Assembly (NCBI GenBank): GCA_016870795.1
Contig: VGAJ01000004.1
Coordinates: forward strand, 1 to 64,000
DNA length: 64,000 nt
Source of the DNA: Actinomycetota bacterium
GTDB lineage: Bacteria > Actinomycetota > Actinomycetes > Nanopelagicales > Nanopelagicaceae
Reading direction: 5' to 3'
A program made the translations under genes and the position numbers. The notes under the pieces are model-generated. The model did no database searches. It was not told the origin of the DNA and saw only the letters and a list, made by a program, of their open reading frames with translations. Of the stretch, positions 1-64,000 are shown piece after piece; the first letter of the stretch is position 1; each line of letters opens with the position of its first letter.

Positions 1-2
1 TT

Positions 3-794
3 GAATCACAGAACTTTGAGATGCGTAAAAACGTTCTTAAATATGACGATGTGATGAACCGTCAGCGCGAGGTTATCTATCGCGAAAGACGAGAAGTATT
101 AGAGGGTGCTGATATCAAGGAGCAAGTTACAGGATTTATTGAAGATACGATTCGCGGTTATGTTGGAGCAGCAACTAATGAAGGATTTCCTGAAGAGTGG
201 GATCTAGATCAACTCTGGACCGCTCTGAAAGCAACTTATCCCATCTCATTTAAAGTTGAAGATATTGAAGCTGAAGTTGGTGGCAGAACTGGCTTAGATA
301 CTGATTTCCTCACCGCTAAAGTCCTAGACGACATTTTTGCTGCCTATGCAAAACGGGAGCAAGAGCTAGGTGCTGAAGTCCTGCGTGAACTTGAGCGAAA
401 GATTCTCCTTTCTGTCCTAGATAGAAAGTGGCGCGAGCATCTCTATGAGATGGATTATCTTCAAGAAGGAATTGGTCTTCGCGCGATGGCGCAGCGAGAT
501 CCACTTGTTGAATATCAAAAAGAGGGATATGAGCTATTTTCTGGAATGATGGATGCAATTAAGGAAGAGCTAGTTGGATTCTTGTTTAATGTTGAAGTCA
601 AGGTTGAAAATGAACACGTCGAAGCAAAGGGCGTTACTCCAGCTGCTCCAAAGCAAGAGCTTCGTTATTCATCGCCAAGTGAAAGTAGTCAGGCTTCAAG
701 CTCATCGCCGGCAGTAATTGGCGGAGTATCTAGAAATTCACCTTGCCCATGTGGATCTGGAAAGAAATATAAACGCTGCCATGGAGCTGCATAG
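3..794 (+). CDS. secA: Preprotein translocase subunit SecA, C-terminal part (5' truncated by window edge)
   Basis: Frame is open to the window start ([26 protein letters not shown]); C-terminal SEC-C zinc motif [19 protein letters not shown]. Confidence 0.97.
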
Positions 795-798
795 CTTT

Positions 799-1404
799 CT
801 ATATCAGGCTTAACTCAGTACAGAGCCATTTATGATCGACCCCTTCAAAGCGTGCAACAACAGCCCTAATTCTCTCTTTGAAAATCAATGTTGCGTTTAG
901 TTCAACGACTCCAACTATTGGCTGGCTTCTTCTAACACTTTTGATCTTGGGAACCTCCTTCAAGCTTCCTACTTGAGTAAGAAGTGAGTTATAGGTGTAG
1001 CGGTGTGTGGTACGAGCAACTTGAGATGCGGGGCGCCTTGCAGCCATAATCTCAAGAGTGGTAATTAGATAAGTCAGAGTCCAGCGCGTGGCATTGGGAA
1101 GTTCTGCAAGAGTAGAAGGAGTGGGGGCAAAATCTGCTTCATAGTTCTCGCCATGGCTAGTTGGAATTAGATAGAGCTTGTTGCTTTCCTGGCTTACATC
1201 TCTTCCAAAAAGAGGAGTTGAATAAAAGCTATTTTGCTCAAATAGCTCTAATGCCGGATGATCCAATAAATCATAATCAGACAGATCAAATCTTTTACTT
1301 CTTATTCCTGCTTCATTTTTCATAGAGTGAGCATGGTTATTAAATGCGAAATAACTATCATCTAAAAGGATGAGGCATTGTCCACAGCTTGTTAATACCT
1401 GCAT
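799..1404 (-). CDS. Rv3235-family protein (DUF6459-like)
   Basis: C-terminal RIRAVVARFEGVDHKWLCTELSLI resembles Rv3235-like proteins found next to actinobacterial secA; N-terminal part is not recognisable. Confidence 0.65.
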   Translation of the reverse strand: MQVLTSCGQCLILLDDSYFAFNNHAHSMKNEAGIRSKRFDLSDYDLLDHPALELFEQNSFYSTPLFGRDVSQESNKLYLIPTSHGENYEADFAPTPSTLAELPNATRWTLTYLITTLEIMAARRPASQVARTTHRYTYNSLLTQVGSLKEVPKIKSVRRSQPIVGVVELNATLIFKERIRAVVARFEGVDHKWLCTELSLI

Positions 1405-1452
1405 TTTGGTTGTGGAAGTAGGGGCTCATGAGGGCAAGAAATTGGATATTCA

Positions 1453-2097
1453 TTGCCAATGAAAAATACCAATAAGCTTCAGAAAAATTCCTTTAACTTC
1501 TCTGTCCGTAGTTATCTTAAAACGATTTTAGGTGGATGCTTAATCGCTGCTTCATTTATCTCAGCTCTAGTCATCTCCAATTCATCGAGCCGGATGATCA
1601 CAGTTTGGAGCGCAGCGGTTGACCTTGACAAAGGAGAGGTAATTACGGCAGAAGATGTGGTTATCAGCAAAGTTTTGTTACCTGGTAATGCTGGAAACTA
1701 TATCGATGGACAGGTCTCAATCATTGGAAGCTCTGTAGTTAGAGAAATTGGAATTGACGAATTGATACCAGCCTATGCACTAAGTAGCCAGGTAGATCAG
1801 CAGCTCCAGCAGGTTCCGATTGCTATCGCCTTTTCTCAAGTGCCAAAAGATATTGGCAGTGGACAACGAGTTGATATTTATGGAATCACTAAATCTGAAA
1901 TACGCTCGCAAAGCCTTGAATCTGGCAGATATAAAAGTCGCTTGATTGCAAGTGATTTGGTCATAGATCAAATAGATAACCAGGCAAATACTCTAGGAGG
2001 GGACTTAGTATTAACGCTGCTTGTCCCAAGGCCAATAATTCCAAACCTGATTGAGGATATGGGAAATTACGACTTTATTCTGGTGGGAAATCGGTGA
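1453..2097 (+). CDS. SAF-domain membrane protein (CpaB/RcpC-like)
   Basis: N-terminal TM segment followed by AAVDLDKGEVITAEDVVISKVLLPG SAF-type motif; overlaps the next gene by 4 nt. Confidence 0.7.
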   Translation: MPMKNTNKLQKNSFNFSVRSYLKTILGGCLIAASFISALVISNSSSRMITVWSAAVDLDKGEVITAEDVVISKVLLPGNAGNYIDGQVSIIGSSVVREIGIDELIPAYALSSQVDQQLQQVPIAIAFSQVPKDIGSGQRVDIYGITKSEIRSQSLESGRYKSRLIASDLVIDQIDNQANTLGGDLVLTLLVPRPIIPNLIEDMGNYDFILVGNR

Positions 2098-3095
2098 AAA
2101 TAAATTTAATCACCGCACTAAGCTCTCATCAAGTTGAAGACCAAGTTATTGAAGTTCTGCTAAAACATGACTTCCTGCTCCAAAAGCGCCTACTGTCGCC
2201 ATCAGATTTTGATTCAAAGTTAATTTCAAGCATCTCTGCTGTTCGCATCTTAATAATTTCGGATAGGGACTTTGGATTAGATTGGCGCGAGATAAGAAGA
2301 GAAACTGATGAGAATCTTTCAATTCTTATTCTTGATGTGGATAAGAGATTTAGTAGTGATGAGATATTGCAACAAGCTAATCAGGCTTTAAGAGTAAGTA
2401 ATGAGGTTCTCCCAACTGGAGACTCATTCCGTAGAGATTCTTGGGTTTTATTTACTGGCTCTGATGGCTCTCCTGGAATTTCAACTCTTGCGCTAAATAC
2501 CGCCCAGGAATACTCCAAATTAGCTCAGATGTTGCTCATCGATGCAGATCTTTCCCAGCAGAGTCTGTCTCAGATGGTGGGGGAGAGAATGAGTTATCAG
2601 CGAAGTTCTCTTAATAACGCTCTATCCCTTCAGAGCATTGCTTCTTTTGATGAGATTGAATCTAGAGAAAATGAGAGCGTCTTTATTGATGTTGGAAGCG
2701 CGCCGGTAATGAGTCAAGCGGTATCTGATCGACGCACAAGAGGAAAGTTTTTTATGCAGGCCCTGAGTAGTTGTTCTCATCTAATTTACGTAATTCATCA
2801 AGATAGCCGCGCCCTCTATCAATTAGAGCAATTCCAAGAGTCATTAAAGATGTTCTCATCCGAGCTAAATGTGATTTATCTACTCAACAAAGAGAGTAGT
2901 AGCTCCAGCCGCCCCCTTTTTCGCAAAAGCTTTAGAAGCAAGATCGACGGCAAGCCTCACTTCTTTATGCCCTATGAGTATGGCAATTTAGAGCGGGCAC
3001 GCAATCGATATGCCACTTTATCTGAAGTTAACTCTCGCAGTAGCCTCTCTCGAGCGCTCCGGGAGTTAGCCACTTATCTCCATAAAATAATCTGA
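2094..3095 (+). CDS. CpaE/MinD-like P-loop-fold protein with degenerate Walker A
   Basis: WVLFTGSDGSPGISTLALNTA...LLIDADLSQ aligns to ParA/MinD KGGxGKTT...lliDaD but lacks the lysines. Confidence 0.65.
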   Translation: MKINLITALSSHQVEDQVIEVLLKHDFLLQKRLLSPSDFDSKLISSISAVRILIISDRDFGLDWREIRRETDENLSILILDVDKRFSSDEILQQANQALRVSNEVLPTGDSFRRDSWVLFTGSDGSPGISTLALNTAQEYSKLAQMLLIDADLSQQSLSQMVGERMSYQRSSLNNALSLQSIASFDEIESRENESVFIDVGSAPVMSQAVSDRRTRGKFFMQALSSCSHLIYVIHQDSRALYQLEQFQESLKMFSSELNVIYLLNKESSSSSRPLFRKSFRSKIDGKPHFFMPYEYGNLERARNRYATLSEVNSRSSLSRALRELATYLHKII

Positions 3096-3110
3096 AGTAC
3101 TCTTTCGCCT

Positions 3111-4589
3111 ATGCCTTTTCGCCATCTGCTCTCAGATCAGAGTTCGCTAACAAGTGATGATGTATTGCGTCTTGGCGAATTAACTGCTGAATGGCAATTG
3201 CTTGCTGACATTTCATTCGCAGATTTAGTGTTATGGATTCCAAAGCGCAAAGATGAAAAGAGTTGGCCGGAGGGACATCGCACTATTGCCCAGATTCGCC
3301 CTATGACGGCAGCAACAGTTTTTACTCAAGACTTAATGGGCAATGAGGTGGCATGGGGGTCTAGACCAGATATTGATCAAGCGCTATCAAGTGGTGAGAT
3401 TGTTAGAGATAGTAGGGCTGAGCAAGTTGGAGAGATAAAGATCAAGGTTGAGTGCATTCCAGTCTTTTTTGCTGGTCGAGTAATAGCAGTAATTTCACGT
3501 CATAGAAATCTTGAGACGATGAGAACGCCGTCACGGCTGGAATTAAATTATCGCGAGATTGCTAACCACATCTATCGAATGATTGCTGAGGGAAACTTTC
3601 CCGTAAAGGACAATGTCTATCTGGCAGAGGCTGCTCCAAGAGTTGGCGATGGCTTGGTAAGACTAAATGTTGCAGGAGAAGTTCTCTTTGCTAGTCCAAA
3701 TGCTCGATCTGCATTCAATCGAATTGGTTGGGATAAAGACCTTGAAGGGCAGAACCTTGGTCGAGTTTTAGATTCTCTTGTTAGCCAATCTTCACCGCTT
3801 AATCCACGGGAGGAGAATTGGCAGATAACTATGAGTGGTAAGCAATTGAGGCGAGATGAGTTTGAAAACAGTGGCGGAGTACTGGATCTTTTAGCAATGC
3901 CATTAACTGAAGGTGATAATCGAATTGGGGCTGTTGTTCTTGTTCACAACGTTACAGAGCTAAGAAGGAAAGATAGAGCTTTAATCAGTAAAGATGCCAC
4001 CATTAGAGAGATTCATCATCGGGTAAAGAATAATCTGCAGACTGTTTCAGCTCTGCTTCGCCTTCAAGCAAGGCGAATTGATGATCCAAAAGCTAGCGCT
4101 GCTATTGAGGAGGCGGTTAGAAGGGTGGTTTCAATTGCCCTGGTTCACGAGACTCTCTCTGCTACCGCGCAGGATTTAGTGCAATTTGATGAGGTCATTA
4201 CCAAGATAATTCAAGGTGCATCAGAGTTAAATATCAGGCCAAATGAGATCCAGATAAAGAAGGTCGGCCAATTTGGCCCTATCTCCTCAATGGTTGCAAC
4301 GCCTCTTGCCTTGGTATTAACAGAGTTGATCCACAATGCTTTAGAGCATGGTTTGAGTCAAAGTGGTGATTTGGTAGAGCTAAGAATTAATAGAAGTGGA
4401 AAATCTATGACTGTAACAGTTGTGGATAATGGAGCCGGAATTCCAGGGGACTTCTCACTTGAATCAAACACAAATCTCGGTTTGCAGATTGTTCAGACTC
4501 TAACTAAAAATGAGTTAGCTGGAAAAATAGAGTTTATTAAACCAAATATTGGAACTCAGGTTCAGATTTCTTTTCCGCTAGAGCGTTAA
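3111..4589 (+). CDS. pdtaS: PdtaS-like sensor histidine kinase
   Basis: HisKA_2 H-box EIHHRVKNNLQTVSALLRLQARR, N-terminal GAF-like and PAS-like regions, HATPase N/G boxes (ELIHNALEHG, DNGAGIP). Confidence 0.85.
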   Translation: MPFRHLLSDQSSLTSDDVLRLGELTAEWQLLADISFADLVLWIPKRKDEKSWPEGHRTIAQIRPMTAATVFTQDLMGNEVAWGSRPDIDQALSSGEIVRDSRAEQVGEIKIKVECIPVFFAGRVIAVISRHRNLETMRTPSRLELNYREIANHIYRMIAEGNFPVKDNVYLAEAAPRVGDGLVRLNVAGEVLFASPNARSAFNRIGWDKDLEGQNLGRVLDSLVSQSSPLNPREENWQITMSGKQLRRDEFENSGGVLDLLAMPLTEGDNRIGAVVLVHNVTELRRKDRALISKDATIREIHHRVKNNLQTVSALLRLQARRIDDPKASAAIEEAVRRVVSIALVHETLSATAQDLVQFDEVITKIIQGASELNIRPNEIQIKKVGQFGPISSMVATPLALVLTELIHNALEHGLSQSGDLVELRINRSGKSMTVTVVDNGAGIPGDFSLESNTNLGLQIVQTLTKNELAGKIEFIKPNIGTQVQISFPLER

Positions 4590-4593
4590 AGAA

Positions 4594-4869
4594 TTACTCC
4601 TCGAAGTTATTTTCAGATAAACGTGCACGATTTCTAGCAGCGCGGCGCTTCATAGCTCGTCTTTCATCCTCAGATAGCCCGCCCCAGACTCCAGAGTCTT
4701 GGCCGCTTTCAAGTGCCCATTGCAAACAATCTTGTCTAACTATGCAAGGCATACAGACTTTTTTAGCTTCTTCAATTTGAGCAATCGCAGGCCCAGTATT
4801 TCCAACAGGAAAGAAGAGTTCAGGGTCAATATCGCGGCACGCAGCGCGGTGGCGCCAATCCAAGCTCAT
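4594..4869 (-). CDS. WhiB-family transcriptional regulator
   Basis: Four-Cys arrangement CRD..CMPCIVRQDC and G-V-W-G-G-L turn. Confidence 0.93.
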   Translation of the reverse strand: MSLDWRHRAACRDIDPELFFPVGNTGPAIAQIEEAKKVCMPCIVRQDCLQWALESGQDSGVWGGLSEDERRAMKRRAARNRARLSENNFEE

Positions 4870-5096
4870 AAGACCTCATCAATATTCAGGCAAGGGGCAG
4901 TTCGGGGAAACCGAGATTGACCATTCTTGCGTCTTTGGGTGTAATGCGAACCAGATTTGGGCGCGATTACTGCCATATTATCCCCGCCAAAACATCTTAA
5001 CTCAAGAGTCTCGCCCCGCGATTTCACAGAAAGTTAGTGAGGTAGAGCGCTAGAGCTCTGTAATTAAATTGAATTTTGAATATTTCTTAGATCAAG

Positions 5097-5168
5097 TGCC
5101 CCCGACAGGATTCGAACCTGTGCACCCGCCTCCGGAGGGCGGTGCTCTATCCCCTGAGCTACGGGGGC
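5097..5168 (-). tRNA. tRNA-Arg (anticodon CCG)
   Basis: Cloverleaf on minus strand: GCCCCCG acceptor paired with CGGGGGC; anticodon stem CCGCC-CTCCGGA-GGCGG; TTCGAAT T-loop; no encoded CCA. Confidence 0.95.
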
Positions 5169-5212
5169 GCTTTGGAAAAGATTATCAGTGATTCCTCTGC
5201 CAATATTGGCCC

Positions 5213-5734
5213 ATGAAAGAACGAGCGTATTTTGCAACTGGTTGCTTCTGGGGAGCAGAGCGAAGATTCTGGAATCTATCTGGAGTGATCACAACTTCAG
5301 TTGGATATATGGGTGGAACTACTAAATCACCAACATATCAAGAGGTCTGCACTGGAAAAACTAATCACGCTGAAATGGTTGAGGTAGTTTTTGATCCAGA
5401 GCAAATTTCATATCAAAGACTTCTTGAAGAGTTCTGGGTGATGCATGATCCAACCTCACTAAATAAGCAAGGCGGAGACATTGGAACCCAGTATCGCAGC
5501 GCAATATTTACTACCACTGCTGAGCAGTTAGAGCTTGCCCAAAAAACTCGTCAGGTTTATAACGATGTGCTTAAGAGCGCAGGACTTGGTGAAATTGTTA
5601 CTCAGATTCAAAGTGCAGATGGACATGAATATTTCTTGGCGGAGGAATACCACCAAAGATATTTAGAGAAGAATCCCAATGGATATGACTGTCACTCAAG
5701 TACTGGGATTGCATATCCAGCTCTAAAGGCTTAA
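5213..5734 (+). CDS. msrA: Peptide-methionine (S)-S-oxide reductase
   Basis: ATGCFWGAERRFW active-site motif, VGYMGG, QYRSAIF. Confidence 0.96.
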   Translation: MKERAYFATGCFWGAERRFWNLSGVITTSVGYMGGTTKSPTYQEVCTGKTNHAEMVEVVFDPEQISYQRLLEEFWVMHDPTSLNKQGGDIGTQYRSAIFTTTAEQLELAQKTRQVYNDVLKSAGLGEIVTQIQSADGHEYFLAEEYHQRYLEKNPNGYDCHSSTGIAYPALKA

Positions 5735-5744
5735 GGAGAAAGTA

Positions 5745-6203
5745 ATGTCTTATAGCGAATCTGAACTTCCTAAAATCAATCCCAAGACTGGAAAGGCATT
5801 TCCAGTTCAATTAGATGATGAAAGTTTAGCTAAAAGCCTAGATCCACTCTCCTATGATGTATTGCGAAAAGCTGGAACAGAAGTTGCATTTACTGGAAAG
5901 TATTATGAGAGTGAAACCATTGGCGTTTTTAAGTGCAAAGCATGCAGCGCAGAGCTCTTTCGAAGTGAGACTAAATTCCACTCAGGCTGCGGCTGGCCTT
6001 CTTTCTATGCCCCAAAAAGTGATGATGCAGTGGTGCTATTAGAGGATCGCTCACTTGCTCCGCGAATCAGAACAGAAGTTCGTTGCGCTTCTTGTGGTTC
6101 ACATCTTGGACATGTCTTTGAAGGTGAAGGTTATGCAGTGCCAACTGATCAACGTTGGTGCATCAACTCAGTAGCGCTAACACTTGAACCAAAAAACTCC
6201 TAG
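5745..6203 (+). CDS. msrB: Peptide-methionine (R)-S-oxide reductase
   Basis: CKACSAELF, HSGCGWPSFY, CASCGSHLGHVF, RWCINSVAL. Confidence 0.96.
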   Translation: MSYSESELPKINPKTGKAFPVQLDDESLAKSLDPLSYDVLRKAGTEVAFTGKYYESETIGVFKCKACSAELFRSETKFHSGCGWPSFYAPKSDDAVVLLEDRSLAPRIRTEVRCASCGSHLGHVFEGEGYAVPTDQRWCINSVALTLEPKNS

Positions 6204-6829
6204 GCAATTTCAGTAGCGCGCCAGCAATACCAAGCTAAATGGCTGCGATATGGGCTATAGGTTTCACCTAATTTAAGAAGCTCAGCTGGCTTTATCTCAC
6301 CTCTCATGCGATGAACCTTCTCCCAACCACGTCTGACTCCAAGATCTCCCACCGGCCACACATCCTGTCTGCCTAGTTGAAACATCAAAAACATCTCAAC
6401 AGTCCAGACTCCAATTCCAAAGAGCGGCAGAAGCTGCTCTCTAATTTCTTCATCTTCTAGGCGATGAAGAGAGCTCATAGAAACCTTTGAGCTAAGGGCG
6501 GCTTGAGCTAACTCCTCTAAGGCTCTCGCCTTGGCTGATGAGCAACCAGTTTGCCTTAAATCACTTCTACTTATTCGACTAATCCCACTCGGTGAAATTC
6601 GGCCGCCAGATAGGTTCTTAACTCTTCCAATAATTGTTGCGGCAGCTTTAGTAGATAATTGCTGAGAGAGAATTGATGAAGCAAGTGTTGAAAAATTACT
6701 TTCCAAGGGTTTCTTTGTTTTAAGACCAAGAGGACAAGGCCCAGATTGCTTGATTATGGGTTTGAATCTGGGGTTTTTCTTTGCGATCTCCGCGGCGATC
6801 TTTCGCGATTGCGCCAGCGTGATTGCCAT
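6200..6829 (-). CDS. DNA-3-methyladenine glycosylase, AlkA-type HhH-GPD
   Basis: HhH-GPD layout: ILSQQLSTKAAATI, LPLFGIGVWTVEMFLMFQLGRQDVWPVGDLGV (catalytic Asp region). Confidence 0.88.
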   Translation of the reverse strand: MAITLAQSRKIAAEIAKKNPRFKPIIKQSGPCPLGLKTKKPLESNFSTLASSILSQQLSTKAAATIIGRVKNLSGGRISPSGISRISRSDLRQTGCSSAKARALEELAQAALSSKVSMSSLHRLEDEEIREQLLPLFGIGVWTVEMFLMFQLGRQDVWPVGDLGVRRGWEKVHRMRGEIKPAELLKLGETYSPYRSHLAWYCWRATEIA

Positions 6830-6853
6830 GAGAAGGCAGGGTAGCCATTTTCA

Positions 6854-6906
6854 GTTTTACAGTCTATTTTTAGCCGCTTACAGAGTTTTACAATCTCTAT
6901 TTAGCT
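6854..6906. repeat. Imperfect tandem direct repeat upstream of the lacI-type gene (possible operator pair)
   Basis: GTTTTACAGTCTATTTTTAGCC (6854-6875) and GTTTTACAATCTCTATTTAGCT (6885-6906): 18 of 22 identical, 31-bp offset. Confidence 0.5.
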
Positions 6907-6935
6907 CTTTGCATTAAGGGCTTTGAAAGGTTTTC

Positions 6936-7943
6936 ATGGCAGCCGGTATTAAGGAAGTCGCAACTGAGGCTGGAGTCTCTATCGCCACCGTTTCGCGAGC
7001 TCTTCGAGGTTTAAATCATGTTAATCCTGAAACTCGTAAGAAAATTCTTGATGCTGCAGAGAAACTTGGTTATCCCATCCCGCAAAGCTCTGCCAAAGCT
7101 TTATTTGGAAGGACTAATTCCGTTGGAGTAGTGGCCCCTTTTATCTCTAGATGGTATTTCGCTCAAGTTATTAATGGCGCAGAGCAAGCCCTTAGAGAGG
7201 CAGGCCTTGATCTGCTTCTCTATAACTTCTCGCAGATGAAAGGGCGCGAGCGATTATTCCAACATCAATTGCTAAAAGGTCGGGTAGATGCCTTGATTGT
7301 GATCAGCCTTCCACCAACTGAGGAAGAGTTTGATTCGATGTTAAGCCTTGGAATTCCAATCGCACTTGTTGGAATGCATCATGCGCAATGTTCTAGCGTG
7401 GCTATTGATGATGTTGCAGGGGCAAGGACAGCAACTCAGCACTTAGTTAATTTAGGCCATAAAAAGATTGCACTTCTATCCGGCCGGCCCGATGACCCAT
7501 TTGGTTTTAGTGTTCCACAAGATCGCCGTAAGGGATTTATGCAGGTTCTAGCTGAGAGTGGATTGGAATTTAAGCCAACTCGTGAAGTCTTTGGTGATTT
7601 CACCATGCATGGCGCAAGTAGAGCGATGGATGATTTATTGGCGAGAGCAGATAGGCCAACAGCAATTTTTTGCCAATCAGATGAGATGGCACTTGGCGCG
7701 CTACAAGCAATTAGAAGAAATGGATTAAAAGTTCCTGATGACATTTCAATTATTGGATTTGATGGCCATGAAATGGCGGAGTTTTCAGACCTAACCACTA
7801 TTGAGCAGCCCGTCTCCCTAATGGGGGAGATGGCTGCATGGTCGATTATGGAGCGATTAAAGCTTCCTAAGAGCGAATCACATTCACTAACTCTTCCAAC
7901 TACCTTGGTAGTAAGGAATTCCACCAGGCGCTTGGAGGCATAG
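6936..7943 (+). CDS. LacI-family transcriptional regulator
   Basis: N-terminal IKEVATEAGVSIATVSRALRGLNHVNPETRKKILDAAEKLGY; periplasmic-binding-like C-terminus. Confidence 0.95.
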   Translation: MAAGIKEVATEAGVSIATVSRALRGLNHVNPETRKKILDAAEKLGYPIPQSSAKALFGRTNSVGVVAPFISRWYFAQVINGAEQALREAGLDLLLYNFSQMKGRERLFQHQLLKGRVDALIVISLPPTEEEFDSMLSLGIPIALVGMHHAQCSSVAIDDVAGARTATQHLVNLGHKKIALLSGRPDDPFGFSVPQDRRKGFMQVLAESGLEFKPTREVFGDFTMHGASRAMDDLLARADRPTAIFCQSDEMALGALQAIRRNGLKVPDDISIIGFDGHEMAEFSDLTTIEQPVSLMGEMAAWSIMERLKLPKSESHSLTLPTTLVVRNSTRRLEA

Positions 7944-7963
7944 AAATTAATAGCCAAAAAGCA

Positions 7964-9604
7964 TTGGATTGGTGGTCAAATTCTGCGATTTATCAGGTTT
8001 ACCCACGCTCCTTTCAAGACACTAATGGTGATGGCGAGGGAGATTTAGTTGGCGTAATTTCACGACTTTCTTACCTGAAATCACTTGGCATCGATGCAAT
8101 ATGGCTAAGTCCTTTTTATCTCTCACCAAATAATGATGGTGGCTATGACGTTCAAGATCCAAGAGCGGTTGATCCAAGATTTGGCAGCATGGAAGATGCT
8201 GTTAATTTGATAAAGGCAGCGCATAAATCTGATTTAAGAATCATCGTTGATTTAGTTCCGAATCACTTCTCAACAGAGCATCAGTGGTTCAAGGCAGCTC
8301 TTCAATCGCTGCCTGGATCTTTAGAGCGTTCACGCTTTCATTTCTATGATGGACGAGGTGAAAGTGGAGAGATTCCGCCAAATAATTGGTGCTCAATATT
8401 TGGAGGTCCTGCCTGGAGCAGAGTTAAGGAAGTAGATGGCAAACCTGGCCAGTGGTATCTGCATTTGTTTGATTCCACGCAAGCTGATTTGAATTGGGAA
8501 AACGATGAGGTAAAAAAAGATTTTGAAAAGACGCTTCGCTTTTGGCTTGATAAGGGCGTTGATGGATTTCGAATAGATGTTGCTCATGGATTAGTTAAGG
8601 AAGATATTTTTAGAGATCATAGGGATCCAGAAGGATTGACTAGAGCCCTTCGCCTTGATGTTAGTGATATGGATAGAGTTGAGCGCGAATCACTTCTTGC
8701 TGATGTTCCATTTTTTGATAAAGAGGGAGTTCACGAGATTTATCGCAGTTGGCGAAAAATTCTTGACTCCTACGCAGGTCAGAAGATGAGCGTTGCCGAG
8801 GCATGGGTTCATCCCAGTTCAAGAGCGATGCGTTATGTAAGAAGTGATGAATTGCATCAGATATTTAACTTTGACTTTCTAATCGCGCCCTGGGATTCAG
8901 AATTTCTAGTAAGTGCAATCAATAAAACTCTCTCTGAAGTCGGGCAAGTTGGCGCCTCTCCTACCTGGGTGCTTTCAAATCATGATTCTCCAAGACTTGT
9001 AACAAGGCTGGGACGAGGGCAATTAGGAAGGCAGAGAGCAAGAGCGATGGCGCTTTTAACTCATGGCCTTCCCGGCGGTATTTATATTTATCAGGGCGAG
9101 GAGCTAGGGCTTGAAGATGGCAACCTTGAAGATAAAGATCGCCAGGATCCAGTCTTTTTTAGAACCAAAGGTGTTGATAAAGGGAGAGATGGCGCTCGAA
9201 TTCCAATTCCTTGGAGTTCTCAATTACCAAATTATGGATTCACAACTACAAAACCTTGGTTGCCAATTCCAAGCACTTGGCAAGATCAATGCGTTGAAAC
9301 CCAAGTAGATGCAGATAGCCATCTAACTCTTTATCGCAAGTCACTTCACATGAGAAAACTTTTATCGCGTCAGATAGCGCCATCAAATGGGATTACTTGG
9401 ATTGATACCCCCAAGGGAGTTCTAGCCTTTAGCCGGGGGGATGATTTTTTCCTCTATGCCAACACCACAGGCCAGAGCCTTGAACTTAAACTTGAGAGCG
9501 ATTGCCAGATCATCCTCTCCTCATCGGCTAAGGCTCAGTTAAAGTCAGACACGCTCACCCTGCCCGCTGAGAGCACCGTCTGGCTGGGGAAGATAACAAA
9601 ATAG
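7964..9604 (+). CDS. GH13 alpha-glucosidase / oligo-1,6-glucosidase-like
   Basis: AIYQVYPRSFQDTNGDGEGDL, VDLVPNHFS, GFRIDVAHG, AEAWV, SNHDSPRLV; TTG start. Confidence 0.93.
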   Translation: MDWWSNSAIYQVYPRSFQDTNGDGEGDLVGVISRLSYLKSLGIDAIWLSPFYLSPNNDGGYDVQDPRAVDPRFGSMEDAVNLIKAAHKSDLRIIVDLVPNHFSTEHQWFKAALQSLPGSLERSRFHFYDGRGESGEIPPNNWCSIFGGPAWSRVKEVDGKPGQWYLHLFDSTQADLNWENDEVKKDFEKTLRFWLDKGVDGFRIDVAHGLVKEDIFRDHRDPEGLTRALRLDVSDMDRVERESLLADVPFFDKEGVHEIYRSWRKILDSYAGQKMSVAEAWVHPSSRAMRYVRSDELHQIFNFDFLIAPWDSEFLVSAINKTLSEVGQVGASPTWVLSNHDSPRLVTRLGRGQLGRQRARAMALLTHGLPGGIYIYQGEELGLEDGNLEDKDRQDPVFFRTKGVDKGRDGARIPIPWSSQLPNYGFTTTKPWLPIPSTWQDQCVETQVDADSHLTLYRKSLHMRKLLSRQIAPSNGITWIDTPKGVLAFSRGDDFFLYANTTGQSLELKLESDCQIILSSSAKAQLKSDTLTLPAESTVWLGKITK

Positions 9605-9730
9605 TTAGTATTTACGGCCCGTTTACAGAGGCTAACTATTGCTTGGCAGGGGGCCCCAGAGAAAGATGCGCTCTAACCTCCTCAGAGAAATCTGTGGAAC
9701 TTCTATGGTCCTTTCGAAAGGGGAAACTAT

Positions 9731-11083
9731 ATGACCGCATCATTGCGGCGTCGTCGACTTCTGTTGGCGACTTCTTTATTCGCAGCGCTATCACTTGTAT
9801 TAAGCGCATGCTCCAGCTCAGACGATTCTGCTGGTGGCGCAAATTGTGATGCCTACGAAGCGTATCAAGGCTTTGACGGAACAGAGGTAGAAATTTATTC
9901 CTCAATCCGTAGCCCAGAGGCAGAGATTTATCAAGAATCATTTGCCGAATTTGAAGAGTGCACTGGCATCACAATCAATTGGAATGGAACTGCTGAATTT
10001 GAAGCACAACTTCCAGTTCGTGTTGAAGGTGGCACAGCTCCAGATCTTGCAGTCTTCCCACAACCAGGTCTACTAAAGGCGATGGTTGCTACTGGAAAGA
10101 TGTTCCCTGCAACAAGTGATGTATCAGCTAATGCAGATGAATTCTATGGAGCAGATTGGAAGGCATATGGAACCGTTGATGGAACCTTCTATGCCGCTCC
10201 ACTTGGTGCAAACGTAAAGTCATTCGTCTGGTATTCACCAAAGACATTTGCTGATAACGGATGGACAATTCCAACAACTTGGCCAGAGTTACTCGCTCTC
10301 TCTGACAAGATTGCAGCAGAAGGCAAAGTTCAACCATGGTGCGTTGGCTTTGGCTCTGGAGATGCAACAGGTTGGGTTGGAACTGACTGGATGGAAGACA
10401 TCATGCTTCGCGTTAATGACGCAGCAACATATGATGCTTGGGTTAATCACACTATGCCATTTAATGATCCAAAGGTCGCAGCAGTTCTTAAAGAAGCCGG
10501 TAAGGTTCTAAAGAATGCTAAGTACGTAGGAAATGTTTCAGCAATTGCCACAACTACCTTCCAAGAGGGTGGAGCTGGAATTGTTGATGGATCCTGCGCA
10601 ATGCACCGCCAAGCTTCATTTATCGGTGGAATTCTCTCCGCTGATTACGGCGCAACCATTGTTACTCCAGACGACACTGATGTTGAAGGCGGAATAACTA
10701 CCTTCTACTTCCCAGGTGTGACTGCTGATCAACGCCCTGCCCTTGGTGGCGGAGAGTTCGTTGGCGCATTCTCAGATCGCGGTGAAGTTGGAGCAGTTCA
10801 GCTTTACCTAACATCTCCTGAATGGAATAACAAGAAGGCAGCACTTGGTGGCTGGTTCTCAGCTAACAAGGGTCTAGATACTGCAAATGTTGCAGATCCA
10901 GTAAATAAGAATGCGGTTGAAATTCTCAAGAATGCAACCATCTTCCGTTTTGATGGATCAGATGCAATGCCTGCAGCTGTTGGTGCCGGTTCATTCTGGA
11001 AAGAAATGACTGCTTGGGTTGCAGAGAACAAGTCCGATAAGGCTGTTCTTGATGCAATCGAGAAGTCCTGGCCTAAGTCTTAA
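9731..11083 (+). CDS. ABC transporter sugar-binding lipoprotein (alpha-glucoside-type)
   Basis: Lipobox LSAC after an RRRR signal peptide; extracellular solute-binding fold motifs; followed by two MalF/MalG-type permeases. Confidence 0.9.
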   Translation: MTASLRRRRLLLATSLFAALSLVLSACSSSDDSAGGANCDAYEAYQGFDGTEVEIYSSIRSPEAEIYQESFAEFEECTGITINWNGTAEFEAQLPVRVEGGTAPDLAVFPQPGLLKAMVATGKMFPATSDVSANADEFYGADWKAYGTVDGTFYAAPLGANVKSFVWYSPKTFADNGWTIPTTWPELLALSDKIAAEGKVQPWCVGFGSGDATGWVGTDWMEDIMLRVNDAATYDAWVNHTMPFNDPKVAAVLKEAGKVLKNAKYVGNVSAIATTTFQEGGAGIVDGSCAMHRQASFIGGILSADYGATIVTPDDTDVEGGITTFYFPGVTADQRPALGGGEFVGAFSDRGEVGAVQLYLTSPEWNNKKAALGGWFSANKGLDTANVADPVNKNAVEILKNATIFRFDGSDAMPAAVGAGSFWKEMTAWVAENKSDKAVLDAIEKSWPKS

Positions 11084-11133
11084 AAAGACTTCGGTATCTC
11101 AAGGAGCCTAAAAGCTTCTGAGAAGTAGTAGTT

Positions 11134-11174
11134 GTAAGGGGTGTAGCACTTAGAAAAGTTGCTACACCCCTTAC
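11134..11174 (+). promoter_or_regulatory. 15-bp perfect stem-loop between binding-protein and permease genes (attenuator or mRNA-stabilising hairpin)
   Basis: GTAAGGGGTGTAGCA (11134-11148) / TGCTACACCCCTTAC (11160-11174), 11-nt loop, no T-tract after it. Confidence 0.8.
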
Positions 11175-11259
11175 GCAAAGTATCGCGCTTTGCAATAATG
11201 TTTATAGAAGTTATCAGAATTACGGCAGGGATTAATCACTCAGGGGGAGTTGAGGCTTG

Positions 11260-12261
11260 ATGCTTGAGTTAGCAGCACGCCAATCTCAACTCGAACAGGC
11301 TGCCTCAAAGCTAACTGGGCTTGTAATTACAGTTATTGTCTTTGCAATATTTGTCAGCCTTGCTTTTTACTTAGCAGAAAGAACTTCAGAGCGCGTTCAG
11401 AGATATGTTAAGTACTTCCTTTTTCTTGCCCCAGCGCTAATTTTCCTTTTTATAGGCTTGATAGCCCCTGCTATCAGAACACTTTATCTATCTTTCAGGG
11501 ATGCAAGAGGAGATAACTTTGTTGGTTTAGAGAATTACATCTGGGCCTTTACCCAACCCGAAATTCTTCAGATTTTGCGAAATACGGGTATTTGGATGGT
11601 TATCGCTCCCATTGCCTCAACTTCTCTTGGATTAACCATTGCAGTGCTTACAGATCGGATGAAGAGGCCTGGGTTAGTTAAATCTTTGATTTTTATGCCA
11701 ATGGCAATCTCATTTGTTGGAGCCGGAATTATCTGGAAATTTGTCTATCAATTTCAACCAAATGATCGAGTTGCTGAAATTGGTCTACTTAGCCAGATAG
11801 CTGAGTGGTTAGGTTTTGTTCCAACGAATTGGATATTAACCGCGCCCTTAAACACCTTCTTACTAATCGTGGTATTTGTATGGATTCAGACTGGCTTTGC
11901 CATGGTGATTCTCTCTGCCGCAATCAAGGCAATCCCTGAGGAGATATTGGAAGCATCGATGCTTGATGGAGCAAGCGGCTGGAAGAGATTTGGAAAAGTA
12001 ACAGTGCCTATGATTCGAGGAACCATCATCGTGGTGTTAAGCACAATTACTATTGGGGCTCTTAAAGTCTTTGACATCATCAGAACTATGACTGGTGGAA
12101 ACTTTAAAACCAGCGTTATAGCCAATGAGATGTATAACCAGTCTTTTAGAGCGCTTAATTATGGAACTGGAAGCGCCCTAGCAATCATTTTATTCCTTGG
12201 AGTTATTCCATTAGTTGCCTATAACGTGATGCATCTGCGACGTGAGAGATCGGAGCGGTGA
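11260..12261 (+). CDS. ABC sugar transporter permease (MalF/AglF-type)
   Basis: Multiple TMs; EAA loop EEILEASMLDGASGWKRFGKVTVPMIRG. ORF track starts at TTG 11257; ATG 11260 preferred. Confidence 0.92.
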   Translation: MLELAARQSQLEQAASKLTGLVITVIVFAIFVSLAFYLAERTSERVQRYVKYFLFLAPALIFLFIGLIAPAIRTLYLSFRDARGDNFVGLENYIWAFTQPEILQILRNTGIWMVIAPIASTSLGLTIAVLTDRMKRPGLVKSLIFMPMAISFVGAGIIWKFVYQFQPNDRVAEIGLLSQIAEWLGFVPTNWILTAPLNTFLLIVVFVWIQTGFAMVILSAAIKAIPEEILEASMLDGASGWKRFGKVTVPMIRGTIIVVLSTITIGALKVFDIIRTMTGGNFKTSVIANEMYNQSFRALNYGTGSALAIILFLGVIPLVAYNVMHLRRERSER

Positions 12262-13184
12262 TGGCAAAGGCGATAAAGCAAGGCAAAGTAGAAGTAGTTA
12301 AAAGCCATCTAAGCTCTCCCTGGGCTAGCTTTGTAGCGATTTTGGTGGCAGTTCTTTGGACAATTCCTACCTTTGGTCTATTTGTTACATCCTTAAGACC
12401 TCAGACAGGAATCAACTCATCTGGTTGGTGGACTGTACTTACCAAGCCAGAATTTACTCTTGAGAATTACAGCAGAGTCTTATTTGAAGGTCGCGGCGCA
12501 ACTCCTCCTTTGAGTCAATACTTTGTAAATACCTTTGCCATTGTTATCCCATCAACAATTATTCCAATAACAATTGCAATCTTTGCTGCTTATGCCATTG
12601 CTTGGTTTGACTTTAGGGGAAGAAATTTTATTTTCTTTGGAATCTTTGCTCTCCAAGTAATTCCACTTCAGATGTCTCTAATTCCTCTGCTACAGCTCTT
12701 TTCAGGAGGACTTCATATTGGAAGCGTTACTATAATTCCAAGTTTTGGCATTACTGGAACCTTTATTCCAATATGGCTAGCTCACACTATGTTTGGACTT
12801 CCGCTGGCGATATTTCTGCTCCATAACTTTATTGCGCAATTGCCGAGAGAGTTAATGGAGGCAGCAAGGGTTGATGGCGCAGATTACTTCAAACTCTTTA
12901 GGCAAATAGTGCTGCCACTTAGCATTCCAGCAATTGCCTCCTTTGCAATCTTCCAATTTCTATGGGTTTGGAATGATTTACTTGTTGCTCTTACATTTGG
13001 TGGCGGCAAACGTGAAATTGCTCCTCTTATGGTCAGACTTGCTGAGATGACTGGAACTAGAGGGGGAGATTGGGAGTTATTAACAGCAGGCGCTTTCGTT
13101 TCTATATTGGTGCCGGTAGCTGTTTTCTTTGCGCTACAGAGATATTTTGTGCGCGGATTGCTCGCTGGATCTGTTAAGGGATAG
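12258..13184 (+). CDS. ABC sugar transporter permease (MalG/AglG-type)
   Basis: EAA loop RELMEAARVDGADYFKLFRQIVLPLSIPAI; overlaps the upstream gene. Confidence 0.92.
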   Translation: MMAKAIKQGKVEVVKSHLSSPWASFVAILVAVLWTIPTFGLFVTSLRPQTGINSSGWWTVLTKPEFTLENYSRVLFEGRGATPPLSQYFVNTFAIVIPSTIIPITIAIFAAYAIAWFDFRGRNFIFFGIFALQVIPLQMSLIPLLQLFSGGLHIGSVTIIPSFGITGTFIPIWLAHTMFGLPLAIFLLHNFIAQLPRELMEAARVDGADYFKLFRQIVLPLSIPAIASFAIFQFLWVWNDLLVALTFGGGKREIAPLMVRLAEMTGTRGGDWELLTAGAFVSILVPVAVFFALQRYFVRGLLAGSVKG

Positions 13185-13225
13185 CACCTTTTATTTAATT
13201 TGATTGCAGTGGCATACTGCTACCC

Positions 13226-14374
13226 ATGGCCGAAGTTGTTAGAGCCCCTGGGCTAAATGAGCTAAGAGGCCGCAAGAGCGCTAAGTGGCGATTTTTCCCC
13301 AGCGATGTTCTGCCCCTACCAGTTGCTGAAATGGATTTCCCGATAGCAGAACCAATTAAGCAAGCACTTCATGACATGGTTAATCGCTCTGATACGGGCT
13401 ATTTAGGTCCGATGCCAGAGCTATTTGAAGCATTTTCTAAGTTTGCAGATACGCGTTGGGGATGGAAAGTTGATCCTGCACATATTCGCACCGCAACTGA
13501 TGCTGGAGTTGCAGCAGTTGAAGTAATTCGAACTCTATTAAAGCCTGGCGAGAAACTGATGGTTAATTCTCCAGTTTATGAAAATTTCTGGACCTGGCCT
13601 AAAGAAGTTAGTGCAACCTTAGTTGATGTTCCACTAAAGCAAGAGGGAGAGAGTTACTGGCTTGATTTAGATGGTATTGAACGAGAATATAAAGCTGGAG
13701 TAAAAGTTCATCTGCTCTGCCATCCACACAATCCAGTAGGAGTTATCTTTGAAAAAGAAGTGCTAGTAACGCTTGCTTCATTGGCTAAAAAATATGGTGT
13801 TGTAATTTTAAGCGATGAAATCCATGCACCACTTGTCTATAAAGGACGCGATTTTCAACCCTTTATGGCCATTAGTGATGATGCCCGCGAAGTATGTGTG
13901 GCTATCTCTGGCTCTGGAAAAGCCTTTAATCTAGCTGGACTTAAATGCGCTCTAATCATTACAGGATCAGATGAGCTAAAGCAGCGAATTAACGCAATGC
14001 CTGAATCTGTTGGCTATCGAGCCTCAATATTTGGAGCAGTTGCAACAGCTGCTGGCTTTAGTCAATCAATTGATTGGTTAGATGGTGTCATTGCAACACT
14101 TGAGGAGAATAAGGTTTTGATCAGGAATCTAATTGATAGCAAGATTCCCTCGATTACCTATCGAGAGCCTGACTTTAGCTATTTGGCCTGGCTTGATCTC
14201 TCTGCTCTTAATTTAGGAGATGACCCGGCCAAGCATCTTTTGGAGAGAGGAAAGGTAGCTTTCAAAGGTGGTTATATGTATGGGCCAAACCATAAGCAAT
14301 ATATTCGCTTTAACTTTGGAACCAGCCCTGAGATTATTACTGAGGCATTTGATCGCATCCTTAAATCTCTATGA
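13226..14374 (+). CDS. MalY/PatB-type PLP aminotransferase or C-S lyase
   Basis: WRFFPSDVLPLPVAEMDFPIAEPIKQAL, CHPHNPVGVIF, SDEIHAPLVY, SGSGKAFNLAGLK. Confidence 0.88.
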   Translation: MAEVVRAPGLNELRGRKSAKWRFFPSDVLPLPVAEMDFPIAEPIKQALHDMVNRSDTGYLGPMPELFEAFSKFADTRWGWKVDPAHIRTATDAGVAAVEVIRTLLKPGEKLMVNSPVYENFWTWPKEVSATLVDVPLKQEGESYWLDLDGIEREYKAGVKVHLLCHPHNPVGVIFEKEVLVTLASLAKKYGVVILSDEIHAPLVYKGRDFQPFMAISDDAREVCVAISGSGKAFNLAGLKCALIITGSDELKQRINAMPESVGYRASIFGAVATAAGFSQSIDWLDGVIATLEENKVLIRNLIDSKIPSITYREPDFSYLAWLDLSALNLGDDPAKHLLERGKVAFKGGYMYGPNHKQYIRFNFGTSPEIITEAFDRILKSL

Positions 14375-15912
14375 AGAGATATGACGCGGTAGTCATTGGC
14401 AGTGGTCATAACGGCCTGGTTGCAGCTTGCTATCTAGCGAAAGCTGGAAAGAGCGTTTTAGTTCTGGAGAAAAGCGCCTCACTCGGGGGAGCAACAACGA
14501 GTGTTAAGGCATTTAAAGGAGTTGATGCCAAACTCTCTAGATATTCATATTTAGTCTCACTACTACCAGATCAAATCGTTAAAGATTTATCACTTGATTT
14601 TGAAACTATTGGCCGAAAAGTATCTTCCTATACCCCCTACTTTGATGGTGAGAGTGATAAGGGGCTATTGATTAATTCAGAGTTTGATCAAGAAAGTAGA
14701 GATTCACTCTCTGAGCTAACAGAAAGTGATGATGAAGCAATCGCTTGGGAGAACTTCTATCAATCTATTAAGGAGTTTGCTGAAGTAGTTGCCCCAACTA
14801 TGTTAAAGCCAGTACCAACAGAGTCAGAGATAAAGGAGTTGGTAGATCCACTTACCTGGATAGAGCTCGTTGAAAATACCTTAGCTCAGAGCCTGTACGA
14901 TAATTTCTTCGATGATTTAGTAAAAGGTGTAGTCCTTACCGATGGGCTTATCGGCACCTTTACTAGCGCTGATGATCACCTGGCTAATAAGTGCTTTATC
15001 TATCATGTTATTGGAAACTTAAGCGGGCAGTGGCGAGTTCCCAAAGGCGGGATGGGCGTTCTAGTGGATCAACTGCTAATTAGGGCCAAGCAACTAGGTG
15101 TTGAAATAGCTGCTAGCCAAGAGGTTACTTCAATTACTCAAGGTGATAATCATCTACTGATTAAGACGATAGATGGGCAGAGCTATGAAGCAAGAGTTGC
15201 GCTAGCAAATTGCGCCCCTACGGTATTAGAGAAGATCACTGACTTTAAGGCGCCACCACTTCGAGATGGTTCGCAGGTGAAGATAAATATGGTTTTGAAA
15301 GAGCTACCAAAGCTAAAAAGTGGCGTTGATCCAAAAGTAGCCTTCGCTGGAACATTTCATGTAAATGAGAGCTACTTTGAATTAGAGCAGGCTTTTGCTC
15401 AAGCAAGACTTGGTCAAATTCCAGATGTCATTCCCTCCGAGCTTTACTGTCATACCCTCACTGATCCAACAATTCTTCATCCAGATTTGATAGCTGCTGG
15501 ATATCAAAGCCTTACTCTCTTTGCCTTGCATCTTCCAGCCTCACTCTTTGATAACGAGCATGACCGGATTAAGGCTGAGGTGAGTAAGAGAATTTTGGAT
15601 GGTTTTAGCCAGTACCTGGAGAGGCCAATTGAGAGTTATCTAGCTAAAGATAGTGACGGCCATCTCTGTATTGAGGTTAAAACCCCGCAAGAGTTAGAAA
15701 AAGAGCTTGGACTACCCAGAGGCAATATCTTTCATAGCGATCTCGAATTTCCTTGGAAGCAGGATGCGGATAGCAGAAAGTGGGGAGTTGAAACTAATTC
15801 AGAGCGAATTTTCCTAGCCGGTGCTGGTGCGCTTCGTGGCGGTGGGGTTAGTGGAATTGCTGGACATAACGCTGCTATGGCTGCGTTGGAAACTTTAGCA
15901 AAGCTGCCATAG
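14371..15912 (+). CDS. Phytoene-dehydrogenase-like NAD(P)/FAD-dependent oxidoreductase
   Basis: N-terminal YDAVVIGSGHNGLVAACYLAKAGKSVLVLEKSASLGGAT; C-terminal IFLAGAGALRGGGVSGIAGHNAA. Confidence 0.88.
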   Translation: MKRYDAVVIGSGHNGLVAACYLAKAGKSVLVLEKSASLGGATTSVKAFKGVDAKLSRYSYLVSLLPDQIVKDLSLDFETIGRKVSSYTPYFDGESDKGLLINSEFDQESRDSLSELTESDDEAIAWENFYQSIKEFAEVVAPTMLKPVPTESEIKELVDPLTWIELVENTLAQSLYDNFFDDLVKGVVLTDGLIGTFTSADDHLANKCFIYHVIGNLSGQWRVPKGGMGVLVDQLLIRAKQLGVEIAASQEVTSITQGDNHLLIKTIDGQSYEARVALANCAPTVLEKITDFKAPPLRDGSQVKINMVLKELPKLKSGVDPKVAFAGTFHVNESYFELEQAFAQARLGQIPDVIPSELYCHTLTDPTILHPDLIAAGYQSLTLFALHLPASLFDNEHDRIKAEVSKRILDGFSQYLERPIESYLAKDSDGHLCIEVKTPQELEKELGLPRGNIFHSDLEFPWKQDADSRKWGVETNSERIFLAGAGALRGGGVSGIAGHNAAMAALETLAKLP

Positions 15913-15921
15913 AATTAAGCC

Positions 15922-16071
15922 ATGTTTAAAGCAATCAGAAGAATTACAGCGCTCGTTGCTTTAATTGCTGTTGCTATAAAAGGCGCTCTCTCATTCTTAT
16001 CTTGGGTTGAAAAACAAGAAGATGTTGAAGCGGTTTGGTCCGAAGACGAGGATTTAGAAGAAGCTTTCTAG
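15922..16071 (+). CDS. Small hypothetical protein (49 aa), TM helix plus acidic tail
   Basis: MFKAIRRITALVALIAVAIKGALSFLSWVEKQEDVEAVWSEDEDLEEAF; stop overlaps the GTG of the next gene by 1 nt; below the ORF-track cutoff. Confidence 0.6.
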   Translation: MFKAIRRITALVALIAVAIKGALSFLSWVEKQEDVEAVWSEDEDLEEAF

Positions 16072-16451
16072 TGAGCGATACTTATATTCCTGGAACTTGT
16101 AATCTAGGCAAAGCCGAAGTTCGTAGCCGCCAAATAGTTGCACTTGTTGGTCTTGTTGCAACATTGATTCTGGCAACCGGCTTAATTGCTAGCTCTGCCC
16201 CTCAAGCCTCAGGTTTAACTCTCTTTGCCCCACTTATGGTCTTTGCTGTCGGCTTTATTCAATCCAGAAGAAAATTCTGTCTTGCCTATGGCCTTGCTGG
16301 AACTTTCAACTTGGGAAAACTCGGTCAGATTTCAAAGGTCGCAAATCCAGAAGATAAAGCTGCTGATCGCAAAACCGCTCTTTCAATCCTTGCTCAAGCA
16401 ACAGCGCTAGCGCTAGGCCTAACTGGAGCAATTACTCTCCTGCTGCTGTAA
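16071..16451 (+). CDS. Small membrane protein, DUF4395-like
   Basis: GTG start gives MSDTYIPGTCNLGKAEVRSRQ; two TM segments, RKFCLAYGLAGTFNLGKLG. Family assignment tentative; the ORF-track start at 16035 overlaps the preceding small ORF. Confidence 0.55.
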   Translation: MSDTYIPGTCNLGKAEVRSRQIVALVGLVATLILATGLIASSAPQASGLTLFAPLMVFAVGFIQSRRKFCLAYGLAGTFNLGKLGQISKVANPEDKAADRKTALSILAQATALALGLTGAITLLLL

Positions 16452-16570
16452 AAAATTCAGGCTTAATTCTCAGTTAATTCCTGAGGATAGCTCTTGCCTG
16501 CGCTGCAGAGATAGGAGTACGTTGGCATAGTTACAAGCTTGATTATGCTCTAGCGATCGTTAGGAGAGCG

Positions 16571-16915
16571 ATGAAGATAATAATTCACAACCATGGAGAA
16601 ACGTTAGCGATAGATTTTCAAAAGATTGCAGTTGAACGCTTAGAGAGATTAACTCGATTTAGTATTCCAATAGAGAGAATTGATGTCGATGTAAAACATG
16701 AGGCAAACCCAAGATTTGGAAAGAGCTCTCATCGAGTAATTCTCACCTCCCATGGAAGTGGGCCACTTCTTCGAGCAGAGGGCTCCGGCTTTAATGATTT
16801 AGCAGCATTTGATGAGGCAGCCGAAGCTGTTGAACTTCAACTACGAAAGCGCCACGAGCGAAGCAAAGACATTGATCGGACTAGTCTTCGAAAGCTGCGT
16901 GGTGCAAAGAATTAG
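16571..16915 (+). CDS. Ribosome hibernation / translation inhibitor (HPF/RaiA-like) protein
   Basis: IDFQKIAVERLERLTRF...ERIDVDVKHEANPRFG...AFDEAAEAVELQLRKRHERSKD. Confidence 0.65.
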   Translation: MKIIIHNHGETLAIDFQKIAVERLERLTRFSIPIERIDVDVKHEANPRFGKSSHRVILTSHGSGPLLRAEGSGFNDLAAFDEAAEAVELQLRKRHERSKDIDRTSLRKLRGAKN

Positions 16916-16991
16916 CAAGATTGCTAATAGCAAGTAAGTGCTGCCTTAGACTTATCTTCTAACTTTTCCTCATTTTAGGAAGGCAGAGCGC

Positions 16992-19543
<2,552 letters not shown>

Positions 19544-21190
19544 ATGGCAACCAGTGCGATATCAAAGATTCTCGATAACTTTCTAGAGGAGGGAATCAAG
19601 CTATCGCCAATTGGAGCAACCATGCTTGGGGTTCCTGGTTTTGATGATCAATTAGATGACCTTTCAATGGCAGGCAATGAGAAGCGAGCAGAGCTAACTC
19701 GAAAAGCCCTTGAGGCAATAAAGAATGAAACTCCGATTAATGAGTTTGATCGAATCGCCAAAGATGTGGCAGTAGAGCGCCTAACCTCTGAACTAAATCT
19801 CAATGACACCTTTGAGGCGCGTATTCTCTTTAATCTCATCTCATCTCCGGTGACAAGCATTCGTCAGGTTTTTGAGATGATGAAGGCAGATCAAGCAGAA
19901 ACGGTTTCAAATGTCACAAAGCGCCTTAATGGAATTGAGGCAGCATTTGCGGGATGGAAATCATCTTTGGAATTTGCGGCAGATAAAGGAAAATTCAATT
20001 CCCGTAGACAAGTTCTAGCAACCGCTGGTCAGTTAGAGTCTTTTTCAAAAGGTGCATTTACTGCAGTTGCCAAGAAATTCAACCCTGCCGGTGATAATCA
20101 AGCTTTACTGGATGCAGCAAAGAGCGCTGAGGCTGCTTGCGTTTCACTTTCATCTTGGATGCGCGATTCTTATGCGCCTAAGTGTCCGGCAGTTGATGGC
20201 GTAGGCGAGGAGCGATACAAGATGTGGGCTCGCCATTTCACCGGAGCAAATCTTGACCTGCGTGATACCTATGAGTGGGGAATCAAACAACTAGAGATTA
20301 TTAATGAGCGGATGTGGGGCGCAGCAAAGAAGCTCTATCCAGATGCAAAAACTCTTAGGGAAGTTGCAGATCGCCTTGAAGCAGATCCGAGATACACCGT
20401 TGTCGGCGAAGAAGAATTACTTAAAAAACTTAAGGAGTTCATAGCTGCTGCTGTGGAGAGACTTGATGGAAAAGAATTTGATATCGATCCTAGAATTCGA
20501 AACTGCGAAGCACGCCTTGCTCCGCCGGGCGGCGCTTCTGCTGCCTATTACATGGGACCAAGTGAGGATTTATCAAGACCTGGAACAACTTGGTATCCAA
20601 CCATGGGAAGAAAGACTTTTGGATGGTGGCATATCGTTTCAACTTGGTATCACGAAGCAGTTCCAGGACATCACCTGCAAGTTGCAACTACAAAGATAAA
20701 CACCGATCGTCTCAATCGCTTCCAGCGCAATAGAGTCTGGGTCTCAGGATATGGCGAAGGCTGGGCGCTTTATGCAGAGCGCCTGATGGATGAACTTGGC
20801 GCATTTGAAGATCCAGGTTATGAGATGGGATATCTCTCAGCACAAGGGCTAAGAGCGGCACGCATCGTTGTTGATATTGGAATGCACTGTGGTTATAAAG
20901 ACTTTAATGGTGAGATTTGGAACGCTGAGTCTGCATTTAAACTTCTCCATGAGAGAGCTTTACTTGATGAAATCTCTGCACGAAGCGAAGTGGATCGCTA
21001 TCTTGGTTGGCCAGGACAGGCAATTTCTTACAAAGTTGGAGAGCGCTTCATGATGGAGGCAAGGGAGGATGCAAAGAAGAGGCTTGGAGCTACCTTTAAT
21101 CTAAAGAAGTTCCACTCTTATGTATTAAATCTTGGACCTATGGGCCTTGATCCGTTTAAGCGTGAAATGGCCGCTTGGGACGGAAAGTAA
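19544..21190 (+). CDS. DUF885-family protein (putative metallopeptidase-like)
   Basis: TWYHEAVPGHHLQ (HExxGHH-like) and GYGEGWALYAERLMDELG motifs. Confidence 0.92.
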   Translation: MATSAISKILDNFLEEGIKLSPIGATMLGVPGFDDQLDDLSMAGNEKRAELTRKALEAIKNETPINEFDRIAKDVAVERLTSELNLNDTFEARILFNLISSPVTSIRQVFEMMKADQAETVSNVTKRLNGIEAAFAGWKSSLEFAADKGKFNSRRQVLATAGQLESFSKGAFTAVAKKFNPAGDNQALLDAAKSAEAACVSLSSWMRDSYAPKCPAVDGVGEERYKMWARHFTGANLDLRDTYEWGIKQLEIINERMWGAAKKLYPDAKTLREVADRLEADPRYTVVGEEELLKKLKEFIAAAVERLDGKEFDIDPRIRNCEARLAPPGGASAAYYMGPSEDLSRPGTTWYPTMGRKTFGWWHIVSTWYHEAVPGHHLQVATTKINTDRLNRFQRNRVWVSGYGEGWALYAERLMDELGAFEDPGYEMGYLSAQGLRAARIVVDIGMHCGYKDFNGEIWNAESAFKLLHERALLDEISARSEVDRYLGWPGQAISYKVGERFMMEAREDAKKRLGATFNLKKFHSYVLNLGPMGLDPFKREMAAWDGK

Positions 21191-21211
21191 TTCTCGGCTA
21201 GAATCACCCTG

Positions 21212-21335
21212 TTGTTTCCGGGGTCGGTGTAATTCCGAACCGGCAGTTAAAGTCTGCGACCCGCTTGCATCCAGCTAGCGGTGGACTTGGTGAAACTCCA
21301 AGACCGACGGTTAAAGTCCGGATGAGAGGAAACAA
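21212..21335 (+). promoter_or_regulatory. FMN riboswitch (RFN element)
   Basis: P1 TTGTTTCC/GGAAACAA; GGGGTCGGTG, AATTCCGAACCGGCAGTTAAAGTCTGCGACCCGC, CCAAGACCGACGGTTAAAGTCCGGATGAGAGGAAAC; directly upstream of rib genes. Confidence 0.98.
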
Positions 21336-21398
21336 ATTGCGTGCATCCTTGCGCGCACTCTTTTGCGCACCCCGGAAAACTATTCGGGGGTGGCGATA

Positions 21399-22424
21399 AT
21401 GATAAATGCAGAATCTGTGATGCGTCGCGCCAACGAAATTTCAAAACTAGGTCTTGGCAAAAGCACACCTAATCCAATTGTTGGAGCAGTGATTGTTGGC
21501 GATGATAGCCAGATTATTGGTGAAGGTTTTCATCACAGCCAAGATGGCGGAAAACATGCTGAAGTTGTTGCAATTAGTAAAGCTGGACAGAGAGCAAGAG
21601 GTGCAACGCTTTTTGTAACGCTGGAGCCTTGTAATCACATAGGAAAAACTCCGCCCTGTACTGAAGCAATAATTGCTGCAGGCATAAAGAAAGTAGTTTT
21701 TGCAGTTAGTGATCCAAACCCGATAGCCCGTAAGGGAGCGCAAGCATTAACTGATGCAGGCATAATTGTTCAGCAAGGTCTTTTAAAAGATGAGGTTGCC
21801 TTCACCAATAGGGCATGGCTAAAAAAGATAAAGAGCTCGCATCCCTACATAACTATAAAGATTGCAGCAAGCCTTGATGGAAAAGTTGCTGCGCTCGATG
21901 GAGGCTCAAAATGGATTACAAGTGAGATTTCAAGATCTGATGTGGCAATTCTTCGCAGTCAATGTGATGCAATTGTTACTGGCACAGGGACAGTTCTTGC
22001 CGATGATCCATCTCTAACGGTTAGAAATATCAAGCGCGAAAACTTTGAGTTCAAGCCCGTGCGGGTAATACTTGGAAAACGAGAGATTCCGCTTGATTCA
22101 AAGGTTTTACATAAGAGCGCTGAAACTATTCAAATAAAGGGAAATGATCTAGGCCAGCTGATGGAATTGGCAAAAGAGCGCGCCTGGAATCAGATACTTA
22201 TTGAGGCCGGCCCAACCTTAACTAGCGCATTCCTTAGAGCTGGATTATTTGATGAAGTTTTTCTCTATCAAGCGCCAACTCTTCTTGGATCAGGCCTTGA
22301 TTTCGCTAGTCAGCTTGAGATTAAAACCCTTAATCAAAGATTAGATCTTGAGCTTCTTTCAGCGGATTTACTTGGAGATAAGGAAAAGAATCTAAGGCTT
22401 CATCTATTGGCGGTGAGCAAATAG
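21399..22424 (+). CDS. ribD: Bifunctional riboflavin deaminase/reductase
   Basis: TPNPIVGAVIV, GKHAEVVA, TLEPCNHIGKTPPCTEA; reductase domain SLDGKVAA. ORF-track TTG start at 21363 lies inside the leader. Confidence 0.96.
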   Translation: MINAESVMRRANEISKLGLGKSTPNPIVGAVIVGDDSQIIGEGFHHSQDGGKHAEVVAISKAGQRARGATLFVTLEPCNHIGKTPPCTEAIIAAGIKKVVFAVSDPNPIARKGAQALTDAGIIVQQGLLKDEVAFTNRAWLKKIKSSHPYITIKIAASLDGKVAALDGGSKWITSEISRSDVAILRSQCDAIVTGTGTVLADDPSLTVRNIKRENFEFKPVRVILGKREIPLDSKVLHKSAETIQIKGNDLGQLMELAKERAWNQILIEAGPTLTSAFLRAGLFDEVFLYQAPTLLGSGLDFASQLEIKTLNQRLDLELLSADLLGDKEKNLRLHLLAVSK

Positions 22425-23017
22425 TGTTCACAGGTCTTGTTGCTGATAAAGCTAAGGTAATTTCAATTGCTATAGGCTCAGAATCTGCTGTAATTCAAAT
22501 TGAGAGCGTACTTACCCCTGAAATAAAGGTAGGGGATTCAGTGAGCATCAATGGAACTTGCCTGACTGCAATTGAATTAAACTCAAATAGTTTTAAGGCT
22601 GATGTGATGATTCAAACACTCAGGGTGACAAGCCTTGGAGAACTTAGCGAAGGTGATTTTGTTAATCTGGAGCTAGCCATAAGGGCAGATTCAAGACTTG
22701 GTGGACACATTGTTCAAGGACATGTCGATGGAGTTGGCAGTGTTATCGAGAACTCACCAGGTGAGAAGTGGAACAAGTTTGTAGTCAGAGTTCCTAAAAA
22801 CTTAAGCAAATACATAGTAAATCAGGGCTCCATTGCAATTGATGGAGTGTCACTTACCGTGGGTGAGATATCGGATGACTTACTAACGCTCTGGCTTATT
22901 CCAGAGACTCTTGAGAGAACTAATCTGGCCCAGAAATCTAGTGGAGATATTGTAAATATTGAAGTTGATGTTATCGCTAAATATGTTGAGCGCCTTTTGA
23001 ATAGAGGTCAGTCGTGA
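22424..23017 (+). CDS. ribE: Riboflavin synthase alpha chain
   Basis: MFTGLV start; two lumazine-binding repeats; SRLGGHIVQGHVDGVG; IAIDGVSLTV. Confidence 0.97.
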   Translation: MFTGLVADKAKVISIAIGSESAVIQIESVLTPEIKVGDSVSINGTCLTAIELNSNSFKADVMIQTLRVTSLGELSEGDFVNLELAIRADSRLGGHIVQGHVDGVGSVIENSPGEKWNKFVVRVPKNLSKYIVNQGSIAIDGVSLTVGEISDDLLTLWLIPETLERTNLAQKSSGDIVNIEVDVIAKYVERLLNRGQS

Positions 23018-24222
23018 ATAATTCAAGAGATAAAGCGCTAGAAACCTTTAGGGATGGTGGCTTTGTAATTGTTACTGACGATGCAGATCGAGAAAATGAA
23101 GGTGATCTATTCCTTCTTGCTAGCGCTGCCACAACAGAGAAGATTGGCTTTATGATTCGCTATACCTCTGGAGTTATCTGTGTAGCGATGACCGAGGAGC
23201 GCTCAAGGCAGTTGCATCTCCCACTTATGGTTAAACAGAATCAAGATACCAAGCGAACTGCATTTACCGTAACAGTTGATGCTAGGCATGAGATAACCAC
23301 TGGAATCAGCGCAAAAGAGCGCGCAAACACAATTAGAGCTTTAGCAGATTTAAGCTCCACAGCAGAGGACTTCATAAGACCTGGCCACATCTTCCCGCTC
23401 ATTGCTCATGAAGGTGGTCTTGCTGCAAGACGCGGGCATACCGAAGCCATCGTTGAGATGTGCAAGCTGGTGGGTGAAAATCAAGTTGGAGTTATTAGTG
23501 AGTTAGTCAATGAAGATGGTTCGATGATGCGCGGCGAAAATCTAACTAGATTCGCCAGCGAACAAGGCATTCCTATCCTAAGCATTGCCCAGCTTATGAG
23601 CGCCCTAGAAGGTTCAAATAAAGTAGATAGCCAGAAGGATTTTCTTCTTAATTGGGCAGATCTTCCACGAAGTAGTTCTGGCCAAATTAAGCCGTGGCAG
23701 ATTGCAACTTTCCTGGGTCGAGGCGGAGTTGATCATGCGTTATTGAAATTTGGAAGTATTGATGCCATTAAGCCACTTCTAGTGCGAATTCACTCAGAGT
23801 GTTTAACTGGTGATGTACTGGGCTCACTTCGCTGTGATTGTGGATCACAACTAGAGCGGGCGATGAATGAGATTGAAAGCTCTGGATCTGGGTTAATCAT
23901 CTACTTGAGAGATCAAGAGGGACGAGGCATTGGACTATCTGAAAAAATCAAGGCTTATCAACTCCAAGATCAAGGCCTTGACACTGTTGATGCCAATCTA
24001 GCTCTTGGCCACAATATCGATGAACGAGACTTTGGTGATGCAGCTGAAATCCTTAACTCTTTGAAAATCAATTCGGTAATCTTGTTGAGCAATAACCCTG
24101 AAAAGCTAGAAACTCTTACTTCAAGTGGTATCAAAGCAAGCCTTCAAATTCTCTCCGGAGACATCAATACCTTTAATGAAAAATATGTAGCGACTAAAAA
24201 AGAGAGACTGGGGCATAAATAA
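23014..24222 (+). CDS. ribBA: Bifunctional DHBP synthase / GTP cyclohydrolase II
   Basis: VTDDADRENEGDLFLLA; RIHSECLTGDVLGSLRCDCGSQLE; RDQEGRGIGLSEKIKAY. Confidence 0.97.
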   Translation: MNNSRDKALETFRDGGFVIVTDDADRENEGDLFLLASAATTEKIGFMIRYTSGVICVAMTEERSRQLHLPLMVKQNQDTKRTAFTVTVDARHEITTGISAKERANTIRALADLSSTAEDFIRPGHIFPLIAHEGGLAARRGHTEAIVEMCKLVGENQVGVISELVNEDGSMMRGENLTRFASEQGIPILSIAQLMSALEGSNKVDSQKDFLLNWADLPRSSSGQIKPWQIATFLGRGGVDHALLKFGSIDAIKPLLVRIHSECLTGDVLGSLRCDCGSQLERAMNEIESSGSGLIIYLRDQEGRGIGLSEKIKAYQLQDQGLDTVDANLALGHNIDERDFGDAAEILNSLKINSVILLSNNPEKLETLTSSGIKASLQILSGDINTFNEKYVATKKERLGHK

Positions 24223-24707
24223 TGTCGGGTGTAGTTCCAAAAATATCACTTGGTGACTTGAGCCAATTTAGGGTTGCAATAATCTCTGCTAGCTGGCATG
24301 AGCAGATCTGCGCTGATTTGATCGCAGGTGCTAGAAAAGCTTTAGATTCGGCGAAAATTAAGCCAGAACCAGTCATCTATGTCCCTGGCTCTTTTGAATT
24401 ACCCCTTGCTGCTCAATTAGCTCTTGATAGCGGCTTTGATGCTTCCGTTGTGCTTGGAGTTGTTCTAAGAGGTGAGACTCCACACTTTGATTATGTCTGC
24501 CAGGGAGTAACGCAGGGGATTATGCAAGTATCTCTTTCAAGATCTAAGCCCATTGGCTTTGGAGTTTTAACTGTCGACACTGTTGAGCAAGCAATTGCAA
24601 GAAGCGGGATTGCTGGAAGCAAGGAAGATAAAGGCTTTGATTCAGCAGTTGCAGCACTTGAATTACTTAGAGTGAAGAGAGATTTACCTGTTCTGAGGAA
24701 ATCCTAG
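24222..24707 (+). CDS. ribH: 6,7-dimethyl-8-ribityllumazine synthase
   Basis: VPGSFELPLAAQ, VLRGETPHFDYVCQGVTQGIMQ, GFGVLTVDTVEQA. Confidence 0.97.
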   Translation: MSGVVPKISLGDLSQFRVAIISASWHEQICADLIAGARKALDSAKIKPEPVIYVPGSFELPLAAQLALDSGFDASVVLGVVLRGETPHFDYVCQGVTQGIMQVSLSRSKPIGFGVLTVDTVEQAIARSGIAGSKEDKGFDSAVAALELLRVKRDLPVLRKS

Positions 24708-26183
24708 ATTTATCCCACCATGGCTTGGATCAAGCCAGCGACTCGTAACTACCTTGCCTCTAGTAAAGAAATGAACGCCTTCCATTCCATGGGCGTGAGT
24801 ATCACCAAATAGTGAGTTCTTCCAGCCGCCAAAGGAATAATAAGCAGTTGGCACAGGAATTGGCACATTAATCCCAATCATTCCAACCTGAACTTCATTT
24901 TGGAATCTTCTAGCAGCTCCACCATCATTGGTAAAAATTGCAGTTCCATTTCCATATTGATGTTTATTTATTAACTCAAGGCCCTGGTCATAGCTAGAAA
25001 CTCGAATCACCGAGAGAACTGGTCCAAAGATTTCATCCTTATAAATACTCATCTCAGGTGTTACTTGATCAAAGAGAGTTGGCCCTAGCCAGAAACCCTC
25101 TGCTGCTCCATTAACTTTTGGATTACGACCATCGACAACTAACTTTGCTCCGGCACTTACTCCTGCATCGATATAGGAGGCAACTTTGTCGCGGTGAACT
25201 GCGGTGACAAGAGGTCCCATATCTGAACCTGCGCTGCCATCTCCAGTCTTGAGTCCTGTCATGCGCCCTGAAATTTTCTTAATTAGCTCATCAGCAACAG
25301 GTTCAACAACAACTAGAGCTGAGATTGCCATACAACGCTCACCAGCTGAGCCAAAGCCAGCATTTACTGCAGCATCTGCTGCTAGATCAAGATCTGCATC
25401 AGGAAGGACCAACATATGATTTTTTGCCCCACCGAGTGCTTGAACTCGCTTGCCATTTTTAGTGCCATTTTCATAGATATATCGAGCAATCGGAGTAGAT
25501 CCCACAAAAGAAATTGATGCAACATCTGGATGAGCGAGCAGACTATCTACTGCAACTTTATCGCCATGGATAACATTAAATACTCCATCAGGAAGACCTG
25601 CCTCTTTCCAGAATTCTGCAACGAGATTAATAGCAGATGGATCTTTCTCACTTGGCTTGATAATGACTGCATTTCCTGCAGCGATAGCGATTGGGAAGAA
25701 CCACATAGGCACCATCGCTGGAAAATTAAAGGGCGAGATGATGGCGCAAACACCAAGTGGCTGGCGAATTGAATAGACATCGATATTAGTTGAAGCTCCT
25801 TCAGAGTATGCACCTTTTAATAGATGGGGGATTCCACAGGCAAACTCCACCACTTCAAGTCCTCTAGTTACCTCACCTAGTGCATCTGATAAGACTTTGC
25901 CATGCTCAGCGGTGATTAACTTCGCTACCTCTTCTTTTCTAGCATTTAATATTTCTCTAAAAGCAAAAAGAACTTGCACTCTCTTGGCAAGGGATGCTTG
26001 AGCCCATTGCTCTTGAGCTTTCTTTGCAACTTTAACGCCATGATCAATAAGTTCTGGGGAAGCAAAATCTACCTTTGCAGTAAATCTTCCTGTTGCTGGG
26101 TTATAGACATCACCACTTCTTGCAGCGCTCTCTTTCCAATAGGCGCCATCTATGTGATGGGTAATTCTTCGTACTTCACTCAT
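24684..26183 (-). CDS. mmsA: CoA-acylating methylmalonate-semialdehyde dehydrogenase
   Basis: GVCAIISPFNFPAMVPMWFFPIAIAAGN, ALGGAKNHMLVLPDAD, GSAGERCMAISA, SLFGDTHAHGMEGVHFFTRGKVVTSRW. Confidence 0.95.
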   Translation of the reverse strand: MSEVRRITHHIDGAYWKESAARSGDVYNPATGRFTAKVDFASPELIDHGVKVAKKAQEQWAQASLAKRVQVLFAFREILNARKEEVAKLITAEHGKVLSDALGEVTRGLEVVEFACGIPHLLKGAYSEGASTNIDVYSIRQPLGVCAIISPFNFPAMVPMWFFPIAIAAGNAVIIKPSEKDPSAINLVAEFWKEAGLPDGVFNVIHGDKVAVDSLLAHPDVASISFVGSTPIARYIYENGTKNGKRVQALGGAKNHMLVLPDADLDLAADAAVNAGFGSAGERCMAISALVVVEPVADELIKKISGRMTGLKTGDGSAGSDMGPLVTAVHRDKVASYIDAGVSAGAKLVVDGRNPKVNGAAEGFWLGPTLFDQVTPEMSIYKDEIFGPVLSVIRVSSYDQGLELINKHQYGNGTAIFTNDGGAARRFQNEVQVGMIGINVPIPVPTAYYSFGGWKNSLFGDTHAHGMEGVHFFTRGKVVTSRWLDPSHGGINLGFPQNR

Positions 26184-26188
26184 CTCTA

Positions 26189-27541
26189 TTATGCCCCCGT
26201 GTAGTACTTATCAATCTGAGTAAATGCTTTATCAAGTATTGCAAGTCCTTCGTTAAATTCTGCCTCAGTGATATTGCAAGGTGGTACTACATGCATGCGA
26301 CTAAAGTTGGTAAAAGGCATTAAACCAAGCTTTTTACATTCACCCACTAGCTCATTCATCGCAGTAGATGATCCGCCATAAGGGGCAAGTGGCGCTCTGC
26401 TTATGCGATCTGTCACTAAATCAAGAGCCCAGAAGGTTCCTTGGCCTCTAACTTCTCCAATGACTCGATGCTTGCTAGCTAAATCACGAAGACCTGGGCC
26501 AATTACCTTCTCGCCAATTGTGGCTGCAGCTTCAACAATTTTTTCATCTTTCATAGCATCAATAGTTGCAACCGCTGCTGCGCAAGCAAGCGGATGGCCG
26601 GAGTAGGTAAGGCCGCCAGGAAATACTCGATCTTTAAAGGTCTCTGCAATTTCTTTTGAGATTACAACCCCACCAAGTGGGACATATCCAGAATTAACTC
26701 CTTTAGCAAAGACGATTAAATCTGGATGAGCAGTTGAATGTTGGTAGGCAAACCATTTTCCAGTTCTTCCAAATCCTGACATCACTTCATCGGCTATCCA
26801 TAAAATTCCATACTTATCACAGAGGCGCCTTACTCCCTCTAGATATCCCTTTGGTGGAATTAAGACTCCTGCGGTGCCAACAACAGATTCAATCAAGATA
26901 GCTGCAATTGTCTTCGGTCCTTCAAATTCAATAACGCTCTCTAGATGTTCAAGGGCTCTCTGGCACTCTTCCTCTTCGCTCTTTGCCCAAAAAGCACTTC
27001 GATAAAGGTATGGTCCAAAGAAGTGAACATGGCCATAGCCAAATTCATTTGGCCATCTTCTTGGATCTCCTGTTGCTGAAATAGCAGAGGTGGTATTGCC
27101 GTGATAGGAGCGATAGAAAGAGAGAATTTTATGGCGTGAGGTATGGATACGAGCCATTCTGATCGCATTTTCTATGCCATCTGCTCCGCCATTAGTGAAG
27201 AAAACCTTTTCATGATTTGGACTTGCAAGGCTGACAATCCTTGAAGCAGCTTCACCTCTGGCTTCATTTGCTGCTTGTGGGGCAATAGTGGTTAGAAGCT
27301 CTGCTTGTTTCTTTATTGCATCAATTACTTTTGGGTGTTGAAATCCAATATTGGTAAAGACTAGTTGGCAGGAGAAATCTAAGTACTTTTTTCCATCAAA
27401 ATCCCAGAAATATGAACCACTGCCGCCTGCAATTGGAAGTGGTGTGATTTGACCCTGAGCAGACCAGGAGTGAAATACATACTTTCTATCAAGGTCGTAG
27501 ACCTCTTTACCTCTAGCGGGATTGGGGATGAACTCGGCCAT
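26189..27541 (-). CDS. Class III (omega-amino acid) aminotransferase
   Basis: FFTNGGADGIENAIRMAR, WIADEVMSGFGRTGKWFA, FAKGVNSGYVPLGGVV (PLP lysine). Confidence 0.92.
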   Translation of the reverse strand: MAEFIPNPARGKEVYDLDRKYVFHSWSAQGQITPLPIAGGSGSYFWDFDGKKYLDFSCQLVFTNIGFQHPKVIDAIKKQAELLTTIAPQAANEARGEAASRIVSLASPNHEKVFFTNGGADGIENAIRMARIHTSRHKILSFYRSYHGNTTSAISATGDPRRWPNEFGYGHVHFFGPYLYRSAFWAKSEEEECQRALEHLESVIEFEGPKTIAAILIESVVGTAGVLIPPKGYLEGVRRLCDKYGILWIADEVMSGFGRTGKWFAYQHSTAHPDLIVFAKGVNSGYVPLGGVVISKEIAETFKDRVFPGGLTYSGHPLACAAAVATIDAMKDEKIVEAAATIGEKVIGPGLRDLASKHRVIGEVRGQGTFWALDLVTDRISRAPLAPYGGSSTAMNELVGECKKLGLMPFTNFSRMHVVPPCNITEAEFNEGLAILDKAFTQIDKYYTGA

Positions 27542-27591
27542 TGCGCTATCTAATCAGCCCAGTGCGATTTGCTCAAGGAGTGGCAGTGTCC

Positions 27592-28488
27592 TTACTGATT
27601 ACTTGAGGTAACAACGCCCTCATGGGTACATTCCAGATTCTTTCTATCCTTGCCACATTCTTGGCAGAGCAGAAATAGATTGTGGCAAAAGACATTAGCG
27701 CAATTATGAAATTGCTTGGTTGGCTTATTGCAAGCATCACACTTTCCGATTAATTCTGGTGATTCTGAAAAATCAATCACCATTCGCTTATCAAAGGTGT
27801 ATAGCGATCCTTGCCAGAGACCACTATCTGCATATTTTTCTCCATAGCGCATTATCCCGCCAGCGATTTGATAGACCTTATCAAATCCTCGTTCCTTCAT
27901 AACTTTCGTTAATATCTCACAGCGGATTCCGCCAGTGCAGTAGGTAACTACAGTCTCTTCTTTCAAGTAATCGTATTTACCGCTATCTAGCTCTGCTACA
28001 AAGTCCTTTGTAGTTTTAATATCTGGGATAATTGCATCTTTGAAGCGACCGACTTTTGCTTCATAGGCATTGCGGCCATCAAAGAAAACTAGATTTTCAC
28101 CTAATTGCTTAGCTAGCTCATTAACTTTTTCAGGGGAGAGGTGCTCGCCTCCTCCGATAATGCCTTCTTCATTTACTTCTAGATTTTCAGGAATTCCAAA
28201 GGTAACTAACTCATCTCGCACCTTAACGCTCAGTTTTGGAAAGTCACTTCCGGTGCCTTCTGACCACTTAAAATCAATCTTCTTAAATCCTGGATACTCT
28301 TTTGTCGCCCTTACATATTTCTTAAGATCATTCATGTCGCCGCCTAAGGTGCCATTAATGCCATGGCGACTTATGATGATTCGACCCTTGAGGTTTAAAG
28401 AATTTGCCAGAGTTTTCTGCCAGAGCTTTAGCGCCTCAGGATCTGTAACCGGGGCAAATCCGTAATAGAGAATGATTTTTGGCAACAT
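27592..28488 (-). CDS. trhO: tRNA uridine-34 oxygenase-type rhodanese-domain protein
   Basis: KGRIIISRHGINGTLGG, YCTGGIRCEILT rhodanese loop, C-terminal CxxC zinc-like region. Confidence 0.9.
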   Translation of the reverse strand: MLPKIILYYGFAPVTDPEALKLWQKTLANSLNLKGRIIISRHGINGTLGGDMNDLKKYVRATKEYPGFKKIDFKWSEGTGSDFPKLSVKVRDELVTFGIPENLEVNEEGIIGGGEHLSPEKVNELAKQLGENLVFFDGRNAYEAKVGRFKDAIIPDIKTTKDFVAELDSGKYDYLKEETVVTYCTGGIRCEILTKVMKERGFDKVYQIAGGIMRYGEKYADSGLWQGSLYTFDKRMVIDFSESPELIGKCDACNKPTKQFHNCANVFCHNLFLLCQECGKDRKNLECTHEGVVTSSNQ

Positions 28489-28552
28489 ATAACGAAGTCT
28501 AATATCGGCTCGGCAGATTGAAAACTTTGCCTTTAAGGGTCAGAATCAAGGT

Positions 28553-28969
28553 ATGGCAGGTAAAGTTTCCAAGAGTAAGCAGGTTGCAAAACGAAAAAGC
28601 GTAACCTCAAGGCCAACTGCTCCCGCTCTAACTAGAAATGAACCCATCGTAAAAAGGGAAGATCGAATTGATTGGTACTCACTTTATATTTACGCGGTCT
28701 GCCTAGTCACTTTACTAACCTGCCTATTTTCATTGGTAAGCGTTGTTAGGGGAATTGTTGATGCCCTCTATCCAGATCCTGGCTACTTTGACCCGTACTC
28801 TGTTCCTAAAGATTCAGCCTTAAGCCCTGATCAGATTAAAGAGAACTTGACTGAGAATAATCAGCGCCAAGCAGTCAAAGGAATTGTTAATTCACTAACC
28901 ACCTTAATCATTGCTGGACCTATTTATTTTATGCACTGGCGCCTAGCAAAACGCTCGAGAGCGCTCTAA
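28553..28969 (+). CDS. Hypothetical membrane protein (two TMs)
   Basis: Two hydrophobic segments: YIYAVCLVTLLTCLFSLVSVV and LTTLIIAGPIYFMHW. Confidence 0.6.
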   Translation: MAGKVSKSKQVAKRKSVTSRPTAPALTRNEPIVKREDRIDWYSLYIYAVCLVTLLTCLFSLVSVVRGIVDALYPDPGYFDPYSVPKDSALSPDQIKENLTENNQRQAVKGIVNSLTTLIIAGPIYFMHWRLAKRSRAL

Positions 28970-28981
28970 GAGAACCCCTCT

Positions 28982-29521
28982 TTAAATCTTCTCTCTACTC
29001 TTCTTTCCTGCTTTTCCAGTAGCAAAAGCAAAGAGAGCAAGTCCTGCAACCAGAGCACCTGCGCCAACGCCGTATGCAATAACGTCATCGGCTCGATTTG
29101 AATCAACAAATACACCTACAAAGACCACGGCGATAATGGCTACAACTACACCTATTAGTTTGGATTTCAAATCATCAAGATCTTCTACTCTAAGCCACAT
29201 TGGCACATCAATATCGGTATCTATAAATAGTTCATAGAGGCCATAGCCAATCACCAGGAGCACTGTGCCAAGCAAGATGGCATCAATTGCAGTTAGGACT
29301 TCAACAATGGTTTCCTTAAGACCATATTGATTCTGAATTGAATCAATGACAGCTAAGACCATAGCAAAGGATCCTTGAGCCATAAGAAGTAATGCCCCAA
29401 GAATCGAGGCAAGGGCTGGAATGACCACTGCATATCTTGTAAGTCCTAGTAGACGTTTCATAACTGTCTTTAGGGTATCTGAAATAAACTCTAGATTACG
29501 TCGAGCGAGGTGATAATTCAT
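28982..29521 (-). CDS. YqhA/UPF0114-family membrane protein
   Basis: IDAILLGTVLLVIGYGLYELFID and downstream TM; start trimmed from 29632 because the N-terminal extension overlaps tRNA-Lys (ATG at 29521 or 29542). Confidence 0.85.
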   Translation of the reverse strand: MNYHLARRNLEFISDTLKTVMKRLLGLTRYAVVIPALASILGALLLMAQGSFAMVLAVIDSIQNQYGLKETIVEVLTAIDAILLGTVLLVIGYGLYELFIDTDIDVPMWLRVEDLDDLKSKLIGVVVAIIAVVFVGVFVDSNRADDVIAYGVGAGALVAGLALFAFATGKAGKKSREKI

Positions 29522-29550
29522 CACTTTTTCAAGGTGAACCATTACAGAAG

Positions 29551-29623
29551 TGGGTTGTGTAGGGATCGAACCTACGACCCGGTGATTAAGAGTCACCTGC
29601 TCTACCAACTGAGCTAACAACCC
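29551..29623 (-). tRNA. tRNA-Lys (anticodon CTT)
   Basis: GGGTTGT...ACAACCC acceptor; anticodon stem GGTGA-CTCTTAA-TCACC; TTCGATC T-loop; no encoded CCA. Confidence 0.95.
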
Positions 29624-29713
29624 GTTGACCATTTGTCGTGATCAAGCGGAGCACACTATAACCAGTACTGCCTTAGATACCAATCTCTAAGCCAAATAGA
29701 TGAGAATGAAGCC

Positions 29714-30481
29714 ATGAAGTCTAATTGGCAAAAAGCCATATTCAGCCTCTTGAAGTCAAAAATAGAGCTGAAACACAGTGCAGCTTTTTCTTCACAAGCA
29801 ACCGCGATAGTTCTAATCGGAAGTATTGCTCTTACTTCTTTCTCTCTTGTATCGCCAAGCTCGAAATATCAGATTGAAATACTTCAAATTGCCTCAGCTA
29901 GTGGTGCAGAGTTTGATCCAATTAAAGCGATTGAAACTCTGGCAGTGAAAGGACGAGCGCCAAAGACGGGATATTCAAGATCAGCCTTTGGTCCTGCCTG
30001 GGCAGATGTGGATAGAAATGGCTGCGATACTAGAAACGACATTCTCAAGAGAGATTTGACTCAAATTACCTTCAGAGCAAAAACTAAAGATTGTGTTGTA
30101 GAAAGTGGAGTGCTTTTAGATCCATTCTCAGGTGAAAGTATTAATTTTCAAAGGGGAGAAAGAACAAGCGCTCTAGTGCAGATTGATCACGTGGTTGCGC
30201 TATCCAATGCCTGGCAGACCGGAATCTTTAAGTCAGATCTTGCTACTAGAAAGAGCTTTGCAAATGATCCGCTAAATCTTCTAGCAGTTAAAGGTTCTCT
30301 TAATAGCCAGAAAGGCGATGGTGATGCTGCAACTTGGCTACCACCAAATAAGCCATTTCGTTGTAATTATGTTTCAAGACAAGTTGAGATAAAAGTTAAA
30401 TATAACCTCTGGCTAACAAGAGCAGAGAAAGATGCAATCTTGAGAATCTTATCTAACCCGCCCTGTCTAAAGCAGAATTAA
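29714..30481 (+). CDS. Exported HNH-family (DUF1524-like) nuclease
   Basis: N-terminal TM/signal; ALVQIDHVVALSNAW...NDPLNLLAVKGSLNSQKGDGDAATWLPPN HNH motif. Confidence 0.85.
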   Translation: MKSNWQKAIFSLLKSKIELKHSAAFSSQATAIVLIGSIALTSFSLVSPSSKYQIEILQIASASGAEFDPIKAIETLAVKGRAPKTGYSRSAFGPAWADVDRNGCDTRNDILKRDLTQITFRAKTKDCVVESGVLLDPFSGESINFQRGERTSALVQIDHVVALSNAWQTGIFKSDLATRKSFANDPLNLLAVKGSLNSQKGDGDAATWLPPNKPFRCNYVSRQVEIKVKYNLWLTRAEKDAILRILSNPPCLKQN

Positions 30482-30485
30482 TCTC

Positions 30486-31823
30486 TTAACTCTTCTGCAG
30501 ATGACTTGGGGTTATCTCAGGAAACCAGGAGAGAGCTTCATCCCTGAAATTTCCTTCAGCTCTTAATTGGCAAAATATTCCAGTAGTTCCAAGAGTGACT
30601 CTATGAATCAAGACATATTCTGGGGGAAGATTTAATTGGAAACCAATCTTTGCAGTTGGATTTCTTGGATCCCCCACTCGCACGCTCTGAGTTCTAAGCC
30701 AGTCGCGACTATAGGCGAAATAGTCAGTTCTTAAAGGCTCAACTAGCGGAAGTAAATAATCTAAAACCAGCTCAGGGCTGACCTCAACATCGGCGAGGAT
30801 AAAGCCATCTTCTTTAAAGCCGTTATATAGAGCAATTGCATCACCTTCAAGTGCGTTTCGAAGTAAGCGTTTAAATGGCTCTGGAAATCCATTAGGAAGA
30901 CGATTACATGCGCCAAAATCTAGAACGCCAAGACGACCATCTTTTAAGACCCTAAAGTTTCCAGGATGAGGATCTGCATGTAATAAACCTGCTCTCATTG
31001 GAGCGGTGAAGTGAAAACGAGCAAGACGGATACCTGCGTTATTTCGCTCTTCTTGTGTGCCATCGGCAATTACCTTTGATAGCGGAGTTCCCTCGAGCCA
31101 CTGGCTTACAAGTACTCGATCAGTTGCCATGATTACTTCAGGAATTGCAATATCACTATCGCCTTTATAGGCCTCAAAGCAGGCGCTCTGCGCACTTGCC
31201 TCATAGCGATAATCAACTTCTTCGATAATTCTTGCCTTGAGCTCTTCTAGTAATGGCTTCATCTCAACGCCAGGGAGAAGCAATTGGAAAATCTTTGCAA
31301 AGCGTTGAATCTGATTGAGATCAGAAATTAGCGCCTCTTTAGCTCCAGGATATTGAATCTTTACTGCAACTGCTCTGCCATCTTTCCAGATGCCTTTATG
31401 AACTTGTCCAATTGATGCTGAAGCTGCTGGGGTGTCATTAAATTCTGCAAAATTATCTCGCCAATGCTCGCCAAGCTCCTTTGCTAATACTTTGTGAACA
31501 ACTCTTGCTGGAAGTGGGGGGGCAGCCTCCTGCAGCTTCACAAGCGTCTCGCGATATGGCTTTGCAATCTCTTCAGGAAGTGCTGCCTCAAAGACAGATA
31601 GAGCTTGGCCAAACTTCATTGCTCCGCCCTTTAACTCTCCCAATACTTTAAAGATCTGCTCAGCGGTCTTTTCTTGCAAATCAGCAAAGGCAAAATCTGG
31701 TGATTGACCAATTAATTGACGACCAAAGCCCATGGCTCCGCGGCCAGCAAGAGATAAGGGGATGCTGGCCATCTTGGCGCTTCGTTTGCTAGTTCCCTGG
31801 GGGAGTTGCTCTGACACCGACAT
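30486..31823 (-). CDS. ABC1/AarF/UbiB-family kinase-like protein
   Basis: LKGGAMKFGQALS, ASIGQVHKGIWKDGRAVAVKIQYPGA, LLHADPHPGNFRVL, LGVLDFGA. Confidence 0.95.
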   Translation of the reverse strand: MSVSEQLPQGTSKRSAKMASIPLSLAGRGAMGFGRQLIGQSPDFAFADLQEKTAEQIFKVLGELKGGAMKFGQALSVFEAALPEEIAKPYRETLVKLQEAAPPLPARVVHKVLAKELGEHWRDNFAEFNDTPAASASIGQVHKGIWKDGRAVAVKIQYPGAKEALISDLNQIQRFAKIFQLLLPGVEMKPLLEELKARIIEEVDYRYEASAQSACFEAYKGDSDIAIPEVIMATDRVLVSQWLEGTPLSKVIADGTQEERNNAGIRLARFHFTAPMRAGLLHADPHPGNFRVLKDGRLGVLDFGACNRLPNGFPEPFKRLLRNALEGDAIALYNGFKEDGFILADVEVSPELVLDYLLPLVEPLRTDYFAYSRDWLRTQSVRVGDPRNPTAKIGFQLNLPPEYVLIHRVTLGTTGIFCQLRAEGNFRDEALSWFPEITPSHLQKS

Positions 31824-31859
31824 ATTCTTATCTAGCCTGGGATATAGCGCGAATTGAAA

Positions 31860-32969
31860 CTATCGCCAGCTGCAGCCGCAGCCAGGATTAATTGACCACT
31901 TCTCCAACTTTGGGTTGTGAAAATTTGAGTTGGAATAAATCATAGATTTTCCAAGAAAGTGGCTTATCCCACTTGAGGCAAGGCTAATTACCTCAAGGCA
32001 GGTTATCGCAGCAGTAGCTAGAGCAAGAGCTGATCCCACCTCTCTTCTCTCTACTGAACTGAACTTCTCTTCACTAGATATTTGTAGACAGCGATAACAA
32101 GGGCTTTTTCCTGGGATTACATATGGCCCGATACGAACTTCGGCTGATGAATGGGGCTCAATGATTAAGTGGTTACTTCCTTCAGAGATCCAACGTTGTA
32201 ATACATCTGGTGCTGGCGGACCAACGCTAATTATTAGCCTTGGTCGATAAATTACTGGCGTAGCCTCAGTAAAGAGCGCAGATGAACTTCGAGCTTTTGC
32301 CAAGACTTCTTTCCTTGATGCACCGATATCAGCTCTTGAGATATATCCGCCAGAGAGATCACTTTCTAAAATCTTTAAAGCGCTAGATCTCTGCTGCAGC
32401 CGATTAATTACTAAGACCTTAGTAAATCCGGAGGCGCTAAGTGATCCAACTAGCGAGTTAACAATTTTTCCGTAGCCAAAAATTAGGATTGAGAAATCAC
32501 GACGTCTAATAACTGCGCTTCTTCCTCCATCGATATCTCCTCTTTCAAGAGATGCCGCCTCAGATTCAATCTCCATTCGTTTGATAAAGGATTGAGCAGC
32601 GAGGTCTTCATTAAAGTCTTCAAGGTCTGTAACAGGAGTAATTGCTTTGACTCTTGGGTCATATCGCTTTAGGTATGAGATAGCGGTTCGCTCTAGATCG
32701 ATTAAGTCATGGGCTTGCAGCTCAGCAACGAGTGCTTGGAGTTGAGAGATAGTAAGAGCGCATTTCTTGCCAATCTGCTCAAGGCATAACTGGCCATTGA
32801 AACTCTCCAGCAATAATCGCGTTGAGATGCCAAACCAGAGGCTTGGCAGGCAGATGGATTTATAGGGCGAGCCGATAAATACCTCAGCCCCGCTTGAGCC
32901 AAGCCAGATGCTAAGCGCGCTCTTAATTGCAGGCCTTGATTCCATAAGGGGGCGATCATCTATAACCAT
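31860..32969 (-). CDS. ThiF-like / TOMM precursor leader-peptide-binding-type protein
   Basis: C-terminal PGKSPCYRCLQ...NPGCGCSW zinc-type cysteines, Rossmann-like ILIFGYGKIVNSL; located between aarF and DUF5679 genes. Confidence 0.65.
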   Translation of the reverse strand: MVIDDRPLMESRPAIKSALSIWLGSSGAEVFIGSPYKSICLPSLWFGISTRLLLESFNGQLCLEQIGKKCALTISQLQALVAELQAHDLIDLERTAISYLKRYDPRVKAITPVTDLEDFNEDLAAQSFIKRMEIESEAASLERGDIDGGRSAVIRRRDFSILIFGYGKIVNSLVGSLSASGFTKVLVINRLQQRSSALKILESDLSGGYISRADIGASRKEVLAKARSSSALFTEATPVIYRPRLIISVGPPAPDVLQRWISEGSNHLIIEPHSSAEVRIGPYVIPGKSPCYRCLQISSEEKFSSVERREVGSALALATAAITCLEVISLASSGISHFLGKSMIYSNSNFHNPKLEKWSINPGCGCSWR

Positions 32970-33075
32970 TGAGGGAAGGCGTTAAGCCAGCGGCGCTGAT
33001 CTGGGCAGGGGCGCTTGTATCTAAGTAACTTGGTATGCCCGGGACTTACTAAGAGTATTTAGATGCGAAAATAAA

Positions 33076-33113
33076 TAAAGCGCCCACAGCTATTGCTGCG
33101 AGCGCTCTATTTT
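33076..33113. terminator. Nested hairpin flanked by A/T-rich tracts (likely bidirectional terminator)
   Basis: AGCGC-CCA-CAGC-TATT-GCTG-CGA-GCGCT, preceded by AAAATAAATAA and followed by CTATTTTTAAAA. Confidence 0.7.
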
Positions 33114-33124
33114 TAAAAGCTGGT

Positions 33125-33283
33125 TTAAGCCTTGCCTAAAATGCGATTGACCTTAGTTCCGCAGGTTGGGCAGATGCCCTGTGCCATGCGACGGCCTGAT
33201 TCGGAGACCTTCACGGTTCCTTCGAATTCACGCTTAGCCTTGCACTTTACGCAGTAGGCCTCACCTTTATATGTCTCTGCCAT
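33125..33283 (-). CDS. DUF5679-family small zinc-ribbon protein
   Basis: MAETYKGEAYCVKCKAKREFEGTVKVSESGRRMAQGICPTCGTKVNRILGKA; CxxC pairs; start trimmed from 33346. Confidence 0.85.
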   Translation of the reverse strand: MAETYKGEAYCVKCKAKREFEGTVKVSESGRRMAQGICPTCGTKVNRILGKA

Positions 33284-33394
33284 AGCTATCCTCCGATCCT
33301 CGCAGCGCTGGGATAGCCTGCGAATAGGCTCACCATACCCCCGCATACCCTCAACTCAGGGCCTCCCCACGCTCAATGGGGATATTTTTTCTGC

Positions 33395-34006
33395 TCAATT
33401 ACCCGCTCGAACCCCTGCTTCATAGCCCTCAAGGTAGGCGCTAGCCTCTTTTCCAAGCTCAAACCTAGCTAGAAGGGCCTCAAAGTCTGGACCATGGTCG
33501 GCAATCATCAAGTGAATGAGTTCATGGACTAGAAGGTAGTCAAGAACATAGCCAGGTGCGCCATTGAGGCGGTCTGAGATGCGGATGCTTCGCTCAACTG
33601 TGGTGCAGGAGCCCCAACGCTCGCTCATGGAGCGCCAGGTAACAGAGACGGGTTTTACCGGGCACTCTGGCAGATATTTAGCGAGAAGTTCTAGTGAGCG
33701 CTTATATAAATCTTCTTCGCCTATCTTCTCTCTAGCTTCAAGTGAGAGTACTTTGCTCACCATCTCAGGAATTACCTGGCGAACCTCGCTCTTAGATAAG
33801 CGAGCAGGAACTGAGATAACAATTGCTCCTGCTTGCCGGTAGGCGCTAATTGATTTCTTTCGCCGCGTGCTTCTAATTACCTTCACCTCGGCTCCATTAG
33901 AGCTTGGAGTTGGTGGAATTTTGATTACTGAAGCTGCTCTCTGGCCGTCATCTCGCATCTGAGGCAGGTTAGCGTTGAAGATTTCATCTTGGATGAAGTT
34001 TTCCAC
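33395..34006 (-). CDS. YgjP-like M48-type metallopeptidase
   Basis: LLVHELIHLMIADHGPDFEALL (HExxH) and RWGSCTTVERSIRIS. Confidence 0.9.
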   Translation of the reverse strand: MENFIQDEIFNANLPQMRDDGQRAASVIKIPPTPSSNGAEVKVIRSTRRKKSISAYRQAGAIVISVPARLSKSEVRQVIPEMVSKVLSLEAREKIGEEDLYKRSLELLAKYLPECPVKPVSVTWRSMSERWGSCTTVERSIRISDRLNGAPGYVLDYLLVHELIHLMIADHGPDFEALLARFELGKEASAYLEGYEAGVRAGN

Positions 34007-34129
34007 AACGAAACCTTTCTAAAGAGGTATTACTTCTGCAAACTCTATAGGAGTAGATGAGTCTTTAGGGTTGGAAACTCGCTAGATGAAGTTGATTATT
34101 TATATCTATCTGTCGTACTTTGCGCCTAC

Positions 34130-34205
34130 GAAGACCTCGGAAAACTCTTTCATATCTGCAAGGGGAAGGCAGATAAGAAATGTGCGACCGGGGTCTTCGC
34201 TTTTT
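34130..34205. ncRNA. Candidate structured element (nested stems plus T-tract)
   Basis: CGAAGACCTCGG (34130-34141) pairs with CCGGGGTCTTCG (34189-34200) apart from one T/G wobble; inner ATCTGC (34155-34160)/GCAGAT (34170-34175); then CTTTTT on + strand. Confidence 0.4.
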
Positions 34206-34208
34206 CTC

Positions 34209-35534
34209 TTAAATCAAACCTGAGAGATCATCTGGGATTTTCCTACTCTTAGAAAAGCCTTCCGGATCTAGTAGCTGAGATGCGTTGGGAAGTAGGAATG
34301 CCTCTTCCCAAATTTTATCTCTTGCAGAGATTGAATCGATTTTCTCAAGCTTTTCCCAGAATGAAATAGCTTCTCTAGTTAATCTTGGTGAAACTTCAAG
34401 GCCGAGAAGTGTTGCAAATAATTGTTGCGTTGGAGAATTGGTAGCGCGCCTTCTTACCTGAGTCTCTCTTAATTTTATTAGCGATGGAAGGCGATCTGTT
34501 GCAGCCTTCACAACAACTGCATCAATCCATCCTTCAATGAGTGCAAGTAGCGTCTCTAACTTTTCTAAAGCAGCGCTCTGAGCTGGAGATGTCTCTGGAG
34601 TAAAGAGACCGCCAGAGAGAGCTGATGCCATTGATTCTGGATTACTTGGATCAATTGCGCCAGAGTCCATCGCATCTTGAGCGCTTTGGGTAATGGCGTT
34701 TATATCAATACGAATCCCACTGCCATATGCCGAAATTACTTCACCGATATATCCACTAAGCCAGGGGCTCTGTTTAAAGAGGCGGGCGGCAGCAATCTCT
34801 CTCAAAGCGAGATAAATTCTTATTTCAGCTTCTTGGATTTCAAGACCTGAGCCCCATGCTCTAACATTTTGTGGCAGTAATTGAGCCTTAATATCTTTAC
34901 TTAGAGGAAGAGCAACATCATTTGCGCCAGTAACTGTGGTTGAAAGAGCCCCAATACTCTGGCCCAATTGCGTGCTAATTAGTGAGCTCATAAAGGTTGC
35001 CATGATGGCGTTGATACTTGATTTAGAGATCGACATAGGGCCAAAACCAGGAATTGAAATTCCATTATCTTCGCCCTGTTCCCCTAGCCCTTTATCAAGC
35101 ATCGATGAGAGAGCAGCTGACATCGAATCAACAAGTGGCTTAGTGAGCTCTTGCCAGCCATTTAAAGTGCTATCAATCCAATCTCTTCTTGATAGCGCAA
35201 TTGAATCTGTTAGCGGCAGAGCTGGAAAGGTTGTGGCCTCATTAATCCAGAGGTCTGCAATATTTATGGCTTCTTGAATCTGGGCGAGATCTTCAACGGT
35301 TACTGGAACTTCCCCATGGGCGCTTAAATACTTTCTCGAGATATCGCGGATCATCTCCTTTGATAGCGAGGCAGGAGATGCTTGGCCAGATAGGGATGCC
35401 ATAAGAGCTGGAAGATTTAAACCCATTCCGGAGAATTGCTTAAAGATTTCTCCGAAGTTTTCAAAGCCAAAGGGATTATTACCTTTTGACTCATCCTCAT
35501 CACCGTTATCTGGCGTAAAGCCAAAACCTGGCAT
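34209..35534 (-). CDS. Zinc-dependent metalloprotease-like protein (DUF2342/zincin_2)
   Basis: Family-style layout, LLALIEGWIDAVVVKAATDRLPSLIKLRETQVRRRAT, LLGLEVSPRLTREAISFWEKL. Confidence 0.75.
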   Translation of the reverse strand: MPGFGFTPDNGDEDESKGNNPFGFENFGEIFKQFSGMGLNLPALMASLSGQASPASLSKEMIRDISRKYLSAHGEVPVTVEDLAQIQEAINIADLWINEATTFPALPLTDSIALSRRDWIDSTLNGWQELTKPLVDSMSAALSSMLDKGLGEQGEDNGISIPGFGPMSISKSSINAIMATFMSSLISTQLGQSIGALSTTVTGANDVALPLSKDIKAQLLPQNVRAWGSGLEIQEAEIRIYLALREIAAARLFKQSPWLSGYIGEVISAYGSGIRIDINAITQSAQDAMDSGAIDPSNPESMASALSGGLFTPETSPAQSAALEKLETLLALIEGWIDAVVVKAATDRLPSLIKLRETQVRRRATNSPTQQLFATLLGLEVSPRLTREAISFWEKLEKIDSISARDKIWEEAFLLPNASQLLDPEGFSKSRKIPDDLSGLI

Positions 35535-35698
35535 CTTAAAAAACTCCTTCTACATAAGTTTTAAGTATTACGGCTTATCTCTAAGGCCAGTAAATCTGAT
35601 CTCTCTAGGAGAACAAATCTAGCCCAGCTTTATTCCCAAGGCATGGGGCAGAGATGCTTCAAATTACTAATTAGCCTCACCTAGCCTAGGCTTGAGCC

Positions 35699-35923
35699 AT
35701 GAGCGAAGTTATGGCGATCAAGTGGGCTGCTGAATCTGCCTCTGCTCCGCTATCTGCTCTTATCTGGTGGCTTATTCCACTCACTGCTGCCGTAGGTGCT
35801 GCTGGCTATGTCATCTGGGTGACAAAGTTTCAAAAGAAATATGAGAATAAGACTGAGAGATCGGTTGGAAGATTTCAGAGTTTTCAAAAATCTTTTAAAT
35901 CAAGTGAAAGTGATAAAGAGTAG
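35699..35923 (+). CDS. Small single-TM hypothetical protein
   Basis: ORF with TM segment ALIWWLIPLTAAVGAAGYVIWV, immediately upstream of the YlbL-type gene. Confidence 0.55.
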   Translation: MSEVMAIKWAAESASAPLSALIWWLIPLTAAVGAAGYVIWVTKFQKKYENKTERSVGRFQSFQKSFKSSESDKE

Positions 35924-35928
35924 CTCTA

Positions 35929-36996
35929 ATGCGAAATATCTCCCCACTTAGATATCGCTGGTCTTTTCCAGTTAAATTCTTCTTCTATCTATTAACTATT
36001 GCAACTCTGCTTGCGCCAATTCCTTTTATCTTCTTTAAGCCTGGGGTGCCAGACAAAGTAACTGGAAAACTGATTCAAGTAAATGATTTTAAAACTTATC
36101 CAGTAAATGGTGAGTTATACATCACCTCTATTTTGGTTACTAATCCAGACTCTCCGGTCTTTGGCGCGGAGACCATTGTTAATTGGGCAATCGGTGCCAA
36201 TGTGGTCCTGCCCAGAGATGCGGTCTATCCACCGGTGAAGCCAGCAAAAGTCATTCAGCGAGATAGTAGAAGCGAGATGGAATCATCAAAGATCACAGCA
36301 ACTGCTGCTGCGCTTCGCTATCTAGGCTATGACTTTATTGAGCTCTACTTTATTAGCGATATTAGAGATTACTCCAATGCGAAAGAGAGATTTAAAGTTG
36401 GAGATTTCATTAAGGAAATTGATGGCAAGGTAATTGGAGAGTTAGAGGAAATTCGCTCCTCTTATGCAGAGAAAGATATTGGTGACCCGCTGCTAATTGC
36501 AGTAGATCGAGAGAATGCAAAGGGCGAGCTTGAGCGAATCACTGATGAGATCATTCTGGTTGAAAACCAAGAGGTAGTTAATGAGGATGGCTCCAAGCGT
36601 CCTGCCATAGGAATACTGGTGGGCACCACTGCACGCTTTCCAATCGATATTGACTTTAATATTCGAGGAGTCGGCGGGCCAAGTGCAGGCTTGATTTTTG
36701 CAGTTGGCATTATTGAAAAACTCACCGATGAAGATCTCTTGAGAGGACGAAAGGTTGCTGGCACGGGAACTATTACCCCTTCAGGCCAAGTTGGAGCAAT
36801 TGGCGGCATAGAAGAGAAGATGATTGGGGCTTCTCGAATCGGGGCAACTGTATTCATTGCACCTAGAGAGAATTGCCCAGATATTAAAAATATCCCAGCA
36901 GGTCTTAAGGTTATTCCAGTATCAACATTAGCTGAGGCAATCGCCGCCCTTCGCGCTCCAGATAGCTTTGTGCCTCGCTCCTGCCCGAATAGTTAA
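35929..36996 (+). CDS. YlbL-type PDZ / Lon-proteolytic-domain membrane protease
   Basis: N-terminal TM; PDZ-like FKVGDFIKEIDGKVI; GVGGPSAGLIFAVGIIEKLT (Ser) and GGIEEKMIGASRIGATVFIAPREN (Lys). Confidence 0.93.
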   Translation: MRNISPLRYRWSFPVKFFFYLLTIATLLAPIPFIFFKPGVPDKVTGKLIQVNDFKTYPVNGELYITSILVTNPDSPVFGAETIVNWAIGANVVLPRDAVYPPVKPAKVIQRDSRSEMESSKITATAAALRYLGYDFIELYFISDIRDYSNAKERFKVGDFIKEIDGKVIGELEEIRSSYAEKDIGDPLLIAVDRENAKGELERITDEIILVENQEVVNEDGSKRPAIGILVGTTARFPIDIDFNIRGVGGPSAGLIFAVGIIEKLTDEDLLRGRKVAGTGTITPSGQVGAIGGIEEKMIGASRIGATVFIAPRENCPDIKNIPAGLKVIPVSTLAEAIAALRAPDSFVPRSCPNS

Positions 36997-37024
36997 GTTA
37001 ACTCTTTTTGGCTAATCTGCACCC

Positions 37025-39913
37025 ATGACCTTTGGAGATAACCCAGATAATCCTTTCCGCAACTTCCGCTTTCCTTCAAGAAACCTAAATGGTGGCGCCA
37101 GGCCAAAAATTGGAGCCCTGCCGCTAACGGTAATTATTCTGACAGTTCTTGCAGTGATTCTGGTTTCCTTAAGCGGTTTTTATGCAGACTTTCTCTGGTT
37201 TAGATCTGTTGATTACAGCCAAGTTTGGACTACCTTACTTACAACTCGAATCACCTTATTTTTCGTCTTTGGACTATTAACTTCATTAATTATTACTGCC
37301 AATATCTATATTGCCTATAAGCGACGCCCAATCTATGCTCCAGTAACAGTTGAGGCAGATAACCTTGAAAGATATCGCGCCCAGCTTGAGCCACTTCGAA
37401 AAGTTGGTTTAATCGGCGTCGCAGTTGCGCTATTTTATTTTGCAGGAATGGCAGGAACAAGGCTCTGGGAGAGCTGGTTACTTTTTAGAAACGCTACAGA
37501 GTTTGGAGTTACCGATCCACAATTTGGAAGAGATGTCTCCTTTTTCGCATTTGAGCTTCCTGTCTATCAATCAATAGTTGGTTGGGCAATCTCAACTCTG
37601 ATCTTGGCAACCATTGCATCCCTTGCGGTTCACTATGTTTATGGCGGTATTCGACCTCAGGTCAGACAAGATCGCACCACAGTTGCTGCCAGAGTTCAGC
37701 TCTCAGTCCTGCTTGGATTTATTGTGGCAATTAAGGCTGTGGCCTATTATCTAGATCGATTTGCACTTGCTACCTCTGATGAAGGAATCATCACTGGCCT
37801 TACCTATACCGATGTAAATGCCCTTCTTCCAGCAAAATCAATCCTTACTGGAATTGCAGCACTATGTTCGTTGCTATTTTTTGCCAACATCATTCGCCGC
37901 TCCTGGGTTCTTCCAGCAGCAGGAGTTGCACTTCTTGGCATCTCATCATTTTTAATTGCCGGGGTCTATCCAGGGTTAATCCAACAATTTCAAGTAAAGC
38001 CAAGTGAGTCATCAAGAGAGGCTCCATACATTCAACGCAATATTGAAGGAACTCGCGCTGCATATGGCCTAGATAAGGTTGAAGTAAAGGATTACTCGGC
38101 AATTGTTGATACATCAGCTGGGCAATTAGCAGATGATGCAGCAACAATTTCAAATATCCGTCTTATGGATCCAAATGTCTTATCAGCTACTTTCCGCCAA
38201 CTTCAACAACTAAAGCCCTATTACACCTTCAATGAATCACTTGATATTGATCGCTACACCATTGATGGGGTTACTCGCGATATGGTTGTTGCAGTTCGAG
38301 AGATAAATATTGATGGAAATCCAAATAGAAATTGGATTAATGATCACTTGGTTTATACCCATGGCTTTGGATTTGTTGGTTCATTTGGAAATATTCAAGA
38401 TATCGATGGAAAGCCAGTCTTCTCGGTAGGCGGCATCCCGCCACAGGGCGTACTTGGAGATTTCCAGCCAAGAATTTATTTTGGAGAGAATAATCCTGAG
38501 TACTCAATCATTGGTGGTACCACAGATGGTGAGGCAGTGGAATTTGATTATCCAGATGATGTCTCGGCAAATGGTCAGAAGAATTACACATACACTGGAA
38601 AAGGTGGAGTCCCAATGGGCTCAATTTTTTCAAGGTTGCTCTTTGCCATTAAGTATCAAGAACAGAGGATCTTGCTTTCAAATCTAATAAATGCTGATAC
38701 CAAGATTATCTTTGACCGTGAGCCACGTCAGAGAGTGGCAAAAGTTGCTCCATGGCTAAAGCTTGATGGCGATCCATATCCAGCAATTGTTGATAATCGA
38801 GTTCAGTGGATTATCGATGGATATACCACCAGCTCTGGATATCCATACTCTAGAACAGTTGATGTTTCAGGTGCTACAACTGATGCACTAAACATCAATA
38901 ACAATCCATTAACTGCCATTCCTAACTCAACTATCAACTACATTCGAAATTCAGTTAAAGCAACAGTTGATGCCTACGACGGAACAGTTACTCTTTATGC
39001 CTGGGATGAGAAAGATCCTGTTCTTGCCTCTTGGATGAAAGCATTTCCTGGAATTGTTAAGGCAAAATCTGAGATGAGTAAAGATTTAATCTCACATGTT
39101 CGCTATCCAGAGGATTTGTTTAGAGTGCAGCGAGATGTGCTCTCGCTCTATCACGTAAAGAATGCAAATGCCTTCTATGGTGGACAAGATTTCTGGCGAG
39201 TACCAAGAGATCCTTCAACGCTTGGCGCTAATGCTGGAGCCCAACCTCCTTATTACTACACCTTGCAACTACCTGGTGAGAAGAAAGCCTCTTTTGCTTT
39301 AACAACTCCATTTGTGCCACGAGGTGGTCGAGAAAACCTTTCAGCATTTGCTGTTGTGAATTCAGATCCTGGTGATGATTATGGCAAGTTCACAGTTCTG
39401 CAGCTGCAACGCTCAACAAACGTTGCAGGACCATCACAGGTTGCTTCAAACTTTGAGGCCAATCCAACAGTTGCGCTATCGCTATCACTTCTTCGCCAAG
39501 GTGGATCTGATGTTGTCCTTGGAAACCTTCTAACTCTTCCAGTTGGCGGCGGTCTGCTCTATGTTCAACCGGTTTATGTCAGAGCAACAGCTAATACTGC
39601 GGCATACCCACTCTTGCAGAAAGTATTGGTTTCATTTGGAGAGAAAATTGGTTTTGATGACACACTTAAAGGCGCTCTAGATCAAGTATTTGGTGGAGAT
39701 TCTGGAAGTACTAATCTGCCGCCTGCAAGTGGTGGAAGTACGGGAAGTAACACCGGATCGAATAGTGATTTAGCAAGCGCGCTTGCTAGCGCGCAAGCAG
39801 CTCTTGCAGATGCGCAGGCTGCACTTGCTAAGGGCGACTTTGCTGCATACGGCAAAGCTCAAGATCGATTAAAGGCAGCAATTGCCGCAGCAGTTGCAGC
39901 GCAAAATCGATAA
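37025..39913 (+). CDS. UPF0182-family large membrane protein
   Basis: Multiple N-terminal TMs, long ectodomain (WRVPRDPSTLGANAGAQPPYYYTLQLPGE), Ala-rich C-terminal coil. Confidence 0.93.
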   Translation: MTFGDNPDNPFRNFRFPSRNLNGGARPKIGALPLTVIILTVLAVILVSLSGFYADFLWFRSVDYSQVWTTLLTTRITLFFVFGLLTSLIITANIYIAYKRRPIYAPVTVEADNLERYRAQLEPLRKVGLIGVAVALFYFAGMAGTRLWESWLLFRNATEFGVTDPQFGRDVSFFAFELPVYQSIVGWAISTLILATIASLAVHYVYGGIRPQVRQDRTTVAARVQLSVLLGFIVAIKAVAYYLDRFALATSDEGIITGLTYTDVNALLPAKSILTGIAALCSLLFFANIIRRSWVLPAAGVALLGISSFLIAGVYPGLIQQFQVKPSESSREAPYIQRNIEGTRAAYGLDKVEVKDYSAIVDTSAGQLADDAATISNIRLMDPNVLSATFRQLQQLKPYYTFNESLDIDRYTIDGVTRDMVVAVREINIDGNPNRNWINDHLVYTHGFGFVGSFGNIQDIDGKPVFSVGGIPPQGVLGDFQPRIYFGENNPEYSIIGGTTDGEAVEFDYPDDVSANGQKNYTYTGKGGVPMGSIFSRLLFAIKYQEQRILLSNLINADTKIIFDREPRQRVAKVAPWLKLDGDPYPAIVDNRVQWIIDGYTTSSGYPYSRTVDVSGATTDALNINNNPLTAIPNSTINYIRNSVKATVDAYDGTVTLYAWDEKDPVLASWMKAFPGIVKAKSEMSKDLISHVRYPEDLFRVQRDVLSLYHVKNANAFYGGQDFWRVPRDPSTLGANAGAQPPYYYTLQLPGEKKASFALTTPFVPRGGRENLSAFAVVNSDPGDDYGKFTVLQLQRSTNVAGPSQVASNFEANPTVALSLSLLRQGGSDVVLGNLLTLPVGGGLLYVQPVYVRATANTAAYPLLQKVLVSFGEKIGFDDTLKGALDQVFGGDSGSTNLPPASGGSTGSNTGSNSDLASALASAQAALADAQAALAKGDFAAYGKAQDRLKAAIAAAVAAQNR

Positions 39914-39959
39914 TCGTTTTGGCTCAAAAGGGCTTACGCCTCTAGGCTAAGCCCACCGA

Positions 39960-40036
<77 letters not shown>

Positions 40037-40056
40037 ATTTTTACTCGCGAGGTCTC

Positions 40057-42315
40057 CTAACTGCGAAGGGCTCTCGCGCCATTTAGTCGTAGGGAGTTAA
40101 GAACCACAAAGAGACTCGATGCAGCCATAGCTGCTGCTGCATACATTGGGTTTAGCAAACCAAGTCCTGCAATTGGAATGCCAATTACATTATAGAGAAA
40201 TGCCCAGCCAAGATTTCCTCTAATTATTCCAAGTGAATTTGCTGAAAGATCTAGAGCCTTGATTGCAGTAGCAAGTTCTGCTCGCATTAGAGTGATATCA
40301 GCACTTGAAATCGCAGTATCGGTACCAGTGCCAAGTGCCATACTTAAATCAGCTTCACTAAGGGCGGCTGCATCATTTATGCCATCGCCAATCATCAATA
40401 CTTTTTTGCCAGAGCTGCGCAGTTCTTTGACCTTAGCAATCTTTTGATCGGGGGTTGCTTGAGCAATCACATTGCTATTTGGAATACCTACTTGCTCTGC
40501 AATCTGGCTAGCTGCTTCCTGGTTGTCGCCGCTAATGAGCCAGCTTTCAATATCTCTCTCTTTCAAAGCTGCGATAGTCTGCTTTGCATCAACTCTTAGG
40601 CTATCGCCGACCTCAAAGAGAGCCATAGCAACGCCATCCACTGCAACAAGCGCCACTGAACTTCCTCGCAATTGCCCATATGAGATGGCTTCTTCTAATT
40701 GTGGATGTAGCGAGACTGTTGCTCGCCTGATTGAGGCAGGAGTTCCAATAAGAACTGGCATCTGCGCATCTCCAAATTGCATGCGAGCAGCAATTCCCAT
40801 ACCCGCGCTCTCTACATATTCTGCGAACTTCTTTCTAGCAATTCCTTGTTCTCTAAGGCTCTTACTGATTGCAACTGCAATCGGATGACTACTCTCATGC
40901 TCCAGGCTGTGAACTGCAATTAACAGATCTGATGTTGAAATCTTTGGTCCAGCTAATCCAAGGTCGGCAATTGTGATGTTCTGCACCTTCATCACACCTG
41001 TTGTAAGGGTACCCGTCTTATCAAAGATAGCGGTATCAATCTTTGTTGCAATCTCAAGTGATGAACTTTTTCGCAGGATAATTCCATTGGTAGCACCTTT
41101 GCCAGATGCCACAAGGAGGGCAACTGGGGTAGCAAGTCCCAGGGCGCAAGGACAGGCGATAATCAATACTGCAACAGATGCGGTGATGGAGTCAGTCAGC
41201 GAATTTCCTAAGCCATACCAAGTAGCGAAAGTTGCAATCGCAAGTGCAATAACAATAGGTACGAATACATTACTTATTCGATCTGCAAGTCTTTGGATAG
41301 GGGCTTTCTCACCTTGAGCGGTTAATACCATCTTGGTGATACGAGCAAGCTCAGTATCACTTCCAACTCTTTTTGCCTCAATAACTATTGGAGAATTTAG
41401 ATTGATAGCGCCAGCAATAACACTTGCTCCAGCTTGAACATCTACTGGCAGGGATTCACCTGTTAGTAGTGAATTATCAATCGCGCTTGATCCCTGAATC
41501 ACGATTCCATCGGTTGGAATAGCTTGGCCTGCTTTGACTAAGCAGTGATCGCCAATTACTAAATTAGCAATGGGCGCTGTTATCTCTTGGCCACCTCTAA
41601 TAATTATTACTTGTTTTGGAGTGAGGGAGAGCAAGTGGGCAAGGGATGATCCAGCTTTTCTCTTGGCTCTTGATTCAAGATATCTTCCAAGAACAATAAA
41701 GGTGACAACAGATGCGCCAACTTCAGAATAGATATCACCGTTTCCAGTTGAGTTGGCATAGATCGACCAGATAAGGGCAGTTAGGGAGCCTAATGAAATC
41801 AAATTATCCATACTTGGATGGGTGATGTTCTTAATAGCCGCTCGATGAATTGGCCAACCAATTAAGAGCACCACTGGAGCGCTAAGAGCAATTACTAGCC
41901 AGCCAGTTGGGGAATATAGAGGCGCTGCGATATTAAGTGAATCTAATTGGGTGAGAATAAATTTATCAACCTGCATATGGAGTTGATGCCACATCGAGAG
42001 AGTAATTACAGGGATGGTAAGTAAGATCGCTACAATTAATCGAAAGCCCATAGCCCTTGAATGAGAGAAACTCTCATAACCATCACCGCGAAGCTTTGCG
42101 CTATAGCCTGCTTTAACAACTGCAGCTATTAGATCTTTCGGATTTGCCCCTCGAGGAATGAGGATATGAGCGCTATCGGTAGCAAGATTTACTGATGCCT
42201 TAGCCCCTGGCACTTCGTTTAACGACTTTTCGACTCTTGCAACACATGAAGAGCAGGTCATGCCAGAAATACTTAAATCAATCTGCTCTAGATCTACTAC
42301 TTGAGTATCGCTCAT
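40057..42315 (-). CDS. copA: Heavy-metal (Cu-type) translocating P-type ATPase
   Basis: HMA GMTCSSCVARVEKSL, CPCALGLATP, DKTGTLTTG, GDGINDAAALSEADLSMALG. Confidence 0.95.
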   Translation of the reverse strand: MSDTQVVDLEQIDLSISGMTCSSCVARVEKSLNEVPGAKASVNLATDSAHILIPRGANPKDLIAAVVKAGYSAKLRGDGYESFSHSRAMGFRLIVAILLTIPVITLSMWHQLHMQVDKFILTQLDSLNIAAPLYSPTGWLVIALSAPVVLLIGWPIHRAAIKNITHPSMDNLISLGSLTALIWSIYANSTGNGDIYSEVGASVVTFIVLGRYLESRAKRKAGSSLAHLLSLTPKQVIIIRGGQEITAPIANLVIGDHCLVKAGQAIPTDGIVIQGSSAIDNSLLTGESLPVDVQAGASVIAGAINLNSPIVIEAKRVGSDTELARITKMVLTAQGEKAPIQRLADRISNVFVPIVIALAIATFATWYGLGNSLTDSITASVAVLIIACPCALGLATPVALLVASGKGATNGIILRKSSSLEIATKIDTAIFDKTGTLTTGVMKVQNITIADLGLAGPKISTSDLLIAVHSLEHESSHPIAVAISKSLREQGIARKKFAEYVESAGMGIAARMQFGDAQMPVLIGTPASIRRATVSLHPQLEEAISYGQLRGSSVALVAVDGVAMALFEVGDSLRVDAKQTIAALKERDIESWLISGDNQEAASQIAEQVGIPNSNVIAQATPDQKIAKVKELRSSGKKVLMIGDGINDAAALSEADLSMALGTGTDTAISSADITLMRAELATAIKALDLSANSLGIIRGNLGWAFLYNVIGIPIAGLGLLNPMYAAAAMAASSLFVVLNSLRLNGARALRS

Positions 42316-43121
42316 GAATTCACCGCGCTTATAAATGCTTGGTGAAGATGGCCATTGGTTGAAACTCCACTTTTACCAAAAGGACCAGCAACATTTTCTA
42401 AATCACTAAATCTTCCACCAGCCTCAGTAACGATTATCGCAACCGCCGCCATATCCCAGAGCGCAAGACTTGGCTCTGCTGCAATATCTACCGCTCCCTC
42501 TGCCACCAACATATGTGACCAGAAATCACCAATCCCTCTAGCTCTCCATGCCCTATCCATAAATGCTAGATATGAATTCTTTCTTGGTCCCCAACCAACT
42601 AAATCTGAAAATGAAATTGATGCATCAGATATTTCTTTCACATTTGATACTTTGATTTGAATTGCAGTACCTGAATTAACTTCCGTAAATGCTCCAAAAC
42701 CCTCTGCGGCATACCACCTGCGAAATAGAGCAGGGGAGGAGACCATGCCTGCTATCACCCGATCTTGGCCATTTTCATTGCTATGCACTAAACCAATGAG
42801 CGTGGCCCAGATTGGAAGGCCCCTTAAAAAGTTCTTTGTTCCATCAATTGGGTCTATTACCCAATATCTATCCATCGCCTTGATATCTTCTGCGCTGCCA
42901 AACTCTTCTCCAACAATTTTGTCATTTGGGCGCTGAGCTTTAAGAACTTCTCTAATTTTTTCTTCTACTGCTCTATCAGCATCGGTAACCGGTGAGAGAT
43001 CTGGTTTACTTTCAATTTTAAGGTCTTGAGCTAAAAATCTAGACGATGAGATCTCATCACTTAAATCAGCGAGATATTTGAGTAACTCAATATCTCCTAG
43101 AAGATCTCCTGGATAGGTCAT
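42312..43121 (-). CDS. Inositol-monophosphatase-family phosphatase (possibly histidinol-phosphatase HisN)
   Basis: VGEEFG, WVIDPIDGTKNFLRGLPIWATLIGL, LALWDMAAVAIIVTEAGGRF. Confidence 0.9.
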   Translation of the reverse strand: MTYPGDLLGDIELLKYLADLSDEISSSRFLAQDLKIESKPDLSPVTDADRAVEEKIREVLKAQRPNDKIVGEEFGSAEDIKAMDRYWVIDPIDGTKNFLRGLPIWATLIGLVHSNENGQDRVIAGMVSSPALFRRWYAAEGFGAFTEVNSGTAIQIKVSNVKEISDASISFSDLVGWGPRKNSYLAFMDRAWRARGIGDFWSHMLVAEGAVDIAAEPSLALWDMAAVAIIVTEAGGRFSDLENVAGPFGKSGVSTNGHLHQAFISAVNS

Positions 43122-43126
43122 AGTCC

Positions 43127-44107
43127 CTAGATTATCTCTTGGTTGCTTGAATCAAGCAGCCTTTTCAAGCTGGCTAGGCGCGAGGATGCTTGAGGACTTG
43201 TCTTTACGTAGTCATTTAGAGCGCAAGTTGCTTCATCATGAGAGCAATTCTTAGGACAGTTTGCAATAACTGATGCAAATTCAGTAAATGAGGCGATAAC
43301 TCGAGATTTATCAATATGTTCTAGGCCAAAGGATCTAACTCCGGGGGTATCAATAATCCAGCCCCCATTTGGTAATTCAAAAGAGATAGCACTTGATGAG
43401 GTATGGCGACCCCTACCAGTTGTTGAATTAACATCTCCAGTGTCGCGCTTTTTTATTCCAAGGAGTGCATTTACAAGTGTAGATTTACCAACTCCCGAGT
43501 GGCCAATTAAGACTGAAACTTTTGCCTCTAACGCTTTATGCAGCTGAGTTAAATCATCACCACGTTTTAACTTGAAGTAATCAACTTCCAAAACTTTGTA
43601 AGCTTTTAAGAACTCATCAGGATCTGCTAAATCTGCCTTACTCATAACAATTATCGGTTTGATGCCTTGATCAAATGCCACCGCTAAACAGCGATCAATA
43701 AATCCCTGTCTTGGAGCAGGATCAGCAGATGCTGCAACGATAACCATCTGATCAAGATTGGCTGCAATTGTCTTTTCAAAGGCCCCAGCATCATCAATGG
43801 TTCTACTTAAGCTATTACGTCGAGGTTGCACCGCAACAATTCGAGCTAGAGATCCAGCGCCACCACTTACATCTCCTACGATATTTACTAAATCTCCAAC
43901 CACTACAGCGTTCTTTCCCAGCTCTCTAGCTTTCATTGCGCTAACTAATTGCCCACTAGCAATGCGACATAGAGTTCTGCCGCGATCAACTGTGATTACT
44001 TGTGCAGCAATTGAGTCACTATGAGATGGTCTATCTTTACTTCGCCGGCGCGTTGATTTAGCCGGGCGAATACGAATATCACTCTCATCGGGGCGGCGTC
44101 TAACCAT
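43127..44107 (-). CDS. rsgA: Ribosome small-subunit-dependent GTPase A
   Basis: Circularly permuted GTPase: MSKADL before GHSGVGKSTLVNALL; DTPGVRSFGL; zinc motif CPKNCSHDEATC. Confidence 0.95.
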   Translation of the reverse strand: MVRRRPDESDIRIRPAKSTRRRSKDRPSHSDSIAAQVITVDRGRTLCRIASGQLVSAMKARELGKNAVVVGDLVNIVGDVSGGAGSLARIVAVQPRRNSLSRTIDDAGAFEKTIAANLDQMVIVAASADPAPRQGFIDRCLAVAFDQGIKPIIVMSKADLADPDEFLKAYKVLEVDYFKLKRGDDLTQLHKALEAKVSVLIGHSGVGKSTLVNALLGIKKRDTGDVNSTTGRGRHTSSSAISFELPNGGWIIDTPGVRSFGLEHIDKSRVIASFTEFASVIANCPKNCSHDEATCALNDYVKTSPQASSRLASLKRLLDSSNQEII

Positions 44108-45362
44108 TTAGTAGTTGACTCCAAAGCGCTGGAAAATCAGTGATTGTCTTTTTGGTTGTTTCAATATTTTCTACTTCAACTCCATCGACGGCAAGGCCAA
44201 TGAGCGCGCCTGCTGTTGCAAGGCGATGATCTTCATAGGTGTGAAAAACTCCAGATTTCATAGGCTTTGGATTGATTCTAAGCGCGCTTTCTTCTTCAAT
44301 TACTCCTGCTCCAAGAGCAGTTAGCTCATTTTTTAAAGCGCTCAATCGATCCGTTTCATGGAGTCTTAAATGGCCAATACCGCGTAGGTATGAGGGGAAG
44401 TCTGCAAAACAAGCCAGCGCTGCAATCACTGGAGTTAGCTCGCCAACATCGCCAAGGTCAATATCAATTCCTCTTATTTGGCCACTTGATCGAACTCTTA
44501 AACCTTGATCTACAAAATCAATTACCCCGCCCATTTCTGAAAATATCTGCCTTAGTTGATCTCCTGGTTGGGTAGTTTTTCTTGGCCAATCTTTGATTAT
44601 CACTTCGCCGCCACATACTAAAGGCGCAGCCATAAAGACAGCAGCATTAGAAAGATCTGGCTCAATTACTAGATCAACTCCAGATAATGTAGTTGGCATA
44701 ACGCTCCATTGATTCGCAATAGAGGTATCAACAACTGCTCCATATTGGGCGAGCATTGCGATAGTCATCTCGATGTGAGGCTTTGAAGGAAGGTTCTTAC
44801 CAACATTTTTGATCTTAAGTCCCTGCCTCATTAAAGGTGCAACTAATAAGAGCGAGGAGAGAAATTGACTTGAAGCGCTGGCATCTATTTCAACCTCTCC
44901 GCCATTTATATAGCCGGCGCCATTTATAACCAAAGGCAGGCTATATCTACCTTGATGCTCAATGCTTACTCCAAGGCTTTCGAGCGCCTTGATGACTGGG
45001 CCAAGTGGGCGCTGGTGGGAACGCGGATCTCCATCAAAGGAGATCAATCCCTTAGCAAGTGCTGCAAGAGGTGGAAGAAATCTCATTACAGTTCCAGCAT
45101 TTCCAACATCAATTCCTGTAGGTCCCATTAGCGGCCCTGGAGTTATCTTCCAAAGATCTTCCTCAATCTCAATCTTTATACCTAGGCTAGATAGCGCTTT
45201 GATCATTAAATCTGTGTCTCTTGAACGCAAGCCCCTTCGCAAAGTAGATGGTGATGAGGCAAGTGCGCTTAATACTAGAGCTCGATTTGTAACTGACTTT
45301 GACCCTGGAATATTTATGGCGCCCGAGATTGGCTTTGATGCCCTAAAGGGTGCGCTCCACAT
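44100..45362 (-). CDS. aroA: 3-phosphoshikimate 1-carboxyvinyltransferase
   Basis: GAINIPGSKSVTNRALVL, GNAGTVMRFLPPLAAL, TYEDHRLATAGALIGL. Confidence 0.95.
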   Translation of the reverse strand: MWSAPFRASKPISGAINIPGSKSVTNRALVLSALASSPSTLRRGLRSRDTDLMIKALSSLGIKIEIEEDLWKITPGPLMGPTGIDVGNAGTVMRFLPPLAALAKGLISFDGDPRSHQRPLGPVIKALESLGVSIEHQGRYSLPLVINGAGYINGGEVEIDASASSQFLSSLLLVAPLMRQGLKIKNVGKNLPSKPHIEMTIAMLAQYGAVVDTSIANQWSVMPTTLSGVDLVIEPDLSNAAVFMAAPLVCGGEVIIKDWPRKTTQPGDQLRQIFSEMGGVIDFVDQGLRVRSSGQIRGIDIDLGDVGELTPVIAALACFADFPSYLRGIGHLRLHETDRLSALKNELTALGAGVIEEESALRINPKPMKSGVFHTYEDHRLATAGALIGLAVDGVEVENIETTKKTITDFPALWSQLLNG

Positions 45363-45405
45363 ACTTGAAAGTCTAGTTCATCGCCATAAGTATTAGATTA
45401 GGAGT

Positions 45406-46113
45406 ATGTGCGGAAGATATGCCCTATCGGCGATGATCAGCGATATTGCTGAAGAGTTTTCTACCAATAGCGCTCCAGGCATCAGCCTTCCCGCCGATTG
45501 GAATATAAAGCCAACTAATGATGTCTACATCATTAAAAATCAAGCAATTGAAATTGCCTCTTGGGGGATGATTGCGCATTGGTCAAAGAGTGATGATGAG
45601 GCAGCAAAATCTCAATCAAGTGCAATCAATGCAAGATCTGAAAGTGTTCATGAGAAACCAACTTTTAAAAGCGCCTTTAGAAGTAATCGCTGCTTAATTC
45701 CTGCAAGTGGTTACTACGAATGGGCCAGTGAGCTTGGAAAATATAAGACTAAGCAACCAATATATGTTTCAAGAGATGATGAAAAATTACTTGCCTTTAG
45801 TGGAATCTTTCAAAGTTGGACATCTCCATCAGGAAGAGTAATCCAATCTGTTGCAATTATTACTAGGCAGGCAGTGGGCCAATTGGCTCAAGTACATAGC
45901 CGGATGCCAGTATTTCTCCCAAGGCAGAGATGGCAAGATTGGATGAATCCCAAGATTAATGATGTTGAAAAGATTAGATCTCTTTTGGATGTTCCAACTC
46001 CTGATGCAAATCTTCGCTTTCATCCAGTATCAAGTGCGGTTAATTCGATTACTGGCAGCGGGCCCGGGCTTATTGAGCCAATTGAATTAGGAGAGCCCGA
46101 GACCCTCTTCTAG
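45406..46113 (+). CDS. yedK: SOS-response-associated peptidase (HMCES/YedK)
   Basis: MCGRYALS N-terminus, INARSESVHEKPTFKSAFRSNRCLIPASGYYEW, SRMPVFL. Confidence 0.95.
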   Translation: MCGRYALSAMISDIAEEFSTNSAPGISLPADWNIKPTNDVYIIKNQAIEIASWGMIAHWSKSDDEAAKSQSSAINARSESVHEKPTFKSAFRSNRCLIPASGYYEWASELGKYKTKQPIYVSRDDEKLLAFSGIFQSWTSPSGRVIQSVAIITRQAVGQLAQVHSRMPVFLPRQRWQDWMNPKINDVEKIRSLLDVPTPDANLRFHPVSSAVNSITGSGPGLIEPIELGEPETLF

Positions 46114-46116
46114 GCA

Positions 46117-46143
46117 GGGAATAAAGCTCTGGATATGCGGGTT
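46117..46143 (+). promoter_or_regulatory. SigR/SigH-type promoter (GGGAAT-N18-GTT) of the ECF sigma gene
   Basis: GGGAAT at 46117-46122, exactly 18 nt, GTT at 46141-46143; ATG at 46152. Confidence 0.8.
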
Positions 46144-46151
46144 AGGCTGCT

Positions 46152-46814
46152 ATGGCGATAACCTTGGATTTAATGCCAACCGAAATTTCAAACCAAGGCT
46201 CCAGGGATGCTGGAGAGCTAGTTCGCGTTGATCGCGAAAAAGAAAGCGTTGAGCAGAGACGAAAGCGTTTCGAAGCTGATGCGCTGCAATATATGAATCA
46301 ACTTTATTCAGCAGCTCTTAGATATACAAAGAATCCAGCAGATGCCCAAGATTTAGTTCAAGATACTTATGCCAAAGCCTATGTTTCATTCCATCAATTT
46401 GAGCCAGGCACTAACTTAAAAGCGTGGCTTTATCGAATATTAACTACTACTTTTATCAATACTTATCGCAAAGACCAGAGAAGGCCGCAGTTATCAGATC
46501 AAGAGTTAGAGGATTGGCAGATAGCGGATGCTTCATCTCATACCAGCGATCAGGGTAAGTCTGCGGAAGATGTTGTTCTAGAGAATCTGCCGGATAGTGA
46601 TATTAAACGTGCGCTAGCTGAAATTCCCGAGGAGTTTCGTATTGCGGTGTATTTAGCCGATGTAGAAGGATTTTCCTATAAAGAGATTGCTGAAATAGTT
46701 GGTGTGCCAACCGGAACTGTTATGTCAAGACTTCATAGAGGCCGCAAGCAACTACGTGAGAAGTTAACTGATTACGCCCGTGAACTTGGTTATGTGAAGG
46801 GAGGCAAGAAATGA
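46152..46814 (+). CDS. sigR: ECF RNA polymerase sigma factor, SigR/SigH-type
   Basis: [37 protein letters not shown]; sigma region 4 [31 protein letters not shown]; followed by a ZAS anti-sigma gene. Confidence 0.93.
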
Positions 46815-47185
46815 GCATCCCATGCGATAAGTGCTGTGAGAGTTTAGTTCTATTTATCGATAACGAAATCGATGACTCTGCAACTTTTAATGAAATTGCT
46901 TTTCATTTGCAAGATTGCCAGGGATGTCGTGGCGAGATGGAGAGCCAGAGAGCAGCTCTTAACCTGATTCAATCTCTATTAACTAGATCATGTTGTGAAA
47001 GCGCGCCTTCCAGCCTCCAAGAGCAGATTGCGCTCCGCCTTGCCCAGCTTGCAAACCAAGAGATGCTCACCTCTTCTCAGGGCGAGATCATCACTCAATA
47101 TCGCCGCACTGAAATTACAATTGACGGTCAGACTTCAATCGAGATTGAAACTTCTCACGAAATCAGGCGCGACTTTCCCTTTTAG
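46811..47185 (+). CDS. rsrA: ZAS anti-sigma factor (RsrA-like)
   Basis: [12 protein letters not shown] (HxxxCxxC) with an N-terminal CDKCC; 4-nt overlap with the sigma gene. Confidence 0.85.
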
Positions 47186-47213
47186 TTGACTCCGCCCTGC
47201 TAAGTTAATTTCT

Positions 47214-47624
47214 ATGCAAGCAGAGTTAATTCTTGGGGCTGTTGGTATATCCCAGATGGCGGTTAGGCCTGGAGATACCGCACTTGCTCATGGCAGTGGA
47301 GATATGCCAATACTTTCATCAAGTTTTCTTATCACCTTGATGGAAAGCGCCTGCAATTCAGCTATTGCTGAGTTTTTAGAAAATGGTGAAACGACCACGC
47401 TAACTGATATGGAACTTGAAATTCACGATGCTCTTGGTATTGGCAGTGAGATTCAAGGCTCTGCAACATGTGTTAGCTATGAAGATGCAATTCTTACCTT
47501 TGTCTGCGAGATTCATGATGGATCTCGGTTGATTGCTGCATCAGTAATGCGCCGCGCACTTGTTGAGAGAGTAACTTTTCTAGCTAGAACTGCAGCGCTC
47601 TCACTAATCTCTGAGGGCAAGTAG
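47214..47624 (+). CDS. Hotdog-fold thioesterase-like protein (FlK-like)
   Basis: VRPGDTALAHGSGDMPILSSSFLITLMESACNSAIAEFL layout. Confidence 0.75.
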   Translation: MQAELILGAVGISQMAVRPGDTALAHGSGDMPILSSSFLITLMESACNSAIAEFLENGETTTLTDMELEIHDALGIGSEIQGSATCVSYEDAILTFVCEIHDGSRLIAASVMRRALVERVTFLARTAALSLISEGK

Positions 47625-47632
47625 TAGTAAAA

Positions 47633-50600
47633 CTAGCTTGCAAATACTTCTGCAAGAAGTGCTTTCTGTTCTTCCTCATGCATATAGATACTTCCAGTAG
47701 CAGGACTTGCAGCAGATTTTCTAGAAACTCTATTTAGCACTCTTGCCCCAAGTGCCTCTTGAAGATTACTTGAGATAAATGGCCATGGACCTTGATTTGC
47801 TGGCTCATCCTGAACCCAGACTAACTTCGCATTAGGCGCCTTTGAAAGCTCTGCCAATATTTGATCGATAGCAAGTGGATAAAGTTGCTCGAGCCTAATT
47901 ATTGCCGTTGCGTTATCTGAGCGTTTTGCTCGCTCTGCTACCAACTCCCAATAAATCTTTCCGCTGCAGAGAACTATCTTTGAAGCGCTATTAATTGCAG
48001 GATCACTTAGAACTGGAGTAAAGGTTCCAGAGGTGAAATCTGTGAGCTGGGCAGCGGCAGCCTTTAGTCGAAGCATTGATTTAGGTTCAAAGACAATTAG
48101 CGGCCTTCTGGCTGGGTTTTTCACATGCCAACGCAATAGATGGAAATAAGAAGCAGCAGAACTTGGCTGAGCAATAGTCATATTGTTTTCAGCTGCCAGG
48201 GTTAAGAAACGTTCAATTCGGCCTGATGAGTGATCTGGGCCTTGTCCTTCATAGCCATGAGGCAGAAGCATCACTAGCGATGATCTCTCGCCCCACTTTT
48301 GTAGAGATGAGGAGATAAATTCATCAATAATTGTCTGTGCGCCATTGGCAAAATCACCAAACTGAGCTTCCCAAAGAACTAAAGCATCCTCACGCTCTAG
48401 TGAGTATCCATATTCAAAGCCAAGGGCGGCATACTCTGAAAGCAATGAATCAATTACAAATAGATGAGTACTTCCACTAATTAGCTCGCGAAGTGGAATC
48501 CACTCTGATCCATTTTCATAATCACGAATTACGGCATGGCGATTAGAGAAAGTTCCACGACCAACATCTTGACCCGCAAGTCTTACGGTTTGACCCTCGA
48601 GAAGTAGAGAGCCAAGGGCAAGCATCTCACCGCCTGACCAATCTATGGTTCCATCATCAAGCATTGTTACGCGTCGTTGCAATTGTGGAGCAAGTTTTGG
48701 ATGAACTTTAAATCCTTGTGGCGTTGCAACTTGAGTAGCAGCAATCTTTCTAGCCATCTCTTCACTAATTGCAGTATTTGCCTTTAGCGGATCTAATTCT
48801 TCTAACTTATTAAATGCAGGTTTTTCTGGAAGTTTGTCATGGACCATATTAAAGATTGCTTCTAGTTGACCTTGGAATTCCTTTGCGATTTCATCAGACT
48901 CTTCTTGAGTGATATCGCCACGTCCAACTAGGGCTTCGGCATAGAGAACTCGAGTTGAGCGCTTGGCATCAATTAATTTATACATTCTTGGTTGTGTAAA
49001 GCTTGGTTCATCGCCCTCATTATGTCCGCGCCTTCTATAGCAGACCATGTCGATAATGACATCCTTGTTAAAGCTTTGGCGATATTCAAAGGCAACTCTT
49101 GCAACTCTTACACATGCCTCAGGATCATCGCCATTGACATGAAATACCGGAGCTTGAATCATCTTGGCAATATCGGTGCAATAGCGAGAGGTGCGAGCAG
49201 AATCTGGTGAGGTAGTAAAGCCCACCTGATTATTAATGACTACATGGATAGTTCCACCGGTGCGATAGCCACGAAGTTGCGACATATTTAGCGTCTCTGA
49301 GACCACGCCCTGGCCAGCAAATGCAGCATCGCCATGAATTAATACTGGAAGAACGCTATAGATATCTCTTACATTCTTCTTATCTTGCTTGGCCCTAACA
49401 ATTCCTTCAAGAACAGGGTTTACTGCCTCAAGATGTGATGGATTTGCTGCAAGATATATCTTGGTTTGATCGCCAGATTCAGTTATGAAGTCTCCATATG
49501 TTCCAAGGTGATACTTCACATCTCCTGAGCCCTGAACCTCATTTTCTTGATAGTTTCCTTCAAATTCTTGGAAGATTTGCCCATAATTCTTTCCAGCGAC
49601 ATTAGCTAAGACATTTAGCCTGCCGCGGTGCGGCATTCCAATACAGACCTCATCTAATTTTGCTTTAGCGGCATATCTTGCAATTGCATCAAGAATTGGA
49701 ATAACTGATTCCCCGCCCTCCAGTGAGAAGCGCTTTTGTCCCACAAACTTTGTGTGAAGAAATGTTTCAAAAGCTTCTGCAGAATTTAACTTGCGAAGAA
49801 TTCTTAGCTGCTCCTCCCTTGGAAAGAATGGCGAGCCAACTTCAACTTGGCTCTGAATCCACTTGCGCTCCTCTGGGGAATCGATATACATATACTCAAT
49901 GCCAATTGATCTGCAGTAAGAGTCGCGCAAGATTCCTAGGATATTTCGCATTTTTGCATAAGGGCGACCACTAAAACCGCCAGTTGCAATTTCTCTATCA
50001 AGATCCCAGAGTGTTAGGCCATGGGTTACTACATCAAGATCTGGATGGCTGCGTTGCTGGTATTCAAGTGGATCTGTATCAGCCATTAAGTGGCCACTAG
50101 TGCGGTAGGCCTGAATTAACTGCTGCAGACGTGCTGCTTTATTTAACTGCTCTTTGCCCTCTGGAATATCGTTATGCCAAGTAATTGGAACATAGGGGAT
50201 TCGAAGGGCGGCAAATATCTCTTCATAGAAATTATCTGCCCCAAGGAGAATTTCATGGATTTTCTTTAAGAAGTCGCCTGATTGCGCTCCTTGAATAATG
50301 CGATGGTCATAGGTGGAGGTCAGAGTAATTACCTTAGAGATTGCAAGGTTTGCAATGGTTTCCTCACTGGCCCCTTGAAACTCGGCGGGATAATCCATTG
50401 CTCCAACGCCAAGAATCAAGCCCTGGCCAGTTACTAGCCTAGGCACAGAGTGAACTGTTCCTAGAGTTCCAGGATTGGTTAGCGAAACAGTTGTGCCACT
50501 GAAATCTTCAACACTAAGTGCTCCAGAGCGAGCTTTCTTTACTAACGCTTCATAAGAGGCCCAGAAGTTTCCAAAATCAAGGCCTTCACATCCCTTAATT

Positions 50601-51286
50601 GATGGCACAAGTAATTGGCGAGATCCATCTTCTTTAGTTAAATCAATAGCAATTCCAAGATTGATGTGATCGGGATATCCAATTGCCGGTTTTCCATCAA
50701 GCTCGGTAAAGAAAGTATTCATCTCTGGATTTCCGCGAAGCGCCTTAATCATTGCGTAGCCAATTAGGTGGGTAAATGAAACCTTTCCACCTCTGGCTCG
50801 CTTTAAATGATTATTAATTACAGTGCGATTATCAATCATTAATTTTGCCGGAATTGCTCTAACACTTGTTGCAGTTGGAACTGTTAGCGAAGCTTCCATA
50901 CTTGTTACAACTCGTGCAGATACTCCTCTAAGTGGTTCAACTCTTGCAGCAGTTGGGGTTGCAACTTGTGGAGCAGATTTTTTAACTACCTCTGCTGGCG
51001 TTGGAATTGGAGCAGGATTTGCTCGAACAACTTCTTGAATAGGTGGCGGCGTATTTTTAATCTCTTGCACAGGAGCTTCTTTAACCTGCTGGCGTTTTGG
51101 AATTGGCGGGGTAGCTGCTTTTGCCACTGGGCTTGCTGCGCCATTTGTTGCTGGTTTATATCCAGAGAAGAACTCCTGCCAATTGGCTTCAACTGAATTT
51201 GGATCGGCTAGGTATCGCTCATACATCTCATCGACGAGCCATTCATTAGAGCCGAATGAGCCACCAAATTTATTCTCAGGAGTCAT
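47633..51286 (-). CDS. kgd: Multifunctional 2-oxoglutarate metabolism enzyme (E1/E2-type Kgd/SucA)
   Basis: N-terminal FGSNEWLVDEMYERYLADPNSVEANWQEFF; E2-type catalytic domain (TSTYDHRIIQGAQSGDFL); E1 motifs GMPHRGRLNVL, HGDAAFAGQGVV. Start trimmed from 51340 to ATG 51286. Confidence 0.95.
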   Translation of the reverse strand: MTPENKFGGSFGSNEWLVDEMYERYLADPNSVEANWQEFFSGYKPATNGAASPVAKAATPPIPKRQQVKEAPVQEIKNTPPPIQEVVRANPAPIPTPAEVVKKSAPQVATPTAARVEPLRGVSARVVTSMEASLTVPTATSVRAIPAKLMIDNRTVINNHLKRARGGKVSFTHLIGYAMIKALRGNPEMNTFFTELDGKPAIGYPDHINLGIAIDLTKEDGSRQLLVPSIKGCEGLDFGNFWASYEALVKKARSGALSVEDFSGTTVSLTNPGTLGTVHSVPRLVTGQGLILGVGAMDYPAEFQGASEETIANLAISKVITLTSTYDHRIIQGAQSGDFLKKIHEILLGADNFYEEIFAALRIPYVPITWHNDIPEGKEQLNKAARLQQLIQAYRTSGHLMADTDPLEYQQRSHPDLDVVTHGLTLWDLDREIATGGFSGRPYAKMRNILGILRDSYCRSIGIEYMYIDSPEERKWIQSQVEVGSPFFPREEQLRILRKLNSAEAFETFLHTKFVGQKRFSLEGGESVIPILDAIARYAAKAKLDEVCIGMPHRGRLNVLANVAGKNYGQIFQEFEGNYQENEVQGSGDVKYHLGTYGDFITESGDQTKIYLAANPSHLEAVNPVLEGIVRAKQDKKNVRDIYSVLPVLIHGDAAFAGQGVVSETLNMSQLRGYRTGGTIHVVINNQVGFTTSPDSARTSRYCTDIAKMIQAPVFHVNGDDPEACVRVARVAFEYRQSFNKDVIIDMVCYRRRGHNEGDEPSFTQPRMYKLIDAKRSTRVLYAEALVGRGDITQEESDEIAKEFQGQLEAIFNMVHDKLPEKPAFNKLEELDPLKANTAISEEMARKIAATQVATPQGFKVHPKLAPQLQRRVTMLDDGTIDWSGGEMLALGSLLLEGQTVRLAGQDVGRGTFSNRHAVIRDYENGSEWIPLRELISGSTHLFVIDSLLSEYAALGFEYGYSLEREDALVLWEAQFGDFANGAQTIIDEFISSSLQKWGERSSLVMLLPHGYEGQGPDHSSGRIERFLTLAAENNMTIAQPSSAASYFHLLRWHVKNPARRPLIVFEPKSMLRLKAAAAQLTDFTSGTFTPVLSDPAINSASKIVLCSGKIYWELVAERAKRSDNATAIIRLEQLYPLAIDQILAELSKAPNAKLVWVQDEPANQGPWPFISSNLQEALGARVLNRVSRKSAASPATGSIYMHEEEQKALLAEVFAS

Positions 51287-51401
51287 GCCTGCCACAGAAA
51301 GTAAGCCTATCTTTGTTGCGCTCTGCCTTCCTACCTCCAAGTGGCGTTATTGGCCACACTTTGGCGATGCAAAAAGCTCTGCTCTAGGGCAGGCTTACGA
51401 A

Positions 51402-52100
51402 ATGGCGTTGGCATTTGTTACTGGGGCAAGCAGGGGTCTGGGCTATGAGGTGGCAAAGGCTCTAAAAGCTCGAGGCGATGAAGTAATAGGTATAAGTAAA
51501 GATCGCCAGCGGGCCGAGGCGGCATCAAGTGAACTCGGGATTGCCTTTGAGTTAATGGATTGCCAGCAGATTTCTCAAGTTAGAAGCGTTAGCCAGGAGC
51601 TACTAGCCAATTATGGAACTCCGGAGATTTTAGTTCTTGCCCATGGGGTAATGAGCGAGAAGATGGCAAAGACGCTTAAGACCAATGATCAAGAGTGGGC
51701 AAGAGTTTTGGATATAAATCTCAACTCAGTCTTTACTTTAGTGAATTCCATTGCAGCCCCAATGGCTGAGGCAAGAAATGGACGAGTAATAATTTTCTCT
51801 GCCTGTCTCGGAAGAATGAGCGGTCCTGGAAATGCAGGTGGACTTGCTCCCTATCGCATCTCAAAGGCTGGAGTAAATGCGCTTGTGAGAAATCTTGCTC
51901 ATGAAACAAATCATGGCGCTAGAGGATTTTTAGTTGATGCAATATGTCCTAACCATAGTAGAACTGATATGGGCGGGGCTGATGCGCCAAGAAGCGCCGC
52001 CGAAGGAGCGGCAACTGCAATCTGGCTTGCGACTAGAACATTTAACCCAGGAGATCAGACTGGATTACTTTGGGAGGATCAAGAAGTAGTGCCTTGGTGA
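51402..52100 (+). CDS. Short-chain dehydrogenase/reductase
   Basis: MALAFVTGASRGLGYEVAKAL; YRISKAG catalytic motif; ORF-track start at 51183 overlaps kgd antisense and is rejected. Confidence 0.88.
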   Translation: MALAFVTGASRGLGYEVAKALKARGDEVIGISKDRQRAEAASSELGIAFELMDCQQISQVRSVSQELLANYGTPEILVLAHGVMSEKMAKTLKTNDQEWARVLDINLNSVFTLVNSIAAPMAEARNGRVIIFSACLGRMSGPGNAGGLAPYRISKAGVNALVRNLAHETNHGARGFLVDAICPNHSRTDMGGADAPRSAAEGAATAIWLATRTFNPGDQTGLLWEDQEVVPW

Positions 52101-52456
52101 GGGATCGCAGCTAGTGCGGCAAGTAGAGTAACTAGAGCAAAGCTTCCAAGACCAATTCCTAGCAAATCTCTCTCACCATCAATCATGTAGTAAGCAACAC
52201 CGAGGGCTATTAAATTAGCAAGAACAGTTGGAGCGCGGGCGAAGTTTCGCTTTGCAATAAATCCTTTGCCAGCAAAGAAGAGTCCAGTGCTGGCTATGCT
52301 TAAGAAAATAATCTCTGCCAAAATGGCATCGAGCTCCTCGACCTTGCTTGTAGCAGTTCTTATCGCAAGGTAGCTGGCAAGGCCAGCAAGAAATAGCGCT
52401 TCAAGGCGCACCAGAGTTGCAGCTATTAGATAGACCTTCGAGCCAAAGAGCTTCAT
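52079..52456 (-). CDS. Hypothetical membrane protein
   Basis: Four hydrophobic segments; MKLFGSKVYLIAATLVRLEALFLAGLASYLAI. Confidence 0.6.
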   Translation of the reverse strand: MKLFGSKVYLIAATLVRLEALFLAGLASYLAIRTATSKVEELDAILAEIIFLSIASTGLFFAGKGFIAKRNFARAPTVLANLIALGVAYYMIDGERDLLGIGLGSFALVTLLAALAAIPHQGTTS

Positions 52457-52527
52457 ATATGCCCTTAAGAATAGGGGATGAGGCAGCTCTAGTTATTATC
52501 AAAAAAGCTAGTAAGGCTTAACTAACT

Positions 52528-52911
52528 ATGACCTCCTTTGATAGCAGCTCATTTGATCGACTAACCGGCCTTATGACCCCGGTCTATTTCTATGAATCCT
52601 TATCTCGCCTAAGGTCCTGGGCGCAGAGAAATGATAACCCAGTGACCTTAATTGCTATCAATCTAAAAGATCTAAATGATGATCAATTGCTGGAAGTAGC
52701 AAGAGATTTAAATAGCGAACTTAGGGGAGGGGATTTACTTGCCCGAATGGCTCCAAAAAGATTCTTACTCGCACTCGTTGCAGATCAACTAGGAGCAAGG
52801 CAATTGTTATTTCGAATCACTAACAAGATAAAGGAAGCTAGTAATTATCAGCTAATTGAGCTTTCTCCAAGCAAAGATCTAGCAGAGGCGCTTAGTGAAA
52901 TAGATATTTGA
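52528..52911 (+). CDS. Degenerate, truncated GGDEF-domain-like protein
   Basis: FDRLTGLMTPVYFYESL (DxLTGLxNRxxFxxxL-like) and GDLLARMAPKRFLLAL at the position of GDxxxRxGGDEFxxxL. Confidence 0.6.
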   Translation: MTSFDSSSFDRLTGLMTPVYFYESLSRLRSWAQRNDNPVTLIAINLKDLNDDQLLEVARDLNSELRGGDLLARMAPKRFLLALVADQLGARQLLFRITNKIKEASNYQLIELSPSKDLAEALSEIDI

Positions 52912-52915
52912 GATA

Positions 52916-53467
52916 TTACTTATCTGAAATAAAGATAGCAGAGCGGTAGTAGGCAAGCTCTGCAATTGAATCTTGAATATCGCCTAGGGCTCTATGGTTT
53001 CCTGATTTCTTTGGAGCTTGGAAATAAGCTTTTGGATACCATCTCTTTGCTAGCTCCTTTATTGATGAGACATCAATAGTTCTATAGTGGAGAAAGCTAT
53101 TTAGTAGCGGCATATCCCTAGCAATAAAGTTTCTATCCATACCTACTGAGTTACCAGCCAGTGGAGACTTTCCCTCTGTTGTGTATTGCTTTAGATACTC
53201 AAGAATCCTCTCTTCAGCAATAGAGAGGCTAACTCCATTTGCTACTTCTTCTATTAATCCCGATTCACTATGCATTCTCTTTACTTCATCGCTCATTGAA
53301 GCTAGTTTCTCTGGAGTCGTTGCGATGACTAGATCGATTCCATCTCCAAGCAGATTTAGCTCGCTATCGGTTACCAAGACTGCAATTTCAATTAGGGCAT
53401 CTGAGGCTAGATTCAGCCCAGTCATCTCACAATCAATCCAAATCAAGGCAGGGTTCTCTTGGGCCAC
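52916..53467 (-). CDS. orn: Oligoribonuclease
   Basis: PALIWIDCEMTGLNLASDALIEIAVLVTD; SPLAGNSVGMDRNFI; HRALGDIQDSIAEL. Confidence 0.95.
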   Translation of the reverse strand: MAQENPALIWIDCEMTGLNLASDALIEIAVLVTDSELNLLGDGIDLVIATTPEKLASMSDEVKRMHSESGLIEEVANGVSLSIAEERILEYLKQYTTEGKSPLAGNSVGMDRNFIARDMPLLNSFLHYRTIDVSSIKELAKRWYPKAYFQAPKKSGNHRALGDIQDSIAELAYYRSAIFISDK

Positions 53468-53499
53468 GCAGGCACGATACCCCCAACTTCTAGGTCAGA

Positions 53500-53521
53500 G
53501 TTCACCTCCCGTTCACCTAGC
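53500..53521 (+). promoter_or_regulatory. PHO box (tandem 11-bp GTTCACC repeats) upstream of pstS
   Basis: GTTCACCTCCC GTTCACCTAGC: two direct-repeat units matching the actinobacterial PhoP consensus. Confidence 0.85.
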
Positions 53522-53606
53522 ACCCATTGGTTATTTACCCAGAGAGGGTCAGATTCACTCACGCCGAAGCCCTTCGGCACCTACTTTGATTGAAAGGTTT
53601 TCTTAA

Positions 53607-54734
53607 ATGTTCTCAAAGAAGCGAATCCTCGCAATGTTTACAGCGACGGGACTTGCACTATCTCTAATGAGCGCGCCAGCATTTGCCAAGGAAGCAGATG
53701 GTCCAGTAACAAATCTTGGAAAGTGCAGCTCACGAAATAAGATTGCATATGATGCTAAGGGAATTGAATATAAGTGCTCCATCGCAGGCGGTGGATTAAA
53801 GTGGAAGAAGACCGGCGGTAAGCAAGGCGCTGGCGCTTCAACTTCAACTTCAACAATTGATACAAAGAAATATGCAAATGTCAGTGGATCAATCAAGATC
53901 GATGGTTCAAGCACAGTTGCACCACTTACTGGTGTAGCAGCTGAAGCTTTCCAGAAAGTTTCAAAGACTCAGATCACAGTTGGTATTTCCGGAACTGGCG
54001 GAGGACAGACTCGTTTCTGTAAGGGCGAGCTAGATATCGCAAATGCATCAGCAGCCTATTCAGCAACGCAGCGTAAGCAATGCGAAGATGCTGGAATTAA
54101 GTTCACCGAACTTCGCCTAGCAACTGATGCGCTCTCTGTTGTAGTAAATCCTAAGAACACCTGGGCAAAGTGCCTAACAGTTGCTGAGCTAAAGAAGATT
54201 TGGGAGCCAGGAAGCAAGGTCAATTACTGGAACCAGGTTCGTGCCGATTTCCCAAGAGTTAAGATGCCACTATTTGGCGCGGGAACAGATTCAGGAACTT
54301 TTGAATACTTCACAGAGCAGATCAATGGTCGCCCTGCAAAGCGCTCACGAGTTGATTACACCCCAACAGAGGATGACAACGTCACCGTAAATGGTGTCAA
54401 GCGCTCAACTGGCGCCCTGGGCTACTACGGATTTTCTTACTACAAAGAGAACACCGACATCAATAAGGCAATTGCGATTGATGGTGGTAAGGGATGCGCA
54501 GAACCATCACTAGAGAATGTGCTAAGTGGCGCCTACACCCCACTTGCTCGTCCACTATTTATCTATGTCAATAATGACCAGGTAAAGAAGAATCCTGCAA
54601 TAATTCCATTCCTTGAGTTCTACGCAGCAGATCTAAAGAACCTCTCCGAGAAGGCGAAGTTCCTACCCCTAACTGCTGAGCAGACCAAGAAGTTGGAAGC
54701 AGATCTTGCTGCGCTAAGAAAGCTTGCCAACTAA
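53607..54734 (+). CDS. pstS: Phosphate ABC transporter substrate-binding protein
   Basis: SGSIKIDGSSTVAPLTGVAAEAF, GISGTGGGQTRFCKGELDIANAS; upstream of pstCAB. Confidence 0.93.
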   Translation: MFSKKRILAMFTATGLALSLMSAPAFAKEADGPVTNLGKCSSRNKIAYDAKGIEYKCSIAGGGLKWKKTGGKQGAGASTSTSTIDTKKYANVSGSIKIDGSSTVAPLTGVAAEAFQKVSKTQITVGISGTGGGQTRFCKGELDIANASAAYSATQRKQCEDAGIKFTELRLATDALSVVVNPKNTWAKCLTVAELKKIWEPGSKVNYWNQVRADFPRVKMPLFGAGTDSGTFEYFTEQINGRPAKRSRVDYTPTEDDNVTVNGVKRSTGALGYYGFSYYKENTDINKAIAIDGGKGCAEPSLENVLSGAYTPLARPLFIYVNNDQVKKNPAIIPFLEFYAADLKNLSEKAKFLPLTAEQTKKLEADLAALRKLAN

Positions 54735-54792
54735 GGTAAGGTTTTATTAGTAGCAAAAAGCTTTAAAAAGTTATAACGAAGAGGGGTAGAGG

Positions 54793-55737
54793 ATGAGCGC
54801 CACAGCACAATCCGGCAGAGCCGGAATGTCGCTAGCTCCCTCTACCCACCTTCGCAGAAGAAATCTAATCCAATTATTAATTACAAAATTTATGGCTTCA
54901 GCCACTTTAGTTTCAGTGCTGGTGACTGTTGGAATTGTTCTCTCCTTGATTCCCACCACATTTAGACTTCTCAAGGAAATAACCACTCAAGTATTTGGTA
55001 CCGTCTGGGCTCCGTTATTTACTCCATCTCAATATGGCATGGCCCCTTTATTAACTGGAACTTTTATTATCGTTTCAATTGCCATGGTGATTGCAATTCC
55101 AATCGGACTTGCCTCAGCAATATTTCTAAGTGATTATGCAACTCTTAATCTTCGCCGAATAGTTAAACCAATTCTTGAGATCCTGGCTGGGATTCCAACA
55201 GTTGTTCTTGGTCTCTTTGGCCTTTATGTAGTAAACCCAGAATTTGTTGAAAAGTACTGGCCGATTGGTGAGCCACTGGCATATACCGCCCTTGGTGCAG
55301 GGTTGATGACTGGCATTTTAATTATTCCAATCATCGCTTCAGTTGCTGATGATGCGCTCTCATCTGTGCCAAGAGCTATGCGCGAGGCGGCATATGCCTT
55401 AGGTGCAACGAGGCGAGAAGTTGCGACAAAAGTAGTTTTAAATGCCGGTCTTTCTGGAGTGGTAGCTGCGCTGATTTTGGCCTTTGCCAGAGCCTTTGGC
55501 GAGACCACTATCGCTCTTATGGTTGCTGGAAGTTATCCAAAGCTCTCTGCAAATCCAGGAGATCCCATGCAGACGATGGCATCCTTTATTGGTTTTGCTG
55601 GAATTGGCGACGCAGAAGTTGGTTCATCTGCCTATAACACAATTTTCCTAGTTGGAACTGTCTTATTTACAGTTACTTTGATTCTAAATATCTTGGGAAA
55701 TAGATTTATCGCAAGATTTAGAGAGGTTTATGAGTGA
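54793..55737 (+). CDS. pstC: Phosphate ABC transporter permease PstC
   Basis: EILAGIPTVVLGLFGLYVV; EAAYALGATRREVATKVVLNAGLSG. Confidence 0.93.
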   Translation: MSATAQSGRAGMSLAPSTHLRRRNLIQLLITKFMASATLVSVLVTVGIVLSLIPTTFRLLKEITTQVFGTVWAPLFTPSQYGMAPLLTGTFIIVSIAMVIAIPIGLASAIFLSDYATLNLRRIVKPILEILAGIPTVVLGLFGLYVVNPEFVEKYWPIGEPLAYTALGAGLMTGILIIPIIASVADDALSSVPRAMREAAYALGATRREVATKVVLNAGLSGVVAALILAFARAFGETTIALMVAGSYPKLSANPGDPMQTMASFIGFAGIGDAEVGSSAYNTIFLVGTVLFTVTLILNILGNRFIARFREVYE

Positions 55738-56627
55738 TGGCAACTACTAGCACTTCACTTCAAAGTCGCGTATCACTTGATCGCCGAATTAAAGATTTTA
55801 CTTTTACTACATTTCTTTCGATTAGCATTGTTGCCTCTCTTGCATTTATTTTTTATATCATCTATCGCCTCTATAACAATGCTGGATTCTTACTCTCCTG
55901 GGATTTGGTTACATTTTTTCCTTCCTACGACATTGATACTGCAGGTTTTCAATCATCGATTATGGGAAGCATCTGGGTAGTTGGGTTTGCCACTTTATTT
56001 GCAGTTCCTATTGGGGTGATGACTGCTCTTTATTTAGAAGAGTTTGCTGGAAAGCGAAATCGCTTTACCGCACTGCTTGAGTTAAATATTCAAAACCTTG
56101 CAGGTGTTCCAGCGGTGGTCTTTGGATTAATTGGACTTGCCTTCATTGCTCGCGGCCCACTTAGTTGGGGCTTTACTGTGGGATCAGCTGCCATCGTTCT
56201 TGCGATGTTGATTCTTCCGGTGATCATTATCATCACTCGCGAAGCCATTAGAGCTGTTCCTCCTTCATATAAAGAGGGTGCGCTAGCACTTGGCGCCACA
56301 CATTGGCAGGCTGTTAGTAAGTTAGTTATCCCATCTGCTGTTCCTGGAACGGCCACGGGAACAATTCTTGCGGTTTCCCGCGCAATCGGTGAATCAGCCC
56401 CCCTACTTCTTCTAGGAGCTCTCTCCTTTGTCACCTTTAATCCAACTGGGCTTGATAGTGGCTTCACCATCCTGCCGCTTGCGATCTTTAAATACGCCTC
56501 AGACTCACGCGAGGAATTCCAAGTTCTAGCCTCTGCTGGAAGCTTGATTCTTCTGGCAATTCTCTTTGCGATGAACCTATTTGCAATCTTGCTTCGCGAT
56601 TACACTTTGAGAAAGAGGAATATTTAA
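55734..56627 (+). CDS. pstA: Phosphate ABC transporter permease PstA
   Basis: [46 protein letters not shown]. Confidence 0.93.
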
Positions 56628-57529
56628 TGTCAATGATTTTTAGGCAATCTCAGGCAAATAAAGTCTCTAAGGAAGAACCTAAGAAAGGGTCAAGTCCGAT
56701 GAACAGCAGCGCTACTAGAAAACCCAGTGAGCCTTTGAAGTTCGTTGACCCAGTCTTCACTCTCAAAGATGTTGCAGTCTCATATGGCGACTTTGTTGCA
56801 GTAAGTGATGTAAATATGCAGATTCCATCTCATGACATCACCGCCTTTATCGGCCCATCTGGATGCGGCAAGTCAACACTTCTTAGGACTTTGAATAGAA
56901 CAAATGACCTTATCCCTGGCGCAAAAGTGCATGGCTCACTTTTCTACCATGATGCAGATCTCTATCACCCAAGTGCTAGCGCAGTTGAGGTTAGAAGGCG
57001 CATTGGTATGGTTTTCCAGAAGCCAAATCCATTTCCTAAGAGCATCTATGAAAATATCGCATTTGGCCCAAAAGTAAATGGCAGACCGAAGAAGTCAGAG
57101 CTAGATGACATTGTAGAAAAGTCTCTTAAATCAGCCGCGCTCTGGGATGAAGTTAAAGATCGCTTAAACGAATCAGCACTTGGCCTCTCAGGCGGTCAGC
57201 AGCAACGCCTCTGTATTGCTCGCTCCATTGCAGTTGAGCCAGAGGTTATCCTGATGGATGAGCCTTGCTCGGCACTTGATCCAATTGCCACGCTGCGCAT
57301 TGAAGAGTTGATGGCAGAGCTTAAGAAGCAATACACCATTGTTATTGTCACTCACAATATGCAGCAGGCTGCTCGCGTAAGTTCCTACACTGCCTTTTAT
57401 GTCACCGAGGTGAATCTAACTTCAGATCGCCGCACTGGAAAACTTGTGGAATTTAATGAAACCAAGAAGATGTTTAGTACTCCAGATGATGAAAGAACCG
57501 AGGCTTACGTAACCGGCAAGATGGGTTAA
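56627..57529 (+). CDS. pstB: Phosphate ABC transporter ATPase PstB
   Basis: [56 protein letters not shown]. Confidence 0.97.
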
Positions 57530-57543
57530 CTCCTAAAATAATT

Positions 57544-57577
57544 AATCCTGGGATTTCGAGGGGTCCTGGGATTTTTT
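57544..57577 (+). terminator. Rho-independent terminator of the pst operon
   Basis: AATCCTGGGA / TCCTGGGATT stem (10 bp including two G-U pairs), 10-nt loop, then a T run. Confidence 0.7.
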
Positions 57578-57700
57578 ATTGCTTACGTAAGCGCGCCTTT
57601 AGCTGCAACGCAATCCCACATTAAGACTCTAAGTAGAGCAAGCAATAGCTTTATTCAAAAAGAGACCAATGGATAGGCCCATTACCTAGTCAATGCTGAG

Positions 57701-59092
57701 TTAGAGAGAGGAGGCCAATTCCTCAATTACGTCAAAGAGTGACAGCACATCTTCTTTAGTAGTTCTAAAATTTGTGTAACAAGGTCTCAGCCAAGTTTGA
57801 CCATCAATCTTGGCAGTTGATAAGTAAAAACGGCCATCATCCAAAATTTTCTTGCAGAGTCGTTCATTAAAATCACTGGAATCAGAGTGACTTGGGTCCA
57901 CGAATTGAATTGGTGTAATTGATAGCTGGGGTGGATTTGCAAGAGTTCTAAAGTTATGACGTTCTGACGCAATTCGATAGGTCAACTCTGCAAGTTCGAT
58001 ATTCTTTTCTATGGCTTCCTTAAATGCATTTGCTCCATGAGTTTTGAATGCTACCCACAGCTTAAGGGCGCGAAGTGGGCGAGAATATTCAAGAGTTAGA
58101 TCAACCGGATTGTACTTTTCTTCTTCATGAGGCATGTAAGCCTCGTGGTGAGAGAAAGTTGTAGCAAGCATCGCTTGGTTTTTCACAAGTAGAAGTGAGC
58201 AAGATTTTGGAACGAATAGCCACTTATGTGCATCAATCGTAATTGAGTCAGCTTGATCGATTCCAACGAATAGATTGGAGCGATGAGTGGCTGCAGCAGG
58301 AACACCATAGGCACCGTCGACATGCAACCAAATCTTTTCGCTTCTTGCTACCTCAGAGATTTTATCTATTGAATCCACTGCGCCAGTCAGGGTAGTGCCA
58401 CCGGTGGCTACAATTGCGATTGGTATAACACCTTCGACTAAGTCTCTCTCAATTTGTTTCTCTAATTCTTTAACTGACATACGATGGTTTTCGTCAATTG
58501 GTATCAGGCGGAGGGCATCCGTACCAATTCCCAGTACTTCAACAGCTCTGCTAACTGAGTAGTGTGATTCGCTAGAGGCATAGATAGCTACTTTCTCATA
58601 GTTTCCAGCTTTTCTAGAGTTGGGAAGCGCAGCACTTCTAGCTGTTGCCAACGCAGTTAAGTTGCTAACCATTCCACCGGAAGTGAAATATCCAATTGCC
58701 TCGCCGTAGCCAATGAACTCTGAAACCCACTTTGCCGTCTGCTCTTCCAAAAGAGTAGAAGCCTTCGAGTCAATTGCATGGTTTATGTCATAAGAGGAGG
58801 TGAGAAAATCTGCTATCGCCCCCACTTCAAGACCGCTAGATCCAATATAGGCCAGAAATCTGGGTCGGGATTGAGCGATAGAGGAATCAAGGATGTCAAT
58901 TGACTCCCTTAGAACAATTAAAATTTCACTGGCATGACGGGGCAATTTAGCAGCAAGAAGTTCACTCATTTCACTTGTAACTTCAGGTTCCTTATCACGC
59001 GCTCGATCAAAACTGCTCCAGATTCTCTCCATTTCATCTGCTAGAAAATCCAAAACGAGATGGCGATCTTGACCTATTCGCATTCGCTCCAT
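57701..59092 (-). CDS. Group II PLP-dependent (aromatic-L-amino-acid-type) decarboxylase
   Basis: SRPRFLAYIGSSG, GYFTSGGMVSNLTAL, SSESHYSVSRA, VDGAYG, DSITIDAHKWLFVPKSCSLLLVK (PLP lysine). Confidence 0.9.
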   Translation of the reverse strand: MERMRIGQDRHLVLDFLADEMERIWSSFDRARDKEPEVTSEMSELLAAKLPRHASEILIVLRESIDILDSSIAQSRPRFLAYIGSSGLEVGAIADFLTSSYDINHAIDSKASTLLEEQTAKWVSEFIGYGEAIGYFTSGGMVSNLTALATARSAALPNSRKAGNYEKVAIYASSESHYSVSRAVEVLGIGTDALRLIPIDENHRMSVKELEKQIERDLVEGVIPIAIVATGGTTLTGAVDSIDKISEVARSEKIWLHVDGAYGVPAAATHRSNLFVGIDQADSITIDAHKWLFVPKSCSLLLVKNQAMLATTFSHHEAYMPHEEEKYNPVDLTLEYSRPLRALKLWVAFKTHGANAFKEAIEKNIELAELTYRIASERHNFRTLANPPQLSITPIQFVDPSHSDSSDFNERLCKKILDDGRFYLSTAKIDGQTWLRPCYTNFRTTKEDVLSLFDVIEELASSL

Positions 59093-59349
59093 TAACGTCT
59101 CATCAACTCTATAGAGATGGCAAGTTGAGCGCGATGTAGTCGAGTCACTAATTCTGATTGTCGAATACCCAAATCTTGAGATACATCAGAGAAAGTCCGT
59201 CTCTGGTAGAGAATTCCCAGCGCAACTTCTTTAAGGGGCTCAGGGAGAGTTTGTATCGCAGCAAGAAGATCCTTGGCTGCAATCTTAGAGAGGTCAACTT
59301 TTTCCCCATCATCTTCAAACGAAATGTCAAGATCAAAAAAATTGCTCAT
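59092..59349 (-). CDS. Stand-alone sigma-70 region-4-like HTH protein (85 aa)
   Basis: LLAAIQTLPEPLKEVALGILYQRRTFSDVSQDLGIRQSELVTRLHRAQLAI resembles ECF region 4; no region 2 present. Confidence 0.65.
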   Translation of the reverse strand: MSNFFDLDISFEDDGEKVDLSKIAAKDLLAAIQTLPEPLKEVALGILYQRRTFSDVSQDLGIRQSELVTRLHRAQLAISIELMRR

Positions 59350-60545
59350 AAGCGTATCTCTTCTCTCAAAGCACTTATTTTTCGGCGCATACCAATTCCT
59401 GCTACTGCGACCACACTTCCTTCTCTTCGATATTCAAATATAAATTCGCTATCCAAACTTCCTTCCAAAAGTGAAATTGTGTCAGCGATTTTTGGCTCCC
59501 CATAGGAAAGGATGCTAATACTGAATTGATCGCTCCAGAAGGAGGGCAGTGGATTGAAGTGCTCGCCTTGCTTAAATTCGGAGGAGCTCTCTGACCCCTC
59601 TATGGCCGAAATCTCTCGTCCAACCCTCTTGCCACACTCAACAGGAATATTCCAATGCTCAATTCGCCGTGCGGGAAGAGCAATATTTAAATAGGGAAAG
59701 CGCGCAATATCGCCTACGACAAATAGATCCTCGACCCTGCTCTTATCTATTCGCATGGCGCGAAGACTGTTATCGGTTAGCACACCGTTGCCCATTTCTA
59801 GGTTGTTTCCCTCTAGCCACTCGGTGTTGGTTTGGGAGCCAACTGCTTCAATTAAGAGATCACATTCAAGAATTTCACCATCGCTAAGGAGAACCCCAGA
59901 GATTCTTTGATCACCAATTAAATCTTGGACACTTCTGTTTAAATGAAATTGGACACCCTCTTTCTCATGGCGTTTCTGCACTGCTAGTCCGAAATCATCT
60001 CCAAGAATTGGAGAAAGTGGAATTGCTTCCAACGCAACTATGGCTACGCTGCACCCAAGGGTTCTAAGAGTCGCTGCTAACTCAAGGCCAATGAAACCAG
60101 CGCCAAGTATGACTACCTTCTTTTCCGGAGTCGCAGCTGCGCCAATCGCTTTGGCATCATCGAAAGTGCGTAAGTTGTAGCGACCAAGTTTAAGATTGTT
60201 TGGAAAGTGCATTTGTCTAGATCGAAGTCCAGTTGCTGCTACTAAATAGTCATATTCAAGATTGCGACCAGAGGCAAGATAAATTCTCTTTTCATGACAT
60301 GAAAGAGAGGTTGCCGGATCTGCCAATATGAATTCTGCCTTCAATTCCGAATCTTTTATTGGGAATGCAACAGCATCAAAATCCTTGCCTTGGGCCAACA
60401 GATCTTTAGAAAGTGGTGGTCGGTTATAGGGAAGATGCTTTTCTCCACCGACAATTGTGATGTCTCCGGAATATCCGAATCGCCGTAGCGATTCAGCAGT
60501 TCGCAGGCCCCCCATGGCTGCACCGACGATGAGGACCTTACTCAA
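59346..60545 (-). CDS. NAD(P)H:ferredoxin/rubredoxin reductase-type FAD oxidoreductase
   Basis: VLIVGAAMGGLRTAESLRRFGYSGDITIVGGEKHLPYNRPPLSKDLL; VVILGAGFIGLELAATLRTLG; VGDIARFP. Confidence 0.92.
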   Translation of the reverse strand: MSKVLIVGAAMGGLRTAESLRRFGYSGDITIVGGEKHLPYNRPPLSKDLLAQGKDFDAVAFPIKDSELKAEFILADPATSLSCHEKRIYLASGRNLEYDYLVAATGLRSRQMHFPNNLKLGRYNLRTFDDAKAIGAAATPEKKVVILGAGFIGLELAATLRTLGCSVAIVALEAIPLSPILGDDFGLAVQKRHEKEGVQFHLNRSVQDLIGDQRISGVLLSDGEILECDLLIEAVGSQTNTEWLEGNNLEMGNGVLTDNSLRAMRIDKSRVEDLFVVGDIARFPYLNIALPARRIEHWNIPVECGKRVGREISAIEGSESSSEFKQGEHFNPLPSFWSDQFSISILSYGEPKIADTISLLEGSLDSEFIFEYRREGSVVAVAGIGMRRKISALREEIRL

Positions 60546-60580
60546 CAGCCACCCATCCGATCTCTAGCATTTGAGGTGAA

Positions 60581-60772
60581 TTACTGGACTATGGTGATGG
60601 CTTGCATAGGACAGACATCGGCAGCCTCTTTAACATTATTAAGTTCAGCGTCATCAGCTGTGGCAATGTATTCGAGTTTATCCTCTGAATTAAGCTGAAA
60701 AATGTTAGGGGCTTCGTAAACACATTGGCCGTAGTGTTGGCACTTCTCCATATCCACTTGGATTTTAATCAT
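60581..60772 (-). CDS. Short P450-type ferredoxin (probable [3Fe-4S])
   Basis: MIKIQVDMEKCQHYGQCVYEAPNIFQL...ADVCPMQAITI; three-Cys pattern C-x5-C...CP. Confidence 0.9.
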   Translation of the reverse strand: MIKIQVDMEKCQHYGQCVYEAPNIFQLNSEDKLEYIATADDAELNNVKEAADVCPMQAITIVQ

Positions 60773-60787
60773 TTACTTTTCCTTTCT

Positions 60788-61666
60788 TTATTCTTTTGAC
60801 TCAACGACAGTAGATGGATAGAGATCTTTTGATGGCGTACGAATTCCTCGGAATTCCCAATCGCCGCCCATGGCTGTTGAGATTACCTCTTCGCTTTCAG
60901 TAGGTTGTGCGCCGACTTCAGAGCTAATGCTTGCACCTTCAATAACCCTATTGCTTAGCCTTCCAAGTCCCTCAACTTCGACTTCTACCATGTCACCTGG
61001 CATGACAGGTCGAGAATTCGCTGGAGTGCCTGAAAAAATCATATCTCCAGGCACTAAAGTAATAGTGCGCGCAATATCTGCAACAAGATAATGCATGTTC
61101 CACTCCATATTGTCAGTGTTATCTTCTTGCTTGAGAAGACCATTGACATAGGTGCGAATTAACTTATTTCTAAAGTCCCAGTCAGTAACTATTCCTGGGC
61201 CAACTGGCGCCAAAGAATCAGCTCCCTTAACTCTTAACATTGAGCCAGCATCAGTATCTCGGAAGTCATGTAGGCCAAAGTCATTTCCAACGCTATATCC
61301 GGCGATGTACTTACCAGCCTGATCGAGAGCAATGTCTTTACAGGTCTTTCCAATAATTATTACAATTTCACCCTCGTAATTAAGCCAATTACATCGCTTT
61401 GGACGAACTACCTCGCCTTTGTGCGAATTCAGCGCAGTTATGGGCTTATGAAAGTATGTTGGAGCTGAAGGAAGCTTTGTTAAGAATTCCTTAGTACGGC
61501 TCTCGTAGTTTAGATGCACTGCAATTATCTTTGTCGGCTCTGCAGGTGGTAGGTGGACGGCTTCTTCAATTGCGAAGCTCCGACCATCTTTAGAAATTAG
61601 AAAATCACCTTTTCGTTCTACCTCTAGGCAATCACCATCGACTTTAATCCTGCGATACTCAGTCAC
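60788..61666 (-). CDS. Fumarylacetoacetate-hydrolase-family protein (HpaG-type isomerase/decarboxylase)
   Basis: NYEGEIVIIIGKTCKDI, GYSVGNDFGLHDFR, PGDMIFSGTPAN; GTG start at 61666 overlaps the upstream ORF by 8 nt; track start 61786 lies inside that ORF. Confidence 0.9.
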   Translation of the reverse strand: MTEYRRIKVDGDCLEVERKGDFLISKDGRSFAIEEAVHLPPAEPTKIIAVHLNYESRTKEFLTKLPSAPTYFHKPITALNSHKGEVVRPKRCNWLNYEGEIVIIIGKTCKDIALDQAGKYIAGYSVGNDFGLHDFRDTDAGSMLRVKGADSLAPVGPGIVTDWDFRNKLIRTYVNGLLKQEDNTDNMEWNMHYLVADIARTITLVPGDMIFSGTPANSRPVMPGDMVEVEVEGLGRLSNRVIEGASISSEVGAQPTESEEVISTAMGGDWEFRGIRTPSKDLYPSTVVESKE

Positions 61667-62570
61667 GGGAGAGCACCAAATCCTTTGGTTGCGCAAAGCC
61701 AGCTTCAGGCTCAGGAAAATAGAGATGCACTTGTCCAGTGCCGACAGAGTTCTCATATTGGCTATACAACAAGCCCTTTGCTTCATTTCGTTCTTCGCCT
61801 AGTGCGCCAGCCATTGCTAGATAGTGATAGAAACCAGCCTCCGGTTTGTATTTTCGGAAAGTGTCGAAGTCGGCAAGAATTGCAGCATGATTTCCTTCTC
61901 GCATCCAATTGATAACTTTGAGATCGTACTGATAAGCCTCAGGAGAATAAATATGAATCGGATCGCTCGCTTCGTGCTTGCGTAGATCCCGCAGTTTATG
62001 GAAAGTATGCGAGAGCGCGCCGGATGCAATCAAAACCACTTTTCTATCGCTATCACGAATTGCTTCACCTAGAGCCCGACCGGCGCGAATAAAGTCTTCT
62101 GGTGTACCGGTTTGGCAAACTGACATGCTGATCCATCGCTTTTCATCTAGGCCGCGGCCGAGGTAGTGCCAGAGATTTAGGGTCGCATAGAAAATTGGAA
62201 GGTGAGGATCGGCTATCGGAGTGATCCACGTTCCATTTTTTTCATCGTACTTCGAAAGCGACTTGGCAAGTTCTGGATCGCCCTTAATTGCATAGGGAAT
62301 CTGCGTCATACCCCTTGGTAATTCTTCTGAAGTAAATAGGCCAGAGCGCTCCGCAGCTGAAGTTATAACAAATTCAACTGTGGTCGCCCAATGGCTATCA
62401 AGGACAACTACTGTGTCATAGTCCAGCGTTTCAAAGACATCAGATCTAAGCTTCTTCAAACCTGGTACGAGGCTAATTTCTTTTCCTTCATTAAGGTCTT
62501 TACGAACAACCTCTGGCAACATAATTGTTGGCACATGTGCTAACAGAGCGGCTCCAACGACCTTTCCCAT
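61659..62570 (-). CDS. LigB-type extradiol dioxygenase, HpcB/HpaD-like (3,4-dihydroxyphenylacetate 2,3-dioxygenase)
   Basis: AALLAHVPTIMLPE, DTVVVLDSHWATTVEFVI, VLIASGALSHTFH, SVGTGQVHLYFPEPEAGF; AAGGAG RBS before ATG 62570. Confidence 0.85.
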   Translation of the reverse strand: MGKVVGAALLAHVPTIMLPEVVRKDLNEGKEISLVPGLKKLRSDVFETLDYDTVVVLDSHWATTVEFVITSAAERSGLFTSEELPRGMTQIPYAIKGDPELAKSLSKYDEKNGTWITPIADPHLPIFYATLNLWHYLGRGLDEKRWISMSVCQTGTPEDFIRAGRALGEAIRDSDRKVVLIASGALSHTFHKLRDLRKHEASDPIHIYSPEAYQYDLKVINWMREGNHAAILADFDTFRKYKPEAGFYHYLAMAGALGEERNEAKGLLYSQYENSVGTGQVHLYFPEPEAGFAQPKDLVLSRD

Positions 62571-62574
62571 CCTC

Positions 62575-64000
62575 TTACTCCTTCCATCCATTTGGCGCGA
62601 TTACAGTGTTCTTGACATCTGCATAGAAATCAAATGACCAAGTACCACCATCTCTACCAATACCTGATTTTTTCGAACCACCAAAAGGCGCACGAAGGTC
62701 TCTGATAAAGAAGCAGTTAACCCATATTGTTCCAGCAACTAGGTTTTTCGTTATCTTGGCTGCATGTTCCCTCTTGCCTGAGACAACCACTGCCGCTAGA
62801 CCAAACTCTGTGTCATTGGCCATGTTAAGGGCTTGATCATCGTTGGTGAAAGTTTGCATGCAAAGCACTGGGCCAAAAATTTCTTCACGGAATATCTCAC
62901 TCTTTGTATCTGGCTTCATAACAAGAGTCGGTTGATAATAGAGGCCACCCAAGTGCTCATTCGGAGCGCCACCAAGAACAATCTCTGCCCCCTCTTCTTT
63001 CGCACGTTCGACAAATCCTGCGATTTTGGAGAGATGGTCTTTATGAATCTGTGGACCCATTTGAGTTTCTTCTACTCGAGGGTCTCCTTGTTTAATTAGT
63101 GAAGCCTTCTTTATAAACAACTTTGTAAAGTCATCGGCCACGCTCTGATGAACCAGTAACCTGGTCCCAGAGAGACAGACTTGACCAGCATTGTCGTATT
63201 GCTCCACAGCCAGAGTAGTGGCCAGATCAAGATCTGCATCTTCCAAGACAATAAGGGGACTCTTTCCTCCTAATTCAAAGGTTATAGGAGTGAGATTATC
63301 TGCTGCCGCCCGGGCAATTTTTTTTGCAGTTGGGACAGAGCCAGTAAATGAGATTCTCGAGATTCCAGGATGCTTTGTTAGCGCAGCCCCAGCTTGTTCG
63401 CCAAGACCGAATATCACATTAAAAACACCTTTTGGCATCCCAGCCTTGACTGTTAGATCTGCAAAGAAACTTGCAGTAAGCGGCGTCCACTCAGCTGGTT
63501 TAAGAACTACCGTATCGCCAGCGGCAAGTGCTGGACCAATCTTCCAAGTAGCAAGCATTAATGGCGCATTCCATGGCGTAATTAGAGCTGCGACTCCTGA
63601 TGGATCCCAAGAAACATTATTAGAGTGACCACGAGTTTCGAAGGGTTCATGTTTAAGATTGTTACTAGCCCACTCCGCAAAAAAACGAATATTGGCTGCA
63701 GCTCGCGGCATTACGCCTCTTATATGAGAGCGCAACAGAGCTCCGTTATCAAGGGTCTCTATTTGAGCCAGAGTCTCGACATTGTCTTCAATCAACTTTG
63801 CTAGGCGTTCTAGAATTTCACCGCGTCCATGGGGACCTAAATCTCGCCATGCTGGAAATGCGGCATTAGCTGCATTAACTGCAAGATCTACTTCCTTCGT
63901 ATCACCTAAAGCAAAGTCTCCAAGGAATTGACCATCTATTGGTGAAGTATTCTTCAAAGTTTGCTCTGAAGAAATCCGTTCACCATTAATGAAGTGGCAG
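62575..64000 (-). CDS. Aldehyde dehydrogenase, HpaE-like (5-carboxymethyl-2-hydroxymuconate semialdehyde dehydrogenase); 5' end outside the window
   Basis: TPWNAPLMLATWKIGPALAAGDTVVLKPAEWTPLTA, FELGGKSPLIVLEDADLDLA, GQVCLSGTRLLV. Frame stays open past the TTG at 63957 (HFINGERISSEQTLKNTSPIDG), so the true start is beyond 64000. Confidence 0.88.
   Translation of the reverse strand, partial: CHFINGERISSEQTLKNTSPIDGQFLGDFALGDTKEVDLAVNAANAAFPAWRDLGPHGRGEILERLAKLIEDNVETLAQIETLDNGALLRSHIRGVMPRAAANIRFFAEWASNNLKHEPFETRGHSNNVSWDPSGVAALITPWNAPLMLATWKIGPALAAGDTVVLKPAEWTPLTASFFADLTVKAGMPKGVFNVIFGLGEQAGAALTKHPGISRISFTGSVPTAKKIARAAADNLTPITFELGGKSPLIVLEDADLDLATTLAVEQYDNAGQVCLSGTRLLVHQSVADDFTKLFIKKASLIKQGDPRVEETQMGPQIHKDHLSKIAGFVERAKEEGAEIVLGGAPNEHLGGLYYQPTLVMKPDTKSEIFREEIFGPVLCMQTFTNDDQALNMANDTEFGLAAVVVSGKREHAAKITKNLVAGTIWVNCFFIRDLRAPFGGSKKSGIGRDGGTWSFDFYADVKNTVIAPNGWKE

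Follow-up and report, generated by a model that had tools for sequence, protein, structure and literature searches.

A conserved actinobacterial regulon that may degrade a gamma-glutamylated aromatic amine by ring meta-cleavage

Which compound is degraded by a gene cluster that sets homoprotocatechuate (HPC)-like ring-cleavage enzymes beside an amino acid decarboxylase and a ferredoxin chain? Such a block occupies positions 57701-64000 of the window, the 64,000-nucleotide stretch analysed here (contig VGAJ01000004.1 of a Nanopelagicaceae actinobacterium). We verified the seven tightly packed, co-directional minus-strand genes described in the first-pass annotation (Table 1), with matching Pfam families for all except the small HTH protein, whose sigma-region-4 matches are all sub-threshold. 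Neighbouring genes overlap or abut. As read from the sequence, the FAH gene begins with a GTG at 61666 and overlaps the 3' end of the dioxygenase gene, which has its stop at 61659. The HpaE-like aldehyde dehydrogenase (ALDH) starts outside the window, at an ATG at contig 64080 or a GTG at 64023. The best solved relative of the decarboxylase, 4obu, is presumably the R. gnavus tryptophan decarboxylase. The HTH protein is predicted to adopt a sigma-4/KorA-like fold (AlphaFold/Foldseek); a role in a defence system was rejected because PADLOC gave no match.

Table 1. Coordinates and supporting matches of the cluster genes
Feature	Position	Strand	Support or content
AADC-like group II PLP decarboxylase, putative tyrosine/aromatic L-amino-acid decarboxylase	57701..59092	-	Pyridoxal_deC 6e-58; best solved relative 4obu, 208 bits
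85-aa stand-alone sigma-region-4-like HTH protein	59092..59349	-	conserved family; no Pfam/NCBIfam model above cut-off
FAD-dependent ferredoxin reductase, HcaD/AndAa type	59346..60545	-	Pyr_redox_2
Single-cluster ferredoxin, 63 aa, CxxYxxC...CP	60581..60772	-	Fer4_15 8e-13
FAH-family protein, HpaG C-terminal (decarboxylase)-like, one domain	60788..61666	-	FAA_hydrolase; TIGR02303 192.9 bits (below cut-off)
LigB-type extradiol dioxygenase, HpaD-like	61659..62570	-	PF02900 (LigB) 1e-22; TIGR02298 127.7 bits (below cut-off)
HpaE-like semialdehyde dehydrogenase	62575..64000, crosses window edge	-	Aldedh; TIGR02299 507.9 bits (below cut-off)
Remaining cluster half	contig 64087-71367		four operators, PuuD-like hydrolase, HpaR-like MarR, P450, second GATase, GS-like ligase, MppR-like/ADC-like protein, APC permease
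P450	contig 65480-66721		beyond window right edge

The full cluster comprises about 14 genes, the block being its left half, and extends to about 71.4 kb on the contig; its genes lie on alternating strands, and its GC content does not depart from that of the rest of the window. The ferredoxin pair had been supposed to feed an oxygenase whose gene lies past the right edge, and a P450 was located there. P450, ferredoxin and FAD reductase together make up a ferredoxin-dependent bacterial P450 system; the 63-aa ferredoxin is of a type known to partner P450s, and we propose that the reductase serves the P450. The nearest structures of this core P450 are CYP125 and CYP124, and it is not of the GcoA aromatic O-demethylase type. 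A second P450 lies elsewhere in the host genome.

Of 53 actinobacterial loci that could be assessed, 45 hold all ten core genes together. The search for the same gene order in related genomes, suggested at first pass, recovered it in dozens of them, which excludes a chance arrangement, and the gene content is kept despite scrambled order in genomes G078 and G086. Representation of the oxygenase system is near complete (P450 in 70/70, ferredoxin in 76/78 and ferredoxin reductase in 72/73 loci). A PuuD-like gene was recorded for 49 of 76 loci; Microcella and Salinibacterium lack it. Orthologues of the decarboxylase with 48-71% identity recur at varying positions in several lineages, bearing out the earlier view that it belongs to the system.

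An 18-bp palindrome, TCGTTnGnnnCCnAACGA, is present in all four divergent promoter regions of the cluster, which is therefore one regulon. Within 15 kb it gives eight strand matches against 0.18 expected in this genome. No site scoring 13 or above was found at window positions 1-57000, and in locus L008 the only scoring sites are the four of the cluster (23.8-28.3). Across loci, perfect half-sites occur in 49 of 59 GATase/GS regions and 42 of 51 ADC/APC regions, with none in shuffled sequences. HpaR is the best-scoring model for the MarR-family regulator, which would bind the common palindrome and control all four divergent units. The operator was not found before decarboxylase, aminobutyraldehyde dehydrogenase (ABALDH) or GabT genes located in the flanks outside the core.

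The first-pass annotation had read the block as homoprotocatechuate degradation, and this reading holds in part. Like E. coli-type hpa/hpc clusters, the locus carries consecutive HpaE-, HpaD- and HpaG-type enzymes with an HpaR-type regulator, and the ring-opening logic is shared. The subfamily check proposed for the dioxygenase and ALDH returned HpaD and HpaE as best models, and the FAH protein matches HpaG-C, but all three fall below curated cut-offs: 315.95 bits for the HpaD equivalog TIGR02298, 638.35 for the HpaE equivalog TIGR02299 (scored on the ALDH window fragment, and still its top model) and 276.4 for HpaG TIGR02303, the E. coli protein having two FAH domains. The nearest fold to the modelled dioxygenase is 8iq8 (DHPAO), and its fold neighbours also include 2-aminophenol dioxygenases. 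Extension past 64000, which yielded the P450, did not supply CHMI, HpaI or HpaB. CHMI isomerase (PF02962) exceeded the cut-off in none of 12 genomes, host and congener included, with no control genome positive for the family. For HpaI aldolase (PF03328), G000, G004 and G056 have only weak matches in frames of ~480 aa, taken as pyruvate kinase; other family members are present in larger genomes. The 4-HPA 3-hydroxylase HpaB (PF03241) was found in one of the 12 genomes, which is not the host, and no flavin aromatic hydroxylase was found in the host. A complete classical homoprotocatechuate pathway was therefore rejected. Since the host assembly is 79% complete, the evidence for these absences comes chiefly from congener G004 (96% complete). 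A monoamine oxidase elsewhere in the host was likewise rejected: the Cu-type was not found in host or congener, and two flavin Amino_oxidase matches examined in the host adjoin carotenoid-type genes and look carotenoid-related. The match at window positions 14371-15912 looks CrtI-like, with no NCBIfam model at 1e-40.

Unlike hpa/hpc clusters, this one adds a P450, a GS-like ligase, GATases, an MppR-like enzyme and an amine permease. The last four, with two GATases, suggest that an intermediate is gamma-glutamylated and that the route leaves through GABA. The ligase has the GS catalytic domain (PF00120, 2e-89), and its best NCBIfam score, 252 bits, is under every cut-off. The ammonium-site Glu of the E327 flap is replaced by Leu312, at least 95% conserved, as found among gamma-glutamyl-amine ligases (GoaS: PuuA, GlnA3/4, NpaA1), which suggests that the enzyme glutamylates an organic amine and not ammonium. 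GlnA4 and PauA7, gamma-glutamyl-monoamine synthetases, have likewise lost this Glu, with a non-polar residue in its place (PMC6529630). In contrast to them, the cluster ligase forms a distinct subfamily, and the D50 position retains Asp by alignment.

The MppR-like protein belongs to the acetoacetate decarboxylase (ADC) superfamily and scores 156 bits to MppR. Its Lys126, at least 95% conserved in orthologues, aligns with MppR K156, which we take to be the Schiff-base lysine, as in ADC-superfamily pyruvate aldolases of the MppR/Sbi00515 type. From this likeness we infer pyruvate-aldol chemistry, as in MppR itself. Unlike MppR and Sbi00515, the protein is here encoded by a conserved catabolic gene and the reaction is proposed to run in the cleaving direction; the nearest proposal is that for Sso1221/Sso1222, for which a similar role was suggested in phenol meta-cleavage (PMC7820114).

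Genes for a GABA branch recur around the cluster. An ABALDH-type gene lies downstream in five loci (L020 and L031 called by model; L028, L034 and L073 by position and similarity), a PuuC-type ALDH is found in L102 and adjoining L068, and GabT adjoins L068 and L064. Since ABALDH and GabT are common across the family, their bare presence proves little, and their co-occurrence with the cluster was uninformative as a test. The PuuD model, with a cut-off of 266, gives the PuuD-like protein just 55.8 bits.

On balance, and by a small measure, we consider it probable that the regulon degrades an aromatic amine that is gamma-glutamylated and then meta-cleaved with the tag still attached, ending in pyruvate and gamma-glutamyl-4-aminobutanal, which enters GABA catabolism. 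The substrate, the reaction order and every catalytic assignment are predictions from the genes described above. The amine is most likely tyramine, which the APC permease would import or the decarboxylase would form from tyrosine. The GS-like enzyme would join glutamate to it, and the P450 with its ferredoxin and reductase would add a second ring hydroxyl to gamma-glutamyl-tyramine, giving gamma-glutamyl-dopamine. The LigB-type dioxygenase would open the ring, with the tag preventing ring closure between the amine and the newly formed semialdehyde. The HpaE-like ALDH would oxidise this semialdehyde before decarboxylation by the HpaG-like FAH protein. The MppR-like enzyme could then act as hydratase and pyruvate-aldolase in place of HpaH and HpaI, releasing pyruvate and gamma-glutamyl-4-aminobutanal, a PuuC substrate, where homoprotocatechuate would yield succinic semialdehyde. 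An ALDH and then the PuuD-like/GATase hydrolases would produce glutamate and GABA, probably the exit product, which would pass to GabT.

The HPC-like character of the block also fits a route in which the tag is lost before cleavage: the P450 would N-dealkylate the gamma-glutamyl amine to an arylacetaldehyde, and an ALDH would lead through 4-hydroxyphenylacetate and 3,4-dihydroxyphenylacetate into a homoprotocatechuate pathway close to the classical one, with pyruvate and succinic semialdehyde as end products. The HpaE and HpaD best models, the HpaG-C match and the HpaR-like regulator agree with it, several loci carry two ALDHs, and a second oxygenase could come from the separate GcoA-like P450 that accompanies the cluster in L099, L100, L084 and L088 or the dicamba-O-demethylase-like Rieske pair of L101. 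However, two oxygenations are required, and most loci, like the host, have one cluster oxygenase and no HpaB or flavin hydroxylase; every HPC model is sub-cut-off, and the PuuD, PuuC, ABALDH and GabT neighbours are left unexplained. We regard this route as unlikely. The same GcoA-like P450s and Rieske pair could instead indicate a methoxylated substrate (3-methoxytyramine or homovanillate) with the core P450 as O-demethylase, which seems improbable given that enzyme's CYP125/CYP124 affinity and the absence of the extra demethylase-like genes from most loci.

Equally doubtful is an aniline-type pathway with the nitrogen on the ring, in which GS-like ligase, GATase and oxygenase would act as TdnQ/TdnT/TdnA ahead of the meta-cleavage of a catechol, a P450 replacing the Rieske dioxygenase. 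A GATase completes the glutamylation trio of the aniline and 1-naphthylamine routes, where the glutamyl tag is lost at oxygenation by a Rieske-type enzyme. Both routes use a GS-like ligase and an oxygenase (PMC11335346), and the 2-aminophenol dioxygenases among the fold neighbours are in keeping with this pathway. Against it, the recurrent amino acid decarboxylase indicates an alkyl-side-chain amine, the ring-cleavage genes are not catechol-like, and the GABA-branch neighbours require a two-carbon side chain. That an aromatic meta-cleavage operon and an amine-glutamylation/transport set merely adjoin as independent systems is very improbable: the alternating strands do make a single transcript impossible, but both sets travel together through rearranged loci, and the shared operator preceding both led us to reject two clusters.

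The tagged meta-cleavage that we favour resembles several known systems in part. With aniline/chloroaniline (TdnQ, AtdA1) and 1-naphthylamine (NpaA1) degradation it shares extradiol cleavage preceded by the action of a GS-like ligase, a GATase and an oxygenase, but here the oxygenase is a P450 and the tag is proposed to remain through ring cleavage. With the E. coli Puu (gamma-glutamyl-putrescine) pathway it shares a permease, a GS-like ligase, gamma-glutamyl-aldehyde oxidation and a GABA-releasing C26 hydrolase, and PuuC- and PuuD-like genes recur here; unlike in Puu, gamma-glutamyl-aminobutanal would derive from an opened aromatic ring and not from putrescine oxidation, and the cluster is without a PuuB counterpart. 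In the literature searched the route is undescribed: nothing joined homoprotocatechuate, gamma-glutamyl, GS and P450, and gamma-glutamyl-tyramine or -dopamine appeared in other subjects only (e.g., methanofuran/methylofuran coenzymes, metabolomics, molluscs). We hold it an evenly balanced judgement that tagged meta-cleavage with a catabolic ADC-superfamily hydratase-aldolase, taking tyramine or dopamine to GABA without an amine oxidase, is an undescribed pathway.

The cluster occurs in cultured strains of Aurantimicrobium, Microcella and Alpinimonas, close relatives of which can be genome-edited (PMC11577799), so the proposal is testable now. If true, gamma-glutamyl protection and extradiol ring cleavage, both known, would be combined in an amine-oxidase-free route from an aromatic amine to two directly usable products, pyruvate and GABA. 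MppR-type ADC-like proteins, whose degradative role has so far only been guessed, would gain a natural catabolic job. Abundant streamlined freshwater actinobacteria, thought to be users of simple substrates, would be predicted to consume tyramine-like amines.

The first-pass annotation described seven tightly packed minus-strand genes at 57701–64000, and these are confirmed on the sequence with the Pfam identities it had guessed. The small helix-turn-helix (HTH) and ferredoxin reductase (FdR) genes overlap at 59346–59349, and the FAH gene begins at a GTG (61666) within the final codons of the dioxygenase gene. The window (positions 1–64000 of the contig, from a 1.05-Mb, 79% complete host genome) truncates the cluster at its edge. 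The contig extends to 71591, its coordinates beyond 64000 continuing the window numbering, and right of the aldehyde dehydrogenase (ALDH) operon the strand alternates gene by gene, creating four divergent promoter regions. The original observation is thereby both confirmed and enlarged. Within L008 (contig 56500–71591), the P450, GATase, glutamine synthetase (GS)-like, ADC-superfamily and APC genes lie singly on alternating strands at 7500–14868, an alternation kept across families.

Genes and operator palindromes to the right of the ALDH operon (contig coordinates)
Feature	Position	Strand	Location
ALDH gene start	ATG 64080 or GTG 64023	-	
PuuD-like C26 hydrolase	64131-64853	+	
HpaR-like MarR	64850-65362	-	
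P450	65480-66721	+	
Class I GATase	66728-67447	-	
GS-like ligase	67559-68920	+	
ADC/MppR-like protein	68930-69742	-	
APC permease	69886-71367	+	
Operator palindrome	64087-64104		between ALDH/PuuD
Operator palindrome	65450-65467		between MarR/P450
Operator palindrome	67522-67539		between GATase/GS
Operator palindrome	69839-69856		between ADC/APC

The palindrome TCGTTnGnnnCCnAACGA is common to all four divergent regions. Of 59 GATase/GS regions, 49 carry perfect half-sites, as do 42 of 51 ADC/APC regions; no shuffled region attained that score. A matrix scan of L008 (threshold 11) matched only the four operators (scores 23.8–28.3), and window 1–57000 held no match scoring 13 or above. An independent pattern search of L008 gave 8 strand matches where 0.18 were expected, a count that none of 200 shuffles reached. 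Relatives also carry operator sites upstream of the right genes, rearranged loci included. The cluster is one regulon, united by an observed shared operator; the putative binder is presumably its own MarR protein, for which HpaR is the best-scoring model. The 85-aa HTH family matches no model above cut-off and has a predicted sigma-4/KorA-like fold. Alignment A1 (window 59092–59349) shows this small sigma-region-4-like family (FDLDxxFE...SDVSQxLGIRQxELVxRLHRA) to be conserved within or beside the cluster.

The ring-cleavage genes had been read as steps of the textbook homoprotocatechuate (HPC) pathway; they are HPC-like, yet every one scores under its curated cut-off. The predicted dioxygenase structure is nearest A. 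baumannii DHPAO. In the host, its 96% complete congener G004 and genome G056, HpaI gave only weak matches in ~480-aa frames, taken to be pyruvate kinase, and the HPC-pathway isomerase CHMI, HpaB and Cu-amine oxidase were not found. A strong flavin aromatic hydroxylase turned up in neither the host nor G004; the host encodes just one further P450, located elsewhere, and G004 one of similar score. Among flavin Amino_oxidase candidates in the host, two sit with carotenoid-type genes and the third is CrtI-like in look. The gene set and the missing classical enzymes are observed directly: HPC-like enzymes are present, but a complete classical pathway is not supported, given the sub-cut-off scores and missing partners, and the first-pass interpretation is right only in part.

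The remaining genes point to a glutamylated amine. The GS-like protein retains the GS catalytic domain, but Leu312 replaces the Glu of the E327 flap, a substitution that 95% or more of 49 orthologues share. This glutamate forms part of the ammonium site of GS. The same loss is a hallmark of GlnA4 and PauA7, enzymes that attach glutamate to organic amines (PMC6529630). Aniline and 1-naphthylamine degradation begin with a GS-like enzyme and an oxygenase (PMC11335346). Orthologues of the decarboxylase (48–71% identity) recur at differing positions among loci (at the end of the main operon, past an additional ALDH, or on the left side of the permease), so the substrate is probably a decarboxylated aromatic amino acid. 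The closest solved structure is 4obu, which we take to be a tryptophan decarboxylase; Salinibacterium clusters contain a more distant decarboxylase. Tyramine requires only one ring hydroxylation, matching the single P450 with ferredoxin (Fd) and FdR.

We infer substrate identity, step order and every catalytic assignment as follows. The GS-like enzyme would put glutamate onto the amine, the P450 with its redox partners would hydroxylate the ring once, and the resulting gamma-glutamyl-dopamine would be cleaved, oxidised and decarboxylated in the HPC manner. Because the side chain is CH2CH2NH-Glu rather than CH2COOH, loss of pyruvate would leave gamma-glutamyl-4-aminobutanal, the PuuC substrate, probably leading to GABA. 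On chemical grounds, the tag would also block cyclisation of the amine onto the ring-fission aldehyde. Such an exit would account for the PuuD-like hydrolase in the majority of clusters, the aminobutyraldehyde dehydrogenase (ABALDH)-type ALDH downstream in L020, L028, L031, L034 and L073, PuuC-type ALDH in L102 and adjoining L068, and GabT adjoining L068 and L064; the host encodes ABALDH and GabT elsewhere. The pyruvate-releasing enzyme would be the ADC-superfamily protein, whose closest solved relative is MppR and whose Lys126, conserved throughout orthologues, aligns with MppR K156. A similar role in phenol meta-cleavage was proposed for two archaeal relatives (PMC7820114). A search of open-access literature turned up no account of this route.

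Some loci carry an additional GcoA-like aromatic O-demethylase P450 (L099:4042-5235, L100, L084:13277-14455, L088:2-550), near GcoA and, in L084 and L088, with the unusual I-helix motif GGMQEPGHG. In L101 (10463-12497) a dicamba-O-demethylase-like Rieske oxygenase and reductase lie in the cluster and the usual Fd and FdR are missing. These demethylase-like genes suggest that methoxylated amines are funnelled into the route. On one side of the G004 cluster (L108, G004:C13:1-7300, and L109) lie an ALDH plus one additional APC gene and one additional GS-like gene; the opposite flank has LIV-type ABC genes together with a pair of histone-deacetylase-like amidohydrolases. We read these flanks as an amine-use island. 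Elsewhere, a 4,5-DOPA-extradiol-dioxygenase-like gene adjoins an aromatic amino-acid decarboxylase orthologue near the permease (L110:13240-15460). A methylmalonate-semialdehyde dehydrogenase and aminotransferase pair lies at window 24684–27541, with a similar pair at the left edge of the L023 cluster and a similar ALDH in L075. The right flanks of L064 and L068 (Alpinimonas and a relative) hold genes for a PucR-like regulator, GabT, a glutamate dehydrogenase-like protein, an agmatine deiminase-like protein and a distant decarboxylase.

One genome-collection scan returned 80 dioxygenase loci, onto which all 14 proteins were mapped. The order APC-ADC-GS-GATase-P450-MarR-(PuuD)-ALDH-dioxygenase-FAH-Fd-FdR is common to freshwater and marine Microbacteriaceae, Nanopelagicales and others, and all ten core genes occur in 45 of the 53 loci long enough to judge. 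The P450 (70/70), GS-like (64/64), FAH (83/83) and FdR (72/73) genes are near-constant, PuuD (49/76) and the small HTH (36/66) less so; L102 (a 9.2-Mb genome) and L101 (another genus) have most of the same families in a different order. The host dioxygenase groups with freshwater Nanopelagicales proteins. Copies from the host family form two clades that lie apart in the tree, the first next to Microbacteriaceae and the second close to Blastococcus, which suggests separate acquisitions, more than one change on a tree being no proof of transfer. With the dioxygenase in only 8 of 100 relatives, this split position fits horizontal spread of the cluster.
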